DNA of 64,000 bases from Norana najaformis (Eukaryota > Annelida > Clitellata > Crassiclitellata > Hormogastridae). The stretch covers positions 29,107,087 to 29,171,086 of the forward strand of contig OZ029916.1 in NCBI GenBank assembly GCA_964023275.1, in the 5' to 3' direction. Every line of letters begins with the position of its first letter. Position 1 is the first letter of the stretch. Positions 1 to 64,000 of the stretch are shown piece after piece. Under the pieces are notes generated by a model. It worked only from the letters and a program-made list of their open reading frames with translations, was not told the origin of the DNA and searched no databases. A program made the position numbers and the translations under genes.

Positions 1-1062
1 ACACTCCCTAAATTTGATGGAATGAAAGGAAGGCTAACATTTTCCCAGACCCTAATATTACTATCTCCAAATTTTAATTTTTTTAACTGTGCTTGTGATG
101 GACACTGGATCCTGCATTACTAACTAAGTGCTCAACTAGTGGGCCGCTGTTTCACATAAAAGTTCCTAAAAAGTGTATGCATAAGCAAGTCTTTAATCTA
201 ATGTGATCGACTCTTTAATCTAATGTGATTGAATCTTTAATCTAGTGTCATCGAATCTTTAATCTAGTTTGATTGAACTGAACTTGTTTTTAAGCTAGTC
301 ATGTCTAATGTTATTAAAACTGTTGAAACTCTTAATTCAGATTGTTGCTGGACATTTGCATTACCCTTTTTTGAAACCTATATAAAACAGTATATTATGT
401 TTTTTTATATAATTCTAACTAATTTAAGTTGAATTAATATAGTTTTTGTTTATTTTGATATAATCTGATTTAATTTTGATCAGATGTGTTTAGCTATGTT
501 TCTATTCTTATATTTAATTGAATTAGTCACTGAATTTTAATTTCTTGAATTCTAATCACATCTAATAGTATCTAAGATCTGATCTTATTCGAGATCCAAG
601 ATTTATATAACATATAATCGTAGCTTTCAGATTTTATCTGATGTTTGTTTTATAAAGTGTACCTGCCAATTGGCAGTGCCCCTAAATCACAGTAGCTGGT
701 GGTAATTTTAAGTTAAAAGCATCAGTCTTCAGACAAGAAAACTGAACAGGGTTGTCTGTGGAGGGAGTGGTTCTAGAAACCAGTTTATAAAAGCTACTAA
801 GAATTGTAGTTTTTATGAAGTGGATGAAAAGCTAGAGCACATGTTTATCTTCATGTTTTGGCATTTATGTTTCTTCATGTTATGTGCAACTAAGTAATTG
901 TAAATAATCTATAATTTTTCAAATGTTTTTATAGGTTTGTGTTCACATTATAAGGGGTACTTTAGGTGCTTGCACATAATCAGTTCCATATGCATAAACC
1001 ATTTAACATAAATGTACATGTTCATGTGACCATGCATATTCATGGCTGATGACTGCTTTTAG
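1..1062 (+). other. Intron upstream of the first visible CBP exon
   Basis: AT-rich non-coding sequence ending in a TTTTAG splice acceptor at 1062. Apart from a four-unit 22-bp repeat at 189-276 I see no gene or RNA here. The 5' exons of the gene (N-terminus and the first part of TAZ1) must lie beyond the left edge. Confidence 0.8.
189..276. repeat. 22-bp tandem repeat, 4 units
   Basis: Four consecutive 22-bp units (189-210, 211-232, 233-254, 255-276) share the core CTTTAATCTA followed by GTGATCGA or close variants. The copies differ by a few bases each. They lie in the intron before the first visible CBP exon. Confidence 0.9.
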
Positions 1063-1465
1063 TTCCGCACTGTGCGTCATCACGGCAGATCATAGCTCAC
1101 TGGAGAAACTGCCCTCGACCCGACTGCCCCATTTGTGCCCCTCTTAAGAATGGCACACTCCGACGAATGATGCCGTACTCTGGGGCACCGACACCTGCAG
1201 CTCCAACTGATGCCAACCCTGTGTATGAGGGTTTCAGTCCAAAGCATGCGACTGCAGTCCACCCTCCCGTGATAAGCACAGATGCATCGGGGGGCCTGCT
1301 TGGTCTAGGAAGCACTGCTTCTAGTGCCATGAGCATCAGTGCTGCTTATGGCGGATTGAAGAGTATCCAGTCGAGCTTGGGGGAGGAAGACATAGCTCCA
1401 GTCCCCGGACAAGACTGGCGCCTCTCAGTTACCCAAGACCTGAGGAATCACCTTGTCCACAAACT
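1063..1465 (+). CDS. CREBBP/EP300: CBP exon: end of TAZ1, linker, start of KIX
   Basis: The exon opens after a TTTTAG acceptor with the last two bases of a split codon. Residues [15 protein letters not shown] and [10 protein letters not shown] carry the last zinc-binding Cys/His of TAZ1. A Ser/Ala/Pro-rich linker of about 90 residues follows, then the first KIX helix ([12 protein letters not shown]). The donor is CT|GTGAGT, phase 2. TAZ1 binds factors such as HIF-1 and CITED proteins in the known family. Confidence 0.95.
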
Positions 1466-4400
1466 GTGAGTGAAGTCAGTTTTTTGTTTTAAGACAGTAG
1501 TAGATAAGCAGCGTTTTGACATGAAGAAACGTTAACTGTGCATTTCTTTGATGCCTTTGTCAATTCCCAGGTGTGTTCTTCAGTGTTGAAGTCCAGGTTT
1601 AATGGATCTTTTGGCTGTAGCACAGACAAAACAAGCTGTCCAGCTACTTAGTGGCCTTTTCTTCCCCTACTGCAACATTAATGGCTAGCCTCTAGCTTTA
1701 TATGGCATGTTGGGATTTGAAGCCTTCAACCACAGTTTTCAGTAGTAGTATTATGTTGTGGGTAATCTGTCTGATCTTGCTTTGAAAATGTGTTACTTTC
1801 TCAAACAAAGCTCTGTTCATTAAGAAGAGGAAAGGAGTTTTATTTACTTTTTCATTGTGTTAATAGTGGTACCTAAATACATGTATGTTGTCTAATACTA
1901 GCATTATGTAATGATATACAGGTGGTGGCAGTCAGTGATATGCCTAATTAGTTAATGACTGTATATAAATGAATAACTGCTTTGCATATTCACTTGCCTG
2001 ATTGGTGCATTTGCAAATAATACATTGATGATGACAATAACGTGGATATTTGTGATGATGACGTCACTGGTAGTTATCAAAAGGATGAGATGACAATGAA
2101 GTTGATTATCAAGATGACAGTTAAGGTTGAGGGGCTGTCAAATGGATCTGGTTGCAGTGATGAGGTTGACAACATGATGGTGACATAGATGATAACTAGG
2201 ATATTAAAAAATTAAAAGAGACTGATTTGTGAACGAAGGTTGGAATGAATTTACATTTCATGGTGATATTGAATATGATGATTATTGTGATTTTAATTGA
2301 TGCTTCATAGAAGGAAGATGATGGCAGTGACATTTAAAACAGTTATGATTAAATTTTTGATTTGTTGTTAGGGTGCAAGCTATCTTTCCCACACATGAAC
2401 CTACAGCCCTGAGAGATCCACGCATGAGCAACCTTGTACGTTATGCGAAGAAAGTTGAGGGTGACATGTACGAGAAGGCAAGAAGCCGGGTATGTGCAAC
2501 AGTGGCTGATGACGATCTAGCGATTAAAATGTTGCTGCTGATAACGATGAAGATGACAGTAATGGTGATGTTGCTGATGATGATAGAGCATTGAAACTGA
2601 TAGTTATAGTAAAGATTAAATCCATTGCCCTTCTGAGTGGCACTGTAGTTGTTTTGCTAATGCATTTGCATTAACTCTGCATCTGATAATTGGATCCCAG
2701 AATACGTGTGTGAAATTGACAGTTCATTGTCAAGGCATGTGGCTCATAAGAAAGGTTGTCTCTAATTTTCTGATTGTTGCTATCATGAGTATGCTTCATT
2801 CAAGAGATCTTGAAGACTGCTGATGACCATTATAGATAGCAGCATGTAAACGAACAGCAGTTAACATTAATTTGCATTATCTTGCCAGATCTGCTTGAGA
2901 TTGTGCTTAATTTATTGGGATAATCAGCTTTTCAAGGGTATCCTCAGTTGCACTTGTCCATGTGCCTTGACTGCCTTGACAAACTGCCTTGACTTTCATA
3001 TTTGTTTTGGTGCTGGAATTTGAAAGTGGGTTTTATGCCATGGGTGTTTGTGAAAACATCATTTTCAGCCTTACCTGCAGCCAGGTTTCCAATTTTGACA
3101 TGATATATTTCTTTGCCAGGAGGATTACTACCATCTTTTGGCAGAAAAGATTTACAAAATCCAGAAGGAGTTAGAACAGAAGAAGTTAAGGCGTATTATT
3201 GACCAGAATGGCATAAAGATCACGACCTCAAGAGCGGCTATGAGCGACTCTTTGTCAGGCCCACCTGTCGGGCGATCACTCACCTTTCCAATGTCTTCAC
3301 CTTCATCACCACCATTTTTTACAGGTGAGTTGTTGTTCATCTTAACCCTTTATGACGTGGCTCATTGTAACATAATTCTAACGTAACATGGTCGGAGATT
3401 TGAATCTCAAATTTAATTAAGCAACAGAAAATAACTGCAACAAAATTCCACCTTGTAATTGTAATTGTAAACGAACATTTATAAAGCGCCACTTAGGAAA
3501 CAGTGGCGCTCTCGACTTGAACAAACAAAAAGAATTTCTTACTGTGAACGTGATTCTTTGTATGGATCCAAAGGTTGCTTTTTACTGAGATTCTGGTGTT
3601 TTTCTGGTCCTGTTTTATGGAATTCACTACCACCAGGTTTTTATGGAACTCTGCTCTTTCTCTTTTAGTTTCACAAATGATTGAAGACTTCTTTTTGTGT
3701 TGCACATGCTTTTGAGGTGAAGTCGTAAATTAGTGTGATATAAATAGGTAATGAATAATAATAATGATAAATAATAATTTTTTATGATAAATCTATAATT
3801 CTTTATGTGCTGAATACCTGTTTGTCTAATGCAATTGGCTAATTGCTTTTGAGCCATGCAGCCTATGAGATGCATCATCTCTGATGTCTGTCTTATCTTG
3901 GTCGTAAACCTACCTATTTCTGCTTGATTATTCTGCTTTTTGTGCATCTCTGTCATTCGATACATCTGAGATTGACAGTACTTGTACACAGGCCATTGAA
4001 TGGTGCACCACTGATAGATGTTTTATGAGCAATTATAATGGCACCATAAGTTTCTAAGATTAGGTCAGATTAATTAGATGAACAGAAAGGTGTTGTGAGT
4101 TCTGCAGAATTTATGTTAACGCGTCTGCACTTCAACCAAAAGGCCTTGCTATGGATCCAAAGTGATTAACGTAACTTAGCTTTGAAACGTCTTGTCTTCA
4201 ATAATAACAGTATAATTAAGTTGTGGTTCAGATGATGTGTCTAAATTTAAAGGTCAAGTGTGTAGCTTCCTACACTGATGAAAATAAGTAGAATTGAGTG
4301 GTTTCTTAATTAGACTAAATTTGTTACTAGAGAGGTTTGGGTTGGACATAACTGAACTGGCTGAGTATACTTTCAGTGGCACATGATAAGAAATTCTGAA

Positions 4401-7400
4401 TTTGTTCGAGCTATTTTGTTTTGCCAGTTTTGATTGGATGCCTTTGTTTTTGAGACGATCTACAATGATTTTAGGAGACAATGCCAGATCGATGCCAATG
4501 CTCCAAGGTCCTCACCCCTCATCCAGCACCAGCGTCTTGCTTGACACCAACGTGTCCTCGCCTTTGCTCTCCAGGCTGAGTGATACATCTGGTCTCCAGC
4601 AGAATGGCAATCCATTCAGCATGGTTCCAAAAGGAGCCCCAAATCAAGCCAGAACTGGCGCTAGCGTGCCACCATACCACACTCAAGATCCCCAGCCAGG
4701 CTCTGCCCAGGTAAGTCTTTCATGAATATAGATATATGTGAACCACTGATCAGTGTGGTTCAGTTGTTCAATGGCTTTGGTATGTAGCATTATGCTTCCT
4801 TCCTCAAAGTGAGCTGTGAGAGTGCGGTCTACATCCAGAGGAATTATACTTTTAAAGACATGAGTCTTTAGACAGAGTTTGAGAAATTATCCATGAAGTC
4901 AAATATACATAATACTGTGACCTTATTTACCTCATCAGCACCAGTTAAATTAAGTATACAAATATCTTTCTTGTAGGAGGCAGTAATTCGGTTCCATTTA
5001 CAAGAGGTTCTGTATGTGACAATTTCCTGCAATAAGTCCCAAACGAAATTCTTTAGGTTGTAATTGTAATTGTAAGTTTAAATTTGTATAGCGCCTCTTC
5101 AAGCAAAAACTAATCAGTGGCGCTCACTGCGCTAGACTTGATGTTAAAAGTCACTAATGATGTTAAGTGTCATTAAGAACAGAGTAGTATCCTGCAAGTG
5201 AACATAACTCAGACAACTAGAAGAGTCACCAATGGCAAGCTCGTGCACACACGCAAAGCCATACCAACAGATTCCCAACTAGAGTTAAAAGATGATGGCA
5301 TGTTCTGAAGTCCCGAAGTTCCTGAAGCTCGTGGCACCAAGGATAAGGAATGACGATGGGCGATGTGATCCGCCGCCGATGGCACACGGTTGTCTCACCG
5401 TCCAACAGTCCCTCGCAGGTGGAAAGCCACACGGCGATCAGATATTCCCCGATCCGAAGGATATACTGTACGCAGGACGGACAGGTATTCATCGCCCACC
5501 GGCCGGTAGGTTGTTAGGCCGTTAGTTAGTTGAACCATTCCGTGGCTGACAGTCGGAGCCGCTCCTAAGACTTTCTTCGCCCTTCCTCCACCGAGACAAA
5601 TACCCGGCGTAGACGGCGTGCGTTGGTCTGAAGGTCCGCAGCTCGACAGTGAAGCTGGAAGCCTGACCCCCCTCTGTTGGTGGACTCTTCCAGGCACAGA
5701 AGGTCACGAAAACAGGCAAAGAAACCGTCCGAATTGCAGTAAATCCGTGTCAGAAAGGAAAAATAATTCTGACATGCTGACTCGGCAACAGAAAGCAACG
5801 AAACTGCAGAAAATTATCGAGCATATGCCACGCTAGACGATATAATCTGTCAAAATGACACATAGAAAGCCACGCGGCCAACATGGCCGCGGGCATGCGC
5901 AGTACCCATAACCCAGGTTATGTCTGCAGTTCAACGAACTCTGTTGTTGCAGGAACTCGGATCTAGCCAGTTACAGGTTGATCTTTAGAATGAAGTGGAA
6001 CTTTCAAAAAGAAGCTGAAATCTTCATAATGATTCTTTTTTGCTATTCCTTGTGCAAATTCACTAAAAAACATAGAGCTTCAGAGATTAATTATCTGAAG
6101 TATCACAAGTTCAACCATTCAATCATTAGCCGATCTACATGAGTATAATAATTTAAAACCTGCCAGTGGTGACTTCAGAGTGGTAGAAAAGAAGATTTTT
6201 GGAAGAAAGAGAGTTTTCTTGGAGAAAATGGAGAACTCATATATTTACTTGGAGCTAACAGATAAAATTCAGTGACTTTGTCAGCAAATGATTGCTGTTT
6301 CTGCAACTATAACTTGCGGAGAAATTTATTTTTTAATTAAAATAAGTCTAGTTAAATTCAGTAGATCTAATGTAATGAATTCTGCAACACCGTTTTCATA
6401 ATGCACAAGACTGATAGTCACTTCTAGTGAAACTGTAGTCAAAAGTCATAATCCATAAGAGCAAGTTTTGTAAAAAATGAAATGATAGCCAAATTATTGG
6501 GTCTTTTATAGAAGGCATCACACTGCAGCTTGTAAAAAGATAATAGATTGACCTTTTATAGCATGGTACTCTGTTACACAGAATTTCTGCATTTTTGACC
6601 GACTTTTGTATCATTGAGTGAACAGGATTATGTAATGAGGCCCTCTGGTTAATGTACTGGTCTTCATTTGACCCTCGTGGCGATTTGGGTTTGAGACCTC
6701 TGATCTGGCAAGTTTAATAATTGTACTTGTAGCATGAAGATGTTGCTCAAAATGCGTTGGTGTCTCGTCAGATTGATTCAAAGCAGCAGCTCACCAATGT
6801 TCTGTCAAAACGATGCCAAGAGGTACATTTTATTGCACTAGTTTGACTATGCAAAGAGTCAAATTGCATTGTTGCCTCACTGACTTATACTTTGAAAACC
6901 ATCGTGTTCAATGTTAGTTCAAATGGTGTTGTTGACTGCTGAGGAGTTTCATCTGAAATGACGCTTTATACAATTGCATTACAGTACAGCTTTCATTCAG
7001 TGCCCCATTGGGCTATAAGTTGTTGTGCTGAATGCTTACTTAGTCTTTTCAACAAGTAATAGATTAATTGTGATGTAATGAATTGGCCTTTTATCAGCTA
7101 GGAAATTCGTTTGTTAAGAACCAAGAGACCGTGCATTTGAGAACTTGTATAGCACGATGACTATGTTTCATTTGGTCTAATTCTCACATTATACTGTGAC
7201 TTAGGCAGTGGACAGAGTGAGCCTGACCCACTTGTTCTGCAGTACTGTTGTGTCATGACTCTTGTTGCTTCTACAAGTTAGATTAGATCAGACTGGAAAT
7301 TATGTAAAGTGTTTTTCATCGGAAACAGAACTTGTCCATAAAGCTTTGTTCTGAATGATCTAGTGGATGACAGGACAAGGAAGAAATTGTTTCTCACTGG

Positions 7401-8727
7401 CAATGGAAACACTTTGCTGTGGGGAATATAGAGGTGGTTAATTATGGGAAATTATGGGTTCTTTGCTGTGGGGAATATAGAGGTGGTTAATTATGGGAAA
7501 TTATGGGTTTATTATGTTCATGAAGACGTTACTGATGTAGTTTAATCAGTTTGTTTTATTTTGAACTGTGCATTACCCTTAAATAGCATAAATTCAGTTA
7601 AATTTAAAGTTCAGTTTTAAAGCTTAAATGGGTACTATAGGGTAACTTATATTTAACTGTTTTTAGCTTAATATCTGTTGGCAACCATTCTCTGTTGATT
7701 TTCAGATGGAGATGATGGAGAAGTTTCAGTTACGAAGTGATTTGATGTCTACCACTTCTCAGGCGATGACATCTGTTCGCCAGCCTGTTCCCAGTGGCGT
7801 CTGGGGCGCAAGCAGTGCAAGCTTTACATATAGCCAGGCCTGGGATAGGGCTGACAAGGCAGGGCCAAATGCCCGGAATGATACAACTTACCTTGGGTGT
7901 GACCAGTTTTTCTCACCAGGTAGTGCAATACTGGTTCCAGGGTCAGAATCGATGAACCAGCTGACGGGAAACCACCTTTCCGATGATCCTTTTGGCTTTG
8001 AACCGATGTCAATGCCTCCGCTATCATCTGCTGATATCAAAGTCGACATCAAGCACGAAGATATAACCGACGACGAAATGGCAGTGAAGTCTGAGTCGGT
8101 TGAGAATCGTGATGTTGTTGATGCCCCAGACATGTCGTCTAAGATGGACACCATAGATACGAATGTCGAGATCAAGACTGAGATGAAAAATGACAATTAT
8201 GTTTTCTCGAAGGTGCCGGACATCCATATCAAGTCCGAGAGTTTGGCTAAGTCAGAGGCTGCTGTGAAGTCAGAGTTGGAGATTAAATCAGAGTCGCAGT
8301 TGAAGACAGAGGCACTAGATGACAATGAAGTGAAACCAGATGCAGAGTCAGCTGAGTCTACTGGGACATCAGAACTGAAGAAGGAATCTTCTGATGCCAG
8401 TAACACTGGAGAGGCTGTGGATAAAGTTACTTGCAGAACTGGCAAGAAAAGTAAATGTTATGATTATTGTTATTTAATATTATTATAATTTTAAGTTATT
8501 AAGCACCCAATGGCAAAGTAAAATCAGTGAGGGAAGAAACTAAAACTATACCAGAACAGCTGTAACTTTTTCAGTATGTGGCAGAGAAAAAGTACTACTG
8601 TTACACTTTTAACCCAAGGTTAAATGTAAGTCTTCAGGAAAGGAGTAGTTATCAGGAAACTGTTATTGATTGGCTTTATCTCACTTAGTTCTGACCTTAA
8701 AATAATACTATAATCTTGTATTATTTG

Positions 8728-8758
<31 letters not shown>

Positions 8759-11700
8759 GTTACACATATTGATGAATTGGTGAATGTTCTGACCATGAGG
8801 AACTTGACAGAGATCCACTTCTAATTGTTTATGAAATAAGAGAAAGGAAATGTCTTTTTGCAATGAGATGGACTGTGAAGGTCACTAGTTGTCCTTTGTA
8901 GGAACGGAACTAATTCCCCTCACAGTAAGCATAAATGTAATAATAATGAAAATGATAGATCTTGCAAATGCACCGGAAACTACTATTGCTGTGTTTAGAA
9001 GCAATGTCGAGCACAATGTCTTAATGAGGTTGTGTTACAATACATTTTGATGACCATGTTATCAGCATTTCCATTTTAATGAAGGATGTTGTATGGAGAT
9101 TCTGGTGTATGTTAATCACCATAATTAGTTATTATGTTGTTGAATTCCTTTGGGTAGGGATCCTTGAAGCATCTTCTGATTTGATGTGCTGCTTATTGAA
9201 TTGTGTAAATGAAATAAACTTGCAGTTTGGACATCGCAAGAGCTGGAGCAGGCATTTATGCCACTCCTGAACAAACTCTGCTCCATCGAACCAGAAGCTG
9301 CACCATTCCGGACACCAGTTGACCCTGTGGCTCTCTGCATTCCGGTTAATATTCACTTGCTCATGTTTATATACAGTTAATGCTTGGTAAATCACCAGAA
9401 ATTGGAAAGTTTTGTCGTCTTTAGGCGGAAATGCTTTGTCACACACGAACTCTAATCAGACAAGATTCTCATGAATTATACAACGAACGTCATGATATGA
9501 ATGACAAAGAATGGTTTATCTTTATTGTTCACTTAGTAGTTCCCCTTTATTTTTTTTGTTTTTCACTTAGTTGTACCCCCTTTTTACTCTTAGTTGTTCT
9601 CCTTTATTTTTTCAAGTTTATGATATCTGAATATGCTATTGTATATAGTTTTATATCAAGCTTTTTTAAAATTTATTCAGTTAATTTCAGACCAAGTATG
9701 AGAGTACTTTCTTAAAATAATGTTTGGATATAACAAACAATAATTTATTCAAAACTTTCATAGACATCAATTACCTGATAATTAGGCAGCCGCGTTCGTC
9801 CGTTGTCAAGCAGCAATGTTGGTTTTTGTAGTGATTGGACAAAATTGTCACAGAATTTTACTACCAATGTGCTTTGATACCAGACACTTTGTGTGTGAAC
9901 TTTCTAGTCACATTAGTATCTGCTCTTGGCAGGTGTTACTTTGACAAATTTATATAATGAAAATTAGATTTAGAATTCTTAGGCATGTTTTTGTTGTGTT
10001 TCTTCCAAAACAGGATTACTTTCAAATTGTAAAGAAGCCGATGGATTTGTCCTTAATTCGCTCAAAACTCGAGTCGGGTGCCTACAGTGACCCGTGGAAT
10101 TTCATCGATGATGTCGTGCTGATGTTTGATAATGCATGGCTGTACAACCGCAAAACATCAAAAGTTTATAAATACTGTACAAAGGTAAAACAGTCATTAG
10201 TACAGATGAGATACTTACCAGTACTTAGTCTTTCTGATGCAGATTTGCACATTGGACTGTGCAGCATCTGCATTATTTGCTAGTCTTTGGCCTTGTCCTG
10301 TGACATCTCTGGTGATGATGATGACAGATTAGGAGGATTATGTGTGAATTTGAGTCTATTCTGTATGGATTTGGTTCTGGCAATTTTTGTAAATTTTATA
10401 TAGTCATTCTATGGATTTTTTGGAAAAAAACGTTTTAATTCTTAATCAGTTTTGCTTATGTTTTTCAGCTTTGCTTCTCTGTCAGGTTTGCTTTTGTGTT
10501 CATTAGCTTTGCTTATGTGTTCATCAGTTTTGCTTCTGTACTTGTCAGCTTGCCGAAGTGTTTGAAAGTGAGGTGGACCCTGTAATGCAGTTGCTTGGAT
10601 TCTGCTGTGGTAGGCGATACGTCTTTACACCTCAAGTCCTTTGCTGCTTTGGCAAACAACTTTGTGTCATCCCTCGTGATTCTACATACTACAACTATCT
10701 TGACAGGTATGACATTTACTATGATGTGTATGGGTGTGACACAGGTATTGACTTGCTAATGATACAATTATAAGTGTAATCCACGTGTAAGTACATAACA
10801 AAACATCGGCAACATTTTCAATATATTATGGCTTCATGGAGCCACCTGTTACATAAAACAGACATATGCCTAATGAGCAATTCAAGATAGTCTTAACTGG
10901 ATGGCAACAGTTAGAGAACATCTTGAAGCTAACGAAAAATGCAGCTGAAATATCAATCCAAAAATGAAAGAAAACAAACTGAACTAGTAGATGTAGTGTT
11001 CCAGTAAGTATGCTTGTTTTTTAAATTGTGTACTAGGCAATAAACAAATATCATGAGGCAAATTATTTCATAAGGAAAGGCCAGCATGCTTAATGGTAAA
11101 TAATGGTAAATTTGTGGTATATGTGCACATGTAGGTTGTACAGCAAATATCCTCTGATATAGTAAAATATGTATGGCTTTAATAATCAAGAAGAAACCAC
11201 TGAAAGATAATGGAAGTTGATGCTGCTGCTGCTGATGATGATACATAAATTCACAAAGTCTTAACTTAGTAATGTCATATTTTAAGAATGTTCTGATCAG
11301 TAAAGTGTTGAGTAATAGAATAGGATGGTATTCCTGCAGTGATGCAACAGAATCTCTTAGCCAGGATGGATAATTATTTCCCATACCCATGCAAGATTAG
11401 CATGTACAATAGTGTATTAACTTTATCTATGGCAGATATAAAATGTTGCTTTGGTATTGTTACATATTTGTGTATATATTTAATTTTAATTCTTGTAGAT
11501 ATATATACTGCGAGAAATGCTTTAACGAACTTCCAGGTGACGAGATTGAAATTCTTGATGATCCTTCAAATCCTGGGCTGTGAGTGAATGACATATTCAT
11601 GTGATATTTTATAATCAGTCTTTGCCAGTAGCTGCTTTGTTGTTAATTTTCTAGTGTGCCTTACAAACTACTCGAAGGCACTGATCTATTCAGCGATTCT

Positions 11701-14700
11701 GGTTGCTAATATCATTGTGGCGGTTTTTGTTGGAAAGCTAGATTATTTGAAGTTACATTTAAATGCATATAATATATTTACCACATAGGCATTGAGGTCT
11801 CAAGTATGAATTTTTTCAAAAATAATGTTTCAGTATTTTCAGACTTTCAGAATTGTGCTTGATTATTTTCATATTATTTTTCTGCATGTTTCAGTAAAAT
11901 AAAGAAGGAAAAATTTGTGAAAGAGAAAAATGACAAGCTTGACCCTGAACCGTAAGTTGTCATTTTTGTTTCTTTCATGTTATGGCAGTTGGATCTGTAA
12001 AGACAAGGTGGGTGGTTGATTGAGTCTGGGTGGGTATGCAGATTTAAGTGTCCCATGAGATGGTCACTGTTTAGGGAACTTCAAAAAGTCCCAAACACAC
12101 AATTGCTAGATTGTTTTCCCACCATTTTACCCTAGTATATGTATAAATTTATGTATAAATTGGAAAACATTTAATGTATATTGCCGTGACATTAATGAGT
12201 CTGAAAAAAGTTTGCTGTACATGGATTGAAAATAAACAATCTAATGAGTTCTTGAAAAGAAGTTATTTGAAAGCGTCAAGTTAAGGCCTTCTCATGGAGA
12301 CTGTTCAGCACAGTAGGGCCATGACTATAAATGAGCATCTTCCAGATTTCATAAACATTTTTCCTCTGATCACTATGTCTTGCATATTTATGTTCAAGTG
12401 TCATTTGGCTGTTGAGGAATAGTAGTTTGATGTTATCTAATCTAAAATCTTCTGAGCACTATTATTGTGATGCACAAGGAATTAGTATAAGTGATTGCTT
12501 GTCAGCAAAACCATCTGAGGCACTGTCCTTTGTTCAGAACCATTTTTAGATCAATGAGGCCTCAGAGGACTGGTCTGGTTGTTGAATTGCTGGTGTTTAA
12601 TGTTATAGCTGTCTGGAAGAGTTGTTGAGGAATTCAATTTTGTTGGCACATTTATGATTACCTTCCCTTATGTTTATAGCAATTTTTCTCTCTGACTAAA
12701 TCTGTGTGATACTGTGTTTATACAGACTTGTTGACTGCCTGGAGTGTGGGCGACGTATGCACAAGATCTGCGTTCAGCACTTGGAACAGATCTGGACAGC
12801 TGGCTTCATCTGTGACCCGTGTCGTAAGGTCATGGGCCAAAAGAAGAAGGAGAACAAGTACACTTCAAAGCGTAAGTACTCAGCGATGGAGTTATAGGAA
12901 CGTTCAACTCTACTGATTAATGCTTAGCTGTTGATTAGCATTTTTGCAGTCTCTTATGCTAGCCCTGATGGGCAGCCATGGTATGAAGTTTTAGCAACTT
13001 CATTTTTCTTAGCCTCGGCTTATGGTGAGTGGCCAATACTCCTCCTTGGTGCCTGATCTCCCCACAGTGTACGGTCAGTGTACTTGGTATAGCTGAGTTG
13101 GGTAGGGTGTGCAAGTGGAGCTGCAATCTTAAAACAGGTTTGTTCACTGGCAGGGATGTGAACTCCCGACCTGTCAATTGACAGTCCAGCATGCTAACCA
13201 CTGCCAATGCTGACCATTGCACACTCGTTGACTAGCATTAGTGATTATTTTATGCTAAAATGTAGACTAGCTTTAGTGATTACTTAATGACCAACAGTAC
13301 TATTGTACAGTTGGTCATTAGGTAAACTAGTGTTAGTGTTTGCTTCGATCTAAAGTTAGATTAGCATTATTGATTATGTATGTGTAACTGTGGACTAGTG
13401 TTAGTGATACTGGTGTGTTATAGACCTGTATGTGATAAATGAGCAATTGATTATTTTGCTGTGTCCTAATTTGTAATAGGGCTGCCACCAACCAAACTCG
13501 GTTCATACTTGGAAAATCGTATTAACTCGCTGCTCAAGCGCAAAGCAGCCGGTGCTGGTGATGTGACGGTCCGCGTCCTTTCGAGCTATGATAAGGCGGT
13601 GGAGGTGAAACCCGCGATGAAAGCCCGGTTTGTTGACTCTGGTCAGATGTCAGAAAGTTTTCCATACAGAGTCAAGGCCATATTTGCATTTGAAGAAATT
13701 GATGGCGTCGACGTCTGCTTCTTCGGAATGCACGTTCAAGAATATGGTTCTGACTGCCCAGCGAGTAATGCCAGGTGAACGAAACTATCTGCCTTGTATT
13801 GTTATTTCTGCATTTATGTAGCACCACTGTCTACTGATGCAGCATCAGTTGATGGTCCCAAGCCTTTGTGAATGAAGGACATTTTTCACCAACAGTTAAA
13901 TACTGTTCTCTGTTGCAGGAGCTGGGCTGGGAGCGCCTCTGGGTATATTACTTGAAGGGGTGATGTATAAACATTTGGAATGAATGACGGAATGAATGAC
14001 TTGCCAGTATGTAGCAACCCTTTTTTGTGAAAGCTCAAGCCCATACTTGCCGCATTACAAGGGCCCAACTATCTTTCAGTGACTTTTGAGTTCATGTCAC
14101 TCTCAGTTTAATACGACTAAACTATGGATCATCTATGAAGTTGCTTATCCTGTACAATTTAATCTAATCTGATTTAATGCTTTGTTCTTACTAAACCTGT
14201 GATGCGGCCACGTAAGTTGCTTTTGCCGAGTGCTTTTGTAGTACATGTATTCTTGAAAAATTACTGTGCATAAGATTGTGGCATTGTGTTTTGTAATGCA
14301 GACTTGTTTAATTGGGTATTTCAATTGTTTGTCGTTTGTGTTAGACGTGTTTACATTGCATACCTGGATAGTGTAAACTTTTTCCAACCTCGTCAGTTCA
14401 GAACTATGGTTTACCACGAACTCCTCATTGGTTACATGGATTATGTTAAAACCCTAGGGTGAGTATATTTTTGGTCGTATTGTGGATTATGTTAAAAACG
14501 TGAGTGCTGTATACATTTTTAATCTTATGGTGGGCTGTATTCGCTACATTTTCATCTTATTGCAGATAATCTTTTCCAGGCTATCTTTGATCTTACAACA
14601 CTGTGCACTCTGTTTTCAGTCCATTTGATTTGGGCTTTCATTTGTAGCCTTTTTGAAGTTAACCTAACCAGAGGCACTGTTAGACAACAATGATTTTTGT

Positions 14701-17700
14701 TTTTCGGCAGATACCAGATGGCGCATATCTGGGCTTGTCCTCCGAGTGAAGGAGATGACTACATCTTCTACTGCCATCCGCCAGACATGAAGATCCCAAA
14801 ACCAAAGCGTCTGCAGGAGTGGTATCGTAAGATGCTTGACAAAGCAATATGTGACCGAGTGATTTTTGACTACAAGGCAAGTTTTTAAAATGGATTTTGT
14901 ATGCTCCTATATGTCCCTGTTTTATTTTTGTGTTTTTCTGATGGCTGATGGTTCAACCTGCTCCTAACCAATGTATGGACCTGAAGAGGCAAGTTCTTAA
15001 TGCACAACTGCTTAGGGTCAGTGTGGCTGCTTGGTGGTGTAAATATATATTAAGTATATAAGAAAATATGTAAGTATTTTGAACGACAAAGGGAATGGCA
15101 CACAATCCATTGATCTTCTGTAAGTGTAAAATTAATATGTAAACAAATTTCCCCTAATTATGTGACATAATTTAACTAGACGTTTATAGCAGTTGCAGGG
15201 GAGTTGTGGCTACAAATTGGTATGTATGGGTCTAGATACTTAATATAGCACCTTTTAAGTATCTCACAAAAGTGCATTGTATGGTCTTGAACTTCCTTAA
15301 GAACAAAGAGTTAATCAGTAAGCAGACAGCGCTCAGCTAAATAGAAAAGTCCCCTCTGGTAGGCTCCTTCACATGCAATGTACCCGACCAACGGCCCAAC
15401 CAAAACGACGTTTGTGTAGGGCATCTATGAGGTCGTCTGATTGTCTCACCTGACTGTACTTTTGACTAGGTTGGATTAGATTACACTGTGAATAGGAAAC
15501 AGTTTAAGAAAGAGAAAATACCATATCATAAATGGTATTGCATATTGCTCCATGTAATTAGCAAGATAGTATTTTTCTTTGTGTGTTAATAAATGATAGA
15601 ATAAAATTGAATTGGTTGCTTTGATGAGTAATGCACCTTTTTATTACAAGTGTTTGTATTACATTGCATATTACAGTGGTAGAGTATTGCTAACTGATTT
15701 GGTTGCTTTGAAATATAGGACATTTTGAAGGATGCCTTAGATAATGGTATCCACAGTGTCACAGAGCTGCCTTACTTTGAGGGTGACTTCTGGCCAAACA
15801 TCCTCGAAGAGAACATCAAAGAGCTGAATCAGGAGGAGATGGAGAAGCGCCAAAGGGAGGAGGAAGAGGCTGCTGCTGATACAGATGATGGAGAAGCCAC
15901 TGATGGAAACTTAGCTGAGGTCAGTTAGAACATTCAGTTGTTTGATTGACAGACTGATCAGTGATTAATGGGTGAATGGATCAGTATAAGATGAATGTGT
16001 TAACTCTGCAATCCTTCGTGTTACAGGTCATTAGATGTATTATAAGCGGTGGAAAGTAAATTCTGTTTTATTCATAGAGGCCAGTTCTTCAGGAGGTCTA
16101 TCTGGCTCATGCTGCTGTATGACTTTGTATGCATAAGATATTTTCATAATAAATAATAATAATAAAAACAGATTGGTATACAGGAGAAACAAACATTTAG
16201 TTGATAATGATTGATATATTGATGATATATTGGTTGTTATATCAACAGATTCATGTACTGATCGATTCACTTACTCGGTCACTGATTCAGTAAAGAAATT
16301 ACTAATTCAATCCAGGTCATTTAAACAAAGTTAAGGGCGACACGTATAACATGAAATTCTAAAAACTGACAGAGAAATTGTCATCTAATTATGGGATGAT
16401 TATTGAGCAGGTGAAAGATTGTCTGACAAAGATATGGGTGGTTGGCCTGATCTAAATGAGGGTGAAATACAATATATACGAAAAATTTTATATTTTCTGG
16501 TTTATATTGCTGTAAAACTGCCGACAGGAGTAATTTTTAAAAATATTTCTGGTCTCATTTTAAGGATTCACTGATTTATTTTACTGATTGATAATTTATT
16601 GGTTGCAGTTGCAGACAGTTGCTGGGAAGAAGAAAGACCAGAAGAGTGGAAAGACCAAGAAGAAGAATCCCAAGACGAAGAAGCTGTCGTCACGAAGAAG
16701 CAAATCGAGCCTCACACAAGGCAGTAGCGACCTGTCAGACAAAATTCTTGCAAGCATGGAAAAGCATAAGGAGGTAAAGTGGGATGGTGTTCTATTTAGA
16801 TATTTACACTAAGATATGGAACAGTGGTAGAAGGTGGGGGAAAAGATGGTCTAAAAGCTTCAGGCTTTATGATACTGAGAAGCACACAGAGGTATGTTGG
16901 GTCAGAATATCTTGAGGTTTTTGCCACTTATATAAGCAAAAAATGTTGGTGAGACTTGCTTCTTTTAGAGCTTATGTGCCATGACAAGAAATCAGTGGTG
17001 CATTTAGTGTAGAGTAATTTCTTTCTTCATGACCAGGTAGAGGGACAGAGACTAGAGAAGGAGTGAAGAAACTGGGAGGGGAGAGATAGGAAGAGGGAGG
17101 GGAGGGAGAATAAGGGACATTTGCCAACCTAGCATGCAGATGCTCTGGGCAGACCCGATGGTTACTAATAACACTACTAGTAGTTTAGTTACATCATTCT
17201 GTGACAGTGAAGCTGATATAATTGGAATCTATGTGCATACAGTTTGGTGAATGTAAAGTCATTATTGTTTAGATTTTTGGATTGCCATTGTTTCGAATCT
17301 GAGGCAAATTTACATTTGTAAACATTTTTTGCTGCAGGTATTCTTCGTCATCCGCCTGCAGCCAAAGCCGCCTGAAATGGAGCTACCAGACATCAAAGAT
17401 CCCGATCCTCTGATGAGCAATGAACTCATGGATGGCCGAGACCCCCTTCTGACGATGGCGCGTGACAAACACCTTGAATTCTCTTCGCTGCGACGTGCCA
17501 AGTTCTCATCGATGGCGCTACTATACGAACTGCACATGCAGACTAAGGACAACTTCATCTACACATGTAACAACTGCAAGGCTAGCGTTGAAACTCGCTA
17601 CCACTGCCTTGTTTGTGAGGTTGGTTTATGGCTGTGAAATACTGGCTGTTATTCTGTGGTAGTTTCACATATTCTAGAGTCTCTTGTAATGTTTGTACAT

Positions 17701-20700
17701 AAAAATTTACACTCAAAATTAGAACATTCCCACCTGAAATAGCTTAGAAAACATTTTCATTGTATTTTAAGCCACACCGTTTTAGATCTGTCAGATTGCC
17801 ATATTTTCATTGCCTTTTAGCGGTTCTCAGAAGGTGCTGTTTAAATGTTTGTATAAATTTACATGTGCATCCATACATACATATATGAATCAGAACATTT
17901 ACATGACGCGTTTTAAAAACCTGTCAAAGTTGCTGCCTACGTGGAGGCTGTGGTTTTGAGTGCTTTAGATTATATTTGTCTTTGGGTTTTGATGCTTGAT
18001 TAGTGTCAATAGTGAAGATCTAGTTGGAAGAGACAACAAGAGGATTGTCAAGAGAAGAGACATGTCAGTGTATAATAATGACAAAGTGGATGTTAATTCT
18101 TGTGATGGTAATGTGCCTCTGTAACATAATTAAGCTATTTTTGTACTTGAAGTTATTCTGATCTATGAGCTGCAGTTTTCAGATCTCAGTACATGAGATC
18201 TCAGTTACTTATGAATGTGATGATAAAGATGATGATGATGACGATGATTTTTTCTGCTTTTCAGGACTTTGACCTGTGTGTTGCATGCTTCCGTAAACTC
18301 CAGCATCCACACCGAATGACCAAGCTTGGCCTTGACCTGGACGATGGCGGCCAAGGCGACTCCAAGCCACAGAATCCGCAAGAGGCTCGACGCCAGAAAA
18401 TCCAGACTTACGTACAAGTGCTCGAGCATTCCTGCATATGTCGCGATGCCAACTGTCAACTCTCAAGCTGCCGAAACATGCGCAAGGCACTCGCCATTCA
18501 CCCAAAAGAATGCCGGCGCAAGAACCGCAGTGTCTGTGCCACGTGCAAGCAGTTGTTTACGCTTTGTTGCTACCATGCCAAGGGGTGCCGTGAGAAGCGC
18601 TGTCTTGTGCCATTCTGCCAGAACATTAAGCAGAACCTGGAGAAACAGCGCCAGAAGGAGCGTCTGCAGCAGCAGATGATGATGCGGCGCCGAGTTGCCC
18701 TCATGCATCGTGCAGAAGACATTGCTCAGGCTGGGCCTAGCAATCTTGAGCCAGTCCGAACGATGCCACCACTTCCTGCTTATGGTGGCAACCTTGTTGG
18801 CAATGGAAAGACAGGGAAGTCACCCCCAATGTTGAGCAGTGAAGCCATGTTCCACTCTGGCGAAATGCAGGGTGGAATGCATCCATATGGTTCGCAGCTG
18901 CACTCTGAATTTGCGCCTTCGACTCAACAGTGCAGTCAGGTCGGAGACGGCGGGTGGGGACCGACCTGTGACGGGAGACAGTTTGCCCCACAGGATGCAT
19001 TCTGCCAGATTCCAGGTTTTCATGGAAAGACGGAACCTGCGGTTGAGGGAATTAAGTTGGGAATATCAGGATCCAGTGGCCCCACATCAATCGAACGACT
19101 AGCAGGCTCCGAGGACAAGCAGAAATTGGTTGCCATCCTAAAAGCAAACCCACGACTTATGGCAGATTTTATCAAAAAGGTACTTTCTTCACCGCTTTTT
19201 CTATTCTTTTCAAAGCATTCTCTCTACAGTGTAACAAAATATATTTCCATAAATTTGTTTGAGTAGCATTTTCAAATTTCTCTAGAATAACATGATGGAT
19301 AGTCCATTACGAGGCATCTGTTTATGGTCTTCTTCAGGGAAACTGTAGTGAAACATTGCACAATGTTGGAGAACCCACGTAAAAATCCGAATCTGTTGCC
19401 GTTGGCTTGCCTTTTTTCTTAATGGAATGACTGGGTGACAGATTGCCAAGGTGTTTGCCGTTCAGCATTGTGTGCAAGATTTGATTGCTGCAGTGCATCA
19501 TGTGAAATTAATAGTTTATTGTTAAGCTATGAAGTGGTGAGGAATAGGCTTCAACATGTTTATTCTTCTAAGGCTGCCTTTTTCTTTGTTTGGACTGACA
19601 CGTGGAAATTACCAGATTGGGGATCTGTTGTAATGTGCCATCAACTGGTACATTATTATAATGGTGCTGTTAAAGTTCTTGGATTAGATTTACATTTGGG
19701 TTATCCAGTTGTTTGACTGTCTTGTTTTCGTTGCAGATGAAATATCTGTCAATGCCCAAGTCTTGCCTCCTGTGACTGTTATTGAAACAAGCCTATTTGA
19801 ATTGTTGAATGATAACCTTACCCATCCTATTTTGAAATGAACTCTTCGTAGGGCTATGCATTACTGGCTGCACAGTGACAATTTTTAGCTCATTTAGCCA
19901 ATACTGAAGAGCAGGCTTTGTGTTTTAGGTGCGTCATCAGGATGCCATTAATCAGCAGATGAAGCATCAACAGATGCACATGATGCCAGCTTCAGGAGCC
20001 CAATCAATCACAATGATGGATGGACCAATGAGGAATCCTGTGGCCTCAATGACAAATTTTCCAATGCAGCAGCCAGGGCTTAACATGGGGCCAGGGCACC
20101 AGATGATATCACCCCAGATGAAGATGATGCCTAATGGGGACCATGGAAACATGCTGCAGCAGTCACCAATGCTCGAATACCAACAGCAGCAGCAGCAACA
20201 ACAGCAGCAGCAACAACAGCAGCAGCAACAACAGATGCAGCAACAGCAGATGATTCCCCAAGGCTACGATGGCTACTCACCCGGTTCATCCATGATGCCT
20301 TCTCAGTCTCACATGGGGTTTTCAATTCCAGGTCTCACAATGACCCAGGATTACAGGCCCAAATGCATGGCAGGTCGGATGCCATTCTCCCAACCACCCC
20401 GACATATCCACCCATCGCTGATGAACCACCAGGTTCACCGCCATCCCTCGCTCATGGGGTACCCAATGTCCCAGGAGATGATGGCCGGGCCCCAGGGTCT
20501 CCAACAGCAGCAGATGGCAGACCCATCGTCGGTCATGTGTTCACTGCCTTCCGCATCGCCGCTTTCCACATCTAGTCCACGCCCTGCCAGCAACTGCTCC
20601 CCATCGCCCCACCACCTCCCGCCGCACTACATGAACAAAGTATTAACGCATTCCGCTGATGCTGGCAGTGGAGGGACTGGTGGAGGGCCAGTTCCAAGGA

Positions 20701-20903
20701 CAGGGTCTGTGGGGCTCCAGCCAAACGTGTCCGGTCCAACTCAGTTGTGTCCAGATGGGTCGTCAATGCGACAGCTTTCATTCAGTCCAAGTGGCAAAAA
20801 CTCGGAAATGCCTAATGCATCTCTCTCACGACCGTCTGAACTCAGTGAGACAATGCAGTTTTCAGTAGCGAATTCTTTTTCGCACTTCCTTGATCGAAAA
20901 TGA
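1063..20903 (+). CDS. CREBBP/EP300: CBP/p300 transcriptional co-activator, histone acetyltransferase (5'-partial, 20 exons)
   Basis: Orthologue of vertebrate CREBBP and EP300, a nuclear co-activator that acetylates histones and other proteins and bridges transcription factors to the basal machinery. Coding exons: 1063-1465, 2372-2489, 3120-3324, 4475-4710, 6733-6822, 7706-8450, 9226-9344, 10014-10184, 10549-10706, 11499-11579, 11895-11951, 12726-12871, 13480-13774, 14345-14458, 14711-14876, 15719-15919, 16609-16773, 17338-17619, 18265-19179, 19929-20903. Splice phases agree at all 19 junctions, giving 1,879 complete residues and a TGA stop. Domains in order: end of TAZ1, KIX, linker with SUMO motifs, bromodomain, RING, PHD, HAT with a Lys-rich autoinhibitory loop, ZZ, TAZ2, weak NCBD, polyQ tail. 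The HAT core keeps the Trp and Tyr equivalent to human p300 W1436 and Y1467. Invertebrates usually have a single gene ancestral to both vertebrate paralogues, so the symbol is given jointly. The N-terminal exons lie outside the window. Confidence 0.97.
2372..2489 (+). CDS. CREBBP/EP300: CBP exon: KIX domain, middle
   Basis: The acceptor GTTAG|GG restores the split Leu codon and continues KIX (VQAIFPT, then [17 protein letters not shown]). It ends in ARSR at CGG|GTATGT, phase 0. KIX binds phosphorylated CREB, Myb and MLL in characterised animals. The residues around the helices match the vertebrate domain closely. Confidence 0.95.
3120..3324 (+). CDS. CREBBP/EP300: CBP exon: KIX C-terminal helix and linker
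   Basis: The acceptor is TTGCCAG|GAG. The exon encodes [19 protein letters not shown], the last KIX helix, whose Tyr ([11 protein letters not shown]) forms the pKID-binding surface in vertebrate CBP. A Ser/Pro-rich linker follows. The donor is ACAG|GTGAGT, phase 1. Confidence 0.95.
3453..3535 (-). repeat. LINE 3'-end fragment with (ATTGTA)n tail
   Basis: Three TTGTAA units are followed by TTTATAAAGCGCCACTTAGG and AGTGGCGCTC. Read on the minus strand this is the terminal part of a LINE 3' UTR ending in a short tandem tail. The same TATAGCGCC-type end recurs at 5057, 40745, 50040 and 63585 and, in the other orientation, near 55830 and 56730. It lies in the intron after the KIX exons. Confidence 0.65.
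4008..4075 (+). repeat. SINE-like copy of the GATTA-tailed family
   Basis: The copy reads CACTGATAGATG, a degenerate TGCATTATGA-like core (GAGCAATTATAATGGCACC), then a GATTA-rich tail (AGATTAGGTCAGATTAATTAG). It matches the better-preserved copy at 41334-41408. It is diverged and lies in a CBP intron. Confidence 0.5.
4475..4710 (+). CDS. CREBBP/EP300: CBP exon: Ser/Pro/Gln-rich linker
   Basis: It joins the preceding exon in phase (G|GA gives Gly) and encodes a low-complexity linker of 79 codons rich in Ser, Pro, Leu and Gln, with no domain. It ends at CCCAG|GTAAGT, phase 0. The linker between KIX and the bromodomain is poorly conserved across animals, so splice signals and phase are the main support. 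Confidence 0.88.
5057..5930 (-). mobile_element. Putative non-autonomous element: LINE-type 3' tail and a CpG-rich body
   Basis: The left edge has two ATTGTA units, then TTTGTATAGCGCCTCTTCAA and AGTGGCGCTC, the same 3' end as the LINE relic at 50040-51165. To the right, from about 5290 to 5930, base composition shifts sharply to GC- and CpG-rich sequence inside an AT-rich intron. That part ends in a GCGGCC/GGCCGC inverted pair and GCATGCGCA, an NRF-1-like core. I see no reverse transcriptase in any frame. It may be one minus-strand element or two adjacent insertions. An intronic promoter is an alternative reading of the CpG-rich part. Confidence 0.4.
6375..6430 (-). repeat. SINE-like copy of the GATTA-tailed family
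   Basis: On the minus strand it reads GACTATCAGTCTTGTGCATT then ATGAAAACGGTGTTGCAGAA and a CATTAGAT tail. This matches the copy at 41334 in the CTTGTGCATTATGAAAACGG core. It lies in the intron before the 6733 exon. Confidence 0.7.
6632..6712 (+). repeat. tRNA-like SINE head, copy 1
   Basis: It contains TTAATGTACTGGTCTTCATTTG and, 30 bases on, GGTTTGAGACC, close to the RNA polymerase III B-box. The copy at 57924 shares TAATGTACTG-TCTTCA-TTG and TTTGAGA at the same spacing. The A-box is less clear. A degenerate tRNA-derived SINE is the most likely reading. Confidence 0.5.
6733..6822 (+). CDS. CREBBP/EP300: CBP exon: short 30-codon exon before the acidic linker
   Basis: The acceptor is CTTGTAG|CAT and the donor GAG|GTACAT. 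The exon is 90 bases, open, and phase 0 at both ends, encoding [13 protein letters not shown] to KRCQE. It joins the next exon ([12 protein letters not shown]) as a plausible helix. It is too short to stand out as an open reading frame; its support is splice-site quality and phase. Confidence 0.75.
7412..7509. repeat. 49-bp perfect tandem duplication
   Basis: The 49 bases from 7412 to 7460 (starting CTTTGCTGTGGGG) repeat exactly at 7461-7509. No divergence is visible, so the duplication is recent or polymorphic. It lies in the intron before the 7706 exon. Confidence 0.95.
7706..8450 (+). CDS. CREBBP/EP300: CBP exon: acidic linker with a run of SUMO-consensus motifs
   Basis: The acceptor is TTTTCAG|ATG and the donor AAAA|GTAAAT, phase 1. 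The second half (8036-8386) is acidic and carries eight psi-K-x-E motifs: IKHE, VKSE, IKTE, IKSE, VKSE, IKSE, LKTE and LKKE, plus IKVD. In human p300 the matching position before the bromodomain is the CRD1 repression domain, with two SUMO sites. This version has a larger array. The Met at the exon start is internal, not a start codon. Confidence 0.92.
8728..8753. repeat. (TTA)n microsatellite
   Basis: A short run of TTA/ATT trinucleotides in the intron after the acidic-linker exon. Confidence 0.9.
9226..9344 (+). CDS. CREBBP/EP300: CBP exon: start of the bromodomain
   Basis: The acceptor is CTTGCAG|TTT. The exon encodes [17 protein letters not shown] and ends [14 protein letters not shown], helix Z and the start of the ZA loop of the bromodomain. 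The donor is CCG|GTTAAT, a weaker match to consensus. Phase is kept with both neighbours (1 in, 0 out). Confidence 0.92.
10014..10184 (+). CDS. CREBBP/EP300: CBP exon: bromodomain core
   Basis: The exon is 57 codons. It opens [13 protein letters not shown] and contains [19 protein letters not shown]. The Asn in LYNRKTS corresponds to the acetyl-lysine-binding Asn of bromodomains (N1168 in human CBP). The donor is AAG|GTAAAA, phase 0. Confidence 0.97.
10447..10548 (+). repeat. Tandem acceptor-like repeat in a polypyrimidine tract
   Basis: About six degenerate units of the form (C/T)AG-N-TTTGCTT-(A/C/T)TGT-N, with AG dinucleotides ending at 10449, 10468, 10485, 10506, 10527 and 10548 (steps of 17-21 bases). 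The last AG is the real acceptor of the 10549 exon. Each unit looks like a pyrimidine tract plus an AG. Confidence 0.75.
10549..10706 (+). CDS. CREBBP/EP300: CBP exon: end of bromodomain, start of RING
   Basis: It encodes [20 protein letters not shown] then a Cys-rich stretch ([14 protein letters not shown]) and TYYNYLDR. This is the last bromodomain helix and the first half of the CBP RING domain, which sits against the HAT domain. The donor is ACAG|GTATGA, phase 2. Confidence 0.96.
11499..11579 (+). CDS. CREBBP/EP300: CBP exon: RING second half
   Basis: An 81-base exon that completes the split Arg codon and encodes [20 protein letters not shown] and DDPSNPGL. The CEKCF Cys pair matches the vertebrate RING. 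The acceptor is CTTGTAG|A and the donor CT|GTGAGT, phase 2. Confidence 0.93.
11895..11951 (+). CDS. CREBBP/EP300: CBP exon: short Lys-rich segment between RING and PHD
   Basis: A 57-base exon encoding [19 protein letters not shown], matching the human stretch ending NDTLDPELF. The acceptor is GTTTCAG|T and the donor CC|GTAAGT. Phase 2 at both ends links the neighbouring exons without a stop. Confidence 0.9.
12436..12500 (-). repeat. SINE-like copy of the GATTA-tailed family
   Basis: On the minus strand it reads TAATTCCTTGTGCATCACAA then TAATAGTGCTCAGAAG and a TTTTAGATTAGAT tail, in the same order as the copy at 41334. It is diverged and intronic. Confidence 0.6.
12726..12871 (+). CDS. CREBBP/EP300: CBP exon: PHD finger
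   Basis: It encodes [19 protein letters not shown] to GFICDPC, the Cys4-His-Cys3 zinc-ligand pattern of the CBP PHD finger, then a Lys-rich link ([12 protein letters not shown]). The acceptor is TACAG|A and the donor AAAGC|GTAAGT, phase 1. Confidence 0.96.
12958..13215 (-). repeat. tRNA-derived SINE
   Basis: The minus strand contains GGCAGTGGTTAGCATGCTGG (A-box region with D-arm-like GTGGTTAGC) and, after TGTCAATTGACAGG, the B-box-like GGGAGTTCACATCCC (plus-strand 13153-13167). A tRNA-unrelated body runs down to about 12960. This is the standard head-and-body layout of a tRNA-derived SINE. Exact ends and tail are not clear. It lies in the CBP intron after the PHD exon. Confidence 0.65.
13285..13320. 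repeat. 16-bp hairpin with 4-base loop
   Basis: TAATGACCAACAGTAC, loop TATT, then GTACAGTTGGTCATTA. Fifteen of 16 positions pair. It is flanked by a degenerate GACTAG(C/T)NTTAGTGATT repeat (near 13231, 13265, 13325, 13358 and 13393). Confidence 0.85.
13480..13774 (+). CDS. CREBBP/EP300: CBP exon: HAT domain, N-terminal part
   Basis: It encodes [19 protein letters not shown] to [15 protein letters not shown] and [20 protein letters not shown] then [11 protein letters not shown]. This is the first beta-rich half of the CBP/p300 acetyltransferase fold and includes part of the acetyl-CoA site. The donor is CCAG|GTGAAC, phase 2. Confidence 0.97.
14345..14458 (+). CDS. CREBBP/EP300: CBP exon: HAT domain, acetyl-CoA-binding segment
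   Basis: It encodes [20 protein letters not shown] and [15 protein letters not shown]. In human p300 the YLDSV and FRPKCLRT region contacts acetyl-CoA; here the second stretch reads FQPRQFRT. The acceptor is TGTTAG|A and the donor GG|GTGAGT, phase 2. Confidence 0.97.
14711..14876 (+). CDS. CREBBP/EP300: CBP exon: HAT domain, catalytic Trp/Tyr segment, GC donor
   Basis: It encodes [20 protein letters not shown] and [16 protein letters not shown]. The Trp in HIWAC and the Tyr in EWY occupy the positions of p300 W1436 and Y1467, 31 residues apart as in human. The exon ends AAG|GCAAGT, a GC splice donor. The next exon continues DIL in phase 0. Confidence 0.97.
14877..15718 (+). other. GC-AG intron
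   Basis: The donor reads TACAAG|GCAAGTTTT and the acceptor AATATAG|GAC. Protein continuity with human DYKDIF (here DYK then DIL) fixes both ends, and no GT near the junction keeps the frame. GC-AG introns are a minor, known class of U2-type intron. Confidence 0.93.
15719..15919 (+). CDS. CREBBP/EP300: CBP exon: HAT domain, [12 protein letters not shown] motif
   Basis: It encodes [20 protein letters not shown], nearly identical to vertebrate p300, then an acidic Glu/Asp/Ala stretch ([17 protein letters not shown]). The donor is GAG|GTCAGT. It is phase 0 at both ends. Confidence 0.97.
16609..16773 (+). CDS. CREBBP/EP300: CBP exon: HAT autoinhibitory loop
   Basis: A Lys-rich stretch ([20 protein letters not shown]) corresponds to the autoinhibitory loop whose autoacetylation activates p300. 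The exon ends in [13 protein letters not shown], where the HAT fold resumes. The acceptor is a tandem TTGCAG|TTGCAG; using the second AG would drop two residues (Leu-Gln) in frame. The donor is GAG|GTAAAG. Confidence 0.94.
17338..17619 (+). CDS. CREBBP/EP300: CBP exon: end of HAT, start of ZZ zinc finger
   Basis: It encodes [50 protein letters not shown], then [20 protein letters not shown], the first Cys pairs of the ZZ domain. The donor is GAG|GTTGGT. It is phase 0 at both ends. Confidence 0.97.
18265..19179 (+). CDS. CREBBP/EP300: CBP exon: end of ZZ, TAZ2, linker, NCBD-like end
   Basis: A 305-codon exon. It opens with the last ZZ ligands (DFDLCVACF), followed by TAZ2 with [33 protein letters not shown] and [12 protein letters not shown], which hold its HCCC zinc sites. 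A Gln/Arg-rich helix ([17 protein letters not shown]) follows. It ends [19 protein letters not shown], resembling helices 2 and 3 of the NCBD. The donor is AAG|GTACTT. Confidence 0.97.
19635..19693 (+). repeat. SINE-like copy of the GATTA-tailed family
   Basis: It contains CATCAACTGGTACATTATTA then TAATGGTGCTGTTAAAG and TTGGATTAGATTTA, the order of the 41334 copy. It is strongly diverged and lies in the last CBP intron. Confidence 0.45.
19929..20903 (+). CDS. CREBBP/EP300: CBP terminal exon: Met/Gln/Pro-rich C-terminal tail with polyQ
   Basis: The acceptor is GTTTTAG|GTG. The tail is rich in Met, Gln, Pro, His and Ser with no folded domain. It has an 18-Gln run at 20181-20234 encoded by a CAG/CAA mix with a 15-base period. 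The ORF ends FLDRK and TGA at 20901-20903. Gln-rich C-termini are typical of CBP/p300. Confidence 0.96.
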   Translation: MRHQDAINQQMKHQQMHMMPASGAQSITMMDGPMRNPVASMTNFPMQQPGLNMGPGHQMISPQMKMMPNGDHGNMLQQSPMLEYQQQQQQQQQQQQQQQQQQMQQQQMIPQGYDGYSPGSSMMPSQSHMGFSIPGLTMTQDYRPKCMAGRMPFSQPPRHIHPSLMNHQVHRHPSLMGYPMSQEMMAGPQGLQQQQMADPSSVMCSLPSASPLSTSSPRPASNCSPSPHHLPPHYMNKVLTHSADAGSGGTGGGPVPRTGSVGLQPNVSGPTQLCPDGSSMRQLSFSPSGKNSEMPNASLSRPSELSETMQFSVANSFSHFLDRK

Positions 20904-21420
20904 AAAGGCCAACCCACCGCTACCACAGACTCGATGTTGGTTAGACCTTACATCATGTGCCTGGCTTGATACTACTGTGCCCTGATGACTCGGAGCGGTT
21001 ATTTATTTACTCGTTCACTGACTGCTCAGAAGAGGCTGGCACCCGAATGATGTTCAGCGTTGAATAATCTGTAAGGACATTGACACTGAGAAATGAATCC
21101 TCAGAGGAAATGCCGAGAATGAACGAGGCTGAGCCCAAGAGCCTTGAGGAAGTGCCTCATGGAAATGCCTAGGGAAATGTCAAGTGCCTGGAGGAGATGC
21201 CTTGTGGAAATGCCTCGTGAACTGCCGCTGATAAAAATTGCTTTCAGCAAGTCCATACTAGAACCCCATGTCACAGAGAACCCAGGGCAAAAGCACCAGA
21301 ACAAGGTGCCTTTCGGAAACTCATAGTTAAGACTACGCATGGTACGGAGGTGGACGCTGCATGGAGGCCACGTGGGCCGCTTTGGTGACTACCAAAATAA
21401 ACTGACTGTTGGTCCGACTT
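20904..21420 (+). other. CBP 3' UTR (minimum extent)
   Basis: Non-coding sequence after the stop codon, ending shortly after an AATAAA at 21396-21401. A short imperfect repeat of GGAAATGCC-type units lies at about 21110-21215. The UTR may extend further; nothing here fixes the cleavage site. Confidence 0.55.
21396..21401 (+). promoter_or_regulatory. Candidate polyadenylation signal of the CBP gene
   Basis: AATAAA about 490 bases after the stop codon, in the sense of the gene. It is the first canonical hexamer I found downstream of the stop. Confidence 0.45.
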
Positions 21421-24400
21421 GAACGGACTTTGTAGATATCATTAAATAAGGAAGTTACTTTTACAGTTTTATGACTTGATACAGTTCACAATTGATGTGA
21501 TTGAGACATAGTAGTCTTCAGTCCAGTTGCTGTTTTGGTGACCACTGGTCTTGTCAAGTTAAAATGATTGCAAGAGAGAGAATTATTTTATTTAATTGCT
21601 TACCGAATGTGCTATACCATTCTTATGGACTGTTGATTGTGTTTTGACAATGTACAGTGTGTATGGTCATCATACCAAAGGATTGGCTCGTTTGCATTGT
21701 CTTACTTGAAACCTCGTTGTACATTAATCAAACTCTTGTAGTTAACCTGTGTCGTTCATTTGTTATGATTCTGTTGGGCACCAAAGCGTGACTTGATTGG
21801 CAGATGCTCTTGATCGGCTCTTCCTGCAACAGCTTACATCTGTTTATGAGCCGACATCTCTGTGTGGTTCTGTTGGATGCGGTGTTTCAGTGTTGCCATT
21901 CACCCGTAGGCTGCATTACTATTACTTGGTTGTTTCCTGAGTTAAGACAATGTCATGGTAGATTCAGAACAGTTAGGATGCATTGCTGGAACAGATTTGT
22001 AAGATGTCTAGCACCTGATTCGTATTTGGGTATTAAATGTGGGGATGTTGTGCAATGAAAGGAAAGCGAAGGCCGGGTCTGGAGTTCAAAAGGTGGCTGT
22101 CCAAGGTGCAAGAACAATTCAGTGATTTCAGTTGACATGCCAGTATATAAGGGCTCTCTATTCAGCTGTGAAAATCAGCTGCATTGTTTTGCACTGGTTT
22201 GGCCATATTATGCATTGTTGATGTTTTGGTTTGTTTTTGGTGTTTTGTTAGAATTTCTTTAAGTGAGTGCTAATGTGTGGATAACACAAAATGCATTTCT
22301 TGTGCATGATGCATACCTGTGTGACTGGCACCACATTGCTTCATTAGTATTTGCAAAATGGTGCATCCTAAGGTGGCACACAAGTGCATCGTGGTGTGGG
22401 CTATTTCCAGGAGTTGTTATCTTCACTGTGGAGTTGATTTGTGGAGCAGGTGAGCTTGGTAGGTCTCAGACAACTAATTAGCAATATATTATACATTTAT
22501 TTTAACACTGCTCTAGTATCATCCTGTGAAAAGACACAAGTTTTATGATAACTTTACAAGGCTTTACACTTTTTTAGCCGAGTGCAGATTTTTATCTTGT
22601 TAGTTGTTTTGGTGACAATGAAGTCCAAATGTAATGGCATTTTCTCAATTTCTTTTTAGACAAATTTGTGCAACACATTTAGACTTTAATATTTCATATT
22701 TTAAAGGAAACTCTTAAAATGTAAAGGTTGAATAGAGGGTTGTTGCTGCTGCAATGAGCATCGCAGAGATGTGCAGTTCTTTGGTTGTTTGGGCTGTGAA
22801 TTGCCTGAATGTTTTATTTCAGATTGCTGGTTATGACCGTCTAGAATACGTTTGGTTTTCTGCATGGCAAAAAGAAATTTTGATTTTTTTAAAGACTGTA
22901 TCGCAAAATATAAAGTGCTTTTTCAAAATATCAGTGCATTGTTGAAACTTGCAAGGCTTGACAAGTCAGGATTGATTTTGAGGATGTGTTATACTTTGAG
23001 CCATCCCTTGAAGTTTAGTGTTTATCTCAGAGACCCGGTGTTCAGTATGTTGTGCATGCGTTCGGGTATCGTTTGGGGTGGGTGGTTGGGCTGTGTGTTG
23101 TTGTTTGCATGTATTGTGTTGTTGCGGCGTGTTTCCAATTGTTTCCGAGTGGGTGATATTTTACGAACGCGTTCTGATCGTCTTATTTAGGAATACTGTG
23201 ATGCATGTCAAAAACGATTTCATAATCAGGCAATGACGCAGAATCAGGGAGTTCTCATAAAGTTTTGTCAGGGAATGAAGTAGAGTGACAGATTTTTAAG
23301 AGCTGCTGCAAAATGACAAGTATTAAAATTTCCCTAGCGTGTGTGTAAATGCATCATGATATGTATCGAAGATATTTACTAGTGCAATGGAAATTTATTT
23401 CATTGGAGTTTGTGTTTATTGACCGACATATCTGCTGCACCCATTGATTTGTTTAGATTCCACGTTTAATTTGAATACCTTCTCATTAATTAAATATTTA
23501 ACTTGGAAGATAATTTTATGTGTATTAATGACGAAACGATATTGTGATATGGAGGTATTTTTTCAGACAGGGAGGGGTGAATCGTTAATTGCACTTTTGA
23601 TCATTTTTTCTTTTCTATTTTTCTTGGAAATTTATTATCTGAATTTTGCCAATGGAAATGTGAATATTTTCTGTTGTACAGAGAAAACTCATGCTGTAGA
23701 TTGTATCATAACTATGTAAAATTGTAAATTCCAAGTTTTTCTGCAGTCTGTTTTGTTTGGTTTTGTTGTTCTTAAAGCCGAATTTGACAAAATCATGTTC
23801 TTAATTGGAGATTCTTTAACTTCACCAAACCTTGTTGCATTGTGTTATGGTGAATTTTAGTACAGGTATTTCTGAGTGATTTGGGGTCACCACACAGTTA
23901 CAAAGAGTCACAGAGGAACTGGATTCATACCCGGCTGTGGCAGAAGAGCTGTTGGAGCCAAATTCATTTAATTGCTGGAGTGCTGTTTTTAAATTGCTGT
24001 GATTTAAACATGGCTTGCTTAAAAAAAAACACCATTTTAGCCTAAATTTCAGCAGAGAATTGGAGTGAATGCGGTTTTATCTGTTGTTGGTAGGAGTGTT
24101 CTTTAAGGATTTAGGCAAATTTCAGCTGAAGAGAAATTCCTGAGTGAAGTCAGTTACATTTAGATGGCTTTTAGAGGGCTGTTTGCTCTGTGTCTTACTG
24201 CAGGTTAAATTTTAATGACTTTTGGGACCATTTTCTCTAGGTCTGTATAGATATGTCTAGATAACATATATGCCAATTATATATGTATATATAAACTACA
24301 CTAGGAGCTGTTGAGATGTCTGGGAAATCAGGCCTTGTGCTCAATAAATTCTGAGAGGTACATTGAAGTGCTATGAAATTCAAGATTAGTGAAGATAAGG

Positions 24401-27400
24401 TGAAGAAGATAACTCTGCAGTAAGCTCTATGAACATTGGAGCTGGTGCTTTCAAAAACACAGGGGGATACAGTCGAATGCTCACGTTGTAATGGAGATGG
24501 TGCAAGTTGAAGCCCTGTCTTCTGAAGCATAATATTCACTGTGCTAGGCTCTTGCAATCCACAGTGCTCAGTGGTTTAGGTTTGCACCATTAATTCATGC
24601 CTCAACTGAGGTGAGAATGGCATGGTGTCATGGACTACACACCCCCTTAGGGGAGTTTGCCTCGAAAAGAAACTTTTGTGAGGTCCTTAAAAGACTCAGT
24701 ATAATATTATATTCATTCATACAAGTTTAATTGGTGATCTATATAGGATGCCAAATGGAAAACTTATGCCTTCAGAAATATACTGGTAATCATAAGTAGT
24801 CCCGTACACTTGGCATTTACACACCTAAGCGCAAACTGGAACCTTGAGATCTCACAGAGCCGTTTGCGCTGATACAAAAGCTCTTGTTCCTTCCTTGAGT
24901 GACTGAAATGCTGATTCCCACAGTCTTGACCACCAAACCTGGTTCAGGTTGTCAGGTGAAGTTGTTAGGCTCAAATCCAGACCATCACTGACATTTTTAG
25001 AAAATTCTGCAGTAGCATCCTGTAGCTGGAAAATAATTTATGGAAAACATTCAAAATTGCTGAGTACTGTAATATAAGAGTTATTTATTTATATGTCTCA
25101 ATAATTAAACTAGATCCACCATAATGGAACCCACGTATTAGAAGATTTGGTGAATCTCCTTCTGTAAGATCTCTAATGGTGTTGGCCAAGACTGATGGTG
25201 TGGCCTACAGTTGTTTCTCCAAGGATTCTGGGAACTTTGGTGTATAAGTATTTATATAGTGGCTCAGTGGACACCCACTTGTTTGTGAATTAGTGCCCTT
25301 CTTCACAAATCTTGCCATTTTCAAGTAACAATAATGAAGTTGGGTACTTTTGGCAATTTATCAGCAGATTGTGACTCGCTATGTGCAGTTTGTGCAGAAA
25401 GTTTACATGTGATGTTTGCTATTTTCACTGTAACTAGTTTTGGTTAATTTGGCCTATTTATAGGCAAAGGTCAAGATCGTGTGACCTTACTGCAGCTGAT
25501 GTGTCCTTCATGGTAACATGTCACATCTGATTGTTTACTAAACACAATCACTGCTGTAGTCTGTTTGAAATCCTCTGTGTTGTCACCATCTGAGCTTAAG
25601 TTAATTTTCATAATAATGGCCTAAGAAAAAGTCTTAGACGTATTGTCTGCTAGCAGCACACACCACTGTGGCCAAGGGTCTCTTGCACATTCTGTCTTCG
25701 CAATAATATGTATGGCTGGTCACGGCGGTCAGTCATTGTGGCCTTTTATGGTAACTTAAAAAAGTGTCTGGGCTCAGACCATAATGAAAGTGCCCTGTGG
25801 CCTAATGTGAGTTTCACAATGACAGATTGTTAATGTATTTGCCTGTTATCTTTGCATTTGGGGTTCACAGCCTGATGCATCATTTGAAATTGTCTTAGAC
25901 TGTTCCCACTGAGGACCACCCCAGACATCCACGTCAAGGTGGCCCATATTGTGCCACTGGTGACAGTTGGTGGACAGCTGTGGTCCCAATGTGGACCACC
26001 TAATACGGCTGTCAGGGATGCTTTGAGGATTAATGTTAAATATGAGGATGTAATAAATGAGCCAATGCCATTCCACTATCCTATCCTGGTCCTATCAGTG
26101 TGTGCTGTTACCAGAAGCCATTCTTAGGTAATTTGGTGGATGTTCTTTTGGGATCTGGCATCTGATTAACTCGTGAAAGTGTCTTGTTTTTGGCTTGAGT
26201 TTCTGAAGTCAGAGTTGTGATCAGAGCAGTAGAGTTTTAGCATTTTCGAGCAAAATTCCCCCTCCAGTCCTTGCAAGCCACCTTCAAACTGTCAAGTTTC
26301 CTTCAAATTAAAAGGTTAGACCTTGGCCAATCCTTTCCATTTACTTTGCAGAATTCTCGCTTATATTTCGTCATACTCTATCGAGTTACACGTTGACTGT
26401 GTTGTTCCATCTTATGGAAAACAAGATTTGGAGGGAGGCAATTCTATGTTGCTTGACCCAACATCTCCTGCATTATAGAGGCCCTGAAAGTAGTCGTTCT
26501 GATCATAGGTGGGAACGAAAAGCATTCTTGTTCCGTTAGGCTTTCTAATAAAGCTACTCATGGACTGAAAGAGAAGTCCAGTGCCCTATTCTGTGACTAA
26601 TGGCTAGGCGCCATTGTCTCGATTTTTGCACACTGCAGTGTCATAAGAGTCATCTGATTAACGATGATGATAATTATGATTATAAATTGCACTTGAAAGG
26701 TCTAACCTTTTCTGTTTTGTCTTGTTATTTGTGTCAGGTTTTTTCTTCATTGACAATTTTTATTCTGCAGTCTTCTGAAGTTAGTGGTTTTAAAACGCTA
26801 TCCAAGTTTCATTTTCAGTATCTTAAAGAGTTGCTGGCTATATCTGTTATTTTTTAACCTGGATTTGTTAGGAATCTATATGTCTTAGACTACCATTCTT
26901 GACTAAGTGACTGGGTTTTAATAGGTTAGCTAATTTAAACCAGTTTTCAGTTTGAATGGTTGTTATAACTTAACCCACATGGTTTTATACAAGCAGTTTA
27001 GGTTTCACCAACCCCATGCACTTGAAATATCCGGTTGAATTGGAATGGATTGGGTGACAGTTTTGGGTAACCCTGTCAGTACTTTTAGAAATACACCATG
27101 GGCCAAGGAAAGCATACCCTGTGTTTGTGATTTTTTATGATAGAAGTAAATTGAAATTAATTTTTATTTGGCCGAAATGTAGTTTGTGGTGACTGAACAG
27201 TGCAGATTTGACGAGAGCAGAATCTGTGTAGATAAATTCTATCGATTGTAAAGTTAAGTCTTCTTTCTTTTGTACATTATTCTTGTTTACAGTGTGTAAC
27301 CAGATTGTGTGAAGAAATGCTGACCTGTCTTCATTGTTCTGTTCTTCGAATTGTTGCATATGTATTAGGGCATTGTATATACTGGATTTTATTGAGAGTC

Positions 27401-27481
27401 CTTTGTATCGAAGATGATGGCCATTGAGGTTTTGCACAGTTTGGTGGTTTCACAAAACAGTATGGTGATTTCACATGACTT
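21421..27481. other. Intergenic stretch downstream of CBP
   Basis: T- and AT-rich sequence with only short frames and no recognisable domain, RNA gene or intact transposon. The first 2-3 kb could still be a long alternative 3' UTR. Confidence 0.5.
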
Positions 27482-27550
27482 ACCCTGAATTTGAACCCAG
27501 GTTGCTGAGGTAATAAGGGGATGCATTGGCTACTAGGCAACCTCACTAAC
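27482..27550 (-). repeat. Possible tRNA-like SINE head
   Basis: The minus strand has GTTGCCTAGTAGCCAATGC followed by CTGGGTTCAAATTCAGG, a B-box-like match (plus-strand 27487-27498). The A-box is weak. Confidence 0.35.
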
Positions 27551-28317
27551 CTTGTATGTATTTGGCCATTAGTAGTAGTAATCGAGAGTTTCTAAAAAGC
27601 TCTGTAAAAATGCCCTAATACACACACGCATACATGTAGTCCAATTTTAACGACATTTTATGACTGTCAGGGCTGCTGGCGTTAACCCTGCCATACATTT
27701 TGCCTTAGGCCTACATGGTCCCCAGTATCCAGAAATCCGCAAGGGCCAGGTTGTTGGATAAGTCAGTGCCAAGATCGGAATCCAGAGTTCAACGAATACA
27801 GCCAGCTGAGGGCAGAAAATGTTCGTGGTGTCATGGATTTTTTAAGGATGGGAAAAGATCGATATTGGAATAAGACAGTTTCAGCAAAGATCTAAGGTCG
27901 TCGGTTTCAGTTGTGAGGTTAGCTATCGCCCTCCAGTAAACTCTTCCATACAGTCGCAACGTAAAGTCCAAAATGGCAATTGTACGCATTACTGTTTGTA
28001 GTGATCAGACTGTGCCAGTGGTAACAGTGCTACGGAAATAACTGGATTTAAATTCTGCTTAAAATTCTGCCATAAAAACCTTTAAATGTCATTTCATGTA
28101 CCTTAAATACCTTAGCTTAGCTTAGCTTGGCTGCTAAATGAATATCTTAACTTGGTTAAAATGGTAAAAGAAGGTAATGTAAGGTCCTCGTCAACGTTCG
28201 TGGCAACGATGAGATGTCGTAATGCGCTGGATGATATTAATTTTTGTTGGAAGCCTGTATAAAGCACATCTGTGCATTTCTAATATTTTCTAATGTGTCT
28301 GGATATTGACCTGATTG

Positions 28318-28372
28318 CGCCATCGGTTGATGCTTGTGCATTAGACGCCGGCACAATAGAAGTTACTAATTA
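28318..28372 (+). repeat. SINE-like copy of the GATTA-tailed family
   Basis: It reads CGCCATCGGTTGATGCTTGT then GCATTAGACGCCGGCACAAT and AGAAGTTACTAATTAC, in the same order as the 41334 copy, with diverged bases. Confidence 0.55.
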
Positions 28373-28499
28373 CAATTATGATAATGTACCGCTAGGATTT
28401 AAATTTAAATGATCAGCTGTGTTGGTAACACCTACAGTGGTCAACATTAGGTTTAGTTTAGCGCTAGCTTCTGGCGTCACGCGACCATTTTCATGCATG

Positions 28500-28945
28500 G
28501 TTCGGAATTTTGGACAACGAGAAAGTGGATGAGAAAAGTAACCTCACAAGAGAAATAAGTCGGCTACGGAAAATTGCAGGAATGTCCGACCTGCTAAAAA
28601 CTTAGAAATGATGGAATACGATAGTTCTTGGATATGCAGACAACTCTGCTGGATGAAATCGTTCAGTGAAAACTCCGAAGGTTTGGCCTTGTGGAAAACT
28701 ACAAGTTGATCAAATTCCACACAATGCACTACATGCAAGAAATGGAAGGAAAGGAAGACAGCGGAAGACAACGACTTTGCTCGATAGGCAGCACAAAGAA
28801 AGACAAGAAGACAGACTAAGCATAAGAAGATCACTGGATTTAACAATGGCCGGAAAGAATAAAAATCACTTATTCACACCCACTTTGGCCAAATGGCTAG
28901 CATCACTAATGATGATGATGACGACAACGATGATGACGATGGGTC
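28500..28945 (+). mobile_element. LINE 3'-end relic with (GAT)n tail
   Basis: It aligns by eye, in reverse orientation, with 33672-34110. Shared landmarks are GGAAAATTGCAGGAAT, CAGTGAAAACTCCGA (CAGCGAAAACTCCGA in the other copy), CACACAATGCACT and CCAAATGGCTA, followed by a GATGATGATGACGACAACGATG-type tail. Several stops and frameshifts are present. The partner copy has reverse transcriptase motifs, so this is the 5'-truncated end of the same LINE family. Confidence 0.7.
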
Positions 28946-29039
28946 ATGCGGTGGGCGTTTCATGCCAGTCATGTGCCACAGTGGCTGTTGAAGCCATGGA
29001 GTTCTTGTGTGGGGGGTTTTCTTGTAGAGATAGGCCCAC

Positions 29040-30760
29040 CACCACCGCCACCACTTCATGGGGTTAGTTCATGACTTAAACGCTAAACCAAACTAGGCAT
29101 GGCTTTTTCGGAGTTGAGCTGGTCGTCTGCCAAATGTCCGCTAGAACAATTGTTTCAAAGTCCTCTGCGCATGTGATCAACTTCAAATGACTGCAGTCCT
29201 CGTGGTCTAGATACATTGCCCACCCCTCGCCCTACTCCACCCCAACCACTCGTCTTCCACCCTTTCCCCCATCGACAACGCAGTCTCACGCGCAGACCAG
29301 AGAGCGGGTCTGGACTTGGTTAAGAGCGCTCGTAACTTATCGGCTCAGCCGAACGAGCCTAGTGCAGTCGGTCCTGTCGCTAGGAGCGCCACTCGGCCCC
29401 ATGGTCGTCGTGGCACGTCAGATGGGAAGAAGAGCAGGCAGATACCACTGTTCTACGCCTCTCAGAAGAAGCGGTTCAGTAGAAGACACAACGGGGGCTT
29501 GAGGGCCGGAACCCCACTTTCCCTGGAATGATTCAGAAAATTTGTCCATTTTGGCATCAAAAATAATTCTGGGGAAGTGTAAAATGACTCGCACTTCGAT
29601 CTGTCAGCCCATTTTTTGCCGAGTGTGCATGAACGGAACAGAACAGGATCGAAATAGCATGCACAGCATAATGAGCATAGAAAATAGGCTCAATCGAATA
29701 AGCATTGGATCTAGCAAAATAGGCTCAACAGAATCATTAAAGCAGAACAGGCTCATCCTAATGTTCGCAACAAAACAGAAACTGCTGAATTGACACCATG
29801 TCATGCCGTGTGGCAAATTGTTCACGCATCAGTGATTCCCTCGTAACCAGGCAGTATCGATTTAATCCTAAGAGAACAACGAAATTAGCACTTTCCCCTT
29901 ACGTCACACTTCGGCATCTGCGAGAATTTTCTTTTATACTTGATTTAGGCGCAATTTAATTGTTTCAACAGAACCCACGATTTTAATGGCCAGTAGGCCT
30001 ATATATATTTTGGCCCAAAATCATCTTCGAAAAATCAAAGACCAAACTTAACAAGTAGATTATAAAGATTTAGTCAATTATCTTTGTGCTTTGAAAATAA
30101 AAATATATGTTGATACTTTTAGCCTAACACTGATTTATACGTTCAATAGAGTATTATAGAATATTCTTATTTTCCGTAAATTATTGACTGAAAAAGAAAT
30201 AAAACTAAATTGTTTTCTCATCGAGTGACTCCTCTTGTCCTTAGCAACAGACGACGACCGAGACAAAAGTAGTTGGAGGAATTGAATCTCACCCTATAGC
30301 AACCGAACGGTCAGATACAATCCTCCACTGCTCTTGCTACGGAATGCTTGTTAGCCACCACTGCACTTGAATCTCGAACAGAATGCTAACATTAAATTAA
30401 GCCTAGCTACTAACCCCGCACCTTAGGCCTACAATGAAACGCAAAACATTATTTTTCTACGTTAATATTCAACGCCACTGCGCTGCCGGGCCTATATGAT
30501 GAATTTGAATCTTAAGAAGCCTATTGAACCATGTTGGCTTTTTACATTATATTGAATATCTGGCACCAACCATCATAGCATCACTGCACCTACAGCATAC
30601 ATTTCGACATTAATTCCCCTTGTAGGCCCATACATAAAGATTTGGCACCCCCATTTTCAATTTAGAAAATGATAAGCTTTATCCAAATATACAAATGGCT
30701 ACCGTATGGTCGAAATCGCCATCACTTACATCCTTGACCTTGTGCCGCTTGCAAACAGAA
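29040..30760. other. Intergenic, no gene recognised
   Basis: It includes a CpG-richer patch at about 29220-29530 with short open frames on the plus strand (one of 71 codons, Arg/Ser/Lys-rich). No domain or convincing splice sites support a gene. The rest is AT-rich and featureless. Confidence 0.5.
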
Positions 30761-30761
30761 C

Positions 30762-30812
30762 ACAATCGTAATCGTAAACTCAAGATTTATACAGCGCCCA
30801 ATGCAAGCAACA
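30762..30812 (-). repeat. 3'-end fragment of the ATTACG-tailed LINE
   Basis: Two CGTAAT units are followed by CTCAAGATTTATACAGCGCC. This matches the left edge of the intact LINE at 58363 (CGTAATC repeats, then TTTCTACAGCGCTCAACG). A short 5'-truncated copy. Confidence 0.6.
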
Positions 30813-30999
30813 TACCCCTATTGTTCCGCGTATTTCGACTATCAACACTCAGTTTTCGGCTCAAATTAATAGTACCGCCTAAAATGCCAAAAATGAAGCT
30901 AATATTCTAACTAATGCTCGTCACGGCTCACCGCTAAGGTTATTATGATGCGCCTACTTTTCTCGTGCGACATTCGACTTTTTCCGACGCCGAAACATC

Positions 31000-31390
31000 A
31001 ACCGAGAGACCAAAGCAACGCCTACCACTGCTACCATCCTACCACTGCCACCATCTGTTAGATTTTGAACCGCCTGCTGGATACTAAGTCCGCAGAAATC
31101 CGACACTCTTTAAAATCGTCCGATACGCTTCGACTTTGGACGCATTGTGTATCGCATGTCGCACGGCCCGCCTTGTGCTCGGCATGGGCCGCAGGCAGGC
31201 CCTGCCTAGCCAGAACACTCGAAACGGCCAAGTCCGCGGCTGGCCGACTGGCTGTCAGCCTGGCCGTGAAGGTCAAGTCCCGGACCAGACGCGTGGCAGA
31301 TGCACCATCTCGGACACGGCCGGTGCAATGTAGCCGAATCGGAAATTACTTACAAAGAAAAGACGGGTTTATGCGAGGCTCTTTTTAAGA
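31000..31390. other. GC- and CpG-rich patch of unknown nature
   Basis: GC and CpG content rise well above the surrounding DNA. Frames are open on both strands (107 codons plus, 72 codons minus), as expected from GC-rich sequence. No domain is recognised. It could be a CpG-rich promoter, an exon or an old transposon. Confidence 0.3.
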
Positions 31391-32009
31391 CCAGATCACT
31401 TGTGTGACGTGTACGCTGGTCGAGCTCTGCGTGTACAGGCACACGCTTTGTGCACGCTCGGATTGCACGACCGACTCTTAGACTCTTGTAAGTATATGTG
31501 AGGCTGGGTGTAAAGAACACGAAACCTGGGTCAAAATACGGCCACTTGTCGACAGACTTTGCCGTGCGAAAACGCTGGCCATTTTACCTCCCGCAGATAC
31601 CAAGAAACAAGAAGTGGCGTAGGAGGTCGAGGGCAAGTGTGGGCCCATCCAGAGATGACAGCGTAACTGATTGGACTCGCGTTGATGACTTAAGTTTAAT
31701 GTTTGATGTTTCAAAGGCCAGTGTTTTATCTTATGCACACAGCATATGTACACAGTATACGACTTTTATATTATATAAAATACGTATTACAAGCTATATA
31801 TAGGTCGACGTGTATAGCAGAGATATCTATAAACATGAATGCCTGTACATCGTTCTTATATAGATCAGGCCTACGTGAAAATTGGTTGTAAGTTAGTTGC
31901 TATAGTAGCACTAAGAGCTTTGATACTTCGCAACGTGTATGCATGAGTCAAGACACTCTATTTAGCACCTTTAATTGCCTCTCAAGAGCGCTGTGTACCT
32001 GGCTAGCTA

Positions 32010-32412
32010 CGTGATCAAAAATCGCGTTTTAAGGTAGCTTGAAAACGTATTTTGTGCAGAGCTAAATGAAACATCACGTGTATGCCGTGGAAGACTGTGT
32101 CAGGAGGACGGCACATCACAGGAAAAGGCACAATGGGCTCGAACTGATGTGTGGAGGCGAGGCATCTGCATATTCCTGCGGGCAGAAGAGCCCTAAGACC
32201 GCCGACCCGGCTGACTCTAGACTGTAACGCAGAGCTCCCTGATAATGCAGTGCCGACTAGCCAGGCACGTCCCAGTAAGAAAATCTTCAAAGTAATTCGT
32301 TTCGCAACAGGGAGCCAGCGCAGTGTTTCTCACACATATTCCAATATATGCCAACATTCAGCACATTGGCAATCTGTACGGATGGAATTGCAGTAATCAA
32401 GGCGTGTCAAAA
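32010..32412 (-). mobile_element. Decayed CR1/L2-like LINE, C-terminal part
   Basis: Minus-strand translation with frameshifts gives RLDYCNS, ETLRWLPVAKRITLK, PSSWHSLP and a SSYLKTR-type end. These are standard landmarks of the region after the reverse transcriptase in CR1/L2 elements; the intact LINE here has LDYCNS, SLHWLKIPERI, PPLWNKLP and FHSRLKTLLF. Stops interrupt it. Confidence 0.7.
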
Positions 32413-32724
32413 AAAAAGAATGAACGCGGGGCACTGAAGCGCCAAGCAACAGATTGCATCTGATGACAAGTGTCTGGTGCAGCTGATTGAAGCAGAACAT
32501 GGAAAGGAAGTAACGTACTCTGTTACATTGTGCATAGACCTGTTTACAGCAGGCCTATAGGTATATGGCTCAAAGACTTCCTTACTTCTCCATGAGTAGG
32601 CCGCAAGGATCCAAGCCTACTAATTCACAATACTTTATACGCAGTGCAATGGCAACATTTCTATAGGGCTCCGAAAGGCATTCAACATAGGCCTCTTGTA
32701 CATGTACATACACGCAGATGCATG

Positions 32725-32805
32725 CAAATACTGCAAACATACACACACACACACACGAACACACATACACGTATACACACGCATACACACAGAGACACAC
32801 GAAGA
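32725..32805. repeat. (CA)n-rich microsatellite
   Basis: ACACAC runs mixed with ACAT, ACGC and ACAG units. Confidence 0.9.
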
Positions 32806-33467
32806 ACTTAATTCCGTCGATGGCTGAACCAGTTCGATGGCGGATTGGTGTTGTGGTTACGGAAACGCTCTTAAGGGCTTGCGCTGAAGTTGTTTTATAT
32901 AAACGTCCAGATAAATCAATCAAAATAAATAATATAGGCCGAAGTATGCATGTGGGTGCGAACTTGAAGTGCAGCCCGATTTCATTAGGATACATCACAG
33001 TTGCTAACACGTCGCTGGTCAATGTAGGGAGGTAAAGCAACGTTAAGCCCCGTTATTAACTCGATGGTTGGAATGCCACTCCACCCTCCATCCTTTAGGG
33101 TTAGGTAAATTAAGTACCAAAGGAAGCTAAGAGGTGAAAGGTGTGCCTTATTTGGATTGCCGTGGTTGTGTTTGGGCCTCAACCAAAGGATCCTTCGACT
33201 TCAGGGTCACGATTCTGAGGAGTTTCTTTGGAGGCGTGTAAACTTTCATCACATAATGTAGTTAAGAGGTCATTTCATGAAAGAAAACACTTCACTGCAT
33301 ATAGGCCGACATAATAGTCTGCTATATGAAGGCCTCAGTCGATAGTATCCTACTCCAGAAAGACCTTCATTTTAGATACATATGTCTCAATTAAATTCAA
33401 TAAGCCCAGCGGATTTCGGGAAGCTTCTCAAAACGGATTGCGATGTTTTACTACGGTTTCGCTTGTA

Positions 33468-33540
33468 GGAACCATTATAATAACGGTGCTACAAAAGTCA
33501 GTAGATTGGATTGGATTAGATTAAATTGGAGTGTACTGGA
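33468..33540 (+). repeat. SINE-like copy of the GATTA-tailed family
   Basis: GGAACCATTATAATAACGGT then GCTACAAAAGTCAGTAG and a tail of TTGGATTGGATTAGATTA. The core is diverged, but the order and the GATTA/GATTG tail match the family. Confidence 0.55.
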
Positions 33541-33671
33541 TTGGATTAGAGTATATTAGGTAGGCCTACAATCGGCGAAAAGGAGCCTGATCAGAGCATG
33601 ATAAATTAACCTATCACATTTGAGTAAACCTGCGAGAAGGCCTGCCTTCTGAAAGTACACACATTGGCTGT

Positions 33672-34625
33672 TGTTGCTTCGGCATCATCGTCGTTGTCAT
33701 CGTCATCATCATCAGCTCTTGACGTTAGCCATTTGGCGGCGATTGGTGCGAATAAATGATCTCCTTTATCCTCGGTCATTTGTCAAGTCCATTGTTCCTG
33801 TCATGTTTAGTTCATGTGTTGTTATGTCTTCGTTTATATACTGTCTATCGATCCAGCGCAGTCTTGGTCTTCCATTGTTTCTCTTTCCTTCGATACCTGC
33901 ACGCAGTGCATTGTGTCGGATTCAATGAATCGGCTTTCTTTTCACCTGACCAAATCATCGGAGTTTTCGCTGAATGACTTTGTCCAGCAGTGTTGGTTGG
34001 ATATCGAAGAACTGTCTTGTATCATCGTTTCTAATTTTTTTGGTCTTAAATTCCTGCAATTTTCCATAGCCAAGTCATTTTTCTGCTGCGAGGATTCTTT
34101 TCCCATTTTGCTTGTGTATTGTCCAGCATTCTGATCCATATAGTAAAATGGTGTATCATCGCGTCGTATATTTTTGTCTTCGTTTTCTTTGTTATTTTCC
34201 TGCTTCTCAAAATCCTGTTCATTTTTCCAAATGCTTCTGAGGTGCCTCCAATTTTCCTTTGTATGTATTTTTGCTGTTGCCACCTGCGATTATTAGACCT
34301 CCAAATGGAATCAACTGATCTACTTTTTCATTGTCTTCTTTGATGCTGATAATTATTTATTGGTCTCTGTTTTTGAAATATTGTTCTAGTTTTGTCTGCG
34401 TTAATCAGTAGGCCGAATCCTACTGGTGTTTTCTATCTGTTTTGCAATTGTGGTTCTGTTCTGCTTCTAATGAGGAGGCCAATGTCGTCGGAAAATCGAA
34501 GGTTATTCACCAGCCCTCCATATAGTTCGATTCTTGCTTCGGCATTGCTTAAGCTGAGAGTCATTACTGCTTCTAATACTGGTCTTTACAGGTATGGTGA
34601 TATGATGCATGCCTGAGTTTGTAGG
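33672..34625 (-). mobile_element. RTE-like LINE relic with reverse transcriptase remnant and (GAT)n tail
   Basis: Minus-strand translation gives CIISPYL, EARIELYGGLVNNLRFSDD and FGLLINADKTRT, the motif order of an RTE-type reverse transcriptase. The usual F/Y-A-D-D is changed to FSDD. Further on come WTKSFSENSDD, RRSFIRTNRRQMANVKS and a GATGATGATGATGACG tail at the left edge (33672-33715). Stops and frameshifts show it is dead. The same 3' end occurs inverted at 28500. Confidence 0.75.
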
Positions 34626-35584
34626 ACGGGTTGAATATGTAAACCAGCGTTGTCCTATTTTCTCTCTTCCTAAACAAACTACGAGCCAGTCTATGCTGTG
34701 AGGTGCTACGCATTTGAAGATGATCTCTTTCAGTTATATTGAGACTTGTGTCCCTTAACAGTGCGTAGTTTACTCCTAATATAAAAAAGCTTTTTTGAAA
34801 CGTTCTCTACCGCAGAATCACCACACGTACGACCGTATATTTTTATATGTCTTCTAAATGACCCGCATTCAAAAACGGCCCAAGGTTAAAAATATTCATG
34901 TGGTTTCTCGCCACTTGTTAATACTAATACTAAACACTAAACTAATACTAAACAAAGCAATGGTATATTTTGTGTGATTTCTCTTACAATATGACGTAGG
35001 CTAACTGAAATCTTATATGTCGTAGCTCCAGTTTTTAAAGTGGTGCCACATAATTGTAGGTCTATTATCACCCATGCACGCAGATGAGCTCATTACCTTA
35101 TGCACATAAAGGACAGGCTAAGTTATGTCAATGTCAATAGTCCTGGCAGCCATAAAGCCATTGCACGCCGTTAAACATTGGACGCTACTTGAAAGAGGCT
35201 TACTACATAAATAAAAGACAATAGGAATGTCAGAGGAGGTCGGCATCAACAGCCATGGCAGCCATAAAATGTCGTTAAACGCTTGTAACTCACTAAGGAG
35301 ACTTAAGGAACATTGCGGGCCTCTTTAAGTTATTGAAATAAGTGAAAGTGGCGCAATAGATTTACATTTTATTTTGGCCTATCACAGACTGTTGATAAAA
35401 TCCTTTATTTCCTGTAAGTTTACACTGCAAGTAGGATTACAAGTTACTAGCATAGTCAGTATGACATGGCGGTCAATTTGTTGATTGCTTGCTCTGTAAC
35501 GCGTAGAGTGTTGAGTTAGAACCTCGTGGAAGAAGATTGTGTAGAAACACTTAGCAATTCTTTCAGGCGCAGCTGCTTTGCCCC
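34626..35584. other. Intergenic, nothing recognised
   Basis: AT-rich sequence with no convincing ORF, RNA gene or repeat. Confidence 0.5.
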
Positions 35585-35722
35585 ATCACTTGACATCGAG
35601 GCAAAGCTGGATGCTTTTCAATAGTGGTGTCTTAGCCGAACATTGCACATTTCCCACACGGCTCAAGTCGCCAACACAGAGGCAGATGGACTTAATGATG
35701 CACATCCCAGTGACGGGAATGA
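35585..35722 (+). pseudogene. LINE C-terminal remnant, source of the 106-bp satellite
   Basis: In shifting frames it encodes SLDIEAKLDAFQ, WCLSRTLHISH, NTEADGL and PVTGMIQTRRLRMLGHIARC, the last running into the first satellite unit. This order (KLDAF, WCLRRILxIxW, VTxxIxxRRLRxxGHIAR) is typical of the segment after the reverse transcriptase in a widespread LINE group. Relics at 41535 and 49458 have the same layout. A stop and a frameshift are present. Confidence 0.75.
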
Positions 35723-38315
35723 TCCAAACCAGGAGGCTTCGGATGTTGGGACACATCGCACGTTGCGACGGCGAACAGAATTATGCCAAAGCTCTAGAAG
35801 AATCTCAAGGACACGGGGGGCCAGCCCATCCAAACCAGGAGGCTTCGGATGTTGGGACACATCGCACGTTGCGACGGCGAACAGAATTATGCCAAAGCTC
35901 TAGAAGAATCTCAAGGACACGGGGGGCCAGCCCATCCAAACCAGGAGGCTTCGGATGTTGGGACACATCGCACGTTGCGACGGCGAACAGAATTATGCCA
36001 AAGCTCTAGAAGAATCTCAAGGACACGGGGGGCCAGCCCATCCAAACCAGGAGGCTTCGGATGTTGGGACACATCGCACGTTGCGACGGCGAACAGAATT
36101 ATGCCAAAGCTCTAGAAGAATCTCAAGGACACGGGGGGCCAGCCCATCCAAACCAGGAGGCTTCGGATGTTGGGACACATCGCACGTTGCGACGGCGAAC
36201 AGAATTATGCCAAAGCTCTAGAAGAATCTCAAGGACACGGGGGGCCAGCCCATCCAAACCAGGAGGCTTCGGATGTTGGGACACATCGCACGTTGCGACG
36301 GCGAACAGAATTATGCCAAAGCTCTAGAAGAATCTCAAGGACACGGGGGGCCAGCCCATCCAAACCAGGAGGCTTCGGATGTTGGGACACATCGCACGTT
36401 GCGACGGCGAACAGAATTATGCCAAAGCTCTAGAAGAATCTCAAGGACACGGGGGGCCAGCCCATCCAAACCAGGAGGCTTCGGATGTTGGGACACATCG
36501 CACGTTGCGACGGCGAACAGAATTATGCCAAAGCTCTAGAAGAATCTCAAGGACACGGGGGGCCAGCCCATCCAAACCAGGAGGCTTCGGATGTTGGGAC
36601 ACATCGCACGTTGCGACGGCGAACAGAATTATGCCAAAGCTCTAGAAGAATCTCAAGGACACGGGGGGCCAGCCCATCCAAACCAGGAGGCTTCGGATGT
36701 TGGGACACATCGCACGTTGCGACGGCGAACAGAATTATGCCAAAGCTCTAGAAGAATCTCAAGGACACGGGGGGCCAGCCCATCCAAACCAGGAGGCTTC
36801 GGATGTTGGGACACATCGCACGTTGCGACGGCGAACAGAATTATGCCAAAGCTCTAGAAGAATCTCAAGGACACGGGGGGCCAGCCCATCCAAACCAGGA
36901 GGCTTCGGATGTTGGGACACATCGCACGTTGCGACGGCGAACAGAATTATGCCAAAGCTCTAGAAGAATCTCAAGGACACGGGGGGCCAGCCCATCCAAA
37001 CCAGGAGGCTTCGGATGTTGGGACACATCGCACGTTGCGACGGCGAACAGAATTATGCCAAAGCTCTAGAAGAATCTCAAGGACACGGGGGGCCAGCCCA
37101 TCCAAACCAGGAGGCTTCGGATGTTGGGACACATCGCACGTTGCGACGGCGAACAGAATTATGCCAAAGCTCTAGAAGAATCTCAAGGACACGGGGGGCC
37201 AGCCCATCCAAACCAGGAGGCTTCGGATGTTGGGACACATCGCACGTTGCGACGGCGAACAGAATTATGCCAAAGCTCTAGAAGAATCTCAAGGACACGG
37301 GGGGCCAGCCCATCCAAACCAGGAGGCTTCGGATGTTGGGACACATCGCACGTTGCGACGGCGAACAGAATTATGCCAAAGCTCTAGAAGAATCTCAAGG
37401 ACACGGGGGGCCAGCCCATCCAAACCAGGAGGCTTCGGATGTTGGGACACATCGCACGTTGCGACGGCGAACAGAATTATGCCAAAGCTCTAGAAGAATC
37501 TCAAGGACACGGGGGGCCAGCCCATCCAAACCAGGAGGCTTCGGATGTTGGGACACATCGCACGTTGCGACGGCGAACAGAATTATGCCAAAGCTCTAGA
37601 AGAATCTCAAGGACACGGGGGGCCAGCCCATCCAAACCAGGAGGCTTCGGATGTTGGGACACATCGCACGTTGCGACGGCGAACAGAATTATGCCAAAGC
37701 TCTAGAAGAATCTCAAGGACACGGGGGGCCAGCCCATCCAAACCAGGAGGCTTCGGATGTTGGGACACATCGCACGTTGCGACGGCGAACAGAATTATGC
37801 CAAAGCTCTAGAAGAATCTCAAGGACACGGGGGGCCAGCCCATCCAAACCAGGAGGCTTCGGATGTTGGGACACATCGCACGTTGCGACGGCGAACAGAA
37901 TTATGCCAAAGCTCTAGAAGAATCTCAAGGACACGGGGGGCCAGCCCATCCAAACCAGGAGGCTTCGGATGTTGGGACACATCGCACGTTGCGACGGCGA
38001 ACAGAATTATGCCAAAGCTCTAGAAGAATCTCAAGGACACGGGGGGCCAGCCCATCCAAACCAGGAGGCTTCGGATGTTGGGACACATCGCACGTTGCGA
38101 CGGCGAACAGAATTATGCCAAAGCTCTAGAAGAATCTCAAGGACACGGGGGGCCAGCCCATCCAAACCAGGAGGCTTCGGATGTTGGGACACATCGCACG
38201 TTGCGACGGCGAACAGAATTATGCCAAAGCTCTAGAAGAATCTCAAGGACACGGGGGGCCAGCCCATCCAAACCAGGAGGCTTCGGATGTTGGGACACAT
38301 CGCACGTTGCGACGG

Positions 38316-38405
38316 CGAACAGAATTATGCCAAAGCTCTAGAAGAATCTCAAGGACACGGCGAACAGAATTATGCCAAAGCTCTAGAAGAATCTCAAGGA
38401 CACGG
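38316..38405 (+). repeat. 45-bp duplication inside one satellite unit
   Basis: 38316-38360 and 38361-38405 are identical 45-base copies (starting CGAACAGAATTATGCC). The junction is at CACGG|CGAAC, where GACACGG and GACGGCG share short homology. It is the only length variant inside the array body. Confidence 0.95.
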
Positions 38406-39663
38406 GGGGCCAGCCCATCCAAACCAGGAGGCTTCGGATGTTGGGACACATCGCACGTTGCGACGGCGAACAGAATTATGCCAAAGCTCTAGAAGAATCT
38501 CAAGGACACGGGGGGCCAGCCCATCCAAACCAGGAGGCTTCGGATGTTGGGACACATCGCACGTTGCGACGGCGAACAGAATTATGCCAAAGCTCTAGAA
38601 GAATCTCAAGGACACGGGGGGCCAGCCCATCCAAACCAGGAGGCTTCGGATGTTGGGACACATCGCACGTTGCGACGGCGAACAGAATTATGCCAAAGCT
38701 CTAGAAGAATCTCAAGGACACGGGGGGCCAGCCCATCCAAACCAGGAGGCTTCGGATGTTGGGACACATCGCACGTTGCGACGGCGAACAGAATTATGCC
38801 AAAGCTCTAGAAGAATCTCAAGGACACGGGGGGCCAGCCCATCCAAACCAGGAGGCTTCGGATGTTGGGACACATCGCACGTTGCGACGGCGAACAGAAT
38901 TATGCCAAAGCTCTAGAAGAATCTCAAGGACACGGGGGGCCAGCCCATCCAAACCAGGAGGCTTCGGATGTTGGGACACATCGCACGTTGCGACGGCGAA
39001 CAGAATTATGCCAAAGCTCTAGAAGAATCTCAAGGACACGGGGGGCCAGCCCATCCAAACCAGGAGGCTTCGGATGTTGGGACACATCGCACGTTGCGAC
39101 GGCGAACAGAATTATGCCAAAGCTCTAGAAGAATCTCAAGGACACGGGGGGCCAGCCCATCCAAACCAGGAGGCTTCGGATGTTGGGACACATCGCACGT
39201 TGCGACGGCGAACAGAATTATGCCAAAGCTCTAGAAGAATCTCAAGGACACGGGGGGCCAGCCCATCCAAACCAGGAGGCTTCGGATGTTGGGACACATC
39301 GCACGTTGCGACGGCGAACAGAATTATGCCAAAGCTCTAGAAGAATCTCAAGGACACGGGGGGCCAGCCCATCCAAACCAGGAGGCTTCGGATGTTGGGA
39401 CACATCGCACGTTGCGACGGCGAACAGAATTATGCCAAAGCTCTAGAAGAATCTCAAGGACACGGGGGGCCAGCCCATCCAAACCAGGAGGCTTCGGATG
39501 TTGGGACACATCGCACGTTGCGACGGCGAACAGAATTATGCCAAAGCTCTAGAAGAATCTCAAGGACACGGGGGGCCAGCCCATCCAAACCAGGAGGCTT
39601 CGGATGTTGGGACACATCGCACGTTGCGACGGCGAACAGAATTATGCCAAAGCTCAAGGACAC

Positions 39664-39681
39664 GGGGGGGGGGGGGGGGGG
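39664..39681 (+). repeat. G18 homopolymer at the array edge
   Basis: The terminal unit has 18 consecutive G where other units have six. It marks the point where satellite sequence gives way to unrelated DNA. Confidence 0.9.
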
Positions 39682-39699
39682 CAGCCCATCACAAGAATT

Positions 39700-40547
39700 T
39701 CCATTACTTCCCAGCTTATGCAAATACCTAGTCCTGCCGCTTACTAACAGAGACAAATGTGTGTTGATAATTTTCCAAAGGTCTTGACACCGAGTCCGCT
39801 CAGCAGGCTTGAACCCGCAATCGTTAGGCTACAAACCAAACGCGCTACGAAACAGACAGCACTCAAGCAATATTACAGTGTAATAGTATGCACGCTATTT
39901 AGAATTCATAATCACTCCATTGCATTGTGTTAAATCTGCACTGAGATCGTTCGAAATGTCAGAGCTGATACAACCTTCATTGCTGCGGATAATTTGTGGC
40001 CCAGGTTCTACTTTTTCAACTGGTCGGACGGATCGAGGGCCAAATAAAACGGTTTAAGATCGGAGCACATGATCCTTGAAATAATACGATAACAAACTCC
40101 ACGCTCAAGGGTCCATTTAAACGTCGACCAAGTCGTCAGCCGTGTTTGCAAAACTACGCCATAAGATCGACAGACTGAAAGAGCAATATTTACAGCATTA
40201 TTGTTGTCTGAGCATGCTGGCAAATAGTACAGGTATGCCGGTGTTGATTGATTAGGGAAATTACCTTAGAAAGTGGCGCAAAGGCCGGCTCGTCTAAACG
40301 ATTTGAGCCAATCGAAAATCTTAACGCAGGCTACTGTTAGCAGTAGATGGTATTTCTTGATTTCTCGACCTTGTGTATCGACTTGAGCAAGTCGGCTTAC
40401 ATGCTTGCCTACTTAATTACTTTTTACTAGCTTACTTGCCTATTAGCTTACAAACTTAATGACTCACTTTTTAATTGTTTGATTGGTTACTAAAGGGATT
40501 ACTTGCTTAATTAGTTTTCATGCATGGTGGATCAATCTAAAAGAAGG
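39700..40547. other. Intergenic, nothing recognised
   Basis: Mixed-composition DNA between the satellite and the 40.5-kb minisatellite. A 71-codon minus-strand frame at 40008-40223 has no recognisable motif. Confidence 0.5.
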
Positions 40548-40735
40548 TTGTACTGTATTAAGTTGTGTTGTATTAAGTTGTGTTGTAAGTTGTATTGTAT
40601 TAAGTTGTGTTGTATTATGTTGTGTTGTATTATGTTGTGTTGTATTAAGTTGTGTTGAATTATGTTGTGTTGTATTTTCATGTAATGTATTGTAGTGTAA
40701 TGTATTGTAGTGTATTGCATTCTCTCTTTTGGTAA
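40548..40735. repeat. 15-bp minisatellite (TTGTGTTGTATTAAG-type)
   Basis: About ten degenerate units of TTGTGTTGTATTA(A/T)G, decaying into GTAATGTATTGTAGT units on the right. Long open frames on both strands here come from the repeat. Confidence 0.9.
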
Positions 40736-40744
40736 TGCATTGTA

Positions 40745-40815
40745 TTGTAATTTACATTGTGATTAAATTTTGTATAGCGCCTCTTACGGAAAACTACTCA
40801 GAGGTTGACCCATTG
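40745..40815 (-). repeat. LINE 3'-end fragment
   Basis: ATTTTGTATAGCGCCTCTTA then AAAACTACTCAGAGGTTGACC, the same 3' end seen at 5057 and 50040, with a short TTGTAAT-type tail on its left. Confidence 0.6.
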
Positions 40816-41099
40816 TGAGAGCTCTGCGAGAGTTGATAAGTCTTGGAGAACTGCGATAGTCTTACCTGCTAAAGCCACCTGAGCACGAACTAAGTTTGAA
40901 ACTAAAGAGTTAGTTTCCACAGTATAGCCCTGGACGTCCTATTCCAAAAAGGATCACCCATGTTAGATGAGGACAGTTAGTCAACAAAGACCCAAGACCT
41001 TTGCAAGATATCACATAGAAGGAGTGTCGTCCAGGAAGACATCTGGCAATGAGTATAACAACCTTGAAGTGGAATGTACAGGAGATATTTACATAGCAG

Positions 41100-41170
41100 A
41101 TTATTGCATATACCTATGGCTATGGCCCATATTCATGTGACCAGTATGCACACATAAATGTATAATGTCA
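41100..41170 (+). repeat. Interspersed repeat, paired with 43843-43910
   Basis: It shares TTGCATATAC-TATGG-TATG-CCCATAT, then GACC-GTAT--ACACATAAATGTATA with 43843-43910, in the same orientation. Confidence 0.7.
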
Positions 41171-41333
41171 ATTTAATCTAATCCCGCTTTGGCTCCTCTT
41201 ATCTCTGTTTTGGTTAAATCATGCCTACAGTGTAGTGTAGTTTAGTCTGGTCCAGTATAGTTTCCCTAATATATGGGCTTTCGAAGGGGCTTCTCCAACA
41301 GATTATATCATCATTCTTGACTACGACCTCACT

Positions 41334-41408
41334 CGAAGCGATCATCGACTGATGCCTTGTGCATTATGAAAACGGCGCTATAGAAGCCATTAGATTAGAT
41401 TAGACTAG
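41334..41408 (+). repeat. SINE-like element with (GATTA)n tail, best copy
   Basis: It reads CGAAGCGATCATCGACTGAT, GCCTTGTGCATTATGAAAAC, GGCGCTATAGAAGCC and a TTAGATTAGATTAGACTAG tail. Related copies, in both orientations, lie at 4008, 6375, 12436, 19635, 28318, 33468, 42971 and 44341. Confidence 0.75.
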
Positions 41409-41534
41409 TTTATTTTATTTTAATCTAATCAAGCAGAGTGTACGAGTGTAGTGTAGTCTAGTCTTATGTAGTCTAGATCAGTCCAATTCATTATAGTCTT
41501 TCTACAAGTGGCATACTCCTCCGAACGTAACCCT

Positions 41535-41940
41535 TTACACAGCACGACACCAACCCACGCTCTTCTCTGTTCTGTATGGAGCCTGAGATTCACTTATGTA
41601 AGCTGAAGAAAGGGCCTTCTCCACTACTCTAGACCACATGTGTTTTGATCGACCACGGGGTCTCTTCCACACACTTGAGCCTTGAGGACTTACACAAGGC
41701 TCTCCGATGGTCCTCTTGTTCAGGAGTTCATGAAACATATCTGATGAAACGGAGTCTGCGATCTCGGACAGTGATAGACTACCCTAATCTCCCAGTTGTC
41801 CACGTGGTCCATTTAGGAGATTCGCAATATTTCTCTGAGACAAGGCGTATCGAAGCTGTCTAGCTTCTTGTCCAGGACTTCTGAGAGTCTGTGTCTCGCA
41901 AGCCTACAATAGGACGAGAGAGACTTGCAGCCGGCATATA
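41535..41940 (-). mobile_element. LINE C-terminal relic
   Basis: Minus-strand translation with frameshifts gives SEVLDKKLDSFDT, CLREILRIS, MDHVDNWEIR, VRDRRLRFIRYV, EQEDHRRAL, WKRPRGRSKHMWSRVVEKAL. This is the same order as the 35585 remnant and the 49458 relic. Stops are present. 5'-truncated. Confidence 0.8.
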
Positions 41941-41978
41941 GCTTCAGCTTGGTTGTCAACTGAAAATATAAAGCCAAT

Positions 41979-42068
41979 ACTTAATAAGTACGTCTCTCCC
42001 CTGGCTGGAATTAATGACTCCCCTAGAAAGCATTAATTCCAGTCAGGAGAGAGACTTAATAAGTACGT
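41979..42068. mobile_element. Fold-back element flanked by 15-bp direct repeats
   Basis: Two 25-base arms (41992-42016 and 42031-42055) pair at 23 of 25 positions around a 14-base loop. Both sides carry the direct repeat ACTTAATAAGTACGT (41979-41993 and 42054-42068), overlapping the arm ends by two bases. Either a miniature inverted-repeat insertion with a target duplication, or a hairpin from local rearrangement. Confidence 0.7.
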
Positions 42069-42529
42069 ATATATTTAGTCAAATCGAGGCTGATCGTGAA
42101 TAGTCTATTCACATGTATACATGTGCTCAATGCATATATACATGTATAAATTGTTCACTTATATACACTGTGCCTAGAGAGAAAGCAACTATAGATGGGA
42201 AGGAAGAAAGAAGAAGTCTGACTGATTTTTTCCGGTCGATGTCTTTCATTTGGTCAGACTGATTTATTTCTTTCGAGGAATGTCTTTTCTCTCTGATCCG
42301 GTTACTCCAATTAAGAAGCAATCGATCTTTACGGGTTCTAGTCATAAAAAATTCTCTCCCTTTTCAGGTCCCGACATTCGAACTCCAGACGCAGAAGCAT
42401 TGACTGCCATCAGTCTATCAGGATTCGATTAGTGAAGGTCACTGGCTGTGTTATTCAAATCTACCAAAGTATTCAGTCGATGCGAAGACTGTTATAACCA
42501 ACGTTTTACACGTATAGGTATGTGGCGGA

Positions 42530-42775
42530 TTCAAGAAGTTACATTCAATGAGGTACGTTCCATTAGGTATATTCAAAGAGTAAGCTTCAAGGAAGTATAA
42601 GGATATACATACAGTACAAGAAGGTACATTTAAGTAGGTGCATTCACGGAGGTATACGCCCACATTCGAGAAGGTACATTCAAGGAGGTGCATTCCAGGA
42701 GATAGATGCAAGGAAGTAAATGGAAGTACAAACAAGGAGGTACAAAGAGGTACATTCAAGAAGGTACATGCATAA
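42530..42775. repeat. Minisatellite (AGGTACATTCAAG-type)
   Basis: About 14-18 loosely conserved units of (G/A)AGGT(A/G)CATTCAAG with step lengths of 12-24 bases. Confidence 0.8.
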
Positions 42776-42970
42776 GTCTAGGGCGGGTTCAAGGAAAGTG
42801 CCACAATCAAAATACGTCCCCTAAACTAGGGTGACTGATGTTTTGCCCAGTTGTTTTTCTCAAGTCCAATTTTCAACTCCTGGATCTGCCTCTGAATGTT
42901 TCTGAAGGCTCTAAGTAAATACTCTGTAGTATTACATTTATTAAGCTTGAGAGTAAGCTTACTTATATAA

Positions 42971-43033
42971 AGTTTCTAGCGACCACCGACTGACGCCTTG
43001 AGCATTATTACAGTGGTGCTATATAATTTCTGT
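42971..43033 (+). repeat. SINE-like copy of the GATTA-tailed family
   Basis: CTAGCGACCACCGACTGACG then CCTTGAGCATTATTACAGTG and GTGCTATATAATTTC. A good match to the 41334 copy through the CTTGTGCATTATG core; no clear tail. Confidence 0.7.
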
Positions 43034-43124
43034 CATATTGTTCAGTTCATGATATTTTAGCTTAACCTATGTGAAGTGGTTTACATTTACTTTACTTTTA
43101 AGAGATACCTAAAAGACGCTATAT

Positions 43125-43412
43125 TAAGTGTCTACACACATACAACATATATACATTCAAACATACATACATGTATACACACATACATATATACACACAT
43201 CAACTCAAACAAATACAAACACATAAACTGACATACATACATAGATCACATAGGCACATACATCTCGACATATATGAATACGATCGTCCATCTTTCCCAC
43301 CCTCCCTCCATTCATCCAGCTATCCATCCTTCCACATACATACATACATACATAGAATAGGCCTATATATACAGACATACATACATACACACATACATAC
43401 ACGTGTACTTTA
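43125..43412. repeat. (ACAT)n-rich microsatellite region
   Basis: Runs of ACATAC/CATA units broken by short unique sequence. Tyr/His/Thr-rich frames on both strands come from the repeat. Confidence 0.92.
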
Positions 43413-43842
43413 AGTTAACCTGCTTTAAGTAATTTACCTTTTTATATGTTAGTTTAGTGAAAATATACTTTAGCAACTTTAAATTACGTATATATCCTAA
43501 GTTAATGTAAGCTATTTTACAGAAGATGAACTCCGTTAGTCTGCGTAAATTAAATCGGGTTGATTGGTGTTCTAATGGTTTTTAATGCAAAATACATTCA
43601 AGAATTTTTAACCAAGAAGAGATCATTCATTATATGCGAAACAGACAGTAAGAAGAAATTCTTATAAAAAATATATAACTCGAACGAACCATGAAAGAAC
43701 GAACGAACAATCGTAGCAATTAACACAGTTACATAGCAGTTAACGATTTAGCACACAGCAGTCTATCGTGCTATAATCACATATATCACGAATATATAAC
43801 AAAATCTAAAATTGGGCAAATGTATTTTACTTTGCAGAATAT

Positions 43843-43910
43843 TGCATATACATATGGATATGACCCATATACATATGACCCGTATATACACATAAATGTA
43901 TATATGTAAT
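43843..43910 (+). repeat. Interspersed repeat, paired with 41100-41170
   Basis: Second copy of the 41100 repeat, with ATTGCATATACATATGG and ACATAAATGTATA in matching positions. Confidence 0.7.
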
Positions 43911-44340
43911 ACATTGCTCCAATAGATTACCTTAACTCGGTATTACTCTGGCCAGCATTAATGCTGTGAGGGAGTAAGTTTTCATAAATACCATAATGCA
44001 AATTAATATGGTGGTAACTTGATTTTTCTTATTTGGCGTAATTAGCGGCAAGAAACACGTGAAGCCTTCGAACAATTCCGAGAAAGCGCTATACGAAGTG
44101 TTCATAGATGTCCAGAATGTCCATATTGCTGATATTATTTGAAAAGGTAGGGTATTAATTATTATCTTCACTGCCGAAAAGCGGAACTTAGGATCGGACA
44201 TCAGCTTAGAGAAGTTGATCTACTTTTAGAAACACGCCACTCTTAATTATAGAATTGTCAGCGCAGCAGACATTATTAACGTAGCCAAAACGCTCATAAA
44301 CTTAACTATCTTGTAATAAAATATATTCATGTCTATTCCA

Positions 44341-44398
44341 GTGACTTCTAAAGCGCCCTCATCATAATGCACAAGGCCACAATCGGTGGTCGCTTCAA
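44341..44398 (-). repeat. SINE-like copy of the GATTA-tailed family
   Basis: The minus strand reads GAAGCGACCACCGATTGTGG then CCTTGTGCATTATGATGAGG and GCGCTTTAGAAGTCAC, close to the 41334 copy. Confidence 0.7.
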
Positions 44399-45327
44399 AA
44401 TTATAAACCGTTGGAAAAGTCCAGTAGAAAACACAGCAAGAATATAGCACACAACTGCCCTTTGCGACATTATGTAGTAAGTTGTCTAAATTGTCTGTCA
44501 GTAGTCAGTCCTATGTATCAGATTGAATGTGCTATGTCTTCGGTCTGAAACTTCGTCTGTAAGCGTTCTAACCACACCAGTGCTTGCCATTTGCAGACAT
44601 TGATTTCAAAAGAACAGGAGAGAGCAGGAGACAGAAATACGTAGGACGAGTGAGAACTATTAAAGGGGCATGTTCAAACTGATTGAATAGTTGCAATTGT
44701 CTTGATTAGCCTTTTAACGGATATTTAACACAGAGCTTCTTCAAGATATCTACGGAGAGATACAACCAGTTTGAAATCTTATGAAGCCAAGCCTGTTTAC
44801 CACCAATCCTAAAGTGGATCCCCGTTGCAAGCAAACAACTACAGTCACGTATAGGCCTCTGTGTTATGTATTTGTGCATCTATTTAGCTCCTCTCACAAC
44901 CATACAAAAGCGTCTCATCTTAACAGTACCTTGTATGCAATCGTGCCGTAGACGTTGGTGTGTATACATTTAAAACAAATGATTTAAGGAAACTTGAATC
45001 ATGTTGCCGATCAATTTCTGACTGCACTATCAAACCCTAAGTTTGAACTCATTACATGTTTTTGCTAGATTATCGGAGCTTTCAAAATACTCGAGTTAGG
45101 TTTGATTAACTCGATTTTACCTCGGTCACCGTTAATGTTGCGAAGAAGAAAATTGCCAAAAATACTGGTACGTAAATTAATCTGGTGCTAAATTGTTTGT
45201 TATTTAGTTGTAGTCAGCGTCGAGAGGGAAATGACGTGGAACCATTCAGCTGTGATGAAGAATCTCACCAATAAATTCATTGAATAACAAGCAGGGTCGA
45301 GACCATATAAAAACGTGTACTTTTACA

Positions 45328-45333
45328 TTTATT
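45328..45333 (-). promoter_or_regulatory. Candidate polyadenylation signal of the repeated-motif gene
   Basis: AATAAA on the minus strand, about 335 bases after the TAG stop of the 45667-49262 exon. Confidence 0.4.
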
Positions 45334-45411
45334 TTACCTGCGTAGACTACTTGCATTTCTGTTGGCTCGGTAGTGATATGGAATGTTAGGCTTCACAGTG
45401 CTAAAAACTGA

Positions 45412-45680
45412 AGAGAAACCACCTGAATTTCTACAAACCCTTTGGATGTTTTGGGTGCTAGTTTTATAAATTAACAAATGGAGATAAACCAACTGAATTT
45501 CTATGAACCCGGGATTATTTCGTTCTGGCTGTCACTTCATCATTAAGAAGTGGGAACATCTCACCTGAATTTCTATGAACCATGGGCTGTTATGGCATGT
45601 CTGCTGTTTAGTATGAACAACTATTAACAAGTGGAAGAAACCAACTAAATTTGTATGAATCCTGGGCTATTTCTGCCCGG
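45412..45680 (-). repeat. Degenerate 70-80-bp tandem repeat overlapping the stop codon
   Basis: Four units share AAACCAACTGAATTTCTATG and AACCC(T/G)GGG, with the CTGAATTT core at 45423, 45493, 45565 and 45645. The right-hand unit reaches the TAG stop (45667-45669) of the minus-strand gene, so the array lies in its 3' UTR. Confidence 0.8.
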
Positions 45681-48600
45681 TTCTGCTGTTGCGTTTCTTG
45701 TCGAGCATCAGTTTGCCAAGAAACCTAATCAGAGGCAGTTTGCTGGCGAAATCTTTCCTCGCTCTGCCACTGGCGACATCTTTCGAATGTTCGAGCTCAT
45801 TTCCGCCTGCGCAAAGATCTTGTGGATCATCCAAGTGGTCAGAGTTACCAGCCGGATAACCATCGGTGGTAACGGATCCTTCGGGGCTTTCCGCACTGAC
45901 TGTTACTGTCATTCCTTCTGCGCTTCGATGTTCAAGTCCGTGGTCCTCGTGGTCGTGGAGTGCCTTCATCGAGTGAAGTAGCAGGAGCTTCTGACGGGTC
46001 TGAGTGGTAGAGCCGCCTCGCGATGGAGTCGTTTGGACTGGGTTCTGTCTGTTTCTTGTCTCTTGATCCTGCAGACACCTCCTGGCCAGCGCCTCCTGGT
46101 AGATGAAGAGATCTTCAGGAAGATTCTCCGGATGGATGAGACCCTCGTTTAGCAGCTGCTGCATGTGGACCAGTTCATCGACCGAGTAGCTCTTCTTACT
46201 CTCCATCATAGCCAGTCGCTTCTCTCGGACCGTCATTCCGGCAAACACCACGCCTGAATGACCCGACCCTACCGGAGCCTGGTGTTGGCGACGGTAAAGA
46301 ACCTCCTTGTCCTTAACATCGTCTGTACCCGTGTCGCATGATACGCTTTTCTGCTGAGCAAACATCTCCCGTCGGTCCGTTCTGGTCGTCCTATCCGTCT
46401 TCATGAACCCGGCCAGGCAAGTGCTCGATTCCTCTATGCTGTGGCACTTGGCCAAATGGACTGCCCCGGCAAGGGCGTTCCTCCCGTCCTGACCCAACAC
46501 CAGTCGCTTCTCTGGCGATTTTCTACGCCATGTTACGACACCGTCCGATACGAGCTCTCCGAATTCACCTCCATCGTCTTCGTCATCGACGACCTTCTCT
46601 TCCATCCTTTGCGTTCCTACCGATGACTCAGCAGGATCCGCGACTTCAGCAACATGGGGTCGAACAGCAGCTGGTTGTACAACCTTTCGTTCTTGTGCTG
46701 CACTCCTGTCCGACTTAGAAGCTCTTTCTCTCTCCATCTGGCAGCCTCTGTCTCTTTCTGCGTGAAAGCCACTCCTATCATTGTCTCTCTTGGTAACTCT
46801 TTCTTTGTCTATTTGCAGATTTCTCGTTCCGTCGAGTTCCGAGGTGTTGGCTTTACACTGGCCCGTTTCGTTGATCGGACTTCTTCGTTTCACCCGGTCG
46901 TCCGTAGTTAGGACCTCCTGTCGGGAACGTCCCAGTATCTGTATGCGGCCGGGAGGCCTTTGATCTCTCAATTTGTCCAGCACCAGTTCCTTTGTCTTTG
47001 CCGCTACCTGCGATCTCATAGATGATGATTTCCTCGGCTCACTGCTTGATCTGCTATCGACCGCAGTCGCCTTTCTTTCGTTACAAAGTCCCGATGCGTT
47101 AATGGTAGAATTTTTACCCGAATGTCTTTCAAGCATGACTTTGGATTTCAGCTGCGGGTCTTCTTTGAAAGGCTTTTCAAGCGTGGCTTTAGATCTGTCC
47201 GACAGTTCCTGTCCTGTGGGTTTTTCATGTGCAGTTTTCAATTTCTCATTGGTCTCGTTTTTGGCATATCGTTCATGTATGTCCTTCAACCGTTCCACAG
47301 GCTCCTCTTTGCCGAGTCTCTGACCCGATATTCGCATGTCAAGCGTGTCCGTTCTGGGATCGGGAGCTGGAGATAGTTGACTGGTTCTTGATTCCAGTTT
47401 CACCGACTTCATCGTCGGCACATCTTCACTGAACCGTTGCTGCTGTGACTGCAGATGGTCTTGTCTCCTGACACCCCGCAGCCTCTGCGTCCTTGGCGAT
47501 ACCTCTCTAGTCGGACTCTTCCTGGCACCATAAGATTTGTAGTCTTCTGGCATCTCCGGTACCAGAGTCTTCGGACCGTAACAAGAGTATGCGGAAGCGG
47601 CAAGGCCCTTGATTTCGGGACTCGGTCGACGATCACGAGTTGTCTGGAAGGACGCCTGTTCGCAGGACAGCGAGCGCTGGTTACCGAACCCCATCCTGCG
47701 CCCGGCGGACCCAGTCGTAGCAGGTGCTACGGCACAAACTCGAGTTGCGTTGACGACAGCTGTATAAGGCGCTGAGTCGGCGGCTTCAAACTGCAAGGCC
47801 GTCGCGCAGTTTGGCTGGGCCGGTTCGATTTCGAATTCCTCGATCTCATTTTCGTCGAAGTAGTCCCGCATCCGGTTAACCTTGACCACCGGTTGGTAGA
47901 CGATCGGGGCGCTGCCGTGCGTCCGGTCGGAGGCGGAAGTGGTGGAGTCGCTTCCATCTTTGACAACTTTGGAGTACTGGTTCACTTCGTAAGAGAAGCT
48001 CTTCTGACCGGCGAAGCAACGTCGTTTACTTCGCGTGGATGAGTCAGCGGGGCCTGGAGACATCCGGGGCGAATCAAGTTGGCCGTAGGAGATGCGAATC
48101 TCTGGTGGCTGGGACTGTAAGGATGCCACTGCCACAGCAGATGTGGGTTGCGTTTGAAGCAGCTCTACCAGTTCATTGTAGCAGCACACTTGGTTGATAT
48201 GTTTCTCCAATTCCGGGCCCTGAATGGGAAGCTGCGGAAGCAGTCTCCCACGGGGCTTTGGCGCCTGGAGCGCCGATGCGGCAACTGTAGGCTCTGACTG
48301 CTTCCGGTGACAGGCCGTTTCCGTCTTGGTCTGTTGACTTGGCACCTCGCATGAGAAACTCTTCTGATCGGCAAAGGCTGCTCGTTTGTCACGGTGCGAC
48401 AACTCCTTCATTGCGAAGCCTCCCGCAGGACCCCGTTGCGTCGGAAACAGGCCTTCGCGAGCGATAACCTTCAGCCGCTGAGATCCAGTCGGATGCGTCT
48501 CCACGGTCAACTGCCTACGCGGCGACCGGCTCTGGATGGAGTTTGTGTCTTGGAGTAGGACGAAGTGCTTTCTGGAGACGGTCATGGAGAGCATTGGGTT

Positions 48601-49262
48601 CCTAGAGGATAGATTACAAACGTCTCGGTCTATGTCTTGTGGTTGGTGACGTCTGGCATCGTCCGGCCTTCCCGCCTGCTGTTCGTAGTCGTCGAGCGAT
48701 CTGCTCTTGCGCTGCTGCTGCAACCGCAGTCTCTTGTCCTTCACCGTTGGGCTGATGCAACCTGTCTCCGCGCATCTTCCTCCAAGCGCTGCCTGCTGTG
48801 GAAACTGACCGTCACCTTTGCTCGAACTCGTACTTTCCTCCAGACTCGAATCGAGCGAGTGGCTTCTCCTTTCTTGTCTGATCCACGCCTTTCGTCCACT
48901 CTCCACCTCGCCAGCCCTCCCTGCCACTCCTTCGCCAGGAATCGGCTTCGGACCCTCATCTGCAGCAGTGGCCTTTGACCTCTCGCAACTGGGTCGGACG
49001 TCGGCCACTTCGTAAGACTCGTACGATGACCCGCTGTCCATCTGAAACATGGAGGGTGGAGGCCGCAGTCGCGCTCGGTAGGCGTTGGGTTTCGGAGCGG
49101 CCGACACCGGAACTACTAGGACCTTCCTGCGGTCGTCGACCGGGGACCACATTCCGGATCGCCAGGAGAAGTCGAAGGACCGACTCTTTTGCTTCTGGCC
49201 GATCCAGACCTTGCGTCGGTCCGACGGATCCGTCTGGTCGACTGCGACACCCATTCGCACGT
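45667..49262 (-). CDS. Terminal exon of an unidentified gene with repeated Q[KR]SxS[CLFV][DE] motif
   Basis: One open frame of 1,197 full residues to TAG. A minus-strand acceptor TGTTCTTTGCAG|AC at 49263-49264 sets the exon start, so the in-frame Met at 49278 is probably intronic. The protein is hydrophilic, rich in Ser, Arg, Glu and Gln, with no membrane segment or recognised domain. Eight motif copies occur: QKQKSRSFDF, QERRSHSLDS, QQQRKSRSLDD, ADQKSFSCEV, AGQKSFSYEV, GNQRSLSCEQ, AQQKSVSCDT and ESKKSYSVDE. Most follow a basic pair and an aromatic residue (for example KRRCF, RRMGF, RREMF). The best-structured part follows the last copy (LVHMQQLLNEGLIHPENLPE and DLFIYQEALARRCLQ), probably helical. 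Each motif looks like a basophilic kinase site. The exon at 55555 has a ninth copy and matching phase. A large cytoplasmic scaffold or receptor tail is a guess. Confidence 0.85.
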
Positions 49263-49457
49263 CTGCAAAGAACAGCAAACGACGGATTCAGCGAAAGTCA
49301 TCAGAGGTAACGTCTGCGTCTTAAGAGCAGAACTTCAGCATGGTTAGAGTGGCCAAAGAAGTGTACTGTTCACTCATTCATTCATTCATTCGTGCATTCA
49401 TTTGTTCATTCATTCAGACAGCAAACACGAACCATTTAAAAGATATCCAGTTAGAAG

Positions 49458-49754
49458 CCAATCTCGGAGATCGTTGAGACAAAACGGGTGTTTGGGCACT
49501 TTGCACAAGGCGACGGCAGACAGGACCATGCTAGGACTCTCCGAGACTTGCTTGTTGGCCCTCCTAGGACCTGGAAGAGGCCGGTCGGACGACCAAGACA
49601 CACATGGATCCGGAAGGTCGATGCGGATCTTCGGCCGCTGAACCTTTGAGCTGCATGCAGCCTGGAGGCGAGCCCAGGACCGTGACGGTTGGCGGAGAAT
49701 TGTGGAAACGGCAACGCTCCAGAGAGGGGCATGCTATTGTTGATGATGAGTTAG
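49458..49754 (+). mobile_element. LINE C-terminal relic
   Basis: The plus strand encodes ISEIVETKRVFGHFAQGDGR, RTLRDLL, WKRPVGRPRHTWIRKVDADL, then after a one-base frame change ELHAAWRRAQDRDGWRRIVE and TATLQRG. It is the end of the same LINE group as 41535 and 35585, with a GATGATGAG remnant tail. It lies about 200 bases outside the big minus-strand exon. Confidence 0.85.
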
Positions 49755-50039
49755 AAGCCGAGCGAATGAAAGAGGTTTTGCAGCATTGAGAAAAGGCGCA
49801 CGAAGACGAATGAAATCTAGAGGATATGCTGGTCACTGGTACGGAACACTACCTGGTTAATCTGACAGCAAAGTAACTTAAAACAGGCGAATTACTAAAT
49901 TAATTATTAAGGTGAAGTGTATTTCCGCACTCGGCAGTTTTCGTATTTTACGTATTTTGGCCTAGATGTCGCTTCAGCGGTTTTGAGAGGTTCTTAATCT
50001 CAAACTTTTGAACGGAATCGCAGAAAAGATCTTGGAAGT
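49755..50039. other. Intronic spacer
   Basis: Short stretch between two LINE relics, with nothing recognised. Confidence 0.5.
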
Positions 50040-51165
50040 TTAATTTAATTTTTTTATTTATACAGAACACTTATATAGCGCCCCTTCAAGAAAACTAATC
50101 AGAAGCGCTCCCAAACCAACCTCGGCGAAAAAGAACAGTCTTAAGAGAAGAATAGAAGATAGAAGTAAAATCCCAGAGTAGAAGACGCAGAGTAACAGGA
50201 AGTCCATTCCAGAGGGTTGGGCCAGCAACAGAGAAAGCACGACGCTGCATGGTCGAGGTGCGAGCGCGAGGCACTAATAGATTACCACTAGCAGCGGAGC
50301 GAAGAGAAGCACGTCCCAAATTGGACCGGATAGGTAGGCAAAGCTCCCTCAAGTAAGAGGGGCAAGACCCAACAAGGCGTTCCAAACAAAGACGATGACC
50401 CTATAGTGGATACGCTGGCTCATAGGAAGCCAGTGCAACTCATCTCGCATGAAATCAGAGACATGACCAAACCTAGAGATGCCACCAATAAGCCGTGCAG
50501 CCGCCCGCAACACACGTTCCAGGCACAAAAGCCGTACATCAGGGAGTCCTACATATAAAGAAGAGCAGTAATCCAACCGACAAGTGACAAATGCATGAAC
50601 CAGAGTCTTAGATGAGGTGACTGAGAGAGAACGTGAGACAACACGAAGTTGCCGTAGCTGGTAGTAGCAACTACGACAAAGACGATGTACCTGAGCCTTA
50701 AAAGAGAGCTCCTGATCGAACTCAATGCCAAGGTCATTAACAGTGACTGAGAAGGTAATGTGAGGAAACTCTAGATGCGGTACAGGCAGATTGATTTTAG
50801 CCAATTGCTGCCTAGTGCCCAACCAAATATATCGAGTCTTGGAAGGATTCAATCGATTTGAAGACATCCAAGCCACAAGGGAGTCAGAAGCACAACATAT
50901 AGCTCGAACAGCAGCTGCGGCATCAGAAGCAGAACAATGAACATAGACCTGCACATCGTCGGCATAGGACTGGCTTGAAGCCGAGCACGCGGCTAGCAAA
51001 GAGCTAAGGTCAACAGTAAACAGTATATAAAGCAAGGGACCCAAAACTGACCTCTGAGGCAAACCAAACAAGGAAGGAACCGAAGGTGCGGGATAGGCCA
51101 TAAACCACACAGAGCGTGCGCTCAGATAGAAAAGAGGCCAACCAATGAGACATTTTCTGTTAGGG
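50040..51165 (-). mobile_element. 5'-truncated CR1/L2-like LINE with reverse transcriptase C-terminus
   Basis: Minus-strand frames encode SERTLCVVYG, LPQRSVLGPLLYILFTVDLS, QSYADDVQVYVH, MSSNRLNPSKTRYIWLG, RLDYCSSLYVGLPDV and LHWLPMSQRIHYRV. After a frameshift near 50370 come SYLRELCLPIRSN, GPTLWNGLP and SSLKTVLFRRG. YADD is intact, but the PQG motif reads PQR. The 3' UTR ends TATATAGCGCC at its left edge. Its end matches the short copies at 3453, 5057 and 40745, making it the best source element for them in this window. Confidence 0.9.
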
Positions 51166-51730
51166 CTAAACCTTTTGTTGTCGTTTTACTTTGTCAAAAC
51201 TCCTACAAATCCGAAAAGATCCGTTAGTTGACGTCAGGAAATAGCCCTGGCTGATACTGCTAGGACTTGCCTGATGGAAACGGAATTAGTGTAAAGGCTA
51301 CTTTAGACCCTCTAGGGACTCGCAGTAGCCGCCTGGTCTGCTTATGCGAGAAGGGACGAAACAGGCTGTGCTCGGATCAAGATCGCCAGCCGTTCGCTAA
51401 CTACAACCTGTAGCCCCCGTCAAAAGTCGAGGACAGCTGGCACGACGAACCGGTGCAGTGAAAGGACGGAAAGCTGCGTAATTGGAGTTGGGGTTATGGA
51501 TCCCCTGGGGCTCGGCCTACCCTCGGCAAATAGCCCGATCACGTGCCCATCAGCAGATTAAGGGCCCGAGGGCGCTGAATTAATTCAGTGCGGCGAAAGA
51601 GAGAAAAATAACACAGAACAATAACAGCAAGGACTTCGGAATTTCCAGTACGTGGCACTTAAGTTGGGAAAGAACGAGATAATCGCATGTAAGCGAATGT
51701 TCACACACTAATATGTTGCTTTCAATATAT
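51166..51730. other. Intronic sequence, GC-richer patch
   Basis: From about 51230 to 51600 the sequence is GC-richer than its surroundings, with no ORF of note and no tRNA fold I could build. It may be a further repeat abutting the LINE truncation point. Confidence 0.35.
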
Positions 51731-52025
51731 TTTTGGGTGTGTTTCATGAAATGTGTATGCATGTGTATGTATGCATATGTGCATGTACATACATGCACGC
51801 ATGCATACATACATACTTAGATGCATGCATACATATGTACACTCACACATGCATGCATACATACATGCATACATACATATACATACATGCACATACACAC
51901 ACGTCTATGCATGCATGCATATATGTGTACATACGTAAGTTCATACATACTTGCGTACGTGCATGCATGCATACATTAATACATACATACATGAAAACAT
52001 ACATACATGAATACATACATGGAAA
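51731..52025. repeat. (ATAC/ATGC)n microsatellite region
   Basis: Alternating ATGC, ATAC and ACAC units. Cys/Met/Tyr/His-rich frames on both strands are artefacts of the repeat. Confidence 0.93.
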
Positions 52026-52419
52026 AATGTACAGCACTGAACACAATTGAGTATTACGTGATATACAAGGTGCAATTTGTAAGGACAATGGGAACTTCCC
52101 TCTCATTGCTTAGGCTGGAAGGCATTTTCCAATTAGTTATTCCCTTCCCATAGTCCTTTCGCCTGGATCTCAACGACAAATCAGGGTGCGATTTTTCAAC
52201 CGAGGAAGGGAAATTTGTCATCAGTGGTTCGGTCTACAGACAACGGGATCCAATTTCACTCTTATTTAGTGAGTAGCGAGTCTAAATATATTTATTTCCC
52301 ACAGCCTCCAACCACAATTCGTACTTTGCGAAACTAGGTTTGCTATCCTCTTACCATAGACACCAGCGCCTTCTGAACCCAAACATGATGACTATGGATG
52401 TACATATTTATCTAGACGC

Positions 52420-54291
52420 TTAACCCATTAGTGCCCCGCGTCCGTTATAACGCACGCTTAGAAAACAAGTTGCCAAAATTACGGGCAATAGTATATATAG
52501 TAGGCTGTTCACTAATTTTTTAAAAATGTTTAGCCGTTGATCTATAAAATCCACTATTGTGCTTGCCGGATGATGTCAGTTGGAGACATCTCTTGGTTTG
52601 GTTTTGCGTCTGCTACAATTAAGCATGTCGAAAAGCTTCGTTACCGCTAGTAAGTACATCTTTATTTGTTCTTGACCAGAAATTATTTAAAGAAATTTTT
52701 ATTGGTGTTAATAGTAGCCATATGGATCCATACGTTGACAAAATACTATGACAATCACTGCATATTTTACCATGGAAATTTTCACTGCAATGTTGGCGTA
52801 CGTTTTAAAGGACGACGGGCACTAGCCCGTGTGCCGCCATGTTTTATCCACAGTAAAGTCACCAAGCCTCATTGTCCCAACAGTAACACCTATCACAGCA
52901 TTACTTGCAGTGTGAAGTAACTGTTAGCTAGAAATCTGTTTAGACTAGCTACTCACTATTTTGTAGTCCCCTAGAATGAGCACCATCGGCGAACTATTCG
53001 CAGCCTAACCCAAGACAGCCCAAGGAAAAGAACACAGAGCCCTAACAGTCTAATGTCTCATTTACTATTACTGATAAAAGTTAACGTTTAGTGTTTCTTC
53101 AGTACTGCCCACAAGGCACTGCTTGAAGTTGTAGCACAATTAGAAGAACACAATAGTGACCATTATGATAACAACAAAAGCTATGGCACAATTGACATCT
53201 TCGAACAGCCACCAAACAATGAAAGCGTGCTAACTGATGAAGACAGTGATAAGTCGGATGATGAGTACAAGTTCAATGTTAACCATTTGGGGCGCAAATT
53301 GTTGTCAGCTCCATGTGAAGTCCGCAGACAGATCCTTCCAACAGATCCAGACGCCAGTGACACATGCATGGACAATGGCGGGCCTGCTGACATAAAGAAA
53401 CCGAGAGACAAGGTTGGCAGTCGTTCAGAAGATCATATGACTTTAGATCATGCCTCCGACGTTCAGATGATGCGCCGGCATAACAACATTGTTGTTACCA
53501 TTGCATCAAATTTTGGGACAGTAGGAGAAGGTCGTGTGCAGAGATAGTCACTGAGCCACAAGAAAGTCAGATCTGTTTCGCATCCTACCATGTTCCACCT
53601 CTACAATCAAAGTATGGGGGCGTTGATCAGTTAGATCAGCTGGTTGTCACAGAACACGGATCAGGCAATGGAAATTGTGGTGGCTAATCTTTGTATATCT
53701 GTTCGATGTAACATTGGTCAATGCGTGATATCTCTCTCGCAAAGTTCACAGCGGCGGCGACAGTTTGTTTGACTTCAGGTGGCAACTAGCTGTAAGTCTA
53801 CTCAAGTGCTATGGTGTGCCATCCATCCAAGGTCGATGTGCTCCTGCTGTACTATCTTATGTAAGGTACCATGGTAATAATCACTAGATTGCACGAGGAG
53901 ACACAGACCGTCGTTGCAAGGCTTGTACGAAGAAGACAATAGGGCCTATATCGTTGTGAGAAATGTGATGTAGGTCTTCATCCTGACTGTTACAAGTACT
54001 GTCACACTGCATTAAACCTCATATAGTAAATAAATATGACAAATCATCAAAATCATTCTGGAAACATTGCATGATATAGATTATCAGGCTTGATTCAGTG
54101 ACAGTAACCTAAGTTATGGCTATCACTGGGCTTGTGCCCGACGTCCGTTATAACGGACAGTATGTAAAGTACATGTTGCAGTTGGTAGCAATAAATAAGT
54201 TATCAGCAATGTTACTGCACTAAATTGTTGAGATTTCTGAAACTATAACTTAATCTGTTCAGTTTTACAAATTTGGGCACTAATGGATTAA
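52420..54291 (+). mobile_element. piggyBac-type DNA transposon, internally deleted
   Basis: TTAA at 52420-52423 is followed by CCCATTAGTGCCC, and GGGCACTAATGGA is followed by TTAA at 54288-54291. These are inverted termini matching at 12 of 13 positions, with the TTAA duplication diagnostic of piggyBac. TCCGTTATAACG occurs just inside the left end and again near 54142-54153. The element is about 1.87 kb and keeps parts of a transposase gene but not its central catalytic region, so it cannot be autonomous. Confidence 0.92.
52625..54027 (+). pseudogene. piggyBac transposase remnant
   Basis: A possible short 5' exon (MSKSFVTA, donor CTA|GTAAGT at 52650) is followed by an acceptor TTCTTCAG near 53103. 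The next frame reads ALLEVVAQLEEHNSD, DEDSDKSDDEYK, then jumps to DHMTLDHASDVQMMRRHNN and IVVTIASNFG. After a stop, SHPTMFHLYNQSMGGVDQLD carries the late Asp-containing MGGVDQLDQ motif, and RCEKCDVGLHPDCYK the C-terminal zinc-finger. The stretch with the first catalytic Asp residues is missing between the N-terminus and the MMRRHNN region. Several stops occur, and the short first exon does not join in frame. Confidence 0.85.
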
Positions 54292-55554
54292 TGTAGCGTC
54301 TTTTAAGAAAGTCATAAGAGCACTGCCTACGCTAACTTCAGTCGTGGCAAAGTTTATTAGTAACAAAAAGTTCATCTATAAGCGAATATTGCTCAGAAAA
54401 TTATGCAAGTCCAACACTAGAGGGCTCTCGCACACACGTAGAGACCAACGAACGAAAATGCACGTGCCCACAAGAGTAAGTGCTCCCAAATGCTCACACA
54501 AAGCCACATACGGACAGAGCAAGACACACAAATGGACATGTCCTCACATAGCTCAATGCACGCAGACGAATATCTCCACCACTCAATCCCACAACTGGGA
54601 TTTAGGCTGCTACCGTAAACACACGACGCTCAGAGCAGCGCACAAATTCCGGCTCTTCAGCAGATAAAAATCAAGGAACCAGATAGTATAGCATGGCGTC
54701 CGATGAGAAACCAAATCAAGCCCGGGTGACTAAAGTTCCGAGAATTATTGTGGTTTGTTTTATGTGGAATGTTCTTTTTCTTCTAAAAATACAGTAGAAC
54801 TGTGCTATCGCCACCGTTTGCTACCGCTTCTTCGTTCGTCAAAATCCTGTTTTGTCCTAGTTACGATTGCATAAATGCAAAATGCTTTGCGACTGCATGG
54901 TATTCCATTTTCCCACAAACTAATATGTTGTTTCCTAGCAAATTTCCCTATCAAGGCAACAAGGTACTCCAAAATGCGCCTCGAAATTGTGCGGAGTCGG
55001 AACCAACTTTGCCCGAGAACCGATTTGTCATCACATCGGTCTACAGCGCTGAACAAGACAACATGTGGCTGCGCCGCAGAAGCCGCTTTGCTTCTAGGTC
55101 GTTTGTTTGTGGTAGGGACGAGCGTTGGGTGTGGACCAGGTGGTAGTTATTAGCCGAGGTTATGACGGCTGGAGGACTGCACGTCTCATGATTGTCTTGA
55201 CGTCTTTCAGTCTACGGCCGAGAAGAATAACGAAGAACCGACGCACATACATGACGATATTAAGCTCTAATTGCACGCATACAAAACTTACCTGCACTGG
55301 CATCAAAAAACGCATTATGTGTATATCAACACGCGGAGACAGACCGTTGTTTAATGTGCACTTTCGGTCGATAAGATGATGATGAGACGACGCAGATGAT
55401 GAAGACGACTACGACGATGATCATGATGATTAAGATCATGTTGTAGACAAAGTTAACGGTGATGGCAATGATGACGTTTAGGATGGTTTTCCACTACAGG
55501 TGTAAGTGGTGCTGCGCGGTGCAAGTGGTGATGTGTCTGTGAGTGTGAGCTGAC
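54292..55554. other. Intron or intergenic between the piggyBac element and the 55.5-kb exon
   Basis: Frames of about 80-115 codons exist on both strands near 54344-54667 and 54802-55153 but show no domain or codon pattern. GATGAT-type simple repeat occurs at 55376-55470. Confidence 0.5.
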
Positions 55555-55686
55555 CTTCGCCGGGCTTGACCTTGGTTGCTCGGACCTCATCGGAATCGTC
55601 GTCCTCTTCGTCCTTTTCCGTTTCCGATGGAGATAGGTCTCCACATGAGTAGCTTCTCTGGTGCAGGAAGGACACCTTCTTCCGCT
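55555..55686 (-). CDS. Upstream exon of the repeated-motif gene
   Basis: A 132-base minus-strand exon. The acceptor GTTGTTAACACAG|AG is at its right edge and the donor GAAG|GTCAGC at its left, phase 1 at both ends. It can join the 49262 exon in frame (GAAG + ACGTG gives E-D-V). It encodes RKKVSFLHQRSYSCGDLSPS, a ninth copy of the motif with the same basic-aromatic-Q-[KR]-S-x-S-C order, then an acidic stretch (EKDEEDDDSDEV). The donor lacks a purine at +3; a weaker alternative, CCT|GTAGTG at about 55500, would keep the same phase. Confidence 0.65.
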
Positions 55687-55689
55687 CTG

Positions 55690-56142
55690 TGTTAACAACA
55701 CGGCAACAGAACAAGAACAAAGCGATCACCAAATTGCCTTACATTACATTACACTAGAATTAAGGAGATCTCGCACTGCCCCACTTTCCCCTTGTAAAAT
55801 TGTATCTAGATAGGCTAAATGCAAAAGGCGCTATACAAACGCTGAGATAAAAGTAAAACTAGGGTAACATAATTGTTTATGCACCTTTATAGAAGCCCAT
55901 CAAAGGCGTAGGTTCGGGACCCTATGGATCATTCGGCTGAGGTGCAAACATGACCAAAGCAATTTTTGACGACAGGACATCTGTCATGTGTCCGTAGTGC
56001 GCTGGTGATAGAAAGGATTGCAAACTAAAACTGAATCAGATGGCCTGATATTCCATAGGCTTTCACTAGCCATGTACTAACCGCGCTCGCGCTGCTTAAC
56101 TTCACTCTCTTCCCAGTGTTCCATCAAGCTGCCACCCTGATA
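55690..56142. other. Non-coding stretch with a LINE-tail-like fragment
   Basis: Near 55827-55843 AAAAGGCGCTATACAAAC is the reverse complement of the TTTGTATAGCGCC 3' end, so a small plus-orientation LINE end is likely. GGTTCGGGACC at about 55911 resembles a B-box, but no A-box is visible. Confidence 0.4.
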
Positions 56143-56230
56143 CATGCATATAAATACATACATACATACAAACGTACATACATAAAAGCAGACAGACAGA
56201 CAGATAGACAAAAAGACAGACATACAGACA
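56143..56230. repeat. (CATA)n and (CAGA)n microsatellite
   Basis: Tandem CATA units change into CAGACAGA units. Confidence 0.92.
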
Positions 56231-56459
56231 TTTATGCATTGATTCTTAGAAACAAATGGCTAGTGACAAGACATGTTAAGTCCTATCCTTTGTAACTGTT
56301 TCTGAAACAAAGAAAAGGACGATATTAAGGTAAATTATGGTTTGACAACATTTATTTAACGACATCGTCATATTGAGATGATTGGTGTAAGGTAAATAGT
56401 AAATGTAAATGTGCATGGCTTTATATAGCGATGGTATGACCTCGTTCTTGTTCAGCCCG

Positions 56460-56785
56460 TTTGAATTGGTGCCAAGCCATTTAAGGTTTCCGTGCTAGCC
56501 AGAGACTGGGCCATAACTGGAAACTTCGCTTGGATATTGGCCCACCACTGGAATGGACTACTGTCTTCTGACTCAAGGGCACGACGCCACAACTTCCGCT
56601 ACGTCGTATGTCATTTATTCTAGTGTAGCTCCTTTCTTTCCCCCTCTCAATGTTCCCAGGCGCCTGAAGACTGTACTGTTTAACAGTAATTTTACTTTTT
56701 GGGGTGGAAGCACCTCTGTTGATTTCATCCTCTAAGAGGCGCTTAATAAATCTCAAATTACAATTACAGTTACAATTAGCATAAT
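56460..56785 (+). mobile_element. LINE 3' end, plus orientation
   Basis: The plus-strand frame ends VPRRLKTVLFNSNFTFW, matching SSLKTVLFRRG of the 50040 relic and RLKTLLF of the intact LINE. It is followed by AGAGGCGCTTAATAAATCTC and a (AATTAC)n tail at about 56755-56779. A 5'-truncated copy. Confidence 0.75.
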
Positions 56786-57673
56786 AATTGAACACACAGT
56801 ACATCACTGATATCAATCAACATCACAACTCTCAACGATGTTATGGGATGTTCCAAGAGAGAAAACTATTATCCTTGAGATAAACTGATATTTTATTATT
56901 TGAATTTTTTAATACTGACTTTTCGGGGTGTTTTCTTGTGTTTTTCCTTTTGGTTTAGGTATTTTTAGGTTTTTAAATACCAACTTCGATATCGATTTCG
57001 GATTCTCTACATATCGCGATATCGGTTTGGCTCCCATTAAACCGACCCAGCACTAGGTCATCACACATCGACGCTACAGAAGTTCCTAACTATGTAATTA
57101 TATATTTATTTATGAGTTCTTCAGTTTCGTTTGTGTTAAATATCTAGAAAAGAGAAATTAGGTCTCGCATTAGCATGAAAACTTCTTTTGACGTATTCCT
57201 CTGAATGACCGACAAGAATTAACAATGATTCTGACCTAGAAGAGGTGTTAAGAGGGAAAGTTTTCTGGCCAATTTATAGGGATGTGAACGAACTTATGAG
57301 AAGGCGAGTATGTTAAAAGCTTTTCATGTCTAGATTTGTCTACTGTGGAAGTGGCGTGTTAAAGGAGTCTTTGAAGTAAGTCAAGGAGAAAATTCGAGAT
57401 CACAGACATGCATTAGGCCTTTATGCCATTAGCGACTAATATGTAGAAATCGCAGGCAAAGCCCGAGAGCCAAGAATTCAGGACTGTGAAGCTGGGCTTG
57501 CCAAACAGAAATTTGCTTTAAAAAATATTAATAAGTCTAGAGGGCCTATATCGAAAGTCTGTAAGTTTTCTAATTAGCGAAATGATAGTAAACTTGTTGC
57601 GGCCTTTTACAGAAGACCAATACATAAAAGAATGCCTTGTGAAAGCGAATGAAATTTTATATTCTGGTAAATT
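56786..57673. other. Non-coding, nothing recognised
   Basis: AT-rich DNA without an ORF of note or a repeat I could align. Confidence 0.5.
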
Positions 57674-57749
57674 TTGTTAGCGTCTTAGAATATCAGACTG
57701 ATATTCTAATAAGCTAACAAAAAAACCCGATATTCTAAGACGCTAACAA
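57674..57749. repeat. Perfect 21-bp inverted repeat with a third, imperfect arm
   Basis: 57674-57694 (TTGTTAGCGTCTTAGAATATC) is exactly complementary to 57729-57749. Between them, 57700-57720 (GATATTCTAATAAGCTAACAA) is an imperfect copy of the right arm. The left arm can therefore pair with either, giving two alternative hairpins. Confidence 0.95.
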
Positions 57750-57923
57750 CTGATGCTCTGGATAAGTGCTCAAAGGAAATGACTAAAACTAATACATGTA
57801 AGATATTATCAAACTATAGTTTCTAAACAGATAGTAAATTTACTTTTACTAGTGTATTGGGTTCCTCTTAATAATTTCTCCACATTTCACTAACTTTTGA
57901 ATCGTTGAATGAAAGGGATTAAG

Positions 57924-57995
57924 TAATGCTGGCCGCAGACTAATGTACTGATCTTCACTTGGCCGTCGGTGTAATATGAATTTGAGATCACTTGA
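57924..57995 (+). repeat. tRNA-like SINE head, copy 2
   Basis: TAATGTACTGATCTTCACTTG and, further on, GAATTTGAGATCAC match the copy at 6632-6712 in order and spacing. Confidence 0.5.
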
Positions 57996-57999
57996 TTAA

Positions 58000-58362
58000 A
58001 ACATCCTGTATTACCAATGAATCTAGGAGACACAACGAATAGGGGACTAGAGTGGAACTTCCTCTTCACTGATTCAGACCAACCGTCCCCATTAGACTGG
58101 TTTGCAACATCCCAAAATGACAGACATTCTTTCAGCAATTTGTACCCCGAGGGCTCAGCTTCAGACCCAAACAGCACTACCTTCATGACCTCAGACTCCA
58201 CAGGCTTTCACAACTGCTACACATTTTCAACTACAGTTGTCATTTACGAGAAAGTTGCAAGTTTGCGAATCTCTTTGTCACACCTAAGATTAAACGCCGA
58301 CTGTTTAATAATAGTTGCTATGGCAACAGCAAGCAACAGAATGGACCCAGTCACCTGAATAA
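58000..58362. other. Stretch with overlapping open frames, unassigned
   Basis: A 113-codon plus-strand frame (58017-58358) and a 103-codon minus-strand frame overlap. Neither has a known motif. It adjoins the 3' end of the intact LINE. Confidence 0.3.
58314..58327. promoter_or_regulatory. X-box-like palindrome
   Basis: GTTGCTATGGCAAC is one base from the palindrome GTTGCCATGGCAAC bound by RFX factors. No promoter is defined nearby, so it may be chance. Confidence 0.3.
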
Positions 58363-58518
58363 TCGTAATCGTAATCGTAATCGTAATCTCGAAATTTCTA
58401 CAGCGCTCAACGAAAGCTAAGTCGCGGGAACCAGCTTATTCACAGGCGCTCAGTCAAAACAAAATCGATAGGCAAAAGGGTCAAGATCCAGGAGTCAGGC
58501 ACTCAGACAGTCGGACGG

Positions 58519-61500
58519 CTACGGTGGATGCTGTTTGAAACTGAAGCGAGAAGAGAGACAAGAGGAAGAGGAAGAATCAGGATAAGATTTTTGGAAAAGA
58601 AGTGTTTTCAGTCTTGAGTGAAAGACCTGCGCAGAAACTGAAAGAGGTGAAGTGTTGGTGAGTTCGTATGATTGACCAGACAACTGTCGCAATTCTGGCG
58701 GGAGTTTATTCCAAAGGGGTGGGGCAGCTATGGCTATGGAGCGATTTCCAAATTTTAAGGATGAGGTGACGGGAGGGCGAAGAAGTGTTAGGACAGATGA
58801 GGAGCGGGTTGAACGGAGTGGTTGGATAGTAAATAATTGACGAAGATAGGAGGGTTGGGAGGATTGAAGTGTGTTGTAGGTGAGGGATAAGACTTTGTAC
58901 TCTATTCGTTCTGGTATTTTAAGCCAGTGCAGTGATTTGAGAACAGGGGTGATGTGATGGTATTTGGGGGTTTTGGTGACAGCACGTGCGAGAGCATTCT
59001 GGATAGCTTGTAGGCGATTTATCTGGGTTGTGTCAATATTGAGGAAAAGTGAATTGCAGTAGTCAAGTTTTGCATGGACTATGGATGTGGCAATGATAGA
59101 TGCGGTTTTGAAGTCAAGCATAGGACGGATTCTGCGAAGGTCGCGGATATGCATAAAGCAAGAGCGGGAAAGATGGCTGATATGATCAGAAAAAGTAAGG
59201 TTCTGGTCGAAAATAACACCTAAATTACGGACAGAGGAGTTAGTATTAAAGGTGTGGGTGGAGGCAGAGTCCAGGCTGAGGGAGATAGAGGGGTCAGGAA
59301 TTTTCTTCAGCTGGTCACGTAGGCCTATAAGTATGAATTCAGTTTTAGATGGGTTCAGGCATAAGAGATTAGATGTCATCCAAGAGGAGATTTGTTTAAC
59401 CACACAAAGAAGATGATCTGTAGATTCATTGAAACAATTTGGAGAGAAAGAGATGAATAGTTGGGTGTCATCAGCATAGAGGTGATGGTCAACGGAGGAT
59501 GCTTTAATGAGTGAACTGAGTGGGGTAGTGTAGAGGATAAACAGAAGAGGTCCAAGAACGGAGCCTTGTGGAACTCCGCAAGTAAGAGGGCATGACTTAG
59601 AAGAGGCTTCCGAAGTTTTAACAGAGAAAGAGCGGGAGGAGAGATAAGACTGTATCCATAGGAGAGCAGTGTCAGCAAAACCAAACCAGGTTGAAAGTCG
59701 GTGGAGTAAGATATTGTGATCTATGGTGTCGAAGGCTGCAGAGATATCGAGGAGACAGAGGCAAGAAACCTGTTGATGAGAAATGGCAGAAACAAGCTTG
59801 TTGTAGAGAGATGTCAGCAGAGTTTCGGTTGAGTGGCGTTTAGTAAAACCAGACTGGTGTGGGTTAATGAGTGAGTTAGAAGCTAAATAGTTATTGATTC
59901 GAGAGAGGACAATCCGTTCAGTTAATTTGGAGATGAAAGTCAGGTTAGAAACAGGCCGGTAGTTAGAAAGGATTTCCTTGTCGAGAGATGATTTCTTGAG
60001 AAGAGGGGTAACAAGAGAGTGTTTAAAAAGAAGGGGAAAATTTCCAGTAGAGAGAGAGAGGTTAACTATTTTGGTAATAATTGGAACAAGGACAGATGCA
60101 CAGTCTTTCAATAAGGAGGTAGGTATAGGGTCAAGTTCACATTGTTTGTTTGGGAGAGATTTTAGCAGATTTAGTATTTCGGTCTCTGATGTAGGTTGAA
60201 AAGCAGAAAATGAGGATCGAGGTGGGGAAGGTGGACTGTCATAGGTGGAAGAGGGAGCATCAGCAGCTGGATTGTTGGAGGTTTTGGAAAGTAGAGATTG
60301 AAGAGAGAGACGGAGGGTACTAATTTTGTTCGAAAAGAAAGAACAGAACGAGTCGGCTATTGAAGAAGACGGAAGAGAATTTGGAAGTGGACTAGATGAG
60401 TTCCGATGGAGGAGCTGGTTAATAGTTTTCCAGAGAAGGCGAGGGCTAGAGGATCGAGAACGAACTAGTGAGGAGTAAAATCTTTGTTTAGTTGCAGTAA
60501 GAAGGCGATGGTATTTATTTGTGGCAGATTTAAGGGCAGAGAGAAGTTGAGGATCCCTGGTGCGTTTATAGGCACGCTCAAGGCGTCGCCGGAAAGATTT
60601 GAAGGCCTGGAGATAGGAATTGAACCAAGGATTGTTAGAGTGAGAACGGGATTTGGTAATAATAGGAGCATGCTTGTCAAGGATAGTGGAAAGAGTGGTG
60701 TTATATGAAGAGAGAAGGTCATTCAGGGAGGAGGGTGGATTTAACACGAGATCAGAACAGGAAATATCTTGTGTGAAGGCTTCAATATTTATTGAACTGA
60801 TGCGACGAAAAGAATGAAAGACAGGATCAGGACGTGGTGTCGGAAGAATGTTAAGATATGTAAAGATGGGGTAATGATCAGATGGCGAGTCAAAAGAGAA
60901 AGATATATCAGGTGATAGAGTGGAGAACGATGACGTGATAATGAGGTCAAGTGTGTGATTGTGAATGTGGGTGGGGAATTTGACATGTTGAACCAGATTA
61001 GTTGAGGACAATAGGGTGAGGAATTCAGAAGCAAATGTGTCAGAGGGGTTATCGACATGTATATTGAAGTCACCTGTAATCAGAAATTCATGAGGTGTAG
61101 TGGCGGCAGTAGAGAGGAGGGTGGTAAATTCTTTCAGGAAGACCGATGGAGGACTTGAATATGAAGAGGAGGATGGAGGGCGATATACATTAAAGATAGT
61201 CAGATTTGTGTGAGGAAGTTTAAGCGTAACTGATGCACATTCAAAAGAGTGGAAACAGTAACCAGGTGAGTCTAAAACTGTGGCAGGTTCTCGGGTGAGA
61301 AAGGCAATACCACCGCCAGTTGGATTTTTATGAGAAGGGCTAGATGGTTTGCAAGGACGAGGTGTACTGTAAAGATGGTAGCCAGGAGGAATACAGTCTT
61401 CATATTGAGCAAGAGTGGTGTTTAAATTAAACCAGGTTTCAGATAAGGCAAATATGTCAGGCGGGTGAGAAGAGAGGGCTATATCACTGATTTCTTGTGA

Positions 61501-61944
61501 ATGTGCAGGATGTAGTAATGATCGAATATTTAGCGTGCAAAGTAAGAAGCGGTTGTTGTCAGTATTTTGAGCATTGTCGAGGATGTTGGAGGAAGAAATT
61601 CTGGAAGGAGGAGGACAGGTAGGAGGTGAGGGAGGAGGACATGAATAAAAATCCAGTGGGCCAGGATTTGGGTGGATGTCCCCGGAAAGCAGGATTAGTA
61701 TGTTGAAGATGGTATGGCGGGTGAGGTGCTGTGGTGGTCGCCTGAGAGATGAAGTTAGGAAGAACGATAAAGGAATAAAATACATACGTCCATACTGCAT
61801 AGTCGCAGTGCCAAATTGGGCGCAGTAAGAATGTTTGGCTGTAGGAACAATGTAGGGCAAGCGGGTGTGGAAGGGTTGGCAACTAATATGGAAGGCGATC
61901 ATGAAACGTAGACCGAAAATAAGAAGAATGATTGAACTGTACAT
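58519..61944 (-). CDS. LINE ORF: endonuclease and reverse transcriptase with N-terminal 2A-like peptide
   Basis: 1,141 residues. Residues 1-87 form a hydrophobic leader that ends NILILLS, followed by GDIHPNPGP at 88-96, a 2A-like motif. An apurinic-type endonuclease domain spans about 133-365, with LNIRSL, SETW (168-171), GDFNIH (291-296) and SDHYPI (355-360). The reverse transcriptase spans about 590-890, with NYRPVSNL, LLDISAAFDTIDH, GVPQGSVLGPLLF and YADD (823-826). The C-terminal part has LDYCNSLF, LHWLKIPERI, PPLWNKLP and RLKTLLF. It copies the LINE by target-primed reverse transcription. No separate ORF1 is visible. The first Met at 61944 is the most upstream in frame; a later start would remove part of the leader. 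Confidence 0.95.
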   Translation of the reverse strand: MYSSIILLIFGLRFMIAFHISCQPFHTRLPYIVPTAKHSYCAQFGTATMQYGRMYFIPLSFFLTSSLRRPPQHLTRHTIFNILILLSGDIHPNPGPLDFYSCPPPSPPTCPPPSRISSSNILDNAQNTDNNRFLLCTLNIRSLLHPAHSQEISDIALSSHPPDIFALSETWFNLNTTLAQYEDCIPPGYHLYSTPRPCKPSSPSHKNPTGGGIAFLTREPATVLDSPGYCFHSFECASVTLKLPHTNLTIFNVYRPPSSSSYSSPPSVFLKEFTTLLSTAATTPHEFLITGDFNIHVDNPSDTFASEFLTLLSSTNLVQHVKFPTHIHNHTLDLIITSSFSTLSPDISFSFDSPSDHYPIFTYLNILPTPRPDPVFHSFRRISSINIEAFTQDISCSDLVLNPPSSLNDLLSSYNTTLSTILDKHAPIITKSRSHSNNPWFNSYLQAFKSFRRRLERAYKRTRDPQLLSALKSATNKYHRLLTATKQRFYSSLVRSRSSSPRLLWKTINQLLHRNSSSPLPNSLPSSSIADSFCSFFSNKISTLRLSLQSLLSKTSNNPAADAPSSTYDSPPSPPRSSFSAFQPTSETEILNLLKSLPNKQCELDPIPTSLLKDCASVLVPIITKIVNLSLSTGNFPLLFKHSLVTPLLKKSSLDKEILSNYRPVSNLTFISKLTERIVLSRINNYLASNSLINPHQSGFTKRHSTETLLTSLYNKLVSAISHQQVSCLCLLDISAAFDTIDHNILLHRLSTWFGFADTALLWIQSYLSSRSFSVKTSEASSKSCPLTCGVPQGSVLGPLLFILYTTPLSSLIKASSVDHHLYADDTQLFISFSPNCFNESTDHLLCVVKQISSWMTSNLLCLNPSKTEFILIGLRDQLKKIPDPSISLSLDSASTHTFNTNSSVRNLGVIFDQNLTFSDHISHLSRSCFMHIRDLRRIRPMLDFKTASIIATSIVHAKLDYCNSLFLNIDTTQINRLQAIQNALARAVTKTPKYHHITPVLKSLHWLKIPERIEYKVLSLTYNTLQSSQPSYLRQLFTIQPLRSTRSSSVLTLLRPPVTSSLKFGNRSIAIAAPPLWNKLPPELRQLSGQSYELTNTSPLSVSAQVFHSRLKTLLFQKSYPDSSSSSCLSSRFSFKQHPP
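61657..61683 (-). other. 2A-like peptide site in the LINE ORF
   Basis: It encodes GDIHPNPGP at residues 88-96. The 2A consensus is D-(V/I)-E-x-N-P-G-P, with the peptide bond skipped before the last Pro. Here Glu is replaced by His. 2A-like sequences at the N-terminus of CR1/L2-type LINEs are known from sea urchins and other marine invertebrates. Confidence 0.8.
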
Positions 61945-62050
61945 TATGTGATCTAAGATGACGTGGCAGTTTGATGAAGCTAAAATGGCGGAAGGTAAAG
62001 ACGCAGGCGAACGAGTGCAAAAAGGACAAAAATTAGGCGAATCTTAAGTT

Positions 62051-62989
62051 GATTAAATGTTGAAACAAATAGGAACGAACTCACCAAAGACAGAGCATAA
62101 ATCCGGTAAGAAAGAAAAATTAAAAAATCAGAAAAGACGTCGAAAAGTTAGAAAATATAGAATTGAGAAATAAAGCGCAGTTATAAGCATAGTTGTTACT
62201 TAGCGGACTGCGCAACCAAGAATTCTATTATTCCTGGTCTTGCAAGACGGCGAAGTCTTTTCTCGGCAAATTGGTCAGAAATTACCTCAAGAGGGAGTCA
62301 TACCGCAGCGCCGCCGTGCGGCATAACGACTCGACTATACACACCGCCGAAGATTAAAATGACCACCGGAGGTCGCTACCTACATGAAATATTCACGACT
62401 AGGGCGCAAGATGTCGCCACTAATCCAATGAGGCGAGAGAAATTAAGTTCGCCTCTGGGGATATAATTATATTTCTGCATGTGTTCTGCACATTTCCCCG
62501 CCTCTGAGTACGAAAGTATAAGCAGTTATGGCGAATCTTGTCTTTAAAATGCATACGCCTTGGAGCAAAGGCATAAACAGCCAGTGAGATAACGCAGTAA
62601 ATGCCCGGCCACAATAGAATAGATTAAGCCTATAATACAATACAATGTAGTATTATAAAATAAAAAATACAACAAAATAAAATACGCAGATCAAGAAACT
62701 TTACGCAATAAGTTTAAATACCAAAATGCATGCAGTTGCAATGGAAACTACGTAGTACTGCATAAAACGCCCGTAAGATGTTATTGTAATTTGAAAAGGT
62801 TATGATATCACAAGCCCCCAAATGGCTAACACCATACGCATAACAGACGTCCACTACATCCGGTCATCGCTCGCGGATTCCAAATGGTCAACCTTTACAG
62901 AAACACAGCGCAGCGATGCATAAGGGCAATCTTTCTTATCTATTGCTGCATTACGCAGCACTTGTGGCATTTGTAAACTACGCTACTAA
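62051..62989. other. LINE leader or flanking DNA, no gene recognised
   Basis: From 62180 to 62450 the DNA is GC-richer, with a GCCGCCGTGCGGC palindrome near 62313. Minus-strand GGCGACATCTTGCG (about 62402) and, closer to the ORF, CCGCCATTTTAG (about 61986) resemble YY1 sites. This may be the LINE 5' UTR with an internal promoter, but the 5' boundary is unknown. Confidence 0.35.
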
Positions 62990-63125
62990 ACTAAACTAAA
63001 TTTCTCCAGCACCCCAAAAAACTAGGCCGTTAATACTATTTTATTCACAGGTGCTTCATAAAAATTGGTAAGACAGGTAAGAATCAGGTTCGGTTCTTTG
63101 TCAAAATCTAAAAGTCAGGCATGGA
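62990..63125 (-). repeat. Diverged copy of the ATTACG-tailed LINE 3' UTR
   Basis: AAATTTCTCCAGCACCCCAA, TTATTCACAGGTGCT, GTCAAAATC and AGTCAGGCA occur in the same order and spacing as at 58392-58503 in the intact LINE. Confidence 0.65.
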
Positions 63126-63574
63126 GGTAGACCAGGTAGACATGCAGACTGTTGTTAGATATAGTGCGATGAGAAAGATAATACGAGGAAGATGCTGGAA
63201 ATGATTTTTAAAGTACTCCGTTGGCGCACTGATCATTTCATTAACGTGAGGCATGTAGGGGTTCTTAGCTTGCCCAAGTTCGTTACATAGTTTATATGTT
63301 TAAGTAAGCAAGAGTCATTGCAGCGTTAATTTAGAAAACTGCGATAATAAGAAATGAAACATGGCATTTGTAACATGGCAGTAGTGAGACAATTTAGTCT
63401 CTCTAGTGTTGGTTATACGTTCAGTATTGTGTTTAAACTCAGCTGGCAGGGCAAGTTCAGTAGGCGAGCTGCTGCTATGGACACCTAGTGAATTGTTTTT
63501 AGAACCAACTGATCCATATGTCTTCTTTTTGTATCATATTGCACCGCTTTGCCATTGACACATTGTATAAAGCC
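63126..63574. other. Non-coding, nothing recognised
   Basis: No ORF, RNA gene or repeat supported. The left part may be decayed LINE coding sequence continuous with 62990-63125. Confidence 0.45.
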
Positions 63575-63640
63575 ATGGCTTGCCATTAGATTTATATAGC
63601 GACAGCCCTTCAAGGAAATAGGCCGGTGTAAAGAGCTGCA
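63575..63640 (-). repeat. LINE 3'-end fragment
   Basis: GATTTATATAGCGACAGCCC then TTCAAGGAAATAGGCCGG, a diverged TATAGCGCC-type 3' end in minus orientation. Confidence 0.5.
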
Positions 63641-64000
63641 GCGTGACTCAGAGTTATTGCCCACTTGTAGTGTTTGAGTGGAAGGCGGTTGTTTCTGTTC
63701 GCACGACATGTTTTGCTCAGCTGTCGAATATGAGAAGACTGCAATATGTGTCACAGCAATTATTACAACTCATTCTCGCTAAGGACCATAGTAACTGATA
63801 GGTTAATAAATTGAATGCAGGGCCATCCCTAAGCGTGTTCTAAGTGGTCAGCCGAACCGGGGAACCGCCGAATTCTTGGCCACGATTTTCTTAACTGAAT
63901 TGACGAGAATGGCGGCTGCGGTCCATAACCCACTGCCCGTTGGAGACCAGTAAGCCGTCACCGATAAGTAGAAATTAAAGCTCACGGAGCAATTAAGTCA
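63641..64000. other. Right edge of the window, nothing recognised
   Basis: No supported feature. Further 5' exons of the repeated-motif gene, if any, lie here undetected or beyond the window. Confidence 0.4.

What the first reader, a model, noticed from the sequence alone, without database searches (positions are those of the whole stretch)
45667..55686. A large unrecognised protein built around nine copies of a Q[KR]SxS[CLFV][DE] motif
Seen in sequence: eight copies in the 3.6-kb minus-strand exon and one in the exon at 55555-55686, joined in matching phase. Most copies have a basic pair, three residues, an aromatic, two residues, Gln, Lys/Arg, Ser, any, Ser, a Cys or hydrophobic residue, then Asp/Glu. 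Spacing is irregular (about 15 to 430 residues) in otherwise disordered sequence, so this is selection on a short motif rather than recent tandem duplication. Inference: each is a docking or basophilic-kinase site and the protein is a multivalent scaffold. I know no family with this array.
Basis: partly seen in the sequence, partly recalled or inferred. Interest (0 to 1): 0.75.

Follow-up and report, generated by a model that had tools for sequence, protein, structure and literature searches.

The report
Animal protein with nine phosphosite-like repeats
An uncharacterised, mostly unstructured animal protein carries nine copies of a short basic-aromatic-serine segment that look anciently duplicated and kept by selection, most likely as repeated phosphorylation and docking sites on a scaffold, although no relative was found to test this.

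Summary
The array is real. Two minus-strand exons (55555-55686 and 45667-49262) join in phase and encode 1241 residues with nine copies of [KR]SxS[CLFYV][DEG] (0.1 expected; most in 20,000 shuffles, 3). A motif-blind 14-residue search also finds it (z 11.5). All nine have a basic pair and a large hydrophobic residue upstream, against 1 of 24 other [KR]xx[ST] sites, so the unit is about 14 residues, longer than a kinase consensus.

New here: the first Ser is AGY in 8 of 9 copies and the second is TCN in 9 of 9 (elsewhere 32 of 110 Ser are AGY). The copies probably descend from one unit by old duplication. Linkers share nothing. No Pfam, NCBIfam, PDB, viral-contig or prokaryote-genome relative was found, but no animal proteome could be searched, so novelty is unproven. 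Best reading: a multivalent, basophilic-kinase-phosphorylated docking array on a disordered scaffold, working like the SAPAP repeats or the CFTR 14-3-3 sites. The partner is unknown; the 14-3-3 proline is absent in 9 of 9.

The parts
45667..49262 (-). Exon B: last coding exon, eight motif copies, stop codon at 45667-45669
   Evidence: Open frame and AG acceptor with a pyrimidine tract; length and 3-base periodicity beyond dinucleotide shuffles
55555..55686 (-). Exon A: 132 nt, phase 1 intron on both sides, motif copy 1
   Evidence: AG/GT borders, phase match to exon B, full unit match
49263..55554 (-). Intron between exons A and B, holding a likely LINE fragment (reverse transcriptase match below the Pfam cut-off) and a TACA microsatellite
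55640..55681 (-). Copy 1 KKVSFLHQRSYSCG
49171..49212 (-). Copy 2, core QKSRSFD
48850..48891 (-). Copy 3, core RRSHSLD
48691..48732 (-). Copy 4, core RKSRSLD
48346..48387 (-). Copy 5, KRAAFADQKSFSCE
47986..48027 (-). Copy 6, KRRCFAGQKSFSYE
47659..47700 (-). Copy 7, RRMGFGNQRSLSCE
46333..46374 (-). Copy 8, RREMFAQQKSVSCD
46177..46218 (-). Copy 9, core KKSYSVD, running straight into the C-terminal segment
46051..46185 (-). Segment from the second Ser of copy 9 onward (SVDELVHMQQLLNEGLIHPENLPEDLFIYQEALARRCLQDQETRN; borders chosen by eye). The 80-residue window that holds copy 9 and the start of this segment has the highest share of order-promoting residues (0.34) of 21 windows; no family match except a sub-threshold Dmrt1 hit

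Best explanation
A protein-coding animal gene, convergent with a CBP/p300 gene, encodes a mostly disordered scaffold (at least 1241 residues) with nine copies of a unit of about 14 residues: basic at -11 of the second Ser, a large hydrophobic residue at -7 or -8, then usually Gln and [KR]SxS[CLFYV][DE]. Shown: the array exists, exceeds chance and is sharply bounded (nine copies and no graded tail). Well supported: the copies are paralogous, made by old duplication, and their serines were held by purifying selection while linkers and synonymous sites randomised.
For: Count 9 against 0.10 expected, maximum 3 in 20,000 shuffles. Motif-blind 14-mer search z 11.5 over 40 shuffles. Leave-one-out: each of 9 copies ranks first among all untrained windows. 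The next best window scores 6.2 against 14.9 for the weakest copy. Upstream basic pair and hydrophobic in 9 of 9 copies, 2.8% of positions overall, 1 of 24 control sites. Ser codon classes: first Ser AGY 8 of 9, second Ser AGY 0 of 9, rest 32 of 110, Ser after K/R elsewhere 6 of 19; Fisher first versus second P = 0.0004. Between copies pS 0.80 (random windows 0.76) but pN 0.34 against 0.73. Basic at -3 in 9 of 9, acidic at +2 in 8 of 9. Disorder-like composition in 16 of 21 windows. Precedents for many phospho-reader sites on one chain: nine 14-3-3 sites in CFTR, six in LRRK2 (PMC12017986, passages); SAPAP 14-residue repeats binding the PSD-95 GK domain (PMC9740047, passages).
Against: No phosphorylation, expression or partner data. 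No homologue, so conservation across species is untested. Six of nine copies have Lys, not Arg, at -3. pN was measured on a motif chosen for likeness, and the upstream pattern was set after seeing the copies, so both contrasts are partly circular. The second Ser alone does not differ from the rest in codon class (P 0.11). One copy (7) breaks the first-Ser codon class. A 14-residue unit could bind something with no phosphorylation at all.
Confidence: 0.45

Rival explanations
1. A specific version of the best explanation: a phospho-dependent ligand array for a MAGUK guanylate-kinase (GK) domain, each pSer being read by a Dlg or PSD-95 type GK domain, as with the SAPAP 14-residue repeats and LGN.
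For: SAPAPs use 14-residue repeats to bind the GK domain (PMC9740047 passages). Crystallised GK ligands carry the pSer (or Asp/Glu) in a short helix, with Arg at -3 or -2 and hydrophobic contacts such as +1 and -4 in some (PMC9005747 passages). Copy 9 (KSYSVDELVHM) looks like the LGN ligand as I recall it.
Against: No SAPAP homology domain in the C-terminal exon. The LGN likeness is recalled, not computed. For several ligands it is Arg, not an acid, at +2 that matters. The conserved basic pair near -11 is further out than the ligand positions seen.
Confidence: 0.15
2. A specific version of the best explanation: a multisite 14-3-3 client, as CFTR or LRRK2.
For: [KR]SxS in 9 of 9 matches the start of the mode I motif (mode I recalled); 14-3-3 motifs overlap basophilic kinase sites and many real ligands lack the proline (PMC8786283 passages). 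CFTR has nine sites.
Against: Proline at +2 in 0 of 9 copies, acidic instead in 8 of 9. The long conserved upstream part is not needed by 14-3-3. Canonical sites elsewhere, 2, are at chance level (1.14 expected).
Confidence: 0.15
3. A specific version of the best explanation: a CaMKII-type substrate or pseudosubstrate array, with basic at -3, hydrophobic at +1, acidic at +2.
For: [KR]xx[ST] hydrophobic [DE] occurs 11 times against 1.05 expected, 0 of 1000 shuffles reaching 11; the CaMKII preference is recalled, not read here.
Against: Lys at -3 in 6 of 9; the strict Arg version occurs only 4 times (0.79 expected), two of them outside the copies. Eight of the 11 are the copies themselves, so this is not independent. 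Does not explain the residues at -11 and -7.
Confidence: 0.12
4. A phosphorylation-controlled membrane or actin contact, MARCKS-like: basic and aromatic residues bind, phosphorylation releases.
For: Basic plus hydrophobic plus two Ser in each unit; Cys next to the second Ser in 4 of 9.
Against: Acidic at +2 in 8 of 9 lowers the unit's charge; the MARCKS comparison is recalled only.
Confidence: 0.08
5. Phospho-independent short docking motif for a folded partner; the two Ser are contact residues, not phosphosites.
For: The conserved unit is longer than a kinase consensus.
Against: Basic at -3 fixed in 9 of 9 fits kinases well; nothing else specific.
Confidence: 0.2
6. On origin: convergent gain of a short motif without duplication.
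For: Linkers share no similarity (mean z -0.07 before and 0.37 after, 28 pairs of copies 2-9, one pair above 3). Mantel test of likeness against order not significant (P 0.20). Missing lattice points not enriched.
Against: Ser codon classes are shared; neighbours are more alike than chance at P 0.039; starts sit near multiples of 55.8 residues at P 0.002-0.006.
Confidence: 0.15

Closest known systems
SAPAP/DLGAP (GKAP) 14-residue repeats
   Same: Several short units of similar length on a scaffold, phospho-Ser read by a partner domain (shown there; inferred here)
   Different: No SAPAP homology domain in the C-terminal exon; nine units over more than 1000 residues; acidic at +2; no sequence match shown
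CFTR and LRRK2 as multisite 14-3-3 clients
   Same: Nine (CFTR) or six (LRRK2) 14-3-3 sites on one chain
   Different: No proline at +2 in any copy; long conserved upstream part; no transporter or kinase domain in the two exons
CaMKII-type phosphorylation sites (recalled)
   Same: Basic at -3, hydrophobic at +1, acidic at +2
   Different: Mostly Lys at -3; extended upstream unit
MARCKS effector domain (recalled)
   Same: Basic, aromatic and Ser together
   Different: Dispersed units with acidic +2

Membership tests
SAPAP/DLGAP | C-terminal GKAP homology (GH1) domain | tested here: not met
   Pfam scan of the long exon whole and in pieces, E up to 10, gives only a sub-threshold Dmrt1 match
SAPAP/DLGAP | 14-residue GK-binding repeats matching the SAPAP consensus | not tested
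   No SAPAP repeat alignment was at hand; a profile of the nine copies found only one weak phage-protein match in the PDB (E 1.3; chains under 20 residues are not in that library)
14-3-3 clients | Canonical Rxx[pS/pT]xP at the repeated site | tested here: not met
   0 of 9 copies have Pro at +2; 2 canonical sites elsewhere, 1.14 expected. Many known clients lack the Pro
14-3-3 clients | Phosphorylation-dependent binding to 14-3-3 | not testable with these tools
   Needs a binding assay
CaMKII substrates | Arg at -3, hydrophobic +1, acidic +2 (recalled) | tested here: inconclusive
   Arg 3 of 9, Lys 6 of 9; acidic +2 8 of 9
Any Pfam, NCBIfam or PDB family | Match above the curated cut-off or E at most 0.001 | tested here: not met
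   (NCBIfam and PDB were given the long exon or parts, not exon A alone)
Duplicated-unit protein | Units related by descent | tested here: met
   Ser codon classes; weaker: adjacency P 0.039, lattice of 55.8 residues P 0.002-0.006; Mantel test not significant
Duplicated-unit protein | Similarity of the linkers as well | tested here: not met
   Mean z -0.07 and 0.37 over 28 pairs; missing lattice points not enriched, 8 of 36 shifts as good

The most novel reading that the evidence does not exclude
A so far undescribed animal scaffold family whose repeated unit joins a docking element (basic pair plus aromatic) and a basophilic phosphosite in 14 residues, multiplied by ancient duplication of a segment of about 56 residues, perhaps once as phase 1-1 exons like exon A, to give a nine-site phosphorylation-counting platform with its own dedicated reader.
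Probability: 0.15. Interest if true: 0.6.

Novelty: new member of a known kind. Interest (0 to 1): 0.4.

Why it matters
If the units are phospho-docking sites, the protein is a nine-valent regulated scaffold with a readable evolutionary history, and short peptides from it could fish out its kinase and reader directly. The Ser codon-class test is a cheap way, needing only one genome, to tell duplicated motif arrays from convergent ones. If an animal database gives the family a known name, the finding becomes ordinary.

Tried and rejected
Relatives: viral contigs (1 pattern match, none confirmed) and prokaryote genomes (41 pattern matches, none confirmed) gave none; neither is a place where an animal gene is expected. 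Pfam, NCBIfam and PDB gave none above cut-off, whole, in pieces or as a nine-copy profile. The Dmrt1 match (15.3 bits against a cut-off of 22) is taken as chance. Upstream minus-strand DNA at 55687-58520 and 62000-64000, three frames each, gave no Pfam match above cut-off, only two sub-threshold ones (Fijivirus_P9-2 E 0.52, FAM176 E 0.24). The stretch between them is a LINE and was not scanned for host exons.

Peptide strings in the literature: none of six strings from the copies is in any held paper. A looser search found no paper holding three of its five terms, which says little about each string. Both cover only the held open-access library.

Periodicity of 55.8 residues was noticed after seeing the spacings. 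P is 0.0018, 0.0034 and 0.0062 for three period ranges (5,000 null sets each), but the missing lattice points are not enriched (8 of 36 shifts as good), so I treat it as a hint. One search's 'before' flank test had a slicing error for copy 1; both flanks were redone without copy 1. The split into two spacing types (copies 1, 5-8 and copies 2, 3, 4, 9) is by eye. Codon usage against presumed CBP exons did not single out the coding frame clearly (0.674 against 0.668 and 0.596), so it is no support. An AATAAA lies 334 bases after the stop, but AATAAA occurs 81 times in the window against 66 expected, so it is weak. (bacterial promoter scan) was irrelevant. A six-frame scan of the window gave 21 core-like places, the nine copies and 12 others (16.8 expected by chance); by eye none of the 12 has the upstream part, and the best, at 25465 on the plus strand, sits nine residues after a stop. 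PP1 RVxF (copy 1 only), LC8, LIR, SH3, PKA and C-terminal PDZ patterns were not above chance.
Full report
What is there. The minus strand of 45667-49287 is open for 1206 codons. An acceptor (tttgcag) places the start of exon B at 49262. A 132-nt exon A at 55555-55686 is flanked by AG and GT and has a phase 1 intron on each side; it joins exon B in frame, giving 1241 residues from the first full codon of exon A to the stop. The frame is real: 1197 codons against at most 312 in 300 dinucleotide shuffles, and a 3-base periodicity score of 68.7 against at most 15.9 in 200 shuffles. The neighbouring plus-strand gene, pointing towards it, is CBP/p300: bromodomain and histone acetyltransferase matches in Pfam, and matches to CBP and p300 chains in the PDB, TAZ2 entries among them. 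The window is therefore animal or close to it. The species is not known.

The array. Nine places match [KR]SxS[CLFYV][DEG], at residues 10, 69, 176, 229, 344, 464, 573, 1015 and 1067. Shuffles give 0.098 on average and at most 3 in 20,000; local shuffles at most 2 in 5,000. Because such a pattern is chosen after the fact, I ran a motif-blind test: every 14-mer as a seed, scored by its eight best other matches. The winner is DKRAAFADQKSFSC, 234 against a mean of 159 and a maximum of 177 in 40 shuffles (z 11.5; with 8-mers z 5.2). In leave-one-out tests each copy ranks first among untrained windows, and there is a wide gap between the weakest copy (14.9 bits) and the next window (6.2 bits). So there are nine, with no tail of half-copies.

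Relative to the second Ser, position -11 is Lys or Arg in 9 of 9, -3 is Lys or Arg in 9 of 9, -2 and 0 are Ser in 9 of 9, and +2 is acidic in 8 of 9. A large hydrophobic residue stands at -7 or -8. The arrangement of basic pair, two residues, hydrophobic occurs upstream of 9 of 9 copies but at 2.8% of positions and at 1 of 24 other [KR]xx[ST] sites. This pattern too was set after seeing the copies.

Origin. Ser has two codon families that one base change cannot bridge. The first Ser of the unit is AGY in 8 of 9 copies; the second is TCN in 9 of 9. Elsewhere in the protein 32 of 110 Ser are AGY, and 6 of 19 after Lys or Arg, so context does not explain it (first versus second, P = 0.0004; first versus rest, P = 0.0007; second versus rest, P = 0.11). 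Independent gain would mix the families. The copies therefore most likely descend from one unit, with the Ser kept throughout. Synonymous positions between copies differ as much as between random windows (pS 0.80 against 0.76), so the duplication is old. Starts fall near multiples of 55.8 residues (P 0.002-0.006 by range) and neighbours are somewhat more alike (P 0.039). But linkers show no similarity, the missing lattice points are not enriched, and likeness does not fall significantly with order (P 0.20). Exon A, a symmetric 1-1 exon of 44 codons with one unit, may resemble how units once spread; that is conjecture.

How it probably works. Composition puts 16 of 21 windows on the disordered side; residues 361-440 exceed the boundary most, and residues 1021-1100, with copy 9 and the start of the segment after it, have the highest share of order-promoting residues. 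A basic residue at -3 in all nine copies fits basophilic kinases acting on the second Ser. Phospho-Ser readers that use such sites in number are known: 14-3-3, with nine sites in CFTR (PMC12017986, passages), and MAGUK GK domains with the SAPAP 14-residue repeats (PMC9740047 and PMC9005747, passages). Neither fits fully: the canonical 14-3-3 proline (PMC8786283, passages) is absent in all nine copies, and there is no SAPAP domain. The acidic +2 with hydrophobic +1 recalls CaMKII sites (from memory), but -3 is Lys in six. The kinase atlas (PMC9876800, passages) was consulted and did not settle it.

Limits. No animal sequence collection could be searched; the genome search tool did not complete (eight tries) and structure prediction was off. 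Calling the family new would go beyond the evidence. A literature search for six peptide strings found nothing in the held open-access library only.

Noticed in passing
35722-39655: About 37 copies of a 106-bp unit at 100% identity, with a 45-bp register shift near 38312-38405: a very recent tandem expansion, or an assembly artefact. The translated unit (RRLRMLGHIARCDGEQNYAKALEESQ) resembles the tail of a LINE reverse transcriptase as I recall it.
   Followed up: partly
58519-62043: A LINE on the minus strand with one open frame of 1174 codons holding endonuclease and reverse transcriptase domains: probably young, upstream of exon A.
   Followed up: partly
about 10011-18705: CBP/p300 gene on the plus strand: bromodomain and histone acetyltransferase and TAZ2 region matches span this stretch; it points towards the gene studied.
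   Followed up: partly
53092-53547: Plus-strand open frame of 151 codons in the intron, reminding me of the acidic N-terminus of piggyBac-type transposases; no Pfam match.
   Followed up: partly
55555-55686: Exon A is phase 1-1 and exactly 44 codons, so it could be skipped without breaking the frame.
   Followed up: no
47035-47052 and 48289-48306 (minus strand): RSSSEP and RKQSEP (residues 781 and 363 of the joined protein) are canonical 14-3-3 patterns outside the array; their number is at chance level.
   Followed up: partly
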